Shown here: positions 1 through 64,000 of the stretch, piece by piece | Position numbering within the stretch: position 1 is the stretch's first letter | Layout: each line of letters opens with the position of its first letter | The notes under the pieces: generated by a model | What the model was told of the DNA's origin: nothing | The model's input: the letters and a program-made list of their open reading frames with translations, nothing else | The model's database searches: none | Source: Hirudinaria manillensis | Lineage: Eukaryota; Annelida; Clitellata; Hirudinida; Hirudinidae | Length of the DNA stretch: 64,000 bases | Reading direction: 5' to 3' | NCBI GenBank assembly: GCA_034509925.1 | Contig: CM067538.1 | Coordinates: 4,247,501-4,311,500, forward strand | Position numbers and translations under genes: made by a program

Positions 1-2676
1 AACATCTCTCTCGTCGTGATCGTCATCGTCGTCATCATCACCATCATCATCATCTTCGTCATCACACTCGGCTGCATATCATCGTAATTTTTCCATCTTC
101 TGTAATCTTCTAAAATCTACATTCGTTAAAATCATTTTTATTTCTTAATTTGTTAACAGACCAGAAATATATAAAAAAAATCAAATATAAAGTTAAATAG
201 AAAAATTACTTTTAAAATATTTTATAAAATAAAATAAATTATTAAAATTTAATTATAAATTAAATATTAAAACATGGAAGCAAATAAGAAGAAACTGAAT
301 GCCTTCCGAAATCATTCGTGATAAACCATCACCTGGAGTGGCAGTTTGCACCTGTGCGTCAACTTTAAGGTTCTCAAGTCCATGTTGTCTTTAAATTTTT
401 TTAAATTTGTTTGTTTAACACGACATAAGACGGATATTTTATCTTTATTATTTCGAGATATTTTTATAAAATTACTTTTAAATCTAAAATATACGACAAA
501 AAAATTAGAAATTTATGATCTTGTTTTAAATGATTCTATTGTTTCATTTAAAAGTGTATTAGTGAATCTGTTTAGAAATAATATTATTGGTATTGAAATT
601 ATAAATACAAATTAATACGGACAACAAATTAATTAAAAAGATTTCAATCGATATTTATTTATTATTGTTTAAAAATATATTTTATTTAAGAATCTCTCAT
701 TATTATCGTTGTTAAAGAATCACTTAAATGAAAAAATAAATAAAAAAATAAATGAATAGATAAATAAAACCTTTCACAAGTCATCCTTTTAATTAAAAGT
801 GACAATCATTTTGTTTCGGAGTTTAAAGGGAGAAAAAAACACATTTAAAAAAATAAAATGAAATAAAAATGAAATAAAATAAAAAGAACATCGAATAAAT
901 TCAACAACAGCAGATGTTCCTTCGTTTAAAAACCCGAGAGGTGGACATTTTGTTTCCAAACCAATGGTTCAACAGGGAGTTCAAATGACACCACCTTTCC
1001 ACATTCCTGGCTCTTATCTGTTATCGATCGAGAAATTATTAGTTTTTATAAAAGTATTTTTTATTGTTTTGTTTAAAAAAGAAAAATAATTGCAAAAACA
1101 AACTTGTGTTGTTTTGTGGGCGATAAATGAGTTGTTCATTGTTGAGTTCTTTGGATCGATTTAAATACGTTTTGGAGGTGAATTGAAGTCATCTTTGCTT
1201 TGTGATTTTTTCATTATTATTATTATTATTATTATTATCTGATGCTGCAGTCATTATTGATGTCAGTTTGACGGCTTCTTTATAAATGTCTGACATTTTT
1301 GACGAGCAGATGTTAAATTAATGATAATTTAAATAATAAAGGTTTAAATGAAAGAAATAATTTTATAACCAGAACCTGGTTGTAAATGTTGACCACAATG
1401 TTGTGTTTTATGTCCTGCAAACACAGGGGAGCTGTAATTGTTGATGCTGTCAGGGCACGAAAGTCAAATAAACTCAAGACTTCATTAAGGGGTGTTCTTA
1501 TTTTGCAATTAATAATATATAATTGCAATATTTTTACACTTTACTATTATTATTATTATCATAAATGACCAACACTGGGACAATTATCAATTTCATCTAA
1601 TAAAGATCTTTTCTAAAATTCATGAGGATTTCTTCCTCGTTGAAAATTTGCAGGAAATTCTGGAGAGTAAAAGCATGACAAATCGTTATTCTTTGTGGTC
1701 ATGTGACTTGCAGTAACAAAGCCGATTGGTTGGAGACTGAATTATCGATAATGGCAGGAGATGAAGCAAGGGATCCGAGGAGTGAGGGGGAAGTTGTGAA
1801 ACCAACTCGGAACTCAAATCACGAACTTTTAATTAAATGAAATAATTTAGATTAATTGCGCTGTTTTCAGCCATTGAACATATTTAAAAGCGGTCGTTAT
1901 TTGGTTTTTTAGACTTTTGAATTCCACATTTAACGCGTTATGCGTGCCAGCATCATTTAAACCAAGCATGGATGTCACTTACAATAATATTCAGATGTTG
2001 AAGTCTTTGAAATGGCTGCACAGACCATATGGTCGGGAATTCTTTTTTTTTTTAAGGATTTCTCGAAGCAAATAACTTTTGTTAACTATTTCTAAAAGAA
2101 CCTCCACGTGGGTTTAATCATCGCTTACAGTGCTCACGTTCAAGAACTGCAAACGTTTTTTTTTCTCCTGACTCGATGGAATCGAAGAATCACGTACGAA
2201 ATTCTAATTTTACTGGCATTCATTAAGACAGCAGGTAAAATCTTCTCCAAAAAATGGAAGCACATTTCCAGTCTTTTCTCGCATCCGATTCCAAAGTTGG
2301 AAAATTGTAGTCAAAGCCTAATAAAATATCGTACCTATATTAATGTGATAAAAATCATACTATCACACGATGTACTAACTACTTCTCTGCAAAAAAATAA
2401 TATAAATAAATTGACGAATCTTTACTTAAACGTTAAATGCAACAATTATTATCTTTCTAACTTACATTATTAATAACTAATTAACGTAATTAACGTTTGA
2501 CTCAATAAAGCAGAAACACAAGCAAAGCCTTTTCACGCCTCAGTCTCAACTAATAAAAGTACACCAAGAAACCCTAAGGCATCCCACGACATCCAATATT
2601 CCTACGCAGGAAATAAACACGCAAGAGTTTGCTGTTTGGCACCAAGAATACTGACTGCATAATCGCGATATTAGCA

Positions 2677-2688
2677 GGTGACGTCACC
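2677..2688. promoter_or_regulatory. Perfect 12-bp CRE-type palindrome
   Basis: GGTGACGTCACC is a perfect inverted repeat with the full CRE core TGACGTCA. It is followed within a few bases by a second half-site, TTGACGTA. Such sites bind CREB/ATF bZIP dimers. It lies about 1.8 kb upstream of the Mondo start codon. Function is inferred from the motif only. Confidence 0.4.
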
Positions 2689-3447
2689 GTTGACGTAGAC
2701 ACGGGGGATCAAAGGGCCAGGCCCACTTCCCCTACATAAGGTAATTTGCCCCTCTCTCTTAAAACGAAAAGGTCATTCATCCTTCATAAAAGTTAAATCT
2801 GACCTCCAACTTCAGTTAATTTTAAAATCCCTTAAAGACCTAAAAAGCTGAATGTCACCACGTGTGAATAATTGCCTAATAAAATGGCGAAAACTAAGAA
2901 ATAAGTAACGTTAACCTAATTTTAATCAAATATAATAATTATTTAATAATTTTTTTATTTTATTTTTGACGTCTTCAAGCATGAGACAATGTCGTCTAAG
3001 GGAGTCATTGTAAAATATTTTAAAATATACAAAACTGATTTACTGAATTAAAATTAACAATCAATAAACAATAAAATATATGTGACTCATTATTTACTTG
3101 ACTTGGTTAAAGAATAAAAAAATTCAGTCTTTAGATATTATAACAACACAAGCACCTTTCAATATTATTCACTTTCAGAGCATGAACTTGGAATTCAATG
3201 ATGAATTCGGTGTGAACATTTTTGAAAAAAAAAAAACGGTTCGGAAAGTTGAAGTGGATGATGATAATGATGACCAATGAGCGCTACAAAGGAGGAACAT
3301 GAAAAATGCTGGTGGCAAAGAAATGAGAGAGAGAGAGAGGGGAAGAGAGGGGATAGAATTTCTTTCCAGTGAGAGAGGATGACATCCTTGGTGACGTGAA
3401 TGAATATCTGGTTTTTGTTCCAGTTACATGGTTACGTTAAGTGCGTC

Positions 3448-3485
3448 TATAAATGACGTCACGCATCCAGGACGTGATCACGTGA
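3448..3485. promoter_or_regulatory. TATA-like, CRE and E-box cluster
   Basis: Within 40 bases there are a TATAAA-like string (near 3448), a full CRE TGACGTCA at 3454-3461 and the palindrome TCACGTGA at 3478-3485, which holds the E-box CACGTG. CACGTG is the core bound by Mondo/Mlx, MITF/TFE and Max family bHLH-Zip dimers. The cluster lies about 1 kb upstream of the Mondo coding start and could be its promoter, but no transcript evidence is available. Confidence 0.4.
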
Positions 3486-4512
3486 CAAGAGGCAGTGCGA
3501 AATCTACCAAAAAAAAAGACACGATGCCATTTTTAGGTAATGCCCTCCAAGCAGCAACATGAAAGTCCTCATGAATGTGTCGTAACAGACGGGACATTTG
3601 GGATCAACAATCAAGTTGGCTTAACTGCCTTACCTCAAATATTCTCGATTAACTAGGTACCTAGTTAGCATTTCGTAATTGTTATCGTTCTAATTGAATC
3701 TTTAATTTTGGATTGGATACGCTCGAAACTCTCAAATATTTGTGAGTTAGCAATTCGTCGCTTATAGGTAGCTAGAAATTCTTCTGTTTCCACTGATTCG
3801 CTCCTAACATAAAATCTTAAAATTCATTAAAGTGTAAATTTAATTAAAAAATCAGATTCCTGACTGCAAACATGCCATTAATATCAGTGATACCTACGTT
3901 ATGAAGCACGTGCAAATCCTCGGTGAAGAAAAAGATAGAGAAACGTCAAAAGTGAGAGTTTAAAAAAAGGAAAAAGTAAAAATAATTAAAATAGAATTTG
4001 GTGCGCTGGAAAATACCTAATAAATGATAATTATCGAGTACACAAGGGCGGAAGATTTTCGTTCGGTTGATGTAAATATTCCAATTAACATTCAATAGGT
4101 GTCGCTTAAAAAGGCGATGATAAACTTTCAAAATATTTCCAAGCTAAATTCTTTGCCAGTAAAATATATAATTTATAAAATTTATTTATAGTTTTCATTT
4201 AAATATTTTTTACGCATGAACAATTTCTAGACGTATTGTGTTTCCAAATATTAAAAAAAAAATATTATGTTTTTGGTCGTAAGAATGCAATTTTTAAAAG
4301 TCAAAATTTGGTTTTTGAGTAACAGCTGTTACCTTGAAAGCACCGCAAATAAAATCGCTCATCTGCGCTCCATGTACAAAACTCAAATGGTAAGGGTTGA
4401 CCGTGCGTGTGACGTGGTCTTACAGGTTTATAAAGAGGCTTTCTGCCCTGAAGATTCGAGGCTGTTGTCGCTTAGAAATAAGTCGATTAAGCTTCGCTTG
4501 AAATGATTTAGT

Positions 4513-6676
4513 ATGCGAGGCGCATTTAACAACAGAATGTCAGCTATGGCATCGGCCTCTGAGCCACACGACCATCGTCACGAAAAGACGATTCACAGCG
4601 GACATTTCATGGTTAGTCGAGTCCATGAAGACAACGATGACCAGCCTGGAGAGGAGAAAGAGTTTGCAATCAACGACGACAACGTGGTTCAGAAGAGAGG
4701 AGCCAGAGAAAGTGGTTTCCACTCCTTCGACGGTTCAATAGATTCATCGCTGGCAGGATTATTCCGACAAATGACATTGGCTTACAGGTTAAATTAACAT
4801 GTATTTATTTATTAATTGCATTTGATACAATCTAACAGTTCTTAATATGCTTGTTTAATAACACTCTTATGATATGACTGGAACATTAAATTGACAAGAA
4901 AGAAAGGGATGGGCCAGTTTCTCCAAATTGACATCTGAGTGAATAATTTGATATGTTTAATAAATTTCTCAGAATAGGTTGGGATTTTAAGAGCAGATCA
5001 TATTTCTAAGCAATCATGAGAAATGAAATTTATTGATGGTGAAACTAATGAAAGATGGGCTTAAAATGTAACAAATTTTAATAAACTGAAAGACCTCTTA
5101 AGCAAGGACTTGTAATATTAATAATAATAATTGCATTGAATTTGACCAAGCTGAGATAACCATTACAAAATGACTTCCTTTCTTAAGTTATTACATCAAA
5201 CAGACCAAGCTATAAAAACACTGAAAAGTATGCCTAAAAATGTCTTTAAAAAGTTGTGCATATTTTTGCACTAAAAATAAAATGATTTCTTGTTGTTCCA
5301 TAAACAAACACTGACATCTTGATCCTGCAAGTGATGTTATGATTATTTCCAAGGACTACAGGATTTGGAATTTAAATGCAGGGTCTTGTTTAATAAAGTG
5401 TCAACATATTGATATTGATGTTCTTGTTGAAGTTGTTGACAATAAGCAAGTAAAGCTGTAGTTGTTAATGCAATGGTTGTTGCCAACGTTGTTGTTGTTG
5501 TGGTCTTGTTGTTGTTGTTGCGATCATTTGATAGTCGCTCGAGGAGTCGAGAGATGTCGTGTGATGCCCGAACCTAATTTGCGAGACTTCGAGGTGAAAA
5601 TTCTTCAAAATCTCAAGAAGTCGCATGACCGTCCCCGTGACATGTTTGTAAATTAATTAATTACTAACTAATAATAAATGGTCCGATGTCACTCCTACAT
5701 AGTTCAGATTAAGGGCCTTTCTAAACTCCACTGATGATGATTAATCCTTGCATTTAATTTGCACTTTATGGAATTCTTTATTATCCCATATTCCTCTGGT
5801 TACCTGATACTTGGTTACCCATTGTAACTAGTATTGTTTCTAGTGAATCATAGGAGTAGATACTTTTTTTTTCACATAATTAAAAGTATTTTTGTTTTGT
5901 TTGTTTGTGTTTGTAAATATGTGTTTGAAGTTTGATACTACTATTATTATTTAACTTTATGCACTTATCCATGTTGTCTTGTTTGATAATTTAGTTATCT
6001 GATAAGATGTTGGACATTTTAGATGTGGATTGTTTTTAGTTTTATTATTTATTTCAACTAAATGATTTTTATTATTTTGCTTTTTGAATTTCAGAGGGAA
6101 GTTGGTTTCTCCAAAATGGAAGAATTTCAAAGGAATTAAAGTGAAACTGAAAGAAAAGATCAGACTGAACAACCTGATTTGGAGGGAGTGGTTTATGCAA
6201 TGTATGCATATGAATTGATTTGATTAATTATTCATTAGGCTGTGACCAAACAGCATTATTTATGCATTATTACTAATATCAATGCATATCAATTGACTCC
6301 ATTAACTATTTATAGGGTTGAGATCAATCAATATTTATAGACTATTATTGGCAGATTTGCATTAATTTTATTATAAGAGTTGATCATATCCAAGAAATTG
6401 ATAAAGAAGATAAAATAAATTGTGAACTAACATTGCCAGGATGTTATGTCATTAAATACTTTATTTTGTATCTATTTTTAAGTGAACGGATGTATTTATA
6501 AACATTGCATTTGTATTCCTAAGTGTTTATTTACATACATGTGCATGAACCCAATGCACCTTGGCATATTTGTTGCTCCTTTCCCAACACATCCATTCAT
6601 CACGAGTCTGCTGCTTTTCTTTAAAAACCCATTCCTTGTTTTTTGCTGTTTGAATTAGCAACAAGAAAAAATAATA

Positions 6677-6721
<45 letters not shown>

Positions 6722-9700
6722 GTAATAGTAATAATAATAATAATAATAATAATTGGAATAGCATAGTAACACAGAGTGGCTTAGAGCTGCATATGATGTT
6801 TTGGTTGTAGTAGTAACACCAGGAACAGCTATGATGACCGTTAAATTAATATTAATTACATTTAAATGCTTTCTCTGAATTAATTAACCCTAATAGGAAA
6901 TGTGTAAATACATTGTCATATAATTAGATAAACCTTATTTAGTTGAGCTGGTGAAATGGATTGATTGATCCATTGACCCACACCAAATGATCTTTGACCT
7001 CTGATTCTATTTCCAATCACTGGGGTTTGTTCTAGATTATTATTTTAAGATTTATTAGTAATGATTAACGTGATTGTGTGGCTGATGATTTTATTTAAAG
7101 AATGAAGGATGGTTTGACTTCCTAGGCAACATTTTAATGACATAAACAGTTTAACTTCAAATTTAAATCACAATTTAGTGGATAATGTGAAGTTCCTGTT
7201 GTCCTAGGATGATAGAATTTCATTAGTGTCATTGGAAACATGTTTTCCTTAAGGCTCTTGGTGCATGAATAAAAGATTATAATCAAATGATTATAAGAAT
7301 GATGTTGCTTCTGTTGTAATAGTTGTAAGAATAATTGTTTTTAAATTTTGTTTCACAGACAACAATATTATTCATTTGCATAATAACAAGATAATATTAT
7401 GTTGCATATGCATATTAAGTTTCGTTTACATTTAACATAGAAGGATATTTTTAGATATAATGAATCACCAAAAAGTTTCTCTTGGTAATTTAAGAGTCAT
7501 GAATACTTAATATAATCCTAAACTTCAACGTATTTGATCATTTGATTTCATTGATCAATTTAAATTGTTATTATCACATTATTAATATAAATTGATAAAA
7601 TGTCAGATTAAGAGATTCATAATATTGATGGAGTTGTCTTATTTATAATTGCAGTACTATATAAATATGGTTGCTGATGTCTGTCAACCTATTTTAGGAT
7701 CTTCACATATTAGGAATCAGTATTCATTAATTTGCCTTTACAAGCTTTTAGTGGATTAATGTTATTTATGTCATTAAATTATTTCTTTTCTTTTATGTAA
7801 TAACCATTAAGTTAGAACTTAATTTAATTAAATTAATTTACTGATTTCTTGCATGGTTTGATTTCAAACAATTTCATTGTGACCATTGGTTACCTTGTTT
7901 CATGTGAAACAGAATGTGTTACTAACACAGAATGTGATGGCCCTTTGAAATACCCATACTTGGTATTTTCTTGTGACATTTGATTGTTTTATGCCATTGA
8001 TAGTGTTGCAATGTATTACAATATTACATGTATATGTTAAAATATATAAATAATAATCTACAATAATTGTCACATCACATGCATAATGTGTTATTTATAA
8101 CTATATATATTCAATATATATTCAGATATTCAAAAGAAGAAATCAGTGGTTTGTCAGTTTGAAGTTCCTGCCTTTGAAAGAACCCACTGCAGTCCGGAGG
8201 TAGTTCTTTATATTATATTTAATTAATTAATTAATTAATTAATTCATGACTTATTAAAGAGTTTACTTATTAAATATAGGTTTTAAGATTATTTGTTGCT
8301 CACTTTCATGCTTATCTTTTTATGGAATTGTTGGAACTCAAATTAAATGGTATTTTATTGATTAATTGCTTCTAAATCATAGAACAGCAAATGTTCATCT
8401 TTGGTTCCCTGGGCATTGTTTAATATTTTTAAAATTTGATTAGTTTTAGAAATTGCATTTATTTCAATAAATCCTCTTTTTCTAGTTTCCTAAGAAATCT
8501 ATTTAATGTAGTTTGCTTGTTATTTTAATCGGTTTTCATTACTTATTAGAATATTGGTTTTTTTTATACTGAAATGCTTCTTGAAGTTATTTCTGATCTG
8601 AAATTTTTGCCTCTGCTAAGTTGCTATTTGTCAAGATTAATAATAACTTCTGATAATTTTTATCTTCTCTCAGAACTTGATTTAAGCTAAGGGGGGAGTA
8701 TTGTGTTTTAATAAACAGTTCTTTAGGTTGTTGGATATTATTTTCTTATTTTCAGAATTGTTAGCAAAATGGAAATAAATTACTCTTTTATATCTGATTT
8801 TTATCATCAGCAATCAATTATCTAATGATTCTGAATTGATATGTTTAATTTATCTCAATTACTATTGATTCTCTGAAATTGAACTCTAAATTGCCTCCTT
8901 TGATGAAATTCATGGTCAACTTTTCAGGCAATTGTTTTGGAGGGAAAATATTGGAAGAGGCAGTTCCAGTGCTTGACCACAGAATACAAGAAATGGAGAC
9001 TCTTTTACAAGGAGAAATCCAGAAAAAAAGAGGTGATTAAATAAATAAATAAATTAGGAAATTCACATTCAGGCCATCTGAGCATGCAAGTTGTGTCCCA
9101 CTTAACATTAATGTTTCAAGCTCAGAGCGAAAATTGACTTTTTTTTTATCTTGTGCATGCAGAGATGGATTTGTCTCGGCCTAAAGCACTTAAGCAGCGA
9201 AATGACTTCAAGAATGAGCTGCAAGATTATTCTTGAAGATTATGTTATTGGCAATTGGATTATGGCCATATATTCTTGCCTTATGGATAGATATGTAGAT
9301 ATATTGGCCACACATTGATTAACGATTAACTACTATTATTATTATTATGGAAATATTGGATTGAGACATTGAAACTTCATTGGCATTTCCCAGATTCCAG
9401 AATTAGAAGAAATTCTGGAGAAGCTGTGTGGTGCAGATGAGAGCAACAACATGACAAGTGAGGATCTACTGGATCAGATGGGGGATCAGTTCTGGAACTA
9501 CTTGGAGTCGGACCTCCAGGATTTCCACGATGGCACACTCTTTCCATCCAACATTCATCCGTTTGCCTTTCCAGACCAAAAGGAGATTAGTCAGTTGTTG
9601 ATTCTGCTTGCATATTAATTAAGCCGTTGAATAATTAATCAGAGAGAGAGAGTTGACACTGAATTTATTCAACGCCTGATTTGCATTTCAGATGGTCACA

Positions 9701-12700
9701 CGTCGTGATTCATTGAATTGTTGCACTTTCTAATCTTTTTTGGTCACTTCTTTCATTCATATTCTTTTTATTTCTATATTTTTGTTATTTACGACAACAA
9801 ATAATCTTGATTGAAAAGCCTAAAATGTTTGCAAAAGCGACAATCATTTGATCGTCTGGCATAGGGCATCATACACATAGCCCTATATGAATTGGCACCA
9901 CATTTTTTATTATTATTCCTATTATTGTTATTATTTTTCTTTTGTTAAATGTCACTTTCTAACATTAATGCAGTTTAATATAAATTTCTTGAATCTAAAA
10001 TGCTCGAACATTTTCAGTGCAAGAGGGTTACAGCAGGATTGTTCAGCCTCAACTCCTTCAACTGCAACCAACAATAATTGACCAAATGGAAGTTGATTAT
10101 GCACCATTTACAGACAGACAGACAACTCTAAAGAACTCCAGATTTGATCCTTTGATTAATAATCAAGTACTTATGGAATGCCTTTACACTTTATTAACTT
10201 TGTTAATCAATAATCATTTAGCAGGCTTTCACATTTTTGCATTAATTTGTCAATTTATTTCATTAATCAATGCCAGTCTGGCATGGAGCTCACAAAATTG
10301 TCTAGCTGATTCTAAAAATATATATTCTGCTCATATTTTATCCTGCATAACCAAATATTCGTGTAATTATGTAATAATTAATAAAAAATTCAATTTCATT
10401 TTTGAACATTTGTGATTCTTCCAGATGACTTATGACTGTGATAGGTTGGCAGAGTCACTGGAAATTGACAAAATCCAGCGAGAACTCATGAACGAAGAGA
10501 TTGAAATTCTGAAATTTTCATCTCAGGGACAAGCAGAATACCAAGGAATGTCTGCCATGAACAATCAGAATGAAGCCTACCATTGGCAAGTGGCTCCTCC
10601 CTGCGACCAGTTCGCCGGCACTCGGCCTTTTCTCGGACCGTTCCAAAACGTCGGCACGATGCCTTCCGACTTGTTTCCTTCTCGGAACGTGATTTCGGAG
10701 CCTCTTTTTCAGGACTCTAGTCAAAACCTTGCCTTCGGTAGCAGCCTTTCCGACGTATATTTTCAGGAATTTCAGCAAAATTCTCAAAATTATTCCGACG
10801 ACTTCTCGATTGCAAGCGACGTCAGATACGACGAGACCGCGTACGTCCGTCCGAATGAAGCCGTGCACTTGCAGCCTTCTAGTCATTCTGCTTCCGCCTT
10901 GGACCTCGATTGCTTTGGAAATCCGTGCTTCACGAACGAACCCCGTTTCCATCGACCCCTGGCGACCTGCCAGAGTTTTGCCTTCTCCGACTCGATCCAG
11001 CAGCCGGAGAATCCGCAGTTCGCGGTCGAGGACCCCTTCTGCGAAAACCTCGAAGCTGCCCAAAGGAGGGCTTCGACTGGGTCTGTGGTTGCTTTGAGAG
11101 GCAAGAAGCACGTCAGCTTTGCAGTCCCGAACATGGTAACCGCATTTAAATTATATATATTTCAATAAAAACAAAAGCCACGATAGTATCGTGCAAAATA
11201 ACTGATATTATTTAATTTAAGCTTTTCTGTTTTTTTAAATATCTTGTTCTAGTTTGAAATTTTGTGTTTGTTTCATTCATTCATTATTTCACATTATTTC
11301 CAAATAAATTCTAAATATATTTAATTAGCATTTACTACATTACTATACAACGATTTATTAATTATTAAAGAATTAAAAAAATAATAAATTATATAATATT
11401 ATTAACAATTAGAAATGGTGCAAACCTTTGCAATCCTAAGTTTCTTAAGGTGCTAACTCTTCATGATTCCCTGATACCATTACCTATCCTCAGCCATTGA
11501 GACAGAGGTCCCTCAATGCAGTTCAAAGGTCGGGAGAGTCGCAGAAGATTCTAAAATCATCAAGGAATTTCCAGCCAAGTCTTTTGGAGCAGTTGCTCCT
11601 CCAAGGTTTGAAAGTTTTTGAAGGAGATTTGATCTTTTTCTTTGTATGACCTCTGCTTATTTTTAATTTTTTAATTTTTTTTTTTGCTCTTTCTGAATTC
11701 AAATGATTCATAATAAATATTTAATATAATTTAAATTCTATTTAATTTTGAATTGTTATTTAAAGTTATAGGTTAATTAATGTATTTTATTAATCGACGC
11801 ATCAGGAAAACCCGTCCATCCGCCTCAGGCGGGTCACCCATTCCACGTGCCTTCTAATCCTGACTCCAAACAATGTCAGGCCCCCAGAACCAGTACCAGG
11901 GGCAGGAAACCTAAAAAGTCCTCCACAAATTTCAATCCAAGTGGCATCAACAACAACAGCAACAGCAACAGCAACATTGCCTGTGACAACAAGAGAAGAC
12001 TTTCATGTAATCCAGTTAACTTCCTGGATGCTCAACAAGATTCCCAATGTTTGCAATCACAAACTAACATGACTTTTGGACAGGTTAGTTATTCACTTTT
12101 AAGAATTCAAATATTAGAAAAAAACAAAAAATTAAATCCAACTTTGATTTACAATCCAATTACAAGAATGTGATTGGGTCATAAAATATTTTATTAAATT
12201 CTAACAAATTTACAAGAAAATGATCTTCTCCAGTTGCAGATAGTGAGTCATCCACGAGAGCTCTTAGATTTGACTGATAATTTTTGTATCTAATTATTTG
12301 ATTATTTTTAATTATTATATTACTTATTGAATTATTTTATTTATTAAAAATGAAATTTTTTTAAAGTCAAGAATTTTAATTTCTTCTATTTATGTAAGAA
12401 AGATTGCCTTTAGGAGTCGGCTACTGCCTGTGACTCTGTTGGCATTTTCCTTCCCCATTAGTGGCAACCAGTTGAAATTAATTTGAAAAAATCCTTTTAA
12501 CACAAATAGCTTCAATAGAAAGACATAAATAATCAATAATTAATAATTCTGCCTCAATGATGATCTTACGATCTCAACTGATCGCAGGCCGATTCCTTGG
12601 AAGTTCAACAGGCCACTCCGCAAGCCTTGGCCAATCAGCAATTGCAGATCTTCCTCCTGAGCGAAGACTCCACCTCCCTCGACGGTTCCGCACTCCGTCG

Positions 12701-12837
12701 AGCGTCGTCCGATCTTCCTCAGGCTCCTCCGTCGGGCGAGGCCAACGTGAACCCCATGAATATGAAATTCGAAGTGACAAATGAATTTACCAAGCAGACA
12801 ATAAAATTCAATGCTCAAGTACCTTGTCTTATTTATA

Positions 12838-12893
<56 letters not shown>

Positions 12894-13511
12894 AGTTGTA
12901 TTAATAAAAAAGACCATAAATGTTTATCAATGAATCATATTCCAGTTATAATTAAGTGGTAATTTGAACATCAAAAACTTAAAATTGCAGAACTTCAATC
13001 AAGTTGTTCCAGGTTTCAACAACCAGGACAACCAAGGATACCATCTGCTCAACAACCAACTTGCATTGTTTCCTGCTTGCTTGGAAGAAGGTATCATCAT
13101 CATCATCATCACCTCCATCATCATCATCATCATCATCATCACCTCCATCATCATCATCATCGTTTGTTGAATTATAATATTTTATCTTCTGAAAGACATG
13201 CTTTTTATTAATGTTATTCAAGCTGCTGTGTTATTTGGTTGATTGATAAGCATATGTTGATTAATAACCACATGCTTTTTATTAGTGCCTTGTTAAAACA
13301 ATATTTTGTTAGTTTCTATAATTACATTTCTTGAATTTTGAATTAATTGTTTTTTACTAATTCATTTAATAATTAATATAATTTAATAATCAACATAATA
13401 ATTATATTAAATATATGTTTTAATTCATAATTCTTTTTGAGGTTCGAGTGCACAGTCGTTCGCAGCAGAGAAGTCAGTTCCAGCTCCCCGAGTTAGTCTC
13501 ACCATGCAACA

Positions 13512-13553
<42 letters not shown>

Positions 13554-16500
13554 CATTAAATGACAATCAATAATAAAATCAATATCGGTTCAGTGATCAC
13601 GGGTTTAATTTCGTTAAGAAGTTAATTTATCTTGCATGTTATTTTATTTGTATTTTTCTAAATATTGCTTTTTGGATGTGTTTATTGCATGTTAACATGC
13701 TGTTTATCGGTCTTGAGTTAAGTATTCGTTTGTTGTTATAACGAGTTCTATTTGTTACGTGTTAGCGGTTAGTTTTGCAGCTTTGATTTGTTGTTGGACT
13801 TGGAATTTAAAACTGTTGTTGTTGCTGTTACTGTTGTTGTTGTTGTTACTGCTGTTGTTACTGCAGTTGTTGTTGCCGTTACTGCTGCTGATGTTGTTGT
13901 TGTTGCTGCTATGTTTCTTTGAAACAATTCTTCAGAGCAGATCGAGGCATTCAAGCAATGATTCTTCGTCAGGCCATGGAACTTCTGATTCCTTGGTTAA
14001 TTATTTATAAAATATATTTGATTTTTATTATTTAGAAAAAATTGTTTTCAATCCAGTGTTTAAAAATTGCACTGAAACTTCTCAGAAAGTTGCTTTGTCT
14101 CTTTGGGAGCTTGTCGATTTTTTAAATTTTTTAAAATTTATTTGTTGCATTTAATGAAAATATCAAAGTTAATATACAAAATGATAAAATTTGATATAAA
14201 ATATCAAAATTAATATATAATTTTATGAAATTCTGCCAATAATTGTCCACGCTCCAATGAGGACCCACTCACCAATCTATGACGTTGTTGCAAGTCCTAG
14301 CAAAATAATTAGTTAATTCCATTACGAGAACCTCTTGAAAGACTGAACTTGTTTTAGAAGGAGAGAAAGAAAACTTATCACATGTCAGCAGAGCACCAGA
14401 GAAGATGCCTCATCAAGGTGTTGTATCGGTCGATGTGCTATTCGTTAATTATTATTATTATTCGTTTGTTATTTAATAATTTATTAAGCTTGGTATTAGT
14501 GAATAACCGTTCGATGGTATAATCAATTAATATTATCTATTCTAGGTTGGTTAGATGATTTCAATTAGATATTGTTAGTCTTCTTAACATGGTTTAGTGC
14601 ATGTTTATTTATTTTCATTAATGTTAATATAATTTTTAATGCAATATGATTATCCTCCATTTTTTGGTGATGGAGTTGAGAAAAATCACAAAAACATCTT
14701 TGAAATCCTTGTAAGTTAATTCAATTTTCATAAAATCCAATGATGCAGCAAGGTTTTGACACCATGAATGAACTTGTTCCTGATTTGAGAGCCATGGGTG
14801 CAGGCAAGATAAACAAGGCCAGCACCTTGTCAAAAGGTATTTAATTAGTTTGAGTTTCATTGATGTGAATTGATTAAATATAATGTTTAAAGTATAATAA
14901 TTAAATATAATGTTTAAAGTATAATAATTAAATATAATGTTTAAAGTATAATAATTAAATATAATGTTTAAAGTATAATAATTAAATATAATGTTTAAAG
15001 TATAATAATTAAATATAATGTTTAAAGTATAATAATTAAATATAATGTTTAAAGTATAATAATTAAATATAATGTTTAAAGTATAATAATTAAATATAAT
15101 GTTTAAAGTATAATAATTAAATATAATGTTTAAAGTATAATAATTAAATATAATGTTTAAAGTATAATAATTAAATATAATGTTTAAAGTATAATAATTA
15201 AATATAATGTTTAAAGTATAATAATTAAATATAATGTTTAAAGTATAATAATTAAATATAATGTTTAAAGTATAATAATTAAATATAATGTTTAAAGTAT
15301 AATAATTAAATATAATGTTTAAAGTATAATAATTAAATATAATGACAGCTGCATCATTAATTAATTAATCAATTATTTAATTGGAAGTAAAGTTTTTGGA
15401 ACTCATCCAGGTGCTGATTACATCAAACAATTGAGGAGGGAGAAAGATTCAACAAAGGATTTGATTCGACTCTGCAAGAAGGAAGTTGACATTCTGACTG
15501 CTACCATCAGGTATTGCACTCATCAATGTCATTAATGTCATGTCGTCTTCATTGTCAACATATTCATCTTTTTGCTGGAATGAGTTTTATTTTTTCTTCT
15601 GATTTTCACGATATTAATTTCATGATTTTCTGTAATCCACAGTGAAATATGTTGCAATGTCTGAAAAATGGACGTTTTGCGATATGATTAAATGTAATTA
15701 ACGAGTGCTTTTAACATCTAAATAGCTCATAATTTGAACTTAGACTGCAAAATGTGAAATGTGATTGAAATCCCCTGGTAACTTCTAAAGATTGAATTGA
15801 ATAAATTCTAAACAAATGACACAAAATTTCTTAAAATTCATCACCACAATATAATCAGATGTTAATGTCACTAATCATTATCATCATCATCATCGCCAGT
15901 TATTTGTAATCGATAAACAAATTTTCCGTCGATCAGTGAACTCCAGCAAAAACTTCCTGCTTCCGGGATATCCGCTCCCTCTCAAAAGACGGATCGAATG
16001 AGCGTGCTGATGAAGGAATACGTCTACGAAAGGACGACAAACAACTGGAAGTTTTGGATCTTCAGCATAATAATGAGGTCCTGGATGGAATCCTACAATG
16101 ATACTGTCCTCACTCGTTCCAGGGATGACATGTTGAGGTCCATCACGTTGTGGCTCGAAACCAAGTGTTCTTTGCCTGCTCTCAGGGAAGGTCAGAAGGT
16201 TTCTTTCATTACAATCTTTACTCATTTCATTTGTCAAATGAGATGCATAGTTGATTGATTTTGATAGTTATTAATAATAACTTGTTATGTCCAGAAATCA
16301 GAATTTTAAAATTACTTTCTCATATATTTGAAATAAATTCTTAAAATAAACTATTCATAAAGGAATGTACTTTATTGTTGAAGTTGTCGGTAAATTCTCC
16401 CGTCAGGTGTTCTTTCCTCCCTGCCATTTTTGTGCAGGGTAACCTCGATACTGGACAACCCCTCGAAACTCCCCCACGAAGCCCTGGCGGCCGCACACCG

Positions 16501-16719
16501 CAGTCGACCCCCCGCACCCTGACGACCTCGGGACTCACATTCCTCGCTCCGATGTACTCCAGAAGCAGTATTAAGAAACGTAATTGCCTTTTGAAAAATC
16601 ACGTCGTCTGCCAAAAGGGGAACGATTTCAATTCCAGAGTCAATTTACTTCATCTGCATGATCTAACTGACGTTCCAATTGTTTTCAATGTTCTTGTGAT
16701 CCTTGCCTTCCGGGTATGA
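4513..16719 (+). CDS. Mondo: Mondo (MLXIP/MLXIPL family) bHLH-Zip glucose-sensing transcription factor
   Basis: Eighteen exons join with consistent phases to 1079 aa: 4513-4787, 6095-6201, 8126-8199, 8928-9032, 9394-9589, 10018-10166, 10425-11135, 11494-11605, 11806-12083, 12588-12818, 12991-13090, 13442-13491, 13936-13995, 14358-14417, 14749-14836, 15411-15510, 15937-16198, 16438-16719. Mondo proteins pair with Mlx, shuttle between cytoplasm and nucleus, and activate carbohydrate-response elements when glucose-6-phosphate rises. Visible landmarks are HSGHFMVSR (residues about 28-36, first Mondo conserved region), GKLVSPKWKNFKGIK (about 93), IRLNNLIWREWFMQ, AIVLEGKYWKR, a basic-HLH beginning KERKKTYHMSAEHQRR (about 817), KASTLSKGADYI in helix 2, and the C-terminal DCD with NNWKFWIFSIIM and CSLPALRE. 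The middle is Ser/Gln/Asn-rich and low in complexity, as usual for the family. The start is chosen because an in-frame TGA lies at 4504-4506; a Met at residue 9 or 12 is also possible. The last exon runs past the conserved domain into an unrecognised tail, so its 3' end is least certain. AATAAA lies at 16846. Confidence 0.94.
6671..6753. repeat. (TAA/TAG)n microsatellite
   Basis: About 28 trinucleotide units, mostly TAA with occasional TAG, inside the second Mondo intron. Confidence 0.95.
8220..8244. repeat. (AATT)n microsatellite
   Basis: Six tandem AATT units 20 bases after the donor site of the third Mondo exon. Confidence 0.9.
12836..12890. repeat. (TAA)n microsatellite
   Basis: About 18 TAA units directly after the donor of the Mondo exon ending at 12818. 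Confidence 0.95.
13092..13161. repeat. (CAT)n repeat with CTC interruptions
   Basis: Two blocks of CAT units separated by ACCTC begin at the donor of the Mondo exon ending at 13090. The tract is intronic; the in-frame stretches it creates are not coding. Confidence 0.95.
13514..13552. repeat. (TAA)n microsatellite
   Basis: About 13 TAA units just after the short Mondo exon 13442-13491. Confidence 0.95.
13813..13911. repeat. (GTT/CTG)n low-complexity tract
   Basis: Imperfect trinucleotide tract of GTT, CTG and TTA units in a Mondo intron, ending 25 bases before the acceptor of the exon at 13936. It gives a spurious leucine-rich reading frame on + and a Thr/Ala-rich one on -. Confidence 0.9.
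14874..15345. repeat. 27-bp minisatellite, about 17 copies
   Basis: A 27-base unit beginning ATTAAATATAATGTTTAAAG is repeated head to tail about 17.5 times with no base change that I could see. It fills most of the Mondo intron between the exons 14749-14836 and 15411-15510, which encode helix 2 and the zipper of the bHLH-Zip domain. Near-perfect homogeneity implies recent expansion or strong homogenisation. Confidence 0.95.
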
Positions 16720-18031
16720 ATTTATCTGCGGTTCATTAAAATCTGCTGATCGAAATTGTTAATCCGATTTTTAAGATGCTCCGTTCTCGGAAGTTTGATA
16801 TTTGTAAATTGTTTTCAAATTATACTTATGTGATTTGCAGATGTAAATAAATTTTTATAATTGCTTCGCTGCTCAAAGGAGGTGGTGCTTATGTCATCTG
16901 TAAATTGTTGGAATCGGGGTGAAAGTTTGTGGGGAATAGCAAGTGATGCGCCCAAGAGATAAATTAAATTAATGCTGCAATATATTTTGAATTTCGTTTG
17001 ATGAGCGATGAGCAAACATTCCTTGGTAAAGCACAAAACGTTGGAGTTACCCATAATGATGCCTTCCAGGTTAAAGTGGCATTGGTTCGTCAGCTGCAGT
17101 TTCAGGCAACTCGATCGAGATGCATGGCACCCCATTGCAAAATAATGTCTACATGCACTTAATTCTCTCGCTCATACTCTATATGCTCTTGAGATGTTGT
17201 GCCTCAGTTTCGCCGATTTCAGAAACGATCATCAAATCCGCCACAAACTATTTGGGAACCTAGGATTATTTAGTTCGTACATTATTTGTTCTTACGGATT
17301 ACCACATTATTTTCTAGTGTTTATTTTTTATTTATTTATTTTTATCTTTACTATCACTATTTATCTTTATACTGATATTTAATACTATTCCATTCCACGC
17401 TGAGACACACCAAATCGAAGTTCATAAAGATGCATGAAGCGCAAAACAGAATAAAAATAATAAAACTTTGACTTTTTATGAAGCTATTTAAGTGTCCTAC
17501 CACTTAAAGCCTGTGCATTATTTAAATTGGTTATTTAGAAGTAAATTAAAAATTTAATATAATTTAAATAATTAATTTTTTAAATAATTAGATACATGCT
17601 CTTTTATATTTCTATTTAGGCAAGGCTTTATTTGTAGCGCCAGCGCATTACGGAAGATCTATTAGTGTGGACGATAAACACTCGTGAGAATGAAGAAATA
17701 TTTGTTAGGAAGAGTCTTCCCCATTTGATTGGACCCATTTGATTTGAGCGGTTGCAGGTTTACAAGGCGTGCTGAATTATATTGGGTCTTAAGGTAAGCC
17801 GTTATGCCAGATATCAATAACGAATTTTGCAATTGCAATGTCATGATCGGCGCTTTCTGAACTTTTTTAACAGTTATCTCCTTTATCTTTTACTTTATAT
17901 AACTCTTTCCGGTATATCATTTTTTGTGCATCAGCTTGATTTAAATCGAAATAGTTTATACCAATTGGAAAACTATTCGGTTCCGACCTTCAAATGCATC
18001 ACAGCACTATAAAGGTAAATTCTGTGACTAT
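16720..18031. other. Mondo 3' UTR and intergenic spacer
   Basis: AT-rich DNA with no supported gene. AATAAA at 16846-16851 is a candidate polyadenylation signal for Mondo; another AATAAA lies near 17450. Short ORFs here lack family resemblance. Confidence 0.5.
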
Positions 18032-18436
18032 TTAATAATAATAATAATAGTTGATTTGTATAGCGCCATATGCATAGCGTCGGAGGCGCTTTGTGTGATG
18101 TTGTGTCTAGTCCGGTAGGTATTTCCTGAAGAGGTGAGTCTTCAGGTGACGCTTGAAGAGCTCCAGGGATGGCTGGGCTCTCACAGATGGGGGTAGCTCG
18201 TTCCAGACTGCCGGAGCGGCGTGTGAAAAACCTCTGTTGACGATGGTCGCCCTGTGGACCGGTTGATAGAGGTGGATGGTGTCAGATGAGCGAAGGCTAG
18301 AGGGTGGGTGGCGACGCTGTATGAGGCGATGGAGGTATGGCGGACGTCGCCTGTATGCGATATGTGATGGTTGATATTTTAAATGAGATTCGGGCGAATC
18401 TATTTGAAGTGTTTTTGACGATAAATCATGTGTCAT
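18032..18436 (-). mobile_element. 3' fragment of a non-LTR retrotransposon (LINE)
   Basis: Read on the minus strand, 18436-18107 encodes 109 aa ending in a motif typical of the extreme C-terminus of metazoan LINE ORF2 proteins: FSHAAPAVWNELPPSVR, then SLELFKRHLKTHLFRKYLPD and a stop. Downstream on that strand comes a short 3' tail with an imperfect stem AGCGCC...GGCGCT (18062-18090) and a terminal (TTA)n run at 18032-18050, as LINE tails have. The endonuclease and most of the reverse transcriptase are missing, so this is a 5'-truncated dead copy. The family (CR1/L2-like or RTE-like) cannot be fixed from this piece. Confidence 0.75.
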
Positions 18437-18477
18437 CTATATGAATTTAATGGTTCGAGGAAATATCTATCAGGGTA

Positions 18478-18830
18478 TCATGAGCTGTTTCAGGCAGTGA
18501 ACCATTGTGATATTTCGTACTCTTGTCCCTCAACGTTCTTTATTGAAGATCGAGCCAGTTTTCTGGATCTTCATCCATGACCATATCGTTACCAGATATC
18601 AATTGTGAACTGATCTTTCTGGTCTATTTGCTAAAACTTTCTTCCATCTATGTTGTCATCTATGATATTCACACTTATTGCATAGTTGCAATGAGTACCG
18701 CATTAAGGCTGGCATGGCAGAAATCTATGACTACTGTCTTGAAAAGAGGTTTTGTTGTGCTCTGGCTAAACCAAGTTGCTGTCACGTCGCACAAAATTTT
18801 CGAGATAGCAACTTGAGAATGATTGTCACT
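18478..18830 (-). mobile_element. Rearranged fragments of a DNA-transposon-like protein
   Basis: Two blocks match pieces of the longer copy at 20209-21240. Bases 18478-18650 resemble 20581-20770, and 18660-18800 resembles 20450-20580. The second block encodes, on the minus strand, KPLFKTVVIDFCHASLNAVL, against KPLFKTVVIDFCRATLNAVL in the longer copy. The order of the blocks is scrambled relative to that copy and the frame is broken by stops. A decayed relic; the family is not identified with certainty. Confidence 0.45.
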
Positions 18831-18888
18831 CCAACAATTGAAAGTGCCGATCATGACATTGCAATTCCATGTTCATTTTATTTAAAGT

Positions 18889-19300
18889 TCATTTTTCCTG
18901 CCTGCGCTCCCATTGAGCTTTAGGCATCGATTTCCCTCTACAATATGCCTTCGGCAAATTCAACTCCTTATAAATTGATTTATTTTTACCGACACGATGC
19001 CCGTATCCCAAGCATATAAAGCTGTCTTTGTTTATTGCACCGCTTAAACTTGGGGAGGCAGTTGTTGAGGATGTGGGGTATGGTCTCATTGTCTTTTCCG
19101 CACTTCCTGCATCGCTTACACATCATGTACCATGGTGTGCCATTTCTTCCAACCTGGCTCTGTGGATGAAGCGCCAGGCGGCAATGTAGTCGCCACGATG
19201 CACGAAGTGGTTCGAGATGGAGCTGTTGGCGCATCTCCTCAAGACCACCTTGGCTTCTCTTCCCTTGTGTTACGGGAAACCCCTGGCAGCAACAACAGGT
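18889..19300 (-). mobile_element. C-terminal remnant of an R2/NeSL-like LINE
   Basis: Two overlapping minus-strand frames (19234-18986 and 19089-18889) carry CRKCGKDNETIPHILNNC, a C-x2-C...H-x4-C finger of the kind found near the C-terminus of R2/NeSL-type LINE proteins. A frameshift then leads into a frame ending SMPKAQWERRQEK. Sequence matching 18892-18970 recurs at 21745-21820, so the element is repeated locally. Truncated and frameshifted, hence inactive. Confidence 0.5.
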
Positions 19301-19349
19301 TTGGCCAGATCTGGTCTCCTCCTTTGCGGTGCAGGTTTCCTTTTAACCA

Positions 19350-19610
19350 TTACATATCCCTGATTTTCTTCAGTTGGGTCGAGTCTTCACAGGACTTGCA
19401 ACTGGTGGAAAGGCAGCTTGAGGATAGGGGTTCTAGATAAACCGTCTCGTGCTCCTTGTGTTTCGGGAAACCCCGGGCAGGTTCTAGTAAATATTTGTCA
19501 TGGTTTGCAGCTATCATGAGCTGTTTGAGGCAATACATCATAATCTTATATAATACTCTGCAATACAACGCTCGTGTATCCACCTCTGGAATTGTGGACA
19601 TTCCACCCAC
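19350..19610 (-). mobile_element. Further transposon-like fragment
   Basis: The minus-strand frame contains LYKIMMYCLKQLMIAA, matching TYKIMTYCLKQLMI in the copy near 20590. The flanking sequence is unique. It appears separated from its partner block at 18660-18830 by the LINE remnant in between. Confidence 0.35.
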
Positions 19611-19868
19611 AACCCCTCCTCATTGCCTCTGCACTACAAACATGAATCACACATATTGGAGGATGTGTTCAAAATTTAATAATAATTCGGTTCATTAGAG
19701 TGGCGTATGTCCGGTGCGCAAGATTGTTGCAGACGTTGACTATGTAATCAGCAGCCATTGTCCTGGAAAAATAGTTAAGAAGTTCTCCAACCTAAGGACT
19801 GAATGGTTATGTTGGCAAACAATAGTGCTATGATTAGTTTTAAAATATCTCGGATCTTGAGGCAGGCC

Positions 19869-20190
19869 GTTGGTGCGCATCCTGCTCTCTCGATCCTTCA
19901 GATTTCTAGAAGTAACGAACTGCGCTAGATTTAAGGTCGAAACGCTCTTTTGGCTGTCGATATGCCTAGAGGTTTTATTAATCCTATTTCTTTTCTCCCA
20001 CCTACTCGTAGGTATCTTAATTTTACAAGTTGGTGCGCATCCTTCTCTCTCGATCCTTCAGATTTCTAGAAGTAACGAACTGCGCTAGATTTAAGGTCGA
20101 AACGCTCTTTTGGCTGTCGATATGCCTAAAGGTTTTATTAATCCTACTTCTTTTCTGCCACCTACTCGTAGGTATCTTAATTTTACAAGA
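19869..20190. repeat. 160-bp tandem duplication
   Basis: Bases 19869-20028 and 20029-20190 are head-to-tail copies, both starting TTGGTGCGCATCCT and ending CTTAATTTTACAAG, with only a few substitutions. Both lie inside the mobile-element graveyard. The duplication looks recent compared with the decay around it. Confidence 0.9.
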
Positions 20191-20208
20191 TTTAGGAGGG
20201 ACGACACC

Positions 20209-21240
20209 TCAGTGGCACATCACAAAATTGATCGAAATGTGCCTACAACGACGCCGTTCTTGTTGGCATGAGAAGAATATGGAGAAGCGACCTAACTTTA
20301 GAATCGGCACAACAATTTTCTCTTTCACAAACTGTCTGACATCGGAGGCAAGATTTTTAATATAATGCGCAGAGCATATCAAAACTATGACTTTTGGTAA
20401 AAGTCTGACATCCTGGCGATCTATGCTATCTTGCACCTTAGTCAGATATTCAGAGACACTTATTTGCATTGTTGCAAAGAGTACCGCATTGAGGGTCGCA
20501 CGGCAGAAATCTATTACTACTGTCTTAAAAAGAGGTTTCGTTGTATTCCGGCTAAACCAAGTTGCACAACATTTTCAAGATATCATGAGCTGTTTGAGGC
20601 AATATGTCATAATCTTATAAGTAAAAGGAAAGAAAGACACTTCATGCAAAGTTTGTAATTCGGTATCTAATTTTAAATCCCCCATCTTCCTTTTTTGAAG
20701 ATCGATTCAGTCGTCCTTGTCCATATCGCCACTGGATTTCAGTTGCGAACTGATCTTCCTGACATTCTTCGACGGAAGATCTTCTTTCTCTACCCCTTCG
20801 TCTTGCAGCCAAGTATGAAATACTGCAGGCTTCCTTGTTTTTAACATACCTCTAACCAAATCCCTGGTGGGCCCAAACAGACGTCTTCTCACAGGCACGT
20901 CACCGTGACCTATGTCGACGCCATTGCACCAAATGATAAACGTGTTATTGTTTTCCAATACGCAAAGACATAACCTGCAACTTTTTTGTATGTAGTACAT
21001 TCCTGTTACCCTACTATCGCATGCCTTATACTTTGAGAAGGAGCAAGGACAAGGGACCATTTCATTGACCAGCACCCTAAAGCACTCATTTAGATCTTTA
21101 ACAGGCAAGCTGAAATCCCATACTTTCGACAACTCCGCTCGTTCACCTACCGTCTTTTTGGCATAAAGATTCTTACATTCTACGTAATGGCGGGTTGGTT
21201 TCGACTGCTTGACTACTTCCGAAGTTTGACACCTCTGTGT
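20209..21240 (-). pseudogene. Transposase-like protein remnant, family uncertain
   Basis: The best preserved copy of the local DNA-transposon-like family. On the minus strand an open frame from about 21240 to 20707 encodes about 175 aa, including HYVECKNLYAKK, SLPVKDLNECF, NNTFIIWCNGVDIGHGDVP and RRRLFGPTRDLVRG. Past a stop, other minus-strand frames continue with TYKIMTYCLKQLMI, KPLFKTVVIDFCRATLNAVL, MQISVSEYL and VLICSAHYIKNLASDVRQF. Aspartate-containing VVIDF followed by a CxxH-type block resembles the layout of DDE transposases, but I cannot name the superfamily. Stops between the blocks show it is broken. Confidence 0.4.
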
Positions 21241-21922
21241 AGCTGAATTCTCAGGTTAATTCCTGATTACTTCAACTTCAACTGAAGAATTACAAATAAG
21301 GGCATTACGTTAAGAGCATTAATACCAAATTATATTGGTAAACTATGCAACAAAATCATACCAGGTTCCGCCTCAGGTGCTTGAGTCTCTACATTCTTGA
21401 ATTCGGCTTACAATTTTCTTCCTCCACTTGTCATAGATCATTGGCGATGGCTTGATGACGGTAATATAAGTCACCCTCATGGTTTTATCACCGTCGTCAC
21501 TATGTAGTCAATTGAAGTTGAGGAAAGCCAGGTATTATCGAATAGAGTTCGAAAATCCTCTAGTTTGCTGCTCAGACCTGGCTAGGGCTGACGATTTGTG
21601 AAGAATCCCCCTGTAATAGATTGGATCCATGACAAGGGAATTCTTCAAGGTTATTGAGCTGAGTTGATTTTCAGGCCTAAAATCTATGTTGAGGGGCTTA
21701 CTTAAGACCTTCAAATTGTTCATTTTATCTAAATAAGAGATGCCTTTTTCCTGCCTGTGCTCCCATTGAGCTTTAGGCATCCCCTTCCCTCTACAATATG
21801 CCTATCAACTCAAACTCCTTACATCTAGCTTCGGCAAAATCAATGTTTTCGTATTTGTTGGACGCACTCATAGGCTGGTAAGATTGTTCCATCCTTATTG
21901 TTTTGGCTATTATGCTATACTT
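21241..21922. other. Repeat-rich spacer
   Basis: No gene. Bases 21745-21820 are a second copy of the sequence at 18892-18970, including the MPKAQWE-encoding segment on the minus strand (frame 21780-21535), so this is probably more retroelement debris. Confidence 0.4.
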
Positions 21923-23029
21923 TCAAAAAAAGGGGCTTCTATGATAATTTGGGAGATTTTCATCTTTCCCGATTGGAAAACTCCAATCCTGGACTTCAGG
22001 ACATTCAACCAAAGGATTGCTTGTGCCATATAAAGTGTTGAAGTGTTCTTCAATACCTACCCTGTTTGTCATTTTTTCCATTAGGAAACGCAACCATCTG
22101 AAGCAGGCACCCTTGGACGATTCTCGAGGATTTTCTTTGCTAGGGAAAATGTGTCGAGTCTTCTTCCTCTGGTGGCCTCTTTGAACTGCATTCACAGCCT
22201 GTGTACCGTCTACCATGTCGGCGTCTTTCCTCAGACTGACAATGTTATCACACTCGTTTACCATGTCTTGTAGAGTGCATCCTTCCTGCTTCTCCAGCTT
22301 GGACAGCATTCTAGTTCTGATGTCGGCATACTTCGATCCAGTTAACGCAGTTATGTAGATCAGGCATTTGAAATTTTCCACTGTCAGCGTGTCGATCCGA
22401 GCCAGCGTCACCATTCTATTTATCATCGTACCCAGTTTGCGGAACGTCATGGTGCCGATGCTCAATCGCATGGCGTCGAATCTCCTCTTGAAAACTGAAA
22501 CTTTGTCACCGAAAATGTCTTCCAAAGTTTCCTTCGTTTGCTCGTAGGACAAATCACTTGGAGACAGTGGCATGATGTGATCTGTAAAACTGTGGTATGC
22601 CTCTTCATTCAGCTTCGACACGAGTGCGCCTGTCTTGTCTGCATCCGACAGCTGCATTGCGTGATTTCCTAGGACTGCTTCAAACCGTCCCATCCACTTG
22701 GAAAAGGGTGTCCCAGACTCAGGATCATAACTAAACTGCGTTATCTGTCTCATGAGCTCCGGGAGTAGATCTGATTTTCTTTCTGTCTCTGTGGCTTCTT
22801 TACACTGAGGTTTCAGGGACTGGAGCAATTGCAACAATGCCTCTTCCCTTCGACGGTACTCCTCGTCTCGGCGGAGATCATTCTCACGGCGGCGTGTTTC
22901 TTCATCGCGACGGCGAATTTCTTCCTCCTCACGACGGCGAGTCTCTTCTTCGCGACGTTCATCGTCGCGTCGTCGATTTTCTTCCATGAACATCGTCATC
23001 ATGGTCAAAAATTTATCCTCAGTAGCCAT
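21923..23029 (-). pseudogene. Truncated gag of an LTR retrotransposon
   Basis: The minus-strand frame starts with ATG at 23029, in MATEDKFLTMMTMFMEE, and runs through an Arg/Glu-rich coiled-coil to a capsid-like region with FSYDPESGTPFSKWMGRFE and LSPSDLSYEQTKETLEDIFG, hallmarks of gag proteins of Ty3/Gypsy-like elements in invertebrates. The coding sequence breaks at about 22100, in KGACFR, just where a CCHC zinc knuckle would be expected. The frame then reads on by chance through a flanking 92-bp repeat to a stop at 21923. No protease, reverse transcriptase or integrase follows, so the element is dead. Confidence 0.7.
21979..22099. repeat. Direct repeat, left copy
   Basis: Bases 21979-22070 are identical over 92 bp to 23216-23307. 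After 10 unmatched bases the identity resumes for 19 bp (TTAGGAAACGCAACCATCT, 22081-22099). The copy abuts the broken end of the gag remnant. Confidence 0.9.
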
Positions 23030-23044
23030 CCTCGTCGCCAAATA

Positions 23045-23216
23045 TGTTATAACTTCAGAATATCGAGATCAACACGGTTTATTAGGATCAACGCAATACG
23101 ACACAACTCGACACAACACGACACAGTACGATACGAACACGAGCGGAATTAAAACGGAAAACAAGCGTGCCTCGTCGCACGAGGTGCACAAAACCAAAGA
23201 TACGTATAATCCCACA
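23045..23216 (-). repeat. Short 5' LTR (172 bp) of the gag element
   Basis: On the minus strand the segment starts TGTGGGATTATACG and ends GTTATAACA, fitting TG...CA ends, and contains AATAAA. Three bases after its end comes TTGGCGACGAGGATGG. Its TGG start fits a primer-binding site pairing with a tRNA 3' CCA, and it also contains the gag ATG. No second LTR is found in the window. Confidence 0.6.
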
Positions 23217-23338
23217 ACTCCAATCCTGGACTTCAGGACATTCAACCAAAGGATTGCTTGTGCCATATAAAGTGTTGAAGTGTTCTTCAATACCTACCCT
23301 GTTTGTCTTTAATAATACATTAGGAAACGCAACCATCT
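23216..23338. repeat. Direct repeat, right copy
   Basis: Matches 21979-22099: 92 identical bases (23216-23307), 12 unmatched bases, then the same 19-mer at 23320-23338. It begins exactly at the outer end of the LTR. At over 110 bp it is far too long for a normal 4-6 bp LTR-element target-site duplication. Confidence 0.9.
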
Positions 23339-24816
23339 TCCTATCTGCTTCATCAAAGGAAGGCGCATCAAGGATTTTGCATATGGCAGACAAACGGGGT
23401 GGAGATTTTATGGCGACGTGCGAAGAACAAGTTCGTATCAATGAGAGGAATCAGCATGACGACTCCTACCTGGTGGAGTTCCTACGGCGCCATCTAATAT
23501 TCGAGAGGACGTTATTTCTGTAACTGTTTATATCCTGTATAAATAAAAAAATTTTATTTTTGTTGTAAATTGTAACTTTGGTGTTAGAATCGTAAATTTG
23601 CATTGTTACACTTTATCTTTGGTTTTCGCCATTGTGCGCGTTTTTTCCTTTGTTGTACAATGTTGCGTTGTTTAGTTGCTGAATAAATTTAGTTTATTAT
23701 TTAGGTTAAAAGTACATGTTTTTTGAAAGGTCTTTCTAAGGGGAATTCATTTATCTAACTCTTTCATCTGAAAGCGTCGGACGTGGCATAAAATCGACTT
23801 TAATCGCTTTTTTATTAATTAATAAATGTTCCCGATTTTTTAGATCTCCCAAATATAGATTCCGACATTCATTGGAGTGTCACAGATATCACAATCTCGA
23901 AGATCATTGGATTTTGATAATTTTAGGGATTTTGGTAGGCAACAAGTAAATCTATCGATTGATGTCATTGACCGATCTTATAAGGAATGACAAGCAGGGG
24001 GGGGAGACTTTTTTCAAAAGACTTTCTATGTGATGAATGACATCCTCCCGGTTTGTCCACTGGCTTTGCTGCACTGCCAGTGCCCTCCTCTCGAATTATT
24101 ATGATTCGTTATTATTAAAGTTGCACAAAAACCGACTTCGCTTTTAATATCCTCAACAGGATCCTTTTCCGCATAGTTTATTTTTTAGGTTTCTTTGACA
24201 AATATCTGTTATTGCCCCCACCCTAATGCATTGTTTACCCCGCCTAATGTAGTGGCACTGGTACCGATAAAAGGAAATCTTGCTCTCAGCTCCTTGCGGC
24301 AATTAAATGGATGTTTGTAACCTCCTCTGGTGAGTAGTGACCAAATGGTACCCTTAACCTTCCATCAACAGAAGATAATTTCATCTAATGTATGTTTTTT
24401 TTTCGTAATCACGCAGTTTGAATCAAATGTGAGGATTCAAAGCAATAAAGTTGCTCGAGTTAATCTTCGACAGATGTCAGCCATGATATTATCGGCGGAA
24501 TCACACCATTTCGAGATCAATTCTTCAAAAACAAAACCAAAACAAAGCAAAAACTGTCTATGCCTTCTTGGCACCCATCAATATGTGGAAGAACCATTCA
24601 ACAAACTTTAGCCATATTCATAAATATTGCACAACCAATTATCCATGATTGTATCAAAAACAATTATTGGATCATCATTGACAACAACAAGAAGGTATTG
24701 TAAAAACATGAAAAGAAATAACTATAGCCTATAAAATGTGCTCCTCATAATTTTGCAAAAACTCGATTTGACAAGACTAAAAAGACTTTCATCAGAAGTC
24801 ATTCAATTGGAATCAA
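23339..24816. other. Intergenic, downstream of Twinkle
   Basis: No supported gene. A plus-strand open frame (23339-23523) ends before an AATAAA at about 23541 and could be the tail of an unrecognised element. A G8 run lies at 23998-24005. The rest is unremarkable. Confidence 0.4.
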
Positions 24817-27800
24817 TCAACTGGAGTCCTCCTCAACGTCAGAGAAATCCAAATGGTCTTCGTGAGGTTCCTTCGAGAAGTCACTCGGCTCCACGGATTT
24901 GATTACCGACTTGATGCCAAAACTGAGGCATTCCTTGTTGAACTTCAGCGGCATGTTGCCCAAATCTCCGGCATATCGGTTCTTCGCTACCTGGAAAAAA
25001 GGATGAAGATTGATGGATAAAAACGCATGTAGGAGTTTGATTTAAATAAAAAAATTATAATATGCAATGTACAGATTTATGATTTTATCTGTAATTATTT
25101 CTCATCTCTTTCTAGTAAATAAACTAATTATGGCTCTATGTTCTTCATGTAGGGTCTAAATGGACTGAATTAGATTCAGAATTATATTAACAATTAAAGA
25201 TTATATTAATAATTTATACCTGAATGAATTTCTTTCCCCGTCCTGTAATGATTCCTGTGTTTTGGAGGATGAGAACATTGTCAGCCTCTTGAGTGGCCTT
25301 GGCACTCCCAAACACAGATGATAGCGTTAACAATTCTGTGGGCTCCTGCATTTAAATTGATAGCTTTAAAGTTTTATGACATATTTTGCAAGTCACATAC
25401 AATAATTTCTAAATGAATAATGTCTGTAATTACAGCAATTATACAATTGCATAATTAAAAACGTTACCTTTCGAGGATGGATGATTAAGGTGATATGACA
25501 ATTGGATTTAGTGGCAAATTTCCTAAAGGCACTGATGATTAGATCTTGTCTCAAGTATTTGTCAAAGTTCTTTGAATCACTGACACCCATCATAAATTGG
25601 AGGTTGTCGACTATGACGTGACCGATGTCGTGTACGTAAACGGCATGCGTCATAACCTGAGACAGAATTGGAATTCTCTTCAAACACCCGTAAACGTTAA
25701 ATTAAAAAGCAATCCCATGTCGGCTCACTCCGAACGACAGACCTACGAGTCTATCTGTTATGACACTACGATTATATGAATTCGAAACATCCTCACATCG
25801 ATGACTTTATCTATGCATTCTTCACCATGGAATGTCATGAAGTACATGGGCAGATCAGCAAGGCACTTGACAAAATGATCGAACTTGTCACTGTTGCTTG
25901 CCAAGTCGAGTCTTTAAAAAAAATTTAAGAAGAAATTGAGAAGATTAAGAAATTTAAGAAGATTTGACTCAGAAAAACTTCTATAATTTTTTGATTTAAA
26001 GTTCTATAATTTGCTAAATAGCAGTGAATATTTTGAAATCATGCCTAGGATAATAAAGTTTGAACTTACTGAGAATATTGAGCAAGCATAATCTCCATGA
26101 GACGAATATTGTTGATTTCAAAACTGCCCCACAACGTTTTTACCTGGAAGGAAATGTTGTCAGGATGTTTTGATAAGAACCTACTCAAAATTCCATAGAT
26201 TTTATCAGAAGGTTAGCGAAAGTTTGGGAGAAAACAAAATTAAATCGAGGAGTCTGCACTTGCGCACGTGCGTCTCACCCCTTGCATGGCCAGGTCGAGA
26301 GAATACTCGCTGACAAAGGTTGTCTTCCCGCAGCCAGTAGAACCGGTCAAGATGGTCAGTTCCCCTCTTCTATGACCCTTCAAGAGCTGGTTCAAGTGGG
26401 GGAATCTCTGCCACTGGAGATATTTTAAATATTAAAATGGTTTAGTACATCAAAAATAATATATAAAATACTTAAGAATAATATACTTAATAGCACTGAC
26501 TGGAGATCAACTTCTATAAAGACATGTAAACAACATTGAGGGTACTTCTTACAAGCTGGATTATATAATGTCATTGCTGTTCAAATTACAATGGACTGGG
26601 AATCTGTGATGATGAAATACAGAAAGTTACCTTGACACCAGCAGCTTCATCGGAATCATAAATTTTATTTCTCAATTCCTCAATTGAGTCGGAAATTGTC
26701 GTTATGCACTTGTGCTTCATAGAGACTGAAGAATCCAGTATTTTCTTGAGGTCCAAAGACTTTTTGAATGCTTCAAATGCCACAGGACGTGTTGCATCTG
26801 GTCTATTAAAATAAAATAAATAAGATAAAACATCTCCTTCATTAGCAATTAAAATGCATTAAAAAATATATTAAACATATGATTGTCCACAGTGAATCAC
26901 CTAATCAAGTAACATCTGGCCTCTCCCAATTTAACAGCAAAATGTTTGGTGTCGTCCCATCTGAAACTATCACCTCCCATCCACAATGTAATCTTTGAGA
27001 TGTGCTCAAGCAGAGGCAAAACCTGTAGTATTGAAATTGAAGCAAAAAATAAGTTTAATATCTTCAAAATGCTCCTGAAAGCAACATTGGGATCATAAAA
27101 CTCCATAAAATGGATGACCTCTTGAGGTAGGATTGGTTCATCTTTTGGAAGGCACATTGCAACTTTTCCAGTCTCTTGGAACACAATGAGAGCATCCAAC
27201 TCACTTGAGGTCAGTACAACATCGGTCGTTGTCGGTTGAACGAGGTTAAAACCAAACAATCCATGAAGATCCTCCCTTCAAAATGTTCAAATGAATGTCA
27301 TATTAAAACTATTATTTTAAAAAATAAACAAAAATTTTTTTAATTTTTAAGATATGATTATCATCATAACATCAAAGAAAAATAACTAAAAATTGTTAAG
27401 TTATTACATGGCTTTGACTAACGGCTTTTATAAATATTATAAATATTAACCACTTTTCAAAATTGTGTGATTTGTATGATCAATAGCACATCATATTCAA
27501 AATTACATCAAATATTCAATCAATTCCCAATAATAAAGTAATTACAATTAAAATCATTAAAAAGACAAACCCAGAATATAACTTGACATCAAATTTGTCT
27601 GAGCAAATGACATCTTCAATATCAGTTTTGGGAGGGTGTGAAATGACCTTCACACCTGTGACCTTATTTTTAAGACCAATCAGGGGGAAAAGGAGACCAG
27701 AGTAATCTCTTTTTACCCGCACCTGGTACTTTTCGAGGGTAGATAGTTTTATGCCCTGCAAAGATTGTAAAACAAGATTGACCAATGACCAATCTACAAT

Positions 27801-29336
27801 CAATTTATTGTCAAGTAAATAAAGCCACCATAAATTTGAATCTAAAGTCATTTTAAAACCAAATCAAAAGTATACCTCAGGCTTTAGATTGTACTAAATA
27901 TCAATTAGGTAAAGATTAAGTATGTTAAATATACTTTGTCAATGACTATGAGCAATATGTGACATGCAGGGTAATGTTCTTGTATGCAGACATAAAGACA
28001 ACAAGATGATATGTGTCATGTTTAACACCCAGAGATACAATGCCAGGGAGCACCATTGGGCGGGGGATCGGTTAGAAGTGCCTTCGAGACCCATAAAGGC
28101 ACTCAAAAGATTGGATAAATACACAAACATGTGCAAAACAAGACCAACTTCAGCATTAAAATCTTCAAGAAGAGACGACAGTTTCTCAGCTTCACAGGAA
28201 GTGACGGGAAGCGACTCCTCAAAAATGCTGCACGCCTCGTCATAGGACGGATCGTTCATGATACTTTTGATATCCTCGTCTTTATCAAAACATGATGGCA
28301 TCCTGAGATGATAAAATTTGGTGATAAAATTCTCTTAAAAGTAAAGACTGTTCTATGCATGAGATAATATCCTATTGGTGCCTATTTATAACTTCTTCCA
28401 CTATCTCATCCTAACTAACTACTCAAATGGCTTCATAAAGCATTTTATCCAATTGATGAAAACTAGTAATTAAAAAAAATCACAATAGGTTTCTATTAAA
28501 TTATATCAAAGTCATTAAATATTTGACTATAAAATGGATGAGTACAATTAAACATTGCAAGTAATACAGTATAGTAATATCGTGATGAATAATTATAAAA
28601 ATCTCAAAATAAAACTAAAATGTAAATGACCATTCACTCAAACCTTTTCTTGCATAGGTTATCATGGACTTTTAATGTATTCTCCTTAAACTTGCTCCAA
28701 GGTCCAGTCTTGAAGCAACTGTGGCAGGCAAAGTATCCTAATAACATGCAAATATTGCTAAGCAACAAATGTTCCTGAAGCTTAAAACTCTTTAAAAAAA
28801 TTCATTAAACAGAATTTGATTCTTCATTCCATTAAAAAATTGTAATTTTCCAAACTTATTTTTTAAGTCTTTTGAATCTCAAACCTAAAGCATATTATTG
28901 TAGCATATGCAGAAATATTTATTAAAGACTTTACAATTTACTCAAAATTAAAATGAAAAGTGATGATAAACCTGTGGTGGAATTGATGTAAAGTTTATCC
29001 AGCTTATCAAACTTGGTTTTACTCTTGGAGTTTCTCAAACATGTTGTCATAATGCAGGCATGTTTTTCTGAATGAACCATGTTCATTTGACCAAGAAATT
29101 CAAGAATTTCCTTTTTTGTTCTTCCTAAATCTTTGTACTTTTCTTTCTGCGTGAAAATGGCTCAAATTTAATCGTTATTCAACTGCATCCAAATTCCCTT
29201 GGCAGAAAATATAAACCTCCACAACATTGGTATCATCTGGGCGTGTTCCAAATCCTTGCTTTATTAAGTTACAAATTCTTGTAAGCCTGTTTGGTTTTTT
29301 TAGAAGTGTACTGCAGATTTGCGGTCTCGAGATCAT
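24817..29336 (-). CDS. TWNK: Twinkle, mitochondrial replicative DNA helicase
   Basis: Fourteen exons on the minus strand give 663 aa (human 684): 29217-29336, 28972-29146, 28644-28737, 28149-28302, 27567-27755, 27119-27271, 26901-27022, 26631-26802, 26279-26413, 26070-26143, 25797-25911, 25468-25656, 25220-25345, 24817-24990. Twinkle is the hexameric 5'-3' helicase that unwinds mtDNA ahead of POLG. The start ATG follows an in-frame TAG and opens a basic presequence with no acidic residue in its first 30 or so amino acids, as for matrix targeting. The N-terminal primase-like half has [11 protein letters not shown] and a toprim-like [12 protein letters not shown]. The RecA-like helicase core has Walker [20 protein letters not shown], Walker [22 protein letters not shown] and [16 protein letters not shown]. 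The acidic C-terminus ends EEDSS. The junction of the exons at 27567 and 27271 is the least certain: phase 0 works with donor GTCTTT, while a better donor 4 bases away would break the frame. Confidence 0.95.
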
Positions 29337-30937
29337 CCCACAGAAACTACAATTCGCAATATATCCGTTCTAATTTATGACGAAACCACCAATCTTGAGC
29401 CCCAATATCGTACTTGGCGCTATCAAAGGCAACGTGCCAGGATTCATTGCTTACTATTCGGTTGGTGCAATTTAAAGTCAAAATACTATTTTGAACCCAG
29501 CTATTTAAAATATCACGCACCGCAATAAATATATTGCGTTTAAAATGTTATATAACTAGCGCACCGCTTTACTCTATATTGACCTAATTCATTTGTTATA
29601 TAATACGCCTTTTGGTCGGGATTTTTCAAATGACTGTAACTATTATTACTAGATTGAATTTTATTAAATGCTTCGTTGCGAGAAAATTTATTTCAACTTA
29701 CAGAGCCATAAAATCTTGTTTTTCGCTTTTTAATTTAAACTAAAATTCCGATAATTTTTTCTTTGTCGCTTCAAATTTTGCGAAATGCAAAAATAAGTGT
29801 TAAAAGTCATTAATACATCAGCAATGGCTTCCTAAATATGTACCAATCTATTTAATCAATTATACAATAAACATAAACAAATATTTTGCCCAAATTTTCT
29901 AAAACCAAAATAAATAAATACCATTATGTAATTTGCTCAAAAATAACTCTAGATTGATCGGAAACGAGGACAGCCAGTACAAATAATTACATTTATAAAA
30001 CGACATCCAGATGTATACTTTCTCAAGTATACCTGATTATACATATTCACTATACATTGATTATACCTGATGATGATTAGCAATTTGTGACTTTATGGTC
30101 CAGATGACCTCACGTTTAAGCAAGATAGTTTGGCCACCCTTTTTTATTTCCCTTTATGGTTATATATAACCAATCATAACAAACATGGTTTAGTTGTAAT
30201 TACCAAAATTGGCCAAATAGTGCTTTTCCAAACAACCATTATATTTCAAGTCATTTTCGACACACAAGACTCGCAAAAAACAATCAATAACACGTAAAGA
30301 TTTCTGATTAAGCCTCTAAGAAAGTAAATGAGCCTAGCCTTCCCAACTTGTAAACATACCCACAAACACTCACATCCACAAGGTCATAAATTATTTCTGG
30401 CAAGTCTCAATCCAAACAGAATGCATTCAAACTCAGTTTTGGAAAACGAGTATCATAAACAAGAATTTCTCCTATTTCCACTTTAGCCCAATGAATTTCA
30501 CCACATTAGCAACTTCCTTAAAAATATATTCAAAACATTTATACTCAAAATTATCCAAATCATATCAAATCACAATAAAAAATAAAACTAAGAGTGAACA
30601 CACAAAACACACTTCCAAAAGTGCCCATATGTATTATCTATTTACGATTCATTCGATCCTCTTATCATTTACATTGGAGAACCTTTCACATGCAAGATTT
30701 GACAATTGCACATTACACAGGCGAAAGACTTTATACGAACCACAGATCAATGACTAGAAAGAACTGGAAATAGAACGAATCATCCTAAATGACAAATTAT
30801 AAGGCAAAAAAAGTCAACGGGAATCTAAAAATCCACTCTCAACATAAACTGAGCTAAAAATGGCTAAGAAAAAGTTGAACAAAGTGAATGTTAGAAACAA
30901 AAACTTTCATTTCCATGAGAATCTTAACCATTTGGAC
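29337..30937. other. Intergenic between Twinkle and PTPMT1
   Basis: AT-rich, with no convincing ORF, RNA gene or repeat. It should include the Twinkle promoter next to 29336. Confidence 0.5.
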
Positions 30938-30943
30938 TTTATT
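30938..30943 (-). terminator. PTPMT1 polyadenylation signal
   Basis: AATAAA on the minus strand, about 66 bases past the PTPMT1 stop codon. Confidence 0.5.
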
Positions 30944-31008
30944 TGATTGAGAAAAATATTATTTGATGCTTATCACTTCTTGAATTGGATGGAAAAATTA
31001 TTATACAC

Positions 31009-31883
31009 TTATTTAACATTTTCTTCATAATATTGTTCAATGGCTTTCATGTGTCGACTCAACAATCTTATGCGAGGCCTGGCAGACGCCAAGTGCTTCA
31101 CTGCCTCCTCAGGGGAGCATTTCAAAGTCTGAAAATTTAACGTCAATAAGAACTCCGATTAAATTACCATTCATAATGTTAACAACTTATATAAGTTGGA
31201 TAAAATAACATTAACTTCAAAAACGAAATATGTAAAAGATTTAAATAGCACCCATGAGCTATAGATTATAATGAGTCTTTGGAAATTACCTCAACAAGAT
31301 AGCAGGCAACTACAGTTGCACTCCTTGATCTGCCAGCTTTGCAATGCACATAAACAGAGTTTGGAGGCTTAGATTCTTTATATTTGAGAATGAAGTCAAC
31401 TCCCTTCTTAATATTTTCATTGCTTGGAACTGAATTCCAATCTGGAGTAGCTAGCACAAGCTGTTCTATTCCAGCTTTTTTAAATTCCTATTTATTGATG
31501 CAAGAAATTATCAGTAGAATTCAACAATTAATATAATCACAATAACCAATTCACCAAGCATTACCTCAGGTGAATTCATAAACATTTCCGTCTCATGAGG
31601 TTCGTTCATGGTCACAACGCCTTTGACACCGATGTCCACCAGCTAAGAATCGAAAAACATTTATGTTAAAAGTAATCATTCCTGAATAATAAATTTCCTT
31701 CCTCACATCTTTTGTCATGGATTTAAAAGGCAAAGCCCCCAAAATAACAACATCATCAACTCTGTTGTACCATTGAAACCTCAATAATTTTTGAAGGGCA
31801 ACATTATAAGCTAGAGAAGAGTAGAAATAAAGCTGAGCAAGATAACTCATGGCTAAGCTCTCCAAACGTTTAATTAGCAGCAA
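31009..31883 (-). CDS. PTPMT1: PTPMT1, mitochondrial phosphatidylglycerophosphate phosphatase
   Basis: Four minus-strand exons (31707-31883, 31565-31642, 31290-31487, 31009-31128) join in phase 0 to 190 aa; human PTPMT1 has 201. It is a dual-specificity-type phosphatase of the inner mitochondrial membrane that dephosphorylates phosphatidylglycerophosphate in cardiolipin synthesis. The P-loop HCKAGRSRSAT supplies the catalytic Cys and Arg of the CX5R motif. Flanking family motifs are WYNRVDDVVILGALPF, GVVTMNEPHET, AGIEQLVLATPDW and CSPEEAVKHL. The C-terminus stops about ten residues short of the human one. A second ATG 33 bases in (MSYLAQLYFYSS) aligns better with the family's N-terminus and may be the true start, giving 179 aa. 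Confidence 0.93.
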
Positions 31884-32227
31884 CTAAATCTTCCCCGGTG
31901 TATACGACCCCAACGATCCGATAAAAACGAAACCCGCTTCTTTCATCGCAATACATGTAACATTTTAATACAATTTATAAAAAAAATTGTAAGGCTAGAA
32001 ATTAATGCTTATATCAGTTTCCGTAAAATCTAAAATCGAAATCTTAAAATTAGCATTAAGTACTGATTTAAAATAATTATTTGCAGTCAGAAGTACAAAA
32101 TATAATTATTTTATAATATTTTGTTAAATATTTTGACATTATTGAATTATGTAGTCGATTTTGGTATTCATGTGTCTTGTTTACTCTCTGTAACCCCACT
32201 TCCTTTTTCCGACATATATTCTCCGAG
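31884..32227. promoter_or_regulatory. Shared divergent promoter region, PTPMT1 / RPL37A
   Basis: Only about 344 bases separate the PTPMT1 start (minus) from the RPL37A start (plus), so one short region must serve both. Close to RPL37A there is a pyrimidine tract CCCCACTTCCTTTTTCCG at about 32192-32209, of the kind that begins 5'TOP mRNAs of ribosomal proteins. Confidence 0.6.
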
Positions 32228-32672
32228 ATGGTTAGTGAGCGTGGATCTACATAAAAAAACGATTAAATGATGTTTTGTTTGACGGGTATAGGCGATTTTT
32301 TTACTAATATTAATCGAACGGAATAATCTTTAGGCCAAGAGAACCAAGAAGGTTGGAATTTGTGGAAAGTACGGAACCAGATATGGTGCCAGTCTCCGTA
32401 AAGATATCAAGAAAATTGAGATCACTCAGCATGGCAAATACACATGCAGCTTCTGTGGCAAGGTGAGTTGCCTAGTGTTGGTCACTTATTCAAGTTTAAA
32501 GATTTTTAATATCTTTGCTTTTAAATTGTAGGAGACCATGAAGAGGAAGGCCGTCGGAATCTGGTCTTGCAAAGCCTGCAAGAAGACTATTGCTGGAGGT
32601 GCCTACGTTTACACCACAACTGCTGCTGCCACAGCCAGGATTTCCATCCGTCGTAGCAAGCTTCAGGCCTAA
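32228..32672 (+). CDS. RPL37A: Ribosomal protein L37A (eL43)
   Basis: Three exons (32228-32230, 32334-32462, 32532-32672) encode 90 aa; mammalian L37A has 92. It is a zinc-ribbon protein of the large cytosolic ribosomal subunit. The first exon holds only the ATG, with the intron directly after it, a common layout in ribosomal protein genes. The protein begins [19 protein letters not shown] and carries the four zinc-binding cysteines as CSFCGK and CKACKK, then [19 protein letters not shown] at 32697-32702 lies 25 bases past the stop. Confidence 0.97.
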
Positions 32673-33177
32673 AGATTGACAGCTACTTTGCTTCGAAATA
32701 AAGTCCTCAATCTTATCACCATTGTGTTCTGTGTTCAAAGGGGCTGGTTTTAGCTTCAGATATTCTACTGCTAGCTTTGAAGTGTTTTTTGAGATCTGCA
32801 ACTAGGATTTTTTTTATCAGTTTAAGGGTTTAGTTTATTTTTGTCTAAAAAAATAATTGTTTGGGGTGATTCTTGTGGAGGTAAAATAGCATAGATTGGG
32901 AGTGGTTCTACATTTTATTGTATCTCATAATGTCTTGTTATGTTTGTTGATTGTGATCCACACTTTTATGGCTGTTGAAACTTTAATCATATTGAATATT
33001 AGGGATTATGTGTTAGTAATTCTGGTTGATTCTAGTGGCATAGGTGGACCCCGAGAGCATGGGTGGTTGTCCCTGAAGAAAGGTCTTCACTGGTGGATCC
33101 AGTTTGTTCCAATATCCTGGGCTGACGACATCAATTGGTCCACTGAGACCTGCAGCTGAACAAAGTGCTGTTGGTGT

Positions 33178-33225
33178 GGGCAGAAGTGGGTGCCTTTGGA
33201 TGTGGACCTGAGGCCACTTCTGCCC
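33178..33225. repeat. 12-bp perfect inverted repeat (hairpin)
   Basis: GGGCAGAAGTGG at 33178-33189 is the reverse complement of CCACTTCTGCCC at 33214-33225, with a 24-base loop. It lies about 500 bases past RPL37A. It could fold as a hairpin RNA or be part of a mobile element; no further support. Confidence 0.7.
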
Positions 33226-35964
33226 GGAGCCACTATTGGGTCAGCAATGCAATGGATGTTTCTTTCAATAATGGCACAAAGCATTGCATCCGACACAATA
33301 ATTAAGGTTACAATATGAGAACCATACGTACTATACATGGACATAATTTAGAGGTCGACACATGGTGCATGACAAAAGCCCATTGTATGTATTGCCTATG
33401 TAAACGTTATAGCAGTGGTTGTAGGGCGCAGGTCTACGTATTTTGTATGATGACTAGTTTGCAAAGGAGAATGTTTTGTATGTGTATGTAGTACATCTGG
33501 AACATCAGTATGTATGCATGCAAATTCAATTTTTTCCATGTTCCATGTTTCCTACGTAGTGCTAAATGCTCTTAAGAGGGGAATGTGTGTATTTTGGTCG
33601 TGAACAGTGAATGTATTCTTTATAGTATGGTTATCCATGAAACTCATCTGTGTGATGAATATCAGGCAGATGCATTTTCGCTAAACTTCCTAAATTTGAC
33701 AATCACCATCTATTTTTTGATTACTCTGCCTGTCCAGCTTAAGCTAGGTCCACTTAGAAGTGTGGGTGACTTTCATTTATTTTTAAGAGCAAAATTTTTA
33801 GAACCTAGTCAAGACTGCTGCAGTCATTTTCAGATGACTTTTAAAGAATGGTACCAATACCTTTGCTGCAACGACCAATTGTGACTGTACCAGCAAAATA
33901 ATCACAAATAGTGGGTAATTATGCCTTATTATGTGTGAGTTAGATATTTCTGTTAACGTTTCACGGAGTTCATTGAGCGTAAATCGAAAGTTAAGTGTTG
34001 CTCCAACATTTCTATTTGTTGTAGTTGGTGGGGGACATCACATTGAATTCCATACGCAAAGTTATCTAGAATCACGAACGAGGATTGTATTAAATGAAAT
34101 AAAAGAATGCACGAAATCTATTTTCGAGAACACAGAAAATAATGCAGTTTATTGCGGAAAACAAATATTTTTATCAGCCATAGAACTTATAATACACTTT
34201 TCCGAACGGTGCTTAAAGATAAGATATCAACGTATTTAACATACCTAGAGTTTTTGGCTGTTGATAACTTAGGTTTTTATTTAAATCCAAATAAGCAAAG
34301 TATCAATAACACTGCAACATTGTTGTATGATGCTGTTTGAAAATACTTAAATATTCATTGCCTAATTTCAACGATCACAATGAACGTAATTTTAAGAATT
34401 ATTAAGATAGAGAAAATCGAATTATTTTGTTGTTAATGTTTTAAATGCATTTCCACTCCGACGAGTTAAGATTCACTTTCATTTACCAACTTTCTAGAAA
34501 ACACTAAATCTGATTTTGTTGTTTACAAGGACCTTACAAAGCATATCGGAAATGATATAGTTTTAGTTAAAACCAAAATTTGTCTCAAAATATTACATAA
34601 ATCCACATTCTCCAACTGGCTTTCCATGATGACCCGCTTACCTTTGGCCAGCGCCTTAAAAGCCAGATTCGGCCTTTCTTGTTATCTGGAAGTTATCAGT
34701 AACAGAATACTTTAAGCAGTTTCAACGCTGCCAATTCGCCATTCGAATATCATTGAAACCATTTCAGACATAAGAAATCCTGGAATGGCTTGTTAATTGA
34801 AAAGAAGCGCCCGGGAATAACTTTTGATCTTGCGGGAATCCTTCTTTGACCAACTTCGGTCACTCAATGCGAATACTCAACCAGAAAATCAATGGCAGCA
34901 TTAAATCGTCCAACTCCCTTGTAATTCTAGTTTTCGGTTTCAAAGATATTCATTTCAACAAATGTCCTAGCTGAGAAGCTTCCTTCCCATTCTCTCGAAT
35001 TTTCAAAATCTACTTGTATATTATGCTTTCGTGATAAGGATATTCACAGTTTGTTGAGGTACATTTTTAGTCAAATGTCATTTGAGATCCTCAAACCACA
35101 AGCTGGAGATTTTAGGTAGGTCTTATTTTTCGTGAAACAAGGCAGTGTATAATGGAAAAACAGTCGAATGTGAAATCTTTTATGTGTGAATTTTTGAATT
35201 CCCGTCATTATCCGATGTCTTTCTTGAATAATAAGTCATTCAATTATTATACAATGATGATTATTTAACTATTAATAACTATTATTCAACTAGATGGCCA
35301 CAAATCGACAGAAGTTACATTTTAGAAAAAGTTTAATTGAAATAGATTCAAATTTCAGCGATGATTTCTCGTACCAACAGTTAATAACAATGAGTAGCAA
35401 CTCAACAAAATATTTAGTATCACCTTAACGTTTATATTATATTTTTAACACTATACTTTTGTAAAATAGTGATTAATTTTTGTATTCAATATGCCAAACT
35501 TTCAGTCTATAGGCATTTACATATTAAATTTATATTGCACGTGACATTTATAAGAAGCCTTTACGTCTAAAGATTGATGAGAAGGTTGACTAAACACATA
35601 AATTTTTATTATTTTATTATTTTTGAAGGAGTAAACAACTGAAATCGTGGTGTAGTAGAAGTTCTCATGAGTTGAGGACATCCTCGGGACCAAGTCAAAC
35701 TGTTTGTTTCTTGGGGTTGTCCATGATTCACCATTAAAACCAAGTCACCCACTCACACCTATAAACTGTGGTTACCTTACTACAACTACCTATTGCTGGT
35801 GAAAATAACACACGTGTTTAAACATTTAAAACTTTTATTTCATTTTCCCTTTATTGGCACGAATTAAAAATAGGAAAGTATTCCGTTATTTGAGTCTGCC
35901 TGAAGACATTTGCAGCGTTTAAAATTTCTATTTCAATTAGAGGTTCGACAGAATGTGACAATCT

Positions 35965-36045
35965 GTATTGGCGCCATTTTCGTTGCTATTCAAAAAGCGG
36001 AAGAACTCATAAAAAAAGCGCGTTAGAGGGATCGCGAGTACATGC
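35965..36045. promoter_or_regulatory. Promoter-like patch without an assigned gene
   Basis: Contains TTGGCGCCATTTTCG, which joins an E2F-like TTGGCGCC to a YY1-like GCCATTTT, followed by the ETS-like AGCGGAAGAAC and a CGCG. Such clusters mark TATA-less starts of housekeeping genes, but no ORF follows on either strand. It may drive a non-coding transcript or be chance. Confidence 0.2.
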
Positions 36046-37800
36046 AATATAATGCGATAAAGTAAATTATATTGTAATATAAGTAACGATAAGTGATTTA
36101 TATATCGTTAACATATTTCAATTATTTACGGATTTGAAAATTGAACTTTGTAATTATTAAAAGTTATGACTTGTTAATCCATGCTTATAATTAAGAAATA
36201 ATATTATATTGAACCTTATTTTATAACAAAAATTAATTCGATGACTTTCCGCTTCTGTAGGACTTGGTCTTTAAATATCGGATTCCTCAGACCTTTAGGC
36301 TGTCCGTCCACTCACCTTGATCTTCAAGTCACCACTTAGCATCACACTCAGACCTTTGAATTGGGGAACCCGAGAATGGGGTAAAACCTGTCCTTATGGC
36401 CGTTTTTCAATTTTACCCTAACTAACATAGATATCTGATAAAAGGTACAACCAAAAGATACTTTTTTTTAATGCAAAATCTAGCCCTGTCACTAAAACAC
36501 AGGTATTACGTTATTTAAATATCAAAATGTTCCTCTCTTGATAACTTCTACTGTAAAATGTTTCTTAATAAATAATAAAAGTGAATAAAATTCAAGTGTT
36601 AGTAAAGGAAATGGGCTTGAATATCAGAGTGATGATGTCTTGTTGTTTCTGTTGCAAGCACTTAATGACTCAAGTTCATCTTTGGACTCCTTACTAATTG
36701 GCAGCTTCCCTAAAGGTTTGCAGTGCAACATTATTTCGTTAGATCTTTGTAAATAAATGTAAACTTGTTTGACTAATTTATTGTCAATTATTGACAATTT
36801 GATTTAGTGTGTTTCAATGATTATCACTAAATGAGTATGAAATATTACTTGTATTAATAATAACAATAACAATAATAATTATTTATAAAACTGTGATAGT
36901 TTATTTAAAAATAGTCAATCCAGTTTTGTTTAAAATTGAATTGAACGTAATTGGATGGGTTCAAATTAAGAATTTTGTCAGCAGTGGCTTTAAATCAAAT
37001 AATCCTCTTGAGAAACATAAAACTTTGGACTGGTTGCTTAGGGCAATAAATAGCTGGCGTAATATATAAGACCAGTATTTGGATGATTCAGTTGATCGAT
37101 TAATAATCTCAAGTATAAGAACCGCCATTTTAGTTTTTGAATTCTTTTAAAAAATCGTTCAAAGTAACTATTTTTTAGTAGCAAGTCCATTAAACATTAT
37201 AACTTCGAAATTACATGTATTTTTTAATATAAAATGCTTGATAGAAGTAATCCTCAACAGTTCAGTGATAAAACAATGTTCAACTAATTCAAACATTCTT
37301 TGGAAAATCATCCTACTCCAGTGCCATCATTGTTTGTAACTGCTGCTAAGCAGAGTCTAGACTGCTTTTATAGAGGAAAGGAAGCAGTGACAATTCATAC
37401 TCATGTATGAAGCAATGTTCACTCAATCGGGGACTATGTACGTGACCCTTCCTTTTTACACTCTCGCTCGACCTCCCCCCAAAAAATACTCTCGTGCACG
37501 GTGCTGCAGAGATTGGCACAACAAGCTCCACGTGTAGACTCACATCCAGCTACGAAGAAGAGAGAGTTTAGCAGCGTCGGTCGTGGCCCGTGACGCCTCG
37601 ATTCTGGTCGGGACACCGTAGCTCGGAATCGAAGGACAGAAACAACCGAGCGGACTAGACATTACGCTCGATAGGGAAAAACTGACCTTAAACTGTCAAA
37701 TCGAGTAGCCGGAACTTGATCTGGATAGCTAGGTCAGCGAGCTATCTGGCACATCGATCTTAAAATTTCGATCTGAATTTTGCGGATCGAAACTTTTAGG

Positions 37801-40712
37801 ATGGTCGGATCAGTGAGGAGCGCGGGAGTTTTACTCCTTGTGTCACTCGCTTGGATATTTGTTGTCAACGCCAACATACTTGGATCAAGTAAGATTTCAA
37901 TTTCAAATTGCAATTTTCAAATTATTTTTGTGTGTGTGTACAAACAAAAGTCACCTTTGCATTTGTTTTAAAAGATGTTATTTACTGTTTGTTGAAAAAC
38001 ATGTCGTTATTACTCTACTCTTGCTATAACGAATTTGTGGCTCTCTGCTCTCAAAGACATGTCGATTTTCGTTGTTTTATTTATGTTTTTATTTATGTTT
38101 ATTGCCTGAAAATTAATTGATTAAATGATTACGAATGTAATGAATTTTAATTGATTTTTAATTTGTTTTTTTGGTTATAAAATGATTTAAAATTGAAGAT
38201 ATTTAAAAAAGTATCAAAACATTTACAGGTAACACAGAGGTGAGTGCCACAAACATGTCAAACAGACACGTTGTTTACGCATAATTCATACATTTTTACA
38301 ATTACTCATGAAACGTAAATAAACACGATTGTTTAATTTATTCCAATAATAAGATAATAAGTTCTCTGTTTGAAGTTTTAATTATTTTAGGCAAATATTT
38401 TCTTTTAAATTTAACGTTCATTCATTTTTAAACTATTTTTCAATTTACCAATTAGATAGAACATTTGATATGCTTGGCACCAAAAGGCCGCCTGCTCTTA
38501 ATGTTATCGGGATAGTTTAATAATGCATTAGTATTACTGACATAGATAGAACTAATTAATTAAGTAATCCATAATAATTAATTAACATTTACTAATTTAC
38601 TATATTAATAAGCATTGAAACACATTAAATTCCAAATGTTCTTTCGTATAAGGACAAAAATTTCTACGATCCAAATGAAATGCAAAGTGATCAAAACTCT
38701 GTGAGTATTTTGTGGTTAATAATTTATTTTTTTAATTGTTTTATTCCGTAATTAAATTGATTAAAATTTCTAAACGTTTTGCAAAACAGGGTTCACAAGG
38801 AGCTCGTGGGCCACCCGGACCCCCTGGACCACCAGTAAGATTTAATTGTTTTATTTATTTACCTCAAAATAAATAAATAAATAGATTCAATTGCGTGAGA
38901 CAGCCTGGATATTTAAGTGACTAAACATCTGCACAGTAATTCTTAAGTCTTGACATGCTCGGAACACGTATTTCCAAAATAGCTTTTCAAATGAAAAAGT
39001 GTCCCAACTTCAAAACTAAATCATCTTTTGTCCCATTTGCATTTACAAATTAATATTATTAGTCATTAATAAATTTCATGCGCTGATTAAATGATATACA
39101 AATTCGAGGCATCGGTTTGTCACCTTAATAACAATATCATCACAACAGAATAACATCAATTGATACAAGAAATTGATAACAACAATTGATAAACTGAAAT
39201 ATCTCCACTGACCTGTTATCTTATTATCTGTCAAATCATTTCTATCGAATTCAAAGTGCATTTGTTTAAAACTAGTTTAATTTGCTAAATAGACATTAAT
39301 CTAATCTTACATTGGCATTTCCCTTCCGTAATACTAATATTATTTGAGAAATACTTTTAAACATTTTAAACATTTTATATGTTTTATCATACAGGGTCCA
39401 GCTGGTTCAAATGGTCAAAGAGGAGAACAAGGAGAATCTGGTGTTGCTGTGAGTTTATTGAAGAAACTCTTTTCATTAATAATTCATAAAATAATCAGAT
39501 AAGATGTGTAATTAATTAAAAATAATTTATTAATATTTATTTATTTTCTCTTAAACTCGTAATAATTTCAACAAATTTCCAATATAGCCTAATTTTGCAT
39601 CAGAAGTTTCAACAGTTTATGACTAGTATACGTCTGAACTACAAAGAACTATAAACTTATTTGAATGCCCACCTTATCCTGTCATCGTCAACGATCTTCT
39701 TCTCCTTTTTCAGGGTGCACCGGGTGGAAGAGGACCACCAGGACCGCCAGGACTTCCAGGAAAAGAGGTTCGTTTGGCAGGTGTTCTCCAGGCATTGCAC
39801 GATGTTCACGTGACTTTTTTTCTCCACACTTCAGGGACCAGAGGGACGCGACGGGGATGTTGGTCCACCGGGTCTGACCGGACCGGCTGTGAGTTGAAAT
39901 GTTTCGGCGAATTGTACTTATTCCCTAAGCGCTGCTATTTCGTTGGTAAATTATAAAATTATAAATAGAAGTTAGATCAAATAAAAGATAATTGGTGCCT
40001 TTTGAAATGACAAAGCTGAGGGCTGTAACAGCATCTTTCGCATGAAACATGAACAAATGGTTAAGTTTAATAAGAGAAATAAATAAATAAATAATTAAGA
40101 GCAAGATTCATTAGAAATGTGATTAAAACTGACCCCATCTTCATTTGATCTCATTTAAAGGGTCAACCAGGTCTTCCCGGTACCCCCGGAGTTCCCGGGG
40201 CCAAAGGTTACAGGGTGAGTCTCATGAATTTAAGTATTTCTTACGAAGAAATGAATTTATTCATCTGTTTTGTTGCTAGAACCAAAGGACGAAATAACAA
40301 TGAAATAATAAAAGGGACGATGATATTATAAGGCTATAATATTACAAGGCTATAATAATATTATAAGAAATTCTTCTGAATTAGGAAGAAATATTATGGA
40401 AATATTATAAGATGTCTCTCAGTTAACAATTAAAGGTGGTAATTTATTGTTTACCATTAAAAATTATGTTTGTTTCATTTTATGTTTGCATTTATTTACA
40501 CTTTACATTTATGTATCCAATTTTTAACGTGCTCGATTTTATCCCAAAGGAATGTAAGGGCACCGACAAACGAACCATCAGACACACGATAGCAAACTAG
40601 CAGCTAATAAATAAATAAAATGAAAGGAAATTAAAGAATAACATTAAGACTAAAATGAATATCTAGGAGGGAATGAGAAATTTGATAAAAAATAAACGCC
40701 GTTTAGTTTGAA

Positions 40713-40793
<81 letters not shown>

Positions 40794-43700
40794 AACAAGT
40801 TAAACCTATGATTGCAAAAATGATTAAATCTCAATCAGGGATACCCCGGAGCAAACGGAGCTAAGGGAGATGTTGGCAAAGATGGAGAGAGGGTAAGACT
40901 AAATGAAGAAACGCAGCTCTTTGTTGTCTTCTAAACCTTGATCGTTGTCATCATCATCATCATCATCATTACCAGCATCATCTCTATCGTAATTATAATC
41001 GTCATCATCACCTCTTTCATGCCTGAAACCTTGAACAAAACATGTTAGTACTTGACACTGCAAGTTCTTATATATTTTCAAAATAACCATAATCATCGTC
41101 GTCGTCTTCATCGTCATTGTCATCATTATCATCATTATCGCCAATCCTTTCCATGACAGGGAAATCCAGGACCCCCTGGATCAGTCGGTGCTCCAGGAGT
41201 TTTGGTGAGAAATTAATTTTTATTGGCTGCTTTTATAAGCAAATGACTAAACTAAGGTTGTTGTTACTCGCCAGTTATTAATTATTGCAGTAATTTAATT
41301 AATTAATTTGTTTCATTTATTTAAATATTAAACTTGCAATTGTGACGCTCATAATTGTAAGCGTAACAAGTTAGAAAAAATTCTCAACATTAAGTTTCTC
41401 AACATTTAGATTCATGACGTTATTGAAATAACATTGAAATAAATTGTTTGTAATTTAATGATTATTGACATTAGTTGTTTAATTAATTAATTAATTAGGG
41501 ATTGAGAGGGCTGCCTGGAGAGAGAGGAAACGACGGAAGAGAGGGTCCAGTGGTAAGCATTAATGAATCTTTTTCGAAAGCATTACTGAATTTTATTTAA
41601 TTCTTAATGTTCTTGTTGATATTTTTTAAAAATTTAATAGAATGCCTTCTAATCGGTTTCTTTAAAATGTCCATAGGGTCTTAGAGGAGCCGACGGTCAG
41701 CCCGGTCCCCCCGGTGGTCAAGGTCTTGTGGGTCCATCGGGTGCTCCTGGTTTCCCAGGGTTGCCCGGTCTGAAGGTAGGTCCATGTCGACCTCTCATCG
41801 CACTGAGGCGTCATTAGTTTCCGTTTCTTTATTCAGGGAGATCAAGGTAGTGCTGGATCAGTTGGTGCCCCCGGAAGTGCTGGCCCAAGGGGACCCATTG
41901 GAGCACCAGGCGCACCGGGAGAGCCTGGCAGACCTGTTAGTTTGAAATGAATCAACTCTTAATTATAATTAGTTGTCGTGTACTAACCATTACTTTAACA
42001 TAATAACTGAATTAGTAAATAAATTTCACATTATTATTATAATAATATTATTAATATTGGAGTTTATTTCCAGGGATCTTCCGGTGTTGATGGAGTTCAA
42101 GGAGAAAGAGGAGACAGAGTATGACGTTGTTTCTCATAAATTCATTTTTTATATTTCTACAAAAAATACTAATTATAAAACTTATTGCTGTTACTTCATA
42201 TTTTTCCTTAATTTTTCTGAAATTATTATTACTATTTAAAGGTATTGGAATTAACTTGAAACCGATTCGTTTTCCAGGGAGATGCGGGAGCTACTGGTTC
42301 AGCCGGTGCCGTGGGAGCATCAGGACCAGCTGGATCTCCTGGAGTGCCAGGAGTTGCCGGACCCAAGGGAGACCTTGTGAGTGATGAATAAATAAAAAGA
42401 ATTAATTATTTTTTCTCGCTAATATCTCATAATTTGTTATTTAATTTGACTTTGGTTTATGTTAAGCATTTATTTTAGGATTTTAAATTTCAATTCAGTT
42501 TATTGTGCTGCAGTTAAAAAATGATAAATTAAAAAAAAAGTATAACATTTTCTTTAGTTTGATCAAATAAATCTTAAACCGAATCATATGCCAGAACGTT
42601 GATGGGTTTCTATACATAATACAAATAAATGAAATCGTTTGGAGCGATGAAATGTATTATAAAATAGGATAATGTGCTTCATTTCATGCCTTAGGGTGCC
42701 CCAGGAGCCCAAGGCTACCCAGGGGAGGTCGGACCAAGGGGCCAACCTGGACCCTCCGGTGAAGTTGGACCCTCTGGAAAACCCGGAGAGCCAGGAAAAA
42801 GGGTAATCTTTTGATAATTAATTTCTCTTAAATTATTTATTTATTCTGTCCAACCATGGAAACTTCTTTTTTTTGACGTGTGACCTTCATTCGTTGATTT
42901 TTGCCAGGGTGCCGTTGGCCCACCAGGTCCAGCAGGGCCAGCTGGATCACAGGGAGTTCCTGTAAGTTTTAAGTTTATTAAGGATGTAAAACATAAAAAC
43001 ATAATTTAATCTCATCAGTAATACTTTAGGGAGTCGTTGGAGAGCAAGGATTTCCTGGAAATCAGGGACCAGCTGGACCCACCGGACCTCCCGGACCAAG
43101 GGGTGAAGAAGGAAGTGCTGGAGAAGCTGGTCTGAAGGTAAGGAACCAACGTTCAAATCTGCATATGAATCTGATATTTAACGATCTAAAACTGCTTTAA
43201 AAAATAATTACATTCACAAATCTCGTTGAATCCTAAAATCAAACACAAATAATTGAAGCAACAAAATATTTGTTAAGAATTTAAAACATAATAACATGAT
43301 TTAATATGATCAATAACAAAATTGCTTTGGTAAAAAGTTGAAAATATGACTCTAATTTCAGGGAGACCCTGGTCTACCTGGACTTCCTGGAGTTCAGGGC
43401 CAAAGGGTAAGTTGGATGTTTTCAATCCTTAATGGGATTTGTAAATAATAATCATAAAATAAATTGGAAAGGTGAATATCAAATTCTAAAAAGCAAAAGT
43501 AAATCAATTGAAAATCAATTCTCCTTTACCAGGGACCCAATGGTGCAACTGGAAAGGATGGAAAACAAGGAAAAGATGGAGCACCTGTATGACTTTTGAC
43601 GCTATTTGACTGGACAAACGGATGCATGAATTGGTCAAACAAATTTGTAGGGTGCCAGAGGTAAAGACGGAAGACCAGGCGAACGAGGACTGCCAGGGCC

Positions 43701-46700
43701 GCAGGGAGCGCCAGGAGATGGTGGTGCCCCCGGAGACAAAGGAAGAGATGTCAGTAAATCAGAGAAATGATGTTTATTGGTCTTAAATTAGAATTAACGG
43801 TTGTTAAAATTGATAAATGAGAGCCTTCTGAAATTAATTAATAAAAACCTCCCTATGATATTAAAAAAGTAATCATTCAATGGCACGAGATATTTACACG
43901 CTAAGGGAGCATCAGGAAAAGATGGTGCGCAAGGCAGGGCTGGATCTGCAGGTGCCCCTGGAGATAGAGGAGACGATGGCGATGCCGGTGAGCCGGGTGC
44001 CGCAGGACCCCCAGTGAGTGATCACGGTATGATGAAGCTCTTGTTGTTTTGAGCCACTTCAATGAATGATGTTTTCAGGGACCCAGAGGAGAGAGAGGGC
44101 TGCCCGGAGAGAGAGGGGCCACCGGAGAAACTGTCAGTTTTGCTTTGATGAAAAGATGAATTCCAAGCTAGCTCAACAGTTTTTACTCCATACTTAACTC
44201 AATACTTAGGGTCTTCCAGGAAATGCAGGAGATCAAGGAGACGATGGACCTGGTGGAGTAGTTGGACCACCCGGCCCGCCTGGACCAGCAGGAGCACCTG
44301 GAGCTAAAGTCTGCATTTTTTAAAAATCTTTATATTCTATTTATACTTCATTTTATATTCTATTTTTTACCGTAAAACATTTTTAAGTATCTGACTGACA
44401 TAATTAAGTAATTTTTAACGTCTCCTTTTTAGGGACCGAGTGGACTTAAAGGCCCGTCCGGACCCAAAGGACCGAAGGGACCCTCTGGCGATAGAGGAAG
44501 CCCCGGACCAGAAGGACTACAAGGAGCTGAGGTTAAATGCCGATGAAGTGCCATGAGAATGCAGGCTCTGAATGATTACATGTTTACAAGGAAAAACTGA
44601 TGTTATTGAAAATTAAATTAATTAGACATTTATTTCGTGATTCAGGGCAAACCAGGAGAGACTGGTGAGAAGGGACCAAGAGGAGCCACTGGTCCAATCG
44701 TTAGTACTTGTAAATATTATCACTGTTTTTAGTTTTCATTGCTAACATTTAGACTTATTAGGTTTCAGTTTAACTGTCTAATTATTCGCTGAGATATTGA
44801 TGAGCTGATTTCTTTGCAATTAGGGTGCACCCGGTGACAAAGGTCCAAAAGGGGAACCAGGAGATGATGGACCGCAGGTTACTTAAATTTCATGGAATTC
44901 ATGAAACTTAACCTAAGAAATTCAATTAAAGTCCGCTGACAAAATTTATTGCTATTGTAGGGGTTGCGTGGACCGAGAGGTCGTCCCGGAGTTCCAGGAG
45001 TTGAGGGCGGTGCAGGAGAGAGAGGAGCTCAGGGTCTTTCCGGACCGCAAGGATTTGTTGCGCCCAAAGGAGAAGTCGGTGAGAAAGGTCCTGCGGGACC
45101 AAGAGGAGAGGCAGGTGATAGCGGACCCAAAGGATTCCCAGGTCTTAAAGGGCCACTCGGAAGCCCTGGTCTTGCTGTGAGTGACGAATCCTACTAAACT
45201 AGTTCAACTCCAAAAAAATCCAAAAATAATATCTTTCTATCCTATGCTCATATGACTTCCTTTTTTTTTAAATAAGGGAGCAGCAGGAGAACCAGGAGCC
45301 AAAGGAGGAGAGGGTGCACCTGGTCCACAGGTCTGAAACAGTTTGTTATTGTTTATTGATCAGTTCTTAATATTTGGCAATATTCTGAATATGCAAAACT
45401 TCCTGAATCGTTTCATCGCCAGTTTCTTTTTATTTCTCATGTTTGAGAGAAAATCACAACAACTTGGACAACCCAAAGTAGTTTATTGATCATTACATAA
45501 TTTCTCTATACCTAACTCGTTTTCATTCTTAATGAATATCATGTACAATATTAACAATATATAGATTATACCGTAATTTATTTTTATTGAAACCATTCCG
45601 ATCTCTCATCAGGGATTGCAAGGTACAAGGGGCGCTCAAGGTCCAAGAGGAGACCCAGGAGAGCCCGGAAAAGCAGGAAGAGTTGGAAGAGATGGATTGC
45701 CAGGTCAAACAGGTGCACCAGGAGAGGCCGGTCCTTCAGGCCACGTAGGACTTCCAGGTGGTGCTGGTGTGAAAGGGCCAGATGGACCCCCTGGAGCCAC
45801 GGGAGCTCAAGGAAAAGAGGGACAAAGGGTATGTTTGGACGATTAATTGTAATTGTTATTTGAGCGCTTCTTGCTGTATTCATCCGAAATTATCTGATCA
45901 ATGTATATCCATACGACAGGGAGAGCACGGTGAGCCAGGAGATGAAGGAAGACAAGGTGCTCCAGGAAAACTAGGTCACCCAGGACACGATGGAGCTAGA
46001 GGAGATAGAGGAGAACAAGGGGCCCCTGTAAGTTTTTGTTCAACTTGAATAAATCGCTTCACGGACCTTCTTCATCAGTCGATCAAACGTTTTAGGGTGA
46101 CGTTGGTCCCGACGGAGCCCCTGGACATAAAGGTGAACGTGGATTTACTGGTCTTCCCGGTGCTAGAGGAGAGCCAGGAGCAGCAGGAACGGCTGGTTCA
46201 AGGGTACGCTTTAAAATATCTTTTAATTATTCAACTATTGTGACAATTATAAAGTTATTATGTTTAATAATTAAGTCAGTTGCTGTTGATGGACATTTTG
46301 AATTCTTTGGTGATAAAGAATCTATCAATTTGGATCTACGATGGCATAGCTAGAATGTTATTGCTATTTCAATTAATTAAGCTCATAATATTTACTTAGG
46401 GCGAACCTGGCGCCCAAGGACCCGAGGGACCAAAAGGTGAAAGAGGTGCAAAGGGACCAGTTGGACTTCAAGGTGCACCTGGACACAGTGGAGAACAAGG
46501 ACCTGAGGTATATGGTTTATTATTACAAGCGTAAGATGGAGGGAAGATAAGAGACAGCAGTTGTAACGTGTTGTCTTCGCAACCCGTACTGCCTTCATAC
46601 TGCCACAAGATCCCTTGAGGAGCGTTATATAAATAGAAAAGCGCCTTTGAAGCTCTGCTTATGGCGCAATAATAAGTAAACTACATGTACATCTTATAAT

Positions 46701-49700
46701 AAACATTTAAGCATATTTCAACGCTAATTTAATTACTTTTGAATTCGTAAACATTTAATTTCTTAATCAGGGTGCACCTGGCAAAGACGGTCTACCCGGT
46801 GTCCAAGGCCACGCCGGAGAGAGGGGTCTCCCGGGTCCAGTGGGACCGGTTGGAGCACCAGGTACTTCAGGACCCCAAGTAAAAGATTTATTTAATGTTA
46901 ATTTAATTTCGGAATTTAATTTAGTCTCATCACTGTGTTATTGAAATTTAGGGCCAAAGGGGAGCACAGGGAGCTCAAGGTGCTCAGGGTGAACACGGTG
47001 ACGTCGTAAGTTTATGGAAAACTTTGTTGTGGAGAATGGCAAAGGTAAACAACGTAGCAATTGTTAATTTGATCTCCTTCTTCATCGCAGGGAGAGCCCG
47101 GAAACGTTGGATTCCAAGGCCCCGCCGGACCGGCTGGACCTGCTGTAAGAAATAACAATTTGAATTAATGGAAATAATAATTTAGTTCGTCAGCAATTCT
47201 TAATTATTAAACATTTAATAATTTGAAATTCAAAAGTAGCACATCCAAACATTAATTTTTTTTGATCGAAATGACAAATTGTACAATTTTTTATTCTTCA
47301 GGGAGCCGCTGGACACGCAGGTCTCAAAGGAGCCCGTGGAAGTAAGGGTGCTAAGGTAGGTGTATGAGTGAGTGGTGGACGATTTTACTTGAATGACCTT
47401 GCAACATTAATGAACAGGCAGATTTAACATGTATCATTAACTTTGATAAAATAATTCATATTTTAATCAATAGGTTTTTTTTTTGAAGATATATTTGGCC
47501 ACCTAAAATTGTTTGTAATTTTTTTGCCGTAATTGTTGACATTTATTGTAAAATTTAAAACTTTAAAATGCTATTCCACCTTGACTTCATTTTATTTACA
47601 GAACGTCTTATGATGAATTTGTAATTAAATCTAAATTTAAAATTATTTATTAAAACTTAAATAAATTCAATGGATTTATCTACACAGGGAGACAAAGGAT
47701 GGCCCGGTTTGGCCGGTCTTCTTGGACACGTTGGAGTTCAGGTAAAGATTTTAATTCATTCGTCTAAATTAATTATTTGATTAAGTGGAAGCCCATCAAA
47801 GTATTCTTGTTCTATTCTTGCGACATCTGCATTATTTCTAATTAATTAATTAATGGTTCCTAGGGTGACGTTGGAGTTCCCGGCCCTCCTGGTCCTACTG
47901 GTGGTGATGGAGAGAGGGTGAGTTGCTGGAAAATTGATTGATCAAACATCAATCATTGAGTTACAACAAATTGAAATTAGCGAAACAGTCGCTCCTTTGA
48001 ACTACTTTAATGCAGAGGAATTAAGCAGCACTAAATATACGATAACCATTTTAACAATTTTTTTTTAGAAATCATAACTTTTATCACATTTTTGTATAAA
48101 TAATATTCGATACTAATATTTATTATAATCAATATAATATCAATAATTATTTAAGTATCCATTATTAAATGCATCTTACAATCAAAATTCCAGGGTGAGA
48201 CTGGCCAAAGGGGACAACCAGGTCCATCTGGACACGACGGAGTTCCAGGACCGCCCGGAAAATCAGTGAGAAGGAAATTGTCCATTTGCACTTGAAGATG
48301 TTTCAATGAATTTTTCTTGTAGGGTCCTCAAGGATCAGCCGGTCAGCCAGGCAAAACTGTGAGTCATCATCATCATCATCATCTCTTCACTTTTTATCTA
48401 CTTGTATAATCGCTTTATTACAGCAGGTTTTGTTTTTTTTAAATTATTTTTATCAAATTTATTTGATAAATAAGCGATGTTTGTGAATTTCTGAGAATGC
48501 TGAAATATCGGCATATCAGTGATTTGATACCAAATTGAAAAACAACGTTCACCACTCCTTTTACTCAGGGACCCCAAGGACCCCCTGGGCCACCTGGACC
48601 ACCCGTTAGTCGTGATTGGTTGAATAAATTTTGAGCGATTAATTAAATGCATATTTCAATTTTATTATTTAATTATAAATTAATATCATAATTATAATAA
48701 TTAATCACTCCATCATAACAAAATGACTTTGACGACTTGACTTGAAATGACTTGACTTTGAACAGAATGCTAAAATGTTTGATTTTCTGCCGACAGGGAG
48801 CTCCAGCAGCTGCTCACTTCGATTATGGGGCTCAGTTCTTCCAAAGGCCAAAGGGACCTGACCCATACTTGGTACGAAATTAAGTGAATAAATTAATTGG
48901 CTAGTTATTTCTGTTGCTTGTTAGATTTAGATTTCTTATTCGTGCATTTAATAATTAACCGATGCCAATTGCAGGGTGACCAACCGGTCAGCTCCATTGA
49001 GCCTGCCAACTTCGAAGACTTCAAGGTTCCCATTTCGTAACCGAATTTGAACTTATTCGATTTCATGTTGTTGTCGCTTAATAATATGATATTCGCCTTA
49101 TAATTAACTTTGAGTCACTAATAATGGTTCATAAAGTAATATACCTTTATTACTTCTAAAGGTATAAATGATAAAATTTATAATTTGTTCCATTAGAGCA
49201 ATGAGAACTTGAGGAAGGTCCTAGATGACATGATCAACTCACCTCTCTTCACCAACGATGTTCTTGGAACACAAGAGGCACCTGCCAGGACTTGCAGGCA
49301 CCTCGCCAGAGCTCACCCTGAACTCCAGAGTGGTAAGCTAAATGTTATTAATTGATTTCAATAAATTGATTAGTTAAGTTAATCAATTAATACACTAATA
49401 TAATGAATTTTCTTTAGTTTTTAGGATTTTAGAATTGCATATTCTTAATGCAATGCTCGCATATATTTCTCATTATTCTGAAATCGTTCGTCCGAATTAT
49501 TTTTGTTGCTTGCATCATTATGATCGCATTTCGACATGTTTACGTATTAAAGGCTTAATTAATAGATTAAATAAGAATGGACCCTCAAGTGGTTCAACCA
49601 TAACTTTACTTCATCAGGCCTTTACTGGGTGGACCCCAACAGAGGAAGTCCCGTTGATGCCATCCAAGTCTTCTGCAACATGGAGACCAAAGAAACGTGT

Positions 49701-50713
49701 GTTCTCCCAAGTCCATCTGAGGTGAGAATCAATCTTTCTTCTTACACGATTTTGATTTATTAGTTAACTGATTAATTAATTTTTTACTTAATGTAGTAAT
49801 AAATTGCTTAATGAATTGTTGATATACCAGAAAATGTATAAGTCTCCTATACAGATAACAGTGATAAATGACGTTAAATTAAACAAATTCTTTCAAAAAT
49901 TGAAGAATCCAAGTCTTTGCATAAAATATTTATGTTGGTTGCAGTATGAAAAACAGAGCTATGGTGGGAGGACATGGTTCAGTGAAATGGACAAGGGATC
50001 TCTTGTGAGAATCTATTTATATTAATTTTTTATAATTAATTTTACATCTTTTTTTCCAATGTGATTTACTGTTATTTTGAATAATTTTATAAAATTTATG
50101 CAATACATTCTTTTATTATTTATCTTTCTTTGTCCTCAACAAGTAAGGTCTTTGAAAAAGTAAGCTTTGATTCCACTCGTTTTACATTTGTTTTACTACA
50201 ACTATAAAAACTGCTAGAGGGATAAATAAACTAAAAAACAAATAAATAAATAGATTCTGAAATGAGGTAATAATTGAAATAGCTCAGGTACAAGGCAGAG
50301 AAATCGCAGCTCTCCTTCTTGCAACTTCTGAGCAACTCAGCCAAGCAGACCGTTACCTACCACTGCAAAAACTCACTCGCATACCTCGACAACAACAACA
50401 GCGTCGAGAGAGCCGTTAAATTCCTGACCCACAACGAGAAAGTTATCTCTGCCTATACCAGAAACAACGGGTACACTGTCAGTCTTGACGAATGTCAGGT
50501 AAGGGGAAAAGGCGATTGGCTCGCTTCTTAAATTCGCTCGCTTTTATCAATAATTTCTCAATCCAGCAACGGTCGTCATCGTGGGCCAAGACTGTCTTTG
50601 AGTTCAACACAGACGACACCTTGCGTCTGCCAATCGAGGACGTTTCACCGGCCGACGTCGGCCACCCGAGCCAAGCTTTTGGCCTCCAAGTCGGACCAGT
50701 CTGCTTCCAATAG
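37801..50713 (+). CDS. Fibrillar (clade A-like) procollagen alpha chain
   Basis: Forty-nine exons encode 1319 aa. Exons 1-3 (37801-37888, an 11-base microexon 38229-38239, 38653-38700) give a signal peptide with core [13 protein letters not shown] and a 25-30 residue acidic linker; no VWC or TSPN N-propeptide is present. Exons 4-42 (38790-38834 to 48569-48604) are all phase 0, each beginning with a Gly codon, mostly 45, 54, 99 or 108 bp (two of 216, one of 72, two of 36). They encode 1008 Gly-X-Y residues, with one break (Ala for Gly at 45060-45062). Exons 43-49 (48797-48871, 48975-49025, 49197-49332, 49618-49721, 49945-50004, 50283-50498, 50567-50713) form the telopeptide and COLFI C-propeptide, with [41 protein letters not shown] and final VGPVCFQ. 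Chains trimerise through COLFI in the ER and form extracellular fibrils. Six C-propeptide cysteines are seen; the two that make interchain bonds in homotrimeric chains are absent. AATAAA lies at 50934 and 50990. Confidence 0.97.
40712..40792. repeat. (TTA)n microsatellite
   Basis: About 27 TTA units with one GTT, in the collagen intron before the exon at 40839. Confidence 0.95.
46608..46676 (+). mobile_element. LINE/SINE-type 3' tail in a collagen intron
   Basis: The tail has GCGCCTTTGAAGCTCTGC then TTATGGCGCAATAATAAG, closely paralleling the minus-strand 3' tail of the LINE at 18032-18106: the same GCGCC...GGCGC stem, same spacing and an (AAT)n end. It is inserted in the sense direction between the collagen exons ending at 46507 and starting at 46771. 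The 5' boundary is not clear; the sequence from 46508 may belong to the same element. Confidence 0.55.
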
Positions 50714-52716
50714 GTTCGACGACCACGCAACAGAGTCACTTGTAAAATTTTTTTCAGAATGCAAGGACTATTTTGTGATAACGCAAATTTTGGATAGTAC
50801 TGATCGATACATCAATTGATTAAATTAAGTAATTAATCGTAATTAATCAGAGAGCTAAGAAATCTTGGGGGGGTTCATAGGTCGTCGGAAGGAAGGTTTG
50901 TCGCGGGGTTTGAGTTGTTGTTGGCTTGGCGATAATAAAGTGGTTAAATGTGGGATTTGTCTGTCCTGTTGTCTGTCCTTCTGTAGTGGAATAAAGTTAT
51001 GAAAACCTTAGTTCCATATAATTTCAATATAATATATTAGATAGTAGTAAGCTTAATGTTTTAGCTCCAGTTATTCAATTGATAATTAAGATAAATAATA
51101 TCTGCTATTTAGACTAGGAATGGAATGAATCACTAGAATGTTTACTAAATATCTATTGAAGCCACATACATGCACGATCTCTGGTCATATTAATAGAAGC
51201 AATTGGCAACAATAAAAAATAATTATACTTATAACAATTATTATAATTACAATATAATAATAATTATTATTATAAGTAGTGTTTCAAATCCTATTTCAAG
51301 ATAAATAATTCTGAAAACGTCAACTTGTACGGGTACTTTAGGAAAACTAAGTACAAATATCAGATGAAAAGATTTTACAAAACATATTTCGGGTAGACGT
51401 AATTTTAATTTTAGTAATAATTCCCTACAATAATATAGAATAATAAATAATATATTAATGATCTGCATCATATTATCCATTTATTAAAAAATAAATTTTC
51501 TACTTTGGATAAACAATAGTTTAACATTAATTAATAACTTTAATAAATTAGAATTTAACCAAAAATATTATGGCTAAAAGTACTTTCTGAACGACCAAGT
51601 ACCAAGTAAATTATTATACCAATAACGTCATTTAATTTCCAAATCGATAAATTTAAATGTAAACCTTAGGAAATGACAAGCAACATTTAGCTATTTACAG
51701 TATAAATTAATAATATTAATAATAATATTGATTTTAATTAATGACATTATTATTCTTATTAATGGTGTTGCTGTCGTTTCGAAATTTTCCAATATTTTGA
51801 AATAAATTTAAAGAAAATTTAGATTAAAATCTAACAAATTGAAATCACGTAGCAAAGGAAATTTTAAAAACAGCATTCATCAAATCAATGAAAGCTTAAA
51901 AGCATTTTTTTAAAATCAATTTTTAGCACTTAATGACTTAGACCACACACAAGAATTCATGTGTAATGTTATTGGCTTCAAACATTTCTCACGACCTTGG
52001 CACCAGGGAAGCACAAATTTCATTGAAAACAAGAAATTTATCTGAATTATATGAATTTATTGAAATGAATTGATGAAAATCCATCCAACAAGGCGTTTAT
52101 TTGAAGTTGAAAATAACATTTGAAATTAAAAATTATTATTTAAAATTATTTAAATTTAAAAATACTTTTCTGTCAATAATTTTCTAAATGCTCACCGTTA
52201 TCAAAACTTACACGGAGTTTATTGTTTGATTGAAATCATTAAATCGAAATTCACGCATGAATAAACAGCGATTTAAATCGTAAATTGATAGCAAATGAAA
52301 TGTAAAAGCATTTTTAATTAATCGATTTAAAACGATTTCGACATTAAATTCGCTATTCCAAGGCTGGAATATTGAATTAATTATTCGTCAACATCTAATA
52401 CTTAAATGGACAACAGCCAGAAAAAAAAATGGATGAACGAGCGATAAAAGAAAATTTTTATTTTTTTGTTTGCAAATAACAAAAAACGTGTTTTTAATTT
52501 TAAAAGTTTAAAACGGAAACGCAATATTAAATAAGTCGTACTCTACGACGTACGAGCCATTAGTCGTATCTCGCTAATGCATGCACGATCGAAATGATTT
52601 GTTTACAAATGCACCGAATAAACTGTTTACAAAGATTATCAATTTCCATCAACTTGTTTACAGGACGTTTAGCGATAAGGAGGGCCCGTTATTGTCAGAT
52701 ATTCGACTATTCTGTG
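50714..52716. other. Convergent spacer between collagen and Hox genes
   Basis: Two kilobases of AT-rich DNA take in the 3' UTRs of both genes. Collagen polyadenylation signals lie at 50934 and 50990 (+), and a minus-strand AATAAA for the Hox gene at 52457-52462. No further gene, and no mobile element seen. Confidence 0.6.
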
Positions 52717-55547
52717 TCACATGGGATACTGAGTGGCACAATGATCTTGTTGGAAGTGATTCTCCATGTGCTGTTGGTACTGTGATTGGATTCCTTCGGC
52801 GTCGTAATAAAAGTACTGTTGTGGCTGCTGCTGTTGCTGCTGTTGTTGCTGTTGGTGATGATGATGTTGATGATGATGATGATGGTGGTGGGGGAAGAAG
52901 TTACACGATTGATGGAGGTCTTGCTGGATAGGAGCGTAATGAGGCGTCACCGATTCATTTCTCTGAAAGTAAAGTTGTTGCTGGAGAAAGTACTGCCTCT
53001 GGAAGTGCATCTTAGCGATGTTCTCCTGACTGTTTTCCTTCTTCCACTTCATCCGTCTGTTCTGGAACCAGATCTTGATCTGCCTCTCCGACAGTTTCAA
53101 CATCTGAGCGATTTCAACTCTTCTCCTCTTGGTGAGGTACCTGTTGAAGTGGAATTCCTTTTCCAATTCCAGAGTCTGTTGTCTCGAGTAGGAAGTTCTC
53201 AGTCTTTTGTTGTCGCTTGCATTCGTCGAACTGCCGTTCTTTTGCTGGCTATTCGAAGATTTTTCTGTTGGCATTAATTAATGAGATTAATTAAAGTAAT
53301 TGCCGGTCGCTCTTATTGTTGAATTAAGTTTAAGCAACAACTTTACCTTCAGAGAAATCACTAAATTCAATTATTAATTTAATAATTAATTACAAGTTTA
53401 TTTTCAATTTCTTTTTGATACCCCGTGTTTCTTGGGATTATGAAATAAATGAATGGAGTTAAAGGATATTTGGACAAATAATAATTATTTTTCTATTATT
53501 ATTATTATTTAATAATAACCTTAATTAAATAATAACTTTAACTATAACTATTCTACTATGTATGTATATAAATAATAATAATAACAACAATAAGACGAAT
53601 TTAGTAAAAAATGGGAAAAGCAGAACAAAAATGCCTTCAATAAATTTTGGGCTTTCATTCAATTTGGAGCTTTATTATTATTTACAAATTAAAATGACTT
53701 TAATGTCTTTTTTAAATTATTTTAAATGTTATTTAAATGTATTTAATTTAACTAAGATGCAAAGACATTCAGAAATTCCCAAACTCATGTAAGCAGTTAT
53801 TGACCTTAGCCAATCAAAACAAAGCCTGGGCTGCACTGAAAGTCACGATATCAATTGAAGAAATGAATATTATTATTTTTTTGTAATCATATCGTTATAA
53901 TTATTCATTTACATAAATTTAGCATTAACATTTAAATTTATGCATTATTTAATCAAACAAGGAGCACTTAGAACGACAAAAACCAAACCGTTTCGTATAA
54001 AACAAGTGCAAGAATATCAGAATGAATTTTAGCTTTATTTAAATATTAACCTGCATTTAAAACAAATAATCCTAATAAATAAATAATATTATTAATATTA
54101 ATAAATGATCATTATGAATAAGACGCTAGAGATATGTTTGATGCAAAGTGCAAAAGAAAATTATTCTGCGTTGAGGTTTTTATTTGGGAAATGAACATTT
54201 TATAAATTTTAAATTAGAAAATATTAAAAACATAATTAGGAGTTGTTTTGAATGACCTCAAATTAATTTCACAGCTTTAAAATTTATGGGATGACTTCCG
54301 TCATCATATGACATGCTCTTTGACGACAAGCGCTGACGACTGACGTTACTTTGAGACTTAACAGGTATTGTTATGTCACATACATTAAAGCGTATCAATC
54401 AAGGGCTTCGTTGTATGGTTAAAATTTATCTTTAATATTTTTTATTGATTATATATTATAAAATAAAGTAATTTAATAACCCTTAATGTATTAAATATTT
54501 TTTATTGATATTATATTTATGTTCATTCAGTATTATGTAGAATTATAATTCGAGGGATTTCTAAAATAAATAGTAAGAAATCCATTTTATTCGTGAATTA
54601 AAATATATTTATTAAGCTTAAAAATCAGATTTTGTTTCACCAATAAAGTTATTTATTTAAATTAACCATTACTACATAATTTTTTAATGTTTTTTTTGTT
54701 AAACTTTTGCTTGTAAAAATGAATCGAGCTAATCATTTCTAAACTGCCCACCTTGGCCATTTTGGTGCATCCTTTTCATCCACGGGTAGATACGACCCCC
54801 GTTCTTGATGTGTTTGTCAGCGTCTTTCTTGCTCGCATTTTTCTTTTCGCCTTTGACACCTTTTCCAATTTCATCTTTCAACTCGACACCTGCCATGAAA
54901 TTTGGATTTTCTGCGGTAACGGGACCATTGAGATTCGCAGGGTTTTCAGCAACGAATGTATGTTCTGTCACGTCACCTTCGTCGTTGTCCTCATCTTCCT
55001 CGTCGTCGTCATTGGTGGAGCAGTCCTTGTCGCAGCTCGAAATTTCATTGCCTTGAATCAGTTCCTCCGCTTGGCACGAATAATTGAACTTCAGCTGATC
55101 GTCGTTGAATACGATCGGAATGAACTTCTTGCTTTTGTTACTGCTTTCCAGCATGTTGTTAACCGTCGAAGGATTTGTTTTCTCGCAGAAATTGACGTTC
55201 GGAGTTGCTTGGAATTGTTGGTGCTGTTCTCGTTGTTGTTGTCTTAGAGTTTTTACAAAGTCTTCGTGGTTGAAATTTTCACTTAGATTTTGACCAATCG
55301 AGTCGTCCTGATAATGATCTTCGGACGGAGGTGGAAAAAGGCGATTGGAGCGACTGTCGAAGTTAGCTTCATTCCATTCCATCTGAGGATAAGCATGAAC
55401 CAAATATGAATTCGACTGCAGATGATGCAGCGATGGCAAAGGACAAGAGTTTGTTGCGGGTTTTAAGTCTGGAAAATTTTCTTCGAATTGTTTGAGGTCT
55501 TGAAGGATGGCTTTCAGGGTGCTTTCTTGTGTCGAAGCGGTTGACAT
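52717..55547 (-). CDS. Antennapedia-class Hox transcription factor, nearest Hox4/Hox5 (Dfd/Scr)
   Basis: Two minus-strand exons (54752-55547 and 52717-53264), split in phase 1, encode 447 aa. The hexapeptide [10 protein letters not shown] (YPWM at 254-257) binds the PBC cofactor Exd/Pbx, and a homeodomain fills 284-343 with Gln50 and the recognition helix [30 protein letters not shown] and LSERQ, together with YPWMKR, point to Hox4; [13 protein letters not shown] fits Hox4 or Hox5. Diverged positions are Lys in LTKRRR and QMLK where most have HALC or HTLG. The N-terminal half is acidic (a D/E run near residues 180-200), and the C-terminal half is rich in His and Gln (H7QH4 then Q10). The start is the first ATG in the frame. 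The intron lies between hexapeptide and homeodomain, as usual for Hox genes. Hox proteins set regional identity along the body axis. Confidence 0.95.
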
Positions 55548-55758
55548 ACTTTTTTTGCCAGCCTCTTGTTTATGTTTATTTTTCAAGGAACGTAGATAAT
55601 TTTATTTTCCTGGGTACTTGTTATCTGAATAAAACACGCAAAGTTAAAAACACTTAAATAACGTATTTAACGTTTAATTAAAATGCATTTTACAGTTTAA
55701 GCGAAAGAAAATAACCGACAAATGTTAATTACGAACAGAGAATGGTAAAACAGCCGTA

Positions 55759-55768
55759 TGATTGATCA
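55759..55768. promoter_or_regulatory. Candidate Hox/Exd composite site
   Basis: TGATTGATCA fits the PBC-Hox consensus TGATNNAT about 210 bases upstream of the Hox start codon, next to GCCAAT boxes at about 55776 and 55808. It could mediate autoregulation, as known for Dfd/Hox4 genes. Motif evidence only. Confidence 0.3.
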
Positions 55769-57136
55769 GTCAATCTGCCAATTACAGATGGCTCGTAATG
55801 AGAATCCGCCAATAGGAATAAAACAATTATCCTAACTCCGCCCTCATCAGCATCCTGGTCGAGTTTTTGACACCGAAATGGATCGAGTTTAGTCCAAATT
55901 CAATTTTTAAATAATTATAATTATTGAAACCGATTGGATATTGCAATAAAAGCAATAAAGAATGCATTAAAAGAAACAAATAAATGAAAATAGATAAAAT
56001 AATAATAATAATAATAACAAGAATAGTAATAATAATAATAATAGTAATAATTAAAATTAAAGTGATTAAAAAATATTATTTGTTAGAGACCTGATTCTTT
56101 CATTGGTTAATCATGAATTAATCAGTCTATTATAATAATTAACAAGACCGCCATTGACTGCATTTTGAATAAAATAACAAAATTATTATAGTAATATTTA
56201 TACGAATTAAATACATTTCAACGTGATTATAAAAAAATAAAAATTAAAAAAAATAATTGTGTAACATAACCTCCCATAAACCTGTAAATTATAGCTTATT
56301 AAAATGACCTCTTTCACTGTAAATAAATATAAAATTAAATGTAAAGTAGAATCTATTATTATAAAATTATTAATTTTTAATCGCCATTAAGATGAGTAAT
56401 TTTAATTTATGCAAGCAATGCCAGCATAATATCGTGAAAATATTTTGAAAATTGAATGAAATTAACAAAATATTTTTAAATTGACGTATTTATGCAATAC
56501 TGCGATTACTTCACAAACGAGTCAACAATGATATCATATTCACCTGAATGTAAATAATTCAATCACGTTCTGCTTAGATCTGCTTTTATTTTAATTTATG
56601 AATTAATCGGTCTAAAATAGTGATTAAGTTAAGTTAAAATATTTAATTTAACGTCGTAAATATAAAATAAAATAGCTTCTAGCAACCTAAGAATAAAGGG
56701 GTTTATATGGAAATTATTTTATCTTTGTTATCTTTGACCGTGCAACAAGATCATGTGCTTATCAAAGATGATGGAGATACAGTATCCAACGCCATCAGTC
56801 ATTGATAAATCTTTAATGAGGACTGCAATAGGATTGAATTAATTCTTCAAATATGAATTATTACCTCAGGATTGAATCGCGTTTTAGTGGCTCAATTCAT
56901 GATTTAAAAAAATAAAATATAGGTGGAATATAAACTGAATTTAATTTTAATAAATTAATAAGTGAAATAAAATTAAATAAAATTAATTTCTGCTCGATTT
57001 GTTTTCATCATTTCATTTATCGTCTCGTTCATCGTTCCGATGTTTCAAATTCACACCTGAATGTGAGCAATATTTCGATGCTTTCAATGTTTTTTCATTT
57101 CATTCCTTGACATTTCACCGTTTCAGTGCAACCCGG

Positions 57137-57242
57137 TCTGTGGTGATGATGATGGTGATGATAATAATGATGATGGTGGTGGTGGTGATGACGATGTTGA
57201 TGATGATCTAGGTGACGACGACGACGAGGACGACGACGATGA
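57137..57242. repeat. (GAT/GAC/GGT)n tract
   Basis: An imperfect trinucleotide tract grading from GAT-rich to GAC-rich. It yields a His-rich frame on the minus strand with no sign of being a gene. Confidence 0.85.
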
Positions 57243-60200
57243 CATTTTGCTTCGAAAGCAAACTTGCTATTAATTTCCATAAACTTGATTATACCTAAAA
57301 ACTGGTTTCGTGTGAATGTTCTATCACAGATTATCAAACAATTAAATGTTTTATTTGAATAAAGAAAATTTCTTATTCAAAACGTTATCAAAATCGTTAC
57401 TGAATGCTGAAACGTGGGGTTGCTTGTTCTTTATATTTTAAGACAATTTATGAAAATCTGTGACGTGGATAAATTCAGGTCTTGCGAGTCAGGACGTTGT
57501 CATGGATGTTGGGAAAAGTTTGAATCCAGCAATTGACGTAACGACTTTCACTTAATTAATTACGAAATGAATTTAAGAGAAAATTATTCTGAATTTTAAT
57601 AAAAAAAAAGGTTTAATGCAAGGTGACAATAACTGTAAAAATAAAATAATGACGATGAGAAAAGTGATGAAGTATTTCAATGAAGGTATTAATGATGATG
57701 ATGAAGACGATGATGACGACGAAGATGATGAGGTAGAGGATGATAAGGAAGAGTAGGAGGAGGATTACGATTCAATCGGTGAAGATGATCTCAAAGGTGC
57801 TAAGATTAGAAATGAGAAATGTTTTGACTTAATAAATTAAAATTAAAATTTAATAAATAATTTTCAAAAATTTACTAAAGTAAAAAGTGTAAATGAATGT
57901 AATTTGTAATTTAAACTTAAATAACTCTATTCCTTCATGGTCGAGTAATTACATGATTTTTTTATGTTCTGAGAAAATCATAAGTTAGGCAGATAAGGTG
58001 ATAATTATAATCCCTTATTTAATGGCAACACCAAATTGCTTGTTATTCACGAATCCTAGATGATTTTTCCTTTTGGGAAATATTATTATAAAGATTATGT
58101 AATAATAATAATAATAATTATTATTATTATTAATAACATGAATATAATATAATATAATAATATGAATATATTATCAACATGATAATCATTATTATTTGCA
58201 ATCATAAATAAGACAAGCAATAATAAAAATAATAATAATAATAATAATAACGTGCAAATTGTTACCCTATTCACAGGAAGTCAACTGCAATTTATAATTT
58301 TTTATAATAATAATTTTATTACATATTAATTCCATGACAATGTTATTTATTATTAAAGCCTAAATGCTTTATTGATTGTTTATGTAAGTACAATTACTTT
58401 CATGTACTTTCGGATAAAATACTCAGTACTGCATCGGATTTTCACACGATTAACGTAACAGCAACCACAAGAATCATCTGAAAATAATTTTTATTTACGA
58501 ACATTCCAAAGTGATGCAATTTATGAATTGATAAGATATATTTAATTATAAGATAATTATCTTAAAATCGTTTTGGCTCATGTGAGCGATAATTGGCTTC
58601 CAAATGCATGTTGTGCTTTAAGGAAGCATTCACCTTTTTTTTTATAATTTTAATTATTTTTTGTTTATAATTTTTGTTATTTAATACGCAATAATGAATT
58701 ATTTATGCTTTAATAAGATAATTCGTAAATATTGTAAAAAATGTAATAGGTAAATCCATCATTGTCTTGGTATTAATCTGCCTATGAGCGATTTTCAAAT
58801 TTCGTTCCAATTATGAGTTCGCTATGAATTTTTAGCCGTTCATTTATTGATTTTTATGAATTATGTTATTATTTAAAATGTTAGTTTATAATTCAATAAG
58901 TTACTGAGTTCATTTACAATTTATTATTATTATTATTATTATTTTATTAGTAAGAGTTTTTCAAGGTCTCAAAGGCTCAGCTGGTGATACTTGACGTTCT
59001 TTTGTGTTGTTACGAGGTGTTACAATGAAGTTTAAAAAAAAATACAATTCAAGTTCACTGCAAGTGGTTAACAATATTTAATCGGTTGTAAGCTTTACAC
59101 GACCAATACAAACATATTTATAAAAACACTCATATACAGATTAATACCAAGGCATTGATGAATTTACCTATTACATTTTTTACAATTATCTTCTTAAAGT
59201 ATAAATTCAACACGAATGCTGAGTATTAGCAATGTCTTCTCTCGATCTAAAGTCACACCATGGTTTACGGACGTGTACTGAAAAATGCCATTTCTTTGAT
59301 TAAGTTTTGTTTATTCAGTTTTATGAACTAATTAATTCAAACATAAATTGATTTTTATATTCAATTAACAGTTGTTTTTTATTATTAGTTACAAATTATT
59401 AAATTACGTGCTTATAAATGAATAAATTATAATAAATTACAGGTTCACAGGTTAATGAATTAGGGTGATGAGAGTTTCGGGTCATCGTCTCATTGCAAAG
59501 TCGTACAAATTTTATTTTATTATTTTAAAAATAGTTTCGAATTGTACAGCAATAATTACAAACAACAACGTGTTTTGAAATCGTATAAAATTACGATATT
59601 AATAAATAAATAAATTAATTAATTAGTATCTTGGGTTATTCGTTAAGTTCGGCAAAAGCCAGCACTAAAGAACTGGATTTCCTTAGGTATATTTTAAATA
59701 TTAATGCTTAAATAATTACATTTTACCAACAAATAACAATAAATATCAACAATCAGCTTTTAGTTGCCGTTACGAGTTTTACATGATTTATTATAATAAC
59801 AAAAACTTAAAAATTAATATTTGCAATAAAGAGCATTAATTAAAAATCATTTTAACTTGCTAATCGTAAGACATATAAATAATATATGTATAAAATATAT
59901 ATAAAATAATATGTCTATGAAATTGTAATGAACTCACCTCAACGTCTCGTGTACTCAAAGTACCCAGCTGAACCCGGTGTAAATATATTTTTTGTCGGTT
60001 CATTTTTATAGGCCAGCCAATCGGTGGTTAGTGGGCTACACCAGATATTGTCGTATTAATAGCAATTGTTAATCTTGAATGACTTTGTTAAATTTTCATA
60101 AAGAATTTATGAAAATATTTTTCAGAATTCCAACGATTTACTACAATTTCGGCTTTAAATAATTCATATTAAAAAGATAAAACAGACAAATTCTATTAAA

Positions 60201-61161
60201 AACCAGCCAATCAATGTTCAGCTTTTGTTGAAAAATGGAGCGCCATAGAATCAAGTCGTGCACATTTCAGTGAAACATCAGACAGTTATTTCACGATTTA
60301 ATTTAATTACATTAATTAATACTTAATTCTTCAAAAATATAACAAATATTATTATTTACTTATGATTTCTGTGTTTATTTGTTATATATTTTTTTATTTG
60401 TTTATTACACCCTTCTGATTGTGTATAGATATTTCATTTAAACGGCTAACATAGCTTTTGAATTCCATGGTAAATTAATTTTTGTCGATTAGTTATAAAT
60501 ATAATTGTAATTATTAATTACATAATTGTTATGATCCTCTGCTTGATCACGAGCCGGTTTTATTTACTTTCCTAAGCCGTCTAAAACATGGGCTCCCTTT
60601 GTCTGGCAAATTAGAAATTTATCGAAGTCAGACCGATGCTATTTTTCACTGACTAAACTTAAATGGAAATCACAAGGGGATGAGACAACGTATTTTCGCA
60701 ACAGACAGATTTACGACTTGGCGGGTGATGTAAGATGTCTGCACCGACGAGGTTAAAGTGTAGGTCACCGGGTTCAAAACATTTCCGGCTAGCCCAAATC
60801 GCCGGTCAAATTTTAGGTCAGTTGAGATTTTTAAACGCAAATGGAATTCTAGTACAATTCTGATTGAATGTGGTTAAAGATAGGATAACTACGACAATAA
60901 GGATCATTCTTATAGTTATCGTAATATTTGTAATATTAGATAATTAATTAACTACTTAACTAAATAACCATTAATTCGATAATTTAATATCACAGGTTCG
61001 ATGTTTTTCGAATTGATATTTTTGAAGTCCGTCGTGATCTGTAAACAAAAGTACAATCAATCAGAGGTATTTTTAAAGAAATCTTTCAAAGGAACACATT
61101 GCTTGTGAGTTTCTGCAATTCATCTTCAAACAGCAACAAAGGAAGACGTCTGCATCCAATC

Positions 61162-61231
61162 GTGCTGTTGTTGTTGTTGTTGTTGATGTTGTTGAAGTTG
61201 TTGAAGTTGTAGTTGTTGCAGTTGTTGTAGT
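61162..61231. repeat. (GTT)n tract
   Basis: Imperfect GTT/GAT/GAA/CAG trinucleotides, about 23 units. Confidence 0.85.
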
Positions 61232-61424
61232 TTGATTGCTTTTCATGTTATCCTGGAAAATTATTTAAGAAAAAAAATCAATCAATCTGGCCACACAAGG
61301 TGAGCGATATATTTTAATCAAGATTTTTTATTTTTTGCGAAATTCAAGATTTATTCAAAATTGACTTTCACGTTACGCGGTAACTAAAACGTGTCCATAG
61401 AAAGCACACAATGAAGTTGTTAAT

Positions 61425-61683
<259 letters not shown>

Positions 61684-61817
61684 TTGTGTTCACCTTTAAA
61701 GCGTTCGTTGTTCAATAATTTACAAACAACTTCCTTTGGAAACTTTTCGTCATCATGCGTTGCTTATCAATCAAATTGTTGTGAAGTTCAACTCAAAACA
61801 TTGATGAATTAATATTA

Positions 61818-61876
61818 ATAATAATGATGATGATGATAATAATAATAATAATCATAATCATAATCATAATAATAAT
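61818..61876. repeat. (TGA/TAA/TCA)n microsatellite
   Basis: Short compound trinucleotide tract with ATAATC repeats. Confidence 0.85.
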
Positions 61877-62085
61877 ACCATATTATGTATTTAAATTAGT
61901 GACGATCATTATAATTTATTAATCATAAATAATTTTATATTGAATAATATTGATAATTAATTATTGACATCATCGATTTCTTAAGTTCACGAAACGACTT
62001 TTGTTATCAGTTCAACTTTCTTCAGAATTTATGTCGACTGGCACTTTTAATCTTATGTCCTCGTCCCTGGCTGTGATGTATTCAA

Positions 62086-62087
62086 CG

Positions 62088-62140
<53 letters not shown>

Positions 62141-62204
62141 TGAATAATGATGATGATAATAATAATAATAATAATAATAACAATAAATAATAATAATGAT
62201 GATG

Positions 62205-62249
<45 letters not shown>

Positions 62250-62378
62250 TGAATAATGATGATGATAATAATAATAATAATAAGAACAATAAATAATAAT
62301 AATGATGATGATGATAATACTAATAATAATAATAATAATAATAACAATAAATAATAACAATGATGATGATGATAATAC

Positions 62379-62426
<48 letters not shown>

Positions 62427-62460
62427 TAAATAATAATAATGATGATGATGATGATAATAC

Positions 62461-62526
<66 letters not shown>
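62086..62526. repeat. Compound higher-order (TAA)n array
   Basis: (TAA)n blocks alternate with a recurring interruption of the form AACAATAAATAATAA then TGATGATGATAATA, seen about five times with small variants. The array therefore has a longer-period structure, with units of roughly 60-100 bases, and is not a simple microsatellite. Confidence 0.9.
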
Positions 62527-62528
<2 letters not shown>

Positions 62529-64000
62529 GTTTATTCTTTACGGCAGCAATCAACAGCAAATTTTGAACCAGTTAACGCTGGAATTATCGCTATTTTCAAG
62601 ATTGTCTCCTCTGCTTTGCTCTTTGGGCGACCATTTCGTCGTTCGAACTTCCGCTATGAAATTAACAGTTTAATTAATTAATATTTAAAAATTAATTTAA
62701 ATTATTAAATTATATGTGGCTTTAAAGCGGAGAAATTGAGGCCGGCATTCAAAGTTTTTACTTTAAATGATTGTTAATTTTGATTTTAAATCGCATCTCG
62801 CTTGAGGTCACTAGTCGTAAAAGTCATTTTTCCAGATGTTTTCCGCTTCGGTGACCACTGGTGATTGATGTGGAAATTTTTATGAGTAACTTGTTATTGA
62901 GAATTTTTAGAAATATTTGTTTATGTTTGTGTTTATGTTTATGTTGCTGCTGTATTTGAATATTGTTGTGATTGGATTTCTTTAATGTTCTGGAGAATGC
63001 TGGACCCACCACCAGGGTAGCTATCTAGATTTTGCTTGCTCTGTGAGGTTGATAATGAATGATAATGATGATGATTATGAATATTAAAATTATTTTAATC
63101 AGTTAATTTGTAAATTAATAAATTATAAATTAAATGAGTTAAATTGCTTTAGCAAGTTTTTTTGTCTGAATGCATTAGTTATCGATTGATGCATGTTTAT
63201 CAAATTGACAATGAAATGCATTTTAATCTGACACCTGTCGAATAAATTATGTTGTCGTTCGATTGTTACTTCAAGAAGAATTTATTTCTGTTTAATCTGG
63301 AAATTAGGCTACAAATAACAATTTTATTAATATAAAATAAATTAATTAATTATAAATTATAATTCAATATATAAATATATATATATAAAATAATATCAAA
63401 TATATAAATATATAAAAATAATATATAAAAAATATAAAATTAGATTTAATTTTATTTGAAAAATAACTATTTAAAACCATTTAAAAAAATTTTAAAAAGT
63501 GACTTCATGCGAGATTCATTTATCAATAATAATAATAATAATAATAATAGCACTACCAAAGACAATAGTAATGGTATTGATGATTAATGTAATTATGATA
63601 ACAATGAACATAATAATAATAATAATAATAATATAATAATAATAATAAACTTTGACTTGAAGACAATTACTCATCAATAATGATTGTTAAACGTGCAAGG
63701 CGAGAGCGGAAGTGACAAGGCAGTGGGGTCAATTGGAATGATCAATTGGGTGATTGGATGATTGAATGATCAATAACATGAACAATAACAAGTTATTATT
63801 ATTATTAATAACGATCGCAACTATAATAACGTTAATTCCAAACTCTTAAATCAATATCAACATTTTATGAAAATAAACTGTTATTATATTAGTTTTTAGT
63901 AATAAGTAAACTTTGACGCTCATGATTTTATTGAAATTCAGAATTTAAACATTGTTTTTGATCAAAATTGGGTTTCCATGGAAACAACAGACCAAGCAAC
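62527..64000. other. Intergenic, distal Hox upstream
   Basis: AT-rich, with short (TAA)n runs at about 63526-63548 and 63608-63645 and an AT-alternating tract at 63365-63440. No gene recognised. Confidence 0.5.

Follow-up and report, generated by a model that had tools for sequence, protein, structure and literature searches.

A fibrillar collagen gene and a predicted Scr/Hox5-like gene lie tail to tail in the leech Hirudinaria manillensis, probably through secondary joining

Fibrillar collagen genes lie at megabase-scale distances from the HOX clusters of vertebrates. A related idea, that of a super-Hox cluster, unites Hox genes with En, Gbx, Mnx and Dlx; collagen is not known to be part of it, and En is common to it and to the second of the two leech collagen pairs described below. 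The vertebrate linkage was used in early genome duplication arguments, and a pre-vertebrate origin for it needs invertebrate evidence. In the sections available of the sources on vertebrate HOX paralogons, the collagens concerned are COL1A1, COL1A2, COL2A1 and COL3A1/COL5A2, so that clade A collagens sit on Hox-bearing chromosomes, as they may in the leech Hirudinaria manillensis; the vertebrate case is, however, one of long-range chromosome sharing, whereas in the leech one isolated Hox gene lies 2 kb from a collagen gene. For the clitellates Helobdella and Eisenia, the available excerpts describe duplicated and rearranged Hox genes, as in this leech, but mention no collagen neighbour. For Alvinella pompejana, the accessible text places the Hox cluster with DLX, MNX, GBX and EN on APscaff0012 and names APscaff0012.263.p1 as a classic interstitial collagen. 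This single scaffold number parallels the leech pairs of Hox and engrailed genes with collagens, although the Alvinella cluster (~1 Mb) is described as intact, its distance from the collagen is not given in that text, and the leech gene is isolated. We found no earlier report of contact between a Hox or engrailed gene and a collagen gene in an invertebrate in literature listings or in the available parts of PMC4595640, PMC2723086 and PMC8476170, a coverage that takes in few subscription papers and stops short of the main genome paper on Helobdella.

The window analysed here is a stretch of 64,000 nucleotides from H. manillensis chromosome C13 (contig CM067538.1, positions 4,247,501 to 4,311,500); its features are collected in Table 1.

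Table 1. Features of the collagen–Hox region (positions within the window)
Feature	Position	Strand	Basis
Upstream neighbour, mitochondrial helicase candidate	25396..28334	-	AAA_25 E=1.4e-8 for 25396-25701
Upstream neighbour, dual-specificity phosphatase	31269..31883	-	DSPc E=5.3e-10 for 31269-31487
Fibrillar collagen gene, signal-like peptide to stop	37801..50713	+	Start, helix, COLFI, scores
Gly-X-Y triple helix, ~336 triplets, exon sizes multiples of 9 bp	38790..48604	+	38 modelled exons and one by hand
COLFI C-propeptide exons, aligned extent, up to stop codon	49266..50713	+	Spliced alignment and Pfam
Inter-stop stretch, 2.0 kb, no recognised gene, RNA family or gap	50714..52716	.	ORF, Pfam, Rfam and N checks
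Hox exon 2, homeodomain	52717..53264	-	Acceptor picked among script-listed choices
Hox exon 1, ATG 55547, YPWM motif	54752..55547	-	

The helix of fibrillar collagens is a long, near-uninterrupted Gly-X-Y repeat of ~338 triplets, and the window gene combines a helix of this kind with a C-terminal COLFI domain. Its ATG (37801) is the start of what was judged by eye to be a signal-like peptide. The 38 modelled helix exons measure 36, 45, 54, 72, 99, 108 or 216 bp and encode 312 triplets; a further 216-bp stretch outside the script model (44961-45176) was counted by hand and contributes 24 triplets, one of which lacks glycine (APK, 45060-45068). Five COLFI exons align to the COL1A1 C-propeptide in a spliced alignment with an approximate query sequence, one exon matches Pfam COLFI with E=2.1e-17, and the stop codon marks the end of the domain.

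The Hox gene encodes both a YPWM motif (IYPWMKRMH, exon 1) and an Antp-type homeodomain (E=5.1e-22, exon 2); among seven splice choices listed by the script, the one chosen gives a protein of 448 aa. Its best PDB match is Drosophila Scr (E=3.3e-28). The homeodomain is identical at 49/60 positions to those of Scr, HOXA5 and a leech copy on C9, and at 48/60 to those of Antp and HOXB4. In a poorly resolved tree it groups with the copies on C4, C12 and C10 (support 71-80), the C9 copy standing apart. Judged from these comparisons, the gene is probably Scr/Hox5-like and one of five such copies in the genome.

The collagen gene (stop 50713) and the two-exon Hox gene (stop 52717) are convergent. Three open reading frames of at least 50 aa lie wholly between the two stop codons, none with a Pfam match at E 0.01; Rfam at gathering scores gave no match anywhere in the window, and the window contains no N characters. 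Together with both gene models, these results bear out the claim of an earlier note that the two genes are directly adjacent, 2.0 kb apart, with no gene between them. A join made in assembly between 50.7 and 52.7 kb found no support and is extremely improbable, because the window is free of N and the published matching assembly comprises 34 PacBio HiFi contigs for 149.59 Mb. Upstream of the collagen lie a phosphatase gene, presumably PTPMT1-like (by eye), of which the piece at 31596-31883 has no Pfam match, and a helicase candidate that we take, on the same footing, to be Twinkle-like, of which the pieces at 26589-26858, 26900-27277 and 27942-28334 have none above the cut-off.

Typing of 139 homeobox places across the genome gave 18 Hox matches, spread over 6 of 13 chromosomes. 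The search for further Hox genes along the chromosome, proposed in the earlier note, did find them, the closest being 2.5 Mb away, and the window gene does not lie among other Hox genes. The C4 Scr-like copy is 3 kb from a Lox5-like homeodomain, Lox5 being the ancestral neighbour. The Scr-like copies on C4, C10 and C12 have no COLFI match on the same chromosome, and the C9 copy has a COL5/11-like one 0.7 Mb away. The microRNA mir-10, sought as a landmark for the surroundings of Scr, had no match in the window or the genome, in a search that cannot show absence. According to the available text on Capitella, Scr lies inside a Hox cluster without interspersed non-Hox genes, and clitellate genomes are described, again in sources seen in part, as wholly rearranged relative to bilaterian linkage groups. 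Because Capitella Scr sits in a cluster free of non-Hox genes and leech genomes are scrambled, the direct contact is unlikely to be an ancestral state. The proposal that it represents the tightest form of an ancestral linkage is thus unsupported for the contact itself, also in view of the five Scr/Hox5-like copies; the alternative proposal, a secondary break of the Hox cluster, gains support from the dispersal of the Hox matches.

We consider it probable that the contact consists of two ordinary genes joined secondarily, most likely when leech ancestors broke up the Hox cluster. In this reading the collagen gene encodes a secreted, fibril-forming procollagen chain and the Hox gene a transcription factor, probably of Scr/Hox5 type. 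Hox genes multiplied in the clitellate lineage and their cluster fragmented, in this genome over six chromosomes or more. A single Scr-like copy came to lie 2 kb from a fibrillar collagen gene that points towards it, presumably by rearrangement or via loss of intervening genes, and the contact would have no function of its own. The opposite view, that enhancers linked to the Hox gene took control of the collagen and that selection preserved the arrangement, has the 2.0 kb distance and the open reading frames as its sole favourable points and appears very improbable, since the tail-to-tail orientation leaves no common promoter.

The genome contains six fibrillar collagens (COLFI genes), four of them COL1A1-like. 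The window collagen scores 376 against COL1A1 vs 279 against COL5A1, 294 against COL11A1 and 239 against COL27A1 (human rows approximate). With the same human rows, a tree without COL27A1 sets the four leech chains with COL1A1 and COL2A1 against the COL5/11-like rows (support 58), and a tree including COL27A1 splits the four (92) from all five human rows, COL1A1 and COL2A1 included; on sequence comparison, membership of clade A is weakly founded. Several clade A collagens carry a VWC domain in the N-propeptide. The C2 collagen has one (Pfam, E=2.7e-10), and around the start of the window collagen none was seen by eye in a three-frame translation of 34400-38900. As for homeobox neighbours, the gene at C2:4.378 Mb has engrailed nearby, POU and HMX lie less than 70 kb from the one at C6:5.905 Mb, with NK1 ~245 kb off, the COL5/11-like gene at C9:0.602 Mb has a Hox gene 0.5 Mb distant, and for the genes at C1:8.694 Mb and C6:4.949 Mb no homeobox match falls inside 0.2 Mb. 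On these neighbours, block duplication of the Hox–collagen pair as a general rule was rejected; in the COLFI tree the four COL1A1-like chains have long terminal branches (0.44-0.73) and therefore give no sign of recent block duplication.

The C2 collagen lies ~3.4 kb from one of two engrailed genes, with its 5′ end towards engrailed; on C13 the collagen 3′ end faces the Hox gene. Chance was assessed in this one genome by placing the collagens at random, with proximity defined as 20 kb. The probability that at least one of six falls near one of the 18 Hox matches is 0.026, a generous value because the window pair was picked for looking odd. That close pairs are meaningless, occurring occasionally where 139 homeobox places and six fibrillar collagens are spread over a scrambled genome, is a real possibility, somewhat short of an even chance: at least one of six would lie near any homeobox with P=0.19, and the first pair was chosen for its striking look. 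For the second pair alone, the other five collagens give P=0.02 (Hox plus En) to 0.16 (any homeobox), the latter again compatible with chance, and 0.003 for En alone (approximate C11 length). Against chance, two of six would lie near any homeobox with P of just 0.017. The engrailed–collagen pair also exceeds the expectation from random scrambling (two pairs near Hox plus En, P=0.0004, with gene sets fixed after the fact), an observation that counts against the joining of two ordinary genes.

The break may have used material already linked on an ancestral Hox chromosome. A clade A collagen might have lain on the Hox/engrailed chromosome of the annelid ancestor, clitellate duplication and fractionation leaving Scr–collagen on C13 and engrailed–collagen on C2 as intervening genes were lost; we regard this as possible but doubtful. 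It is a special case of secondary joining, with a derived contact and an ancient linkage, and differs in the origin of the partners. The shared Alvinella scaffold number, obtained by joining two statements from the text available, speaks for it, as do lamprey and gnathostome clade A collagens, which remain linked to hox in the sections accessible, the closeness of the engrailed pair with its low random probability for En alone, and the probability of 0.010 that two Hox-bearing chromosomes each carry En and a COL1A1-like collagen. The weak footing of clade A membership and the differing layouts of the two pairs argue against it. So does the chromosome-level residue, which is not significant: 7/11 En, Dlx, Mnx, Gbx, Evx and Mox genes lie on Hox-bearing chromosomes (P=0.16; Gbx, Mox, one of three Dlx and one of three Evx lie elsewhere), and 2/4 COL1A1-like collagens do (P=0.60, no excess). 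Linkage at this level had looked promising with part of the homeoboxes named and lost significance over all 139 places. The wider proposition, in which the collagen already belonged to a Hox–engrailed neighbourhood of the bilaterian ancestor and the leech keeps two close relics, seems unlikely to us; where a genome is scrambled, proximity does not prove age. With the scaffold number shared in Alvinella and the leech pairs on C13 and C2, the question of linkage is answerable from public annelid assemblies.

Three further genes, neurabin, sarcoglycan and PDK, are neighbours of COL1A genes in human. Neurabin lies on C7, away from the C13 and C2 collagens, which also argues against a common ancestral chromosome. 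The Sarcoglycan_2 profile had no match in the genome, in a search that cannot show absence. PDK-type matches, which are not decisive, occur on C2, C13, C3, C5 and C12, those on C2 and C13 ~2 Mb from the collagens.

The fibrillar collagen and Hox genes that the earlier note described as neighbours are indeed adjacent. Both look intact and ordinary, and they converge tail to tail with 2.0 kb between their stops. None of the three ORFs of at least 50 aa wholly within this stretch gave a Pfam match; the 64-kb window has no Rfam match and contains no N. The collagen helix comprises 38 modelled Gly-X-Y exons, each a multiple of 9 bp (312 triplets), and a further 216-bp stretch, added to the model by hand, with a single Gly-less triplet (APK, window 45060–45068) in an otherwise regular helix. 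This gene encodes a procollagen chain, a family whose members trimerise via the C-propeptide; the Hox gene encodes a homeodomain factor. Since the two genes converge, they have no common promoter. Their contact is expected to have no function of its own. Elsewhere in the window, the ORFs at 21926–23068 and 18110–21255 look, on inspection by eye, like parts of mobile elements, one of them carrying DUF7083 (E=2e-20); a stretch near 19.9–20.2 kb is repeated, and long low-complexity tracts (61371–62571) are open in several frames of both strands.

Collagen, engrailed and Hox features of the leech genome (C1–C13, chromosomes)
Feature	Location	Strand	Basis
Fibrillar collagen	window, ATG 37801 to end 50713	+	signal-like peptide, Gly-X-Y exons, COLFI domain last
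Hox gene	window, ATG 55547 to stop 52717	-	two exons, YPWM + homeodomain
Collagen	C2, COLFI matches 4377.8–4379.2 kb, ATG 4391.3 kb	-	VWC E=2.7e-10, signal-like peptide
Engrailed	C2, homeodomain exon stop at 4394.7 kb	same as collagen	engrailed C-terminal signature
lab, Dfd, Lox2, Post2	C2		homeodomain
lab, Scr, Lox5	C4		homeodomain
Post2, Lox4, Lox2, Scr	C9		homeodomain
Lox4, Scr, Hox3-like piece	C10		homeodomain
Scr	C12		homeodomain
Window gene, two partial homeodomains	C13, partials at 6.79 and 6.82 Mb		homeodomain

The window spans C13:4247501–4311500. The genome analysed totals 148,429,096 bases in 23 contigs, the 13 largest adding up to 147.42 Mb (C1 14.76 Mb, C6 11.46 Mb, C13 8.30 Mb). 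The paper on the Hirudinaria manillensis assembly gives 148.59 Mb, 22 scaffolds and N50 11.46 Mb plus a mitochondrial genome, with n=13 chromosomes of 14.76–8.30 Mb totalling 147.43 Mb (PMC10671345); that on Hirudo verbana likewise gives n=13, with 177.8 Mb (PMC12820476). A genome-wide homeobox search yielded 151 matches, 150 of them listed; collapsing 11 listed matches in two multi-homeobox places left 139 places, all of which were read, some being unlike any reference and left unnamed. Hox names rest on homeodomain letters alone, compared with reference sequences. The C13 partial homeodomains were counted as two because their sequences differ across the overlap. On C10, Hox3-like and Evx homeodomain pieces (4696166 and 4705381) lie 9 kb apart, 2.3 Mb from the remaining Hox matches there. 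Nine homeodomain matches at C2:13032133–13041363, mostly spaced by ~940 bp and eight equal in score, may form a tandem array whose repeated unit carries a homeobox.

The top PDB match of the window homeodomain is Drosophila Scr; as identity is 49/60 to Scr and HOXA5 and 48/60 to Antp and HOXB4, its Scr/Hox5-like assignment, made on sequence, is not sharp. Five Scr/Hox5-like genes occur among the homeobox matches listed (C4, C9, C10, C12, C13), and in a homeodomain tree the window copy joins those of C4, C12 and C10 at support 71–80, with the C9 copy apart. The C4 copy has a Lox5-like homeodomain 3 kb away; together with a second lab-like piece, these lie inside 35 kb (C4:5707377–5741792), a small surviving Hox cluster fragment.

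In Capitella, Scr is reported as an inner gene of a cluster without interspersed non-Hox genes (PMC2603591). Scrambled genomes are reported for clitellates, the group to which the leech belongs (PMC11371463). Given this, and because the leech carries further Scr/Hox5-like copies besides the one in the window, the direct contact is probably not old; the suggestion that it represents the tightest form of an ancestral linkage is thus unsupported for the contact itself. The alternative of a secondary break of the Hox cluster is favoured, the 18 Hox matches among those listed being spread over 6 of 13 chromosomes.

Hox–collagen linkage on a larger scale is perhaps old, as Alvinella and lamprey suggest. 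We take the Alvinella interstitial collagen AAC35289 to be clade A. The genome report describes Alvinella, whose assembly has 17 pseudo-chromosomes, as an annelid in which synteny is conserved, places the Hox cluster, DLX, MNX, GBX and EN on APscaff0012, and gives AAC35289 as a truncated version of APscaff0012.263.p1 (PMC12403961); the common scaffold number would put cluster and collagen on one chromosome. In lamprey, clade A collagens are likewise reported to remain linked to hox (PMC8887668).

A second pair came up, unsought, in the genome-wide lists: at C2:4377798–4403451 a VWC-bearing fibrillar collagen lies ~3.4 kb downstream of engrailed (En), on the same strand. The engrailed C-terminal signature has two genome-wide matches, on C2 and C13. 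The first engrailed exon on C2 was named by eye, a Pfam search giving no match. None of six ORFs of at least 65 aa between the two genes reached the Pfam cut-off; one had a weak HCO3_cotransp match (E=0.0054, 15.9 bits against 27). A genome-wide profile search found six COLFI genes. Those at C6:4.949 Mb and C9:0.602 Mb pair at support 98 and score higher to COL11A1 than to COL1A1, the C9 gene by a slight edge (336 against 331). The other four (C13 window, C2, C6:5.905 Mb, C1) score distinctly higher to COL1A1 (376–482, against 316 at most), and were therefore labelled COL1A1-like. Their membership of clade A is not settled: human COL1A1 and COL2A1 fall outside them in a tree with COL27A1, and a tree without it permits the grouping at support 58. 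C2 and C13 each carry engrailed and a COL1A1-like collagen. Pyruvate dehydrogenase kinase-type matches occur at C2:2184155, C13:2003788 and C3:8817107, the first two ~2 Mb from the COL1A1-like collagens there.

Whether both pairs are left over from one ancestral Hox–engrailed–collagen chromosome is the testable part of the question. Of the En, Dlx, Mnx, Gbx, Evx and Mox genes among the homeobox matches listed, 7/11 lie on Hox-bearing chromosomes (P=0.16), and 2/4 COL1A1-like collagens do so (P=0.60); there is thus no clear genome-wide residue of old linkage, and the case for it in the leech is carried by the two close pairs alone. In random-placement tests (20-kb proximity, 6 collagens), with gene sets fixed after the fact, P was 0.026 for one collagen near a Hox match and 0.0004 for two near Hox or En; for one of the other five it was 0.024 (Hox or En), 0.035 (Hox, En or nine related genes), 0.16 (any homeobox) and 0.003 (En alone, run with an approximate C11 length). 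For two Hox-bearing chromosomes each carrying En and a COL1A1-like collagen, P=0.010.
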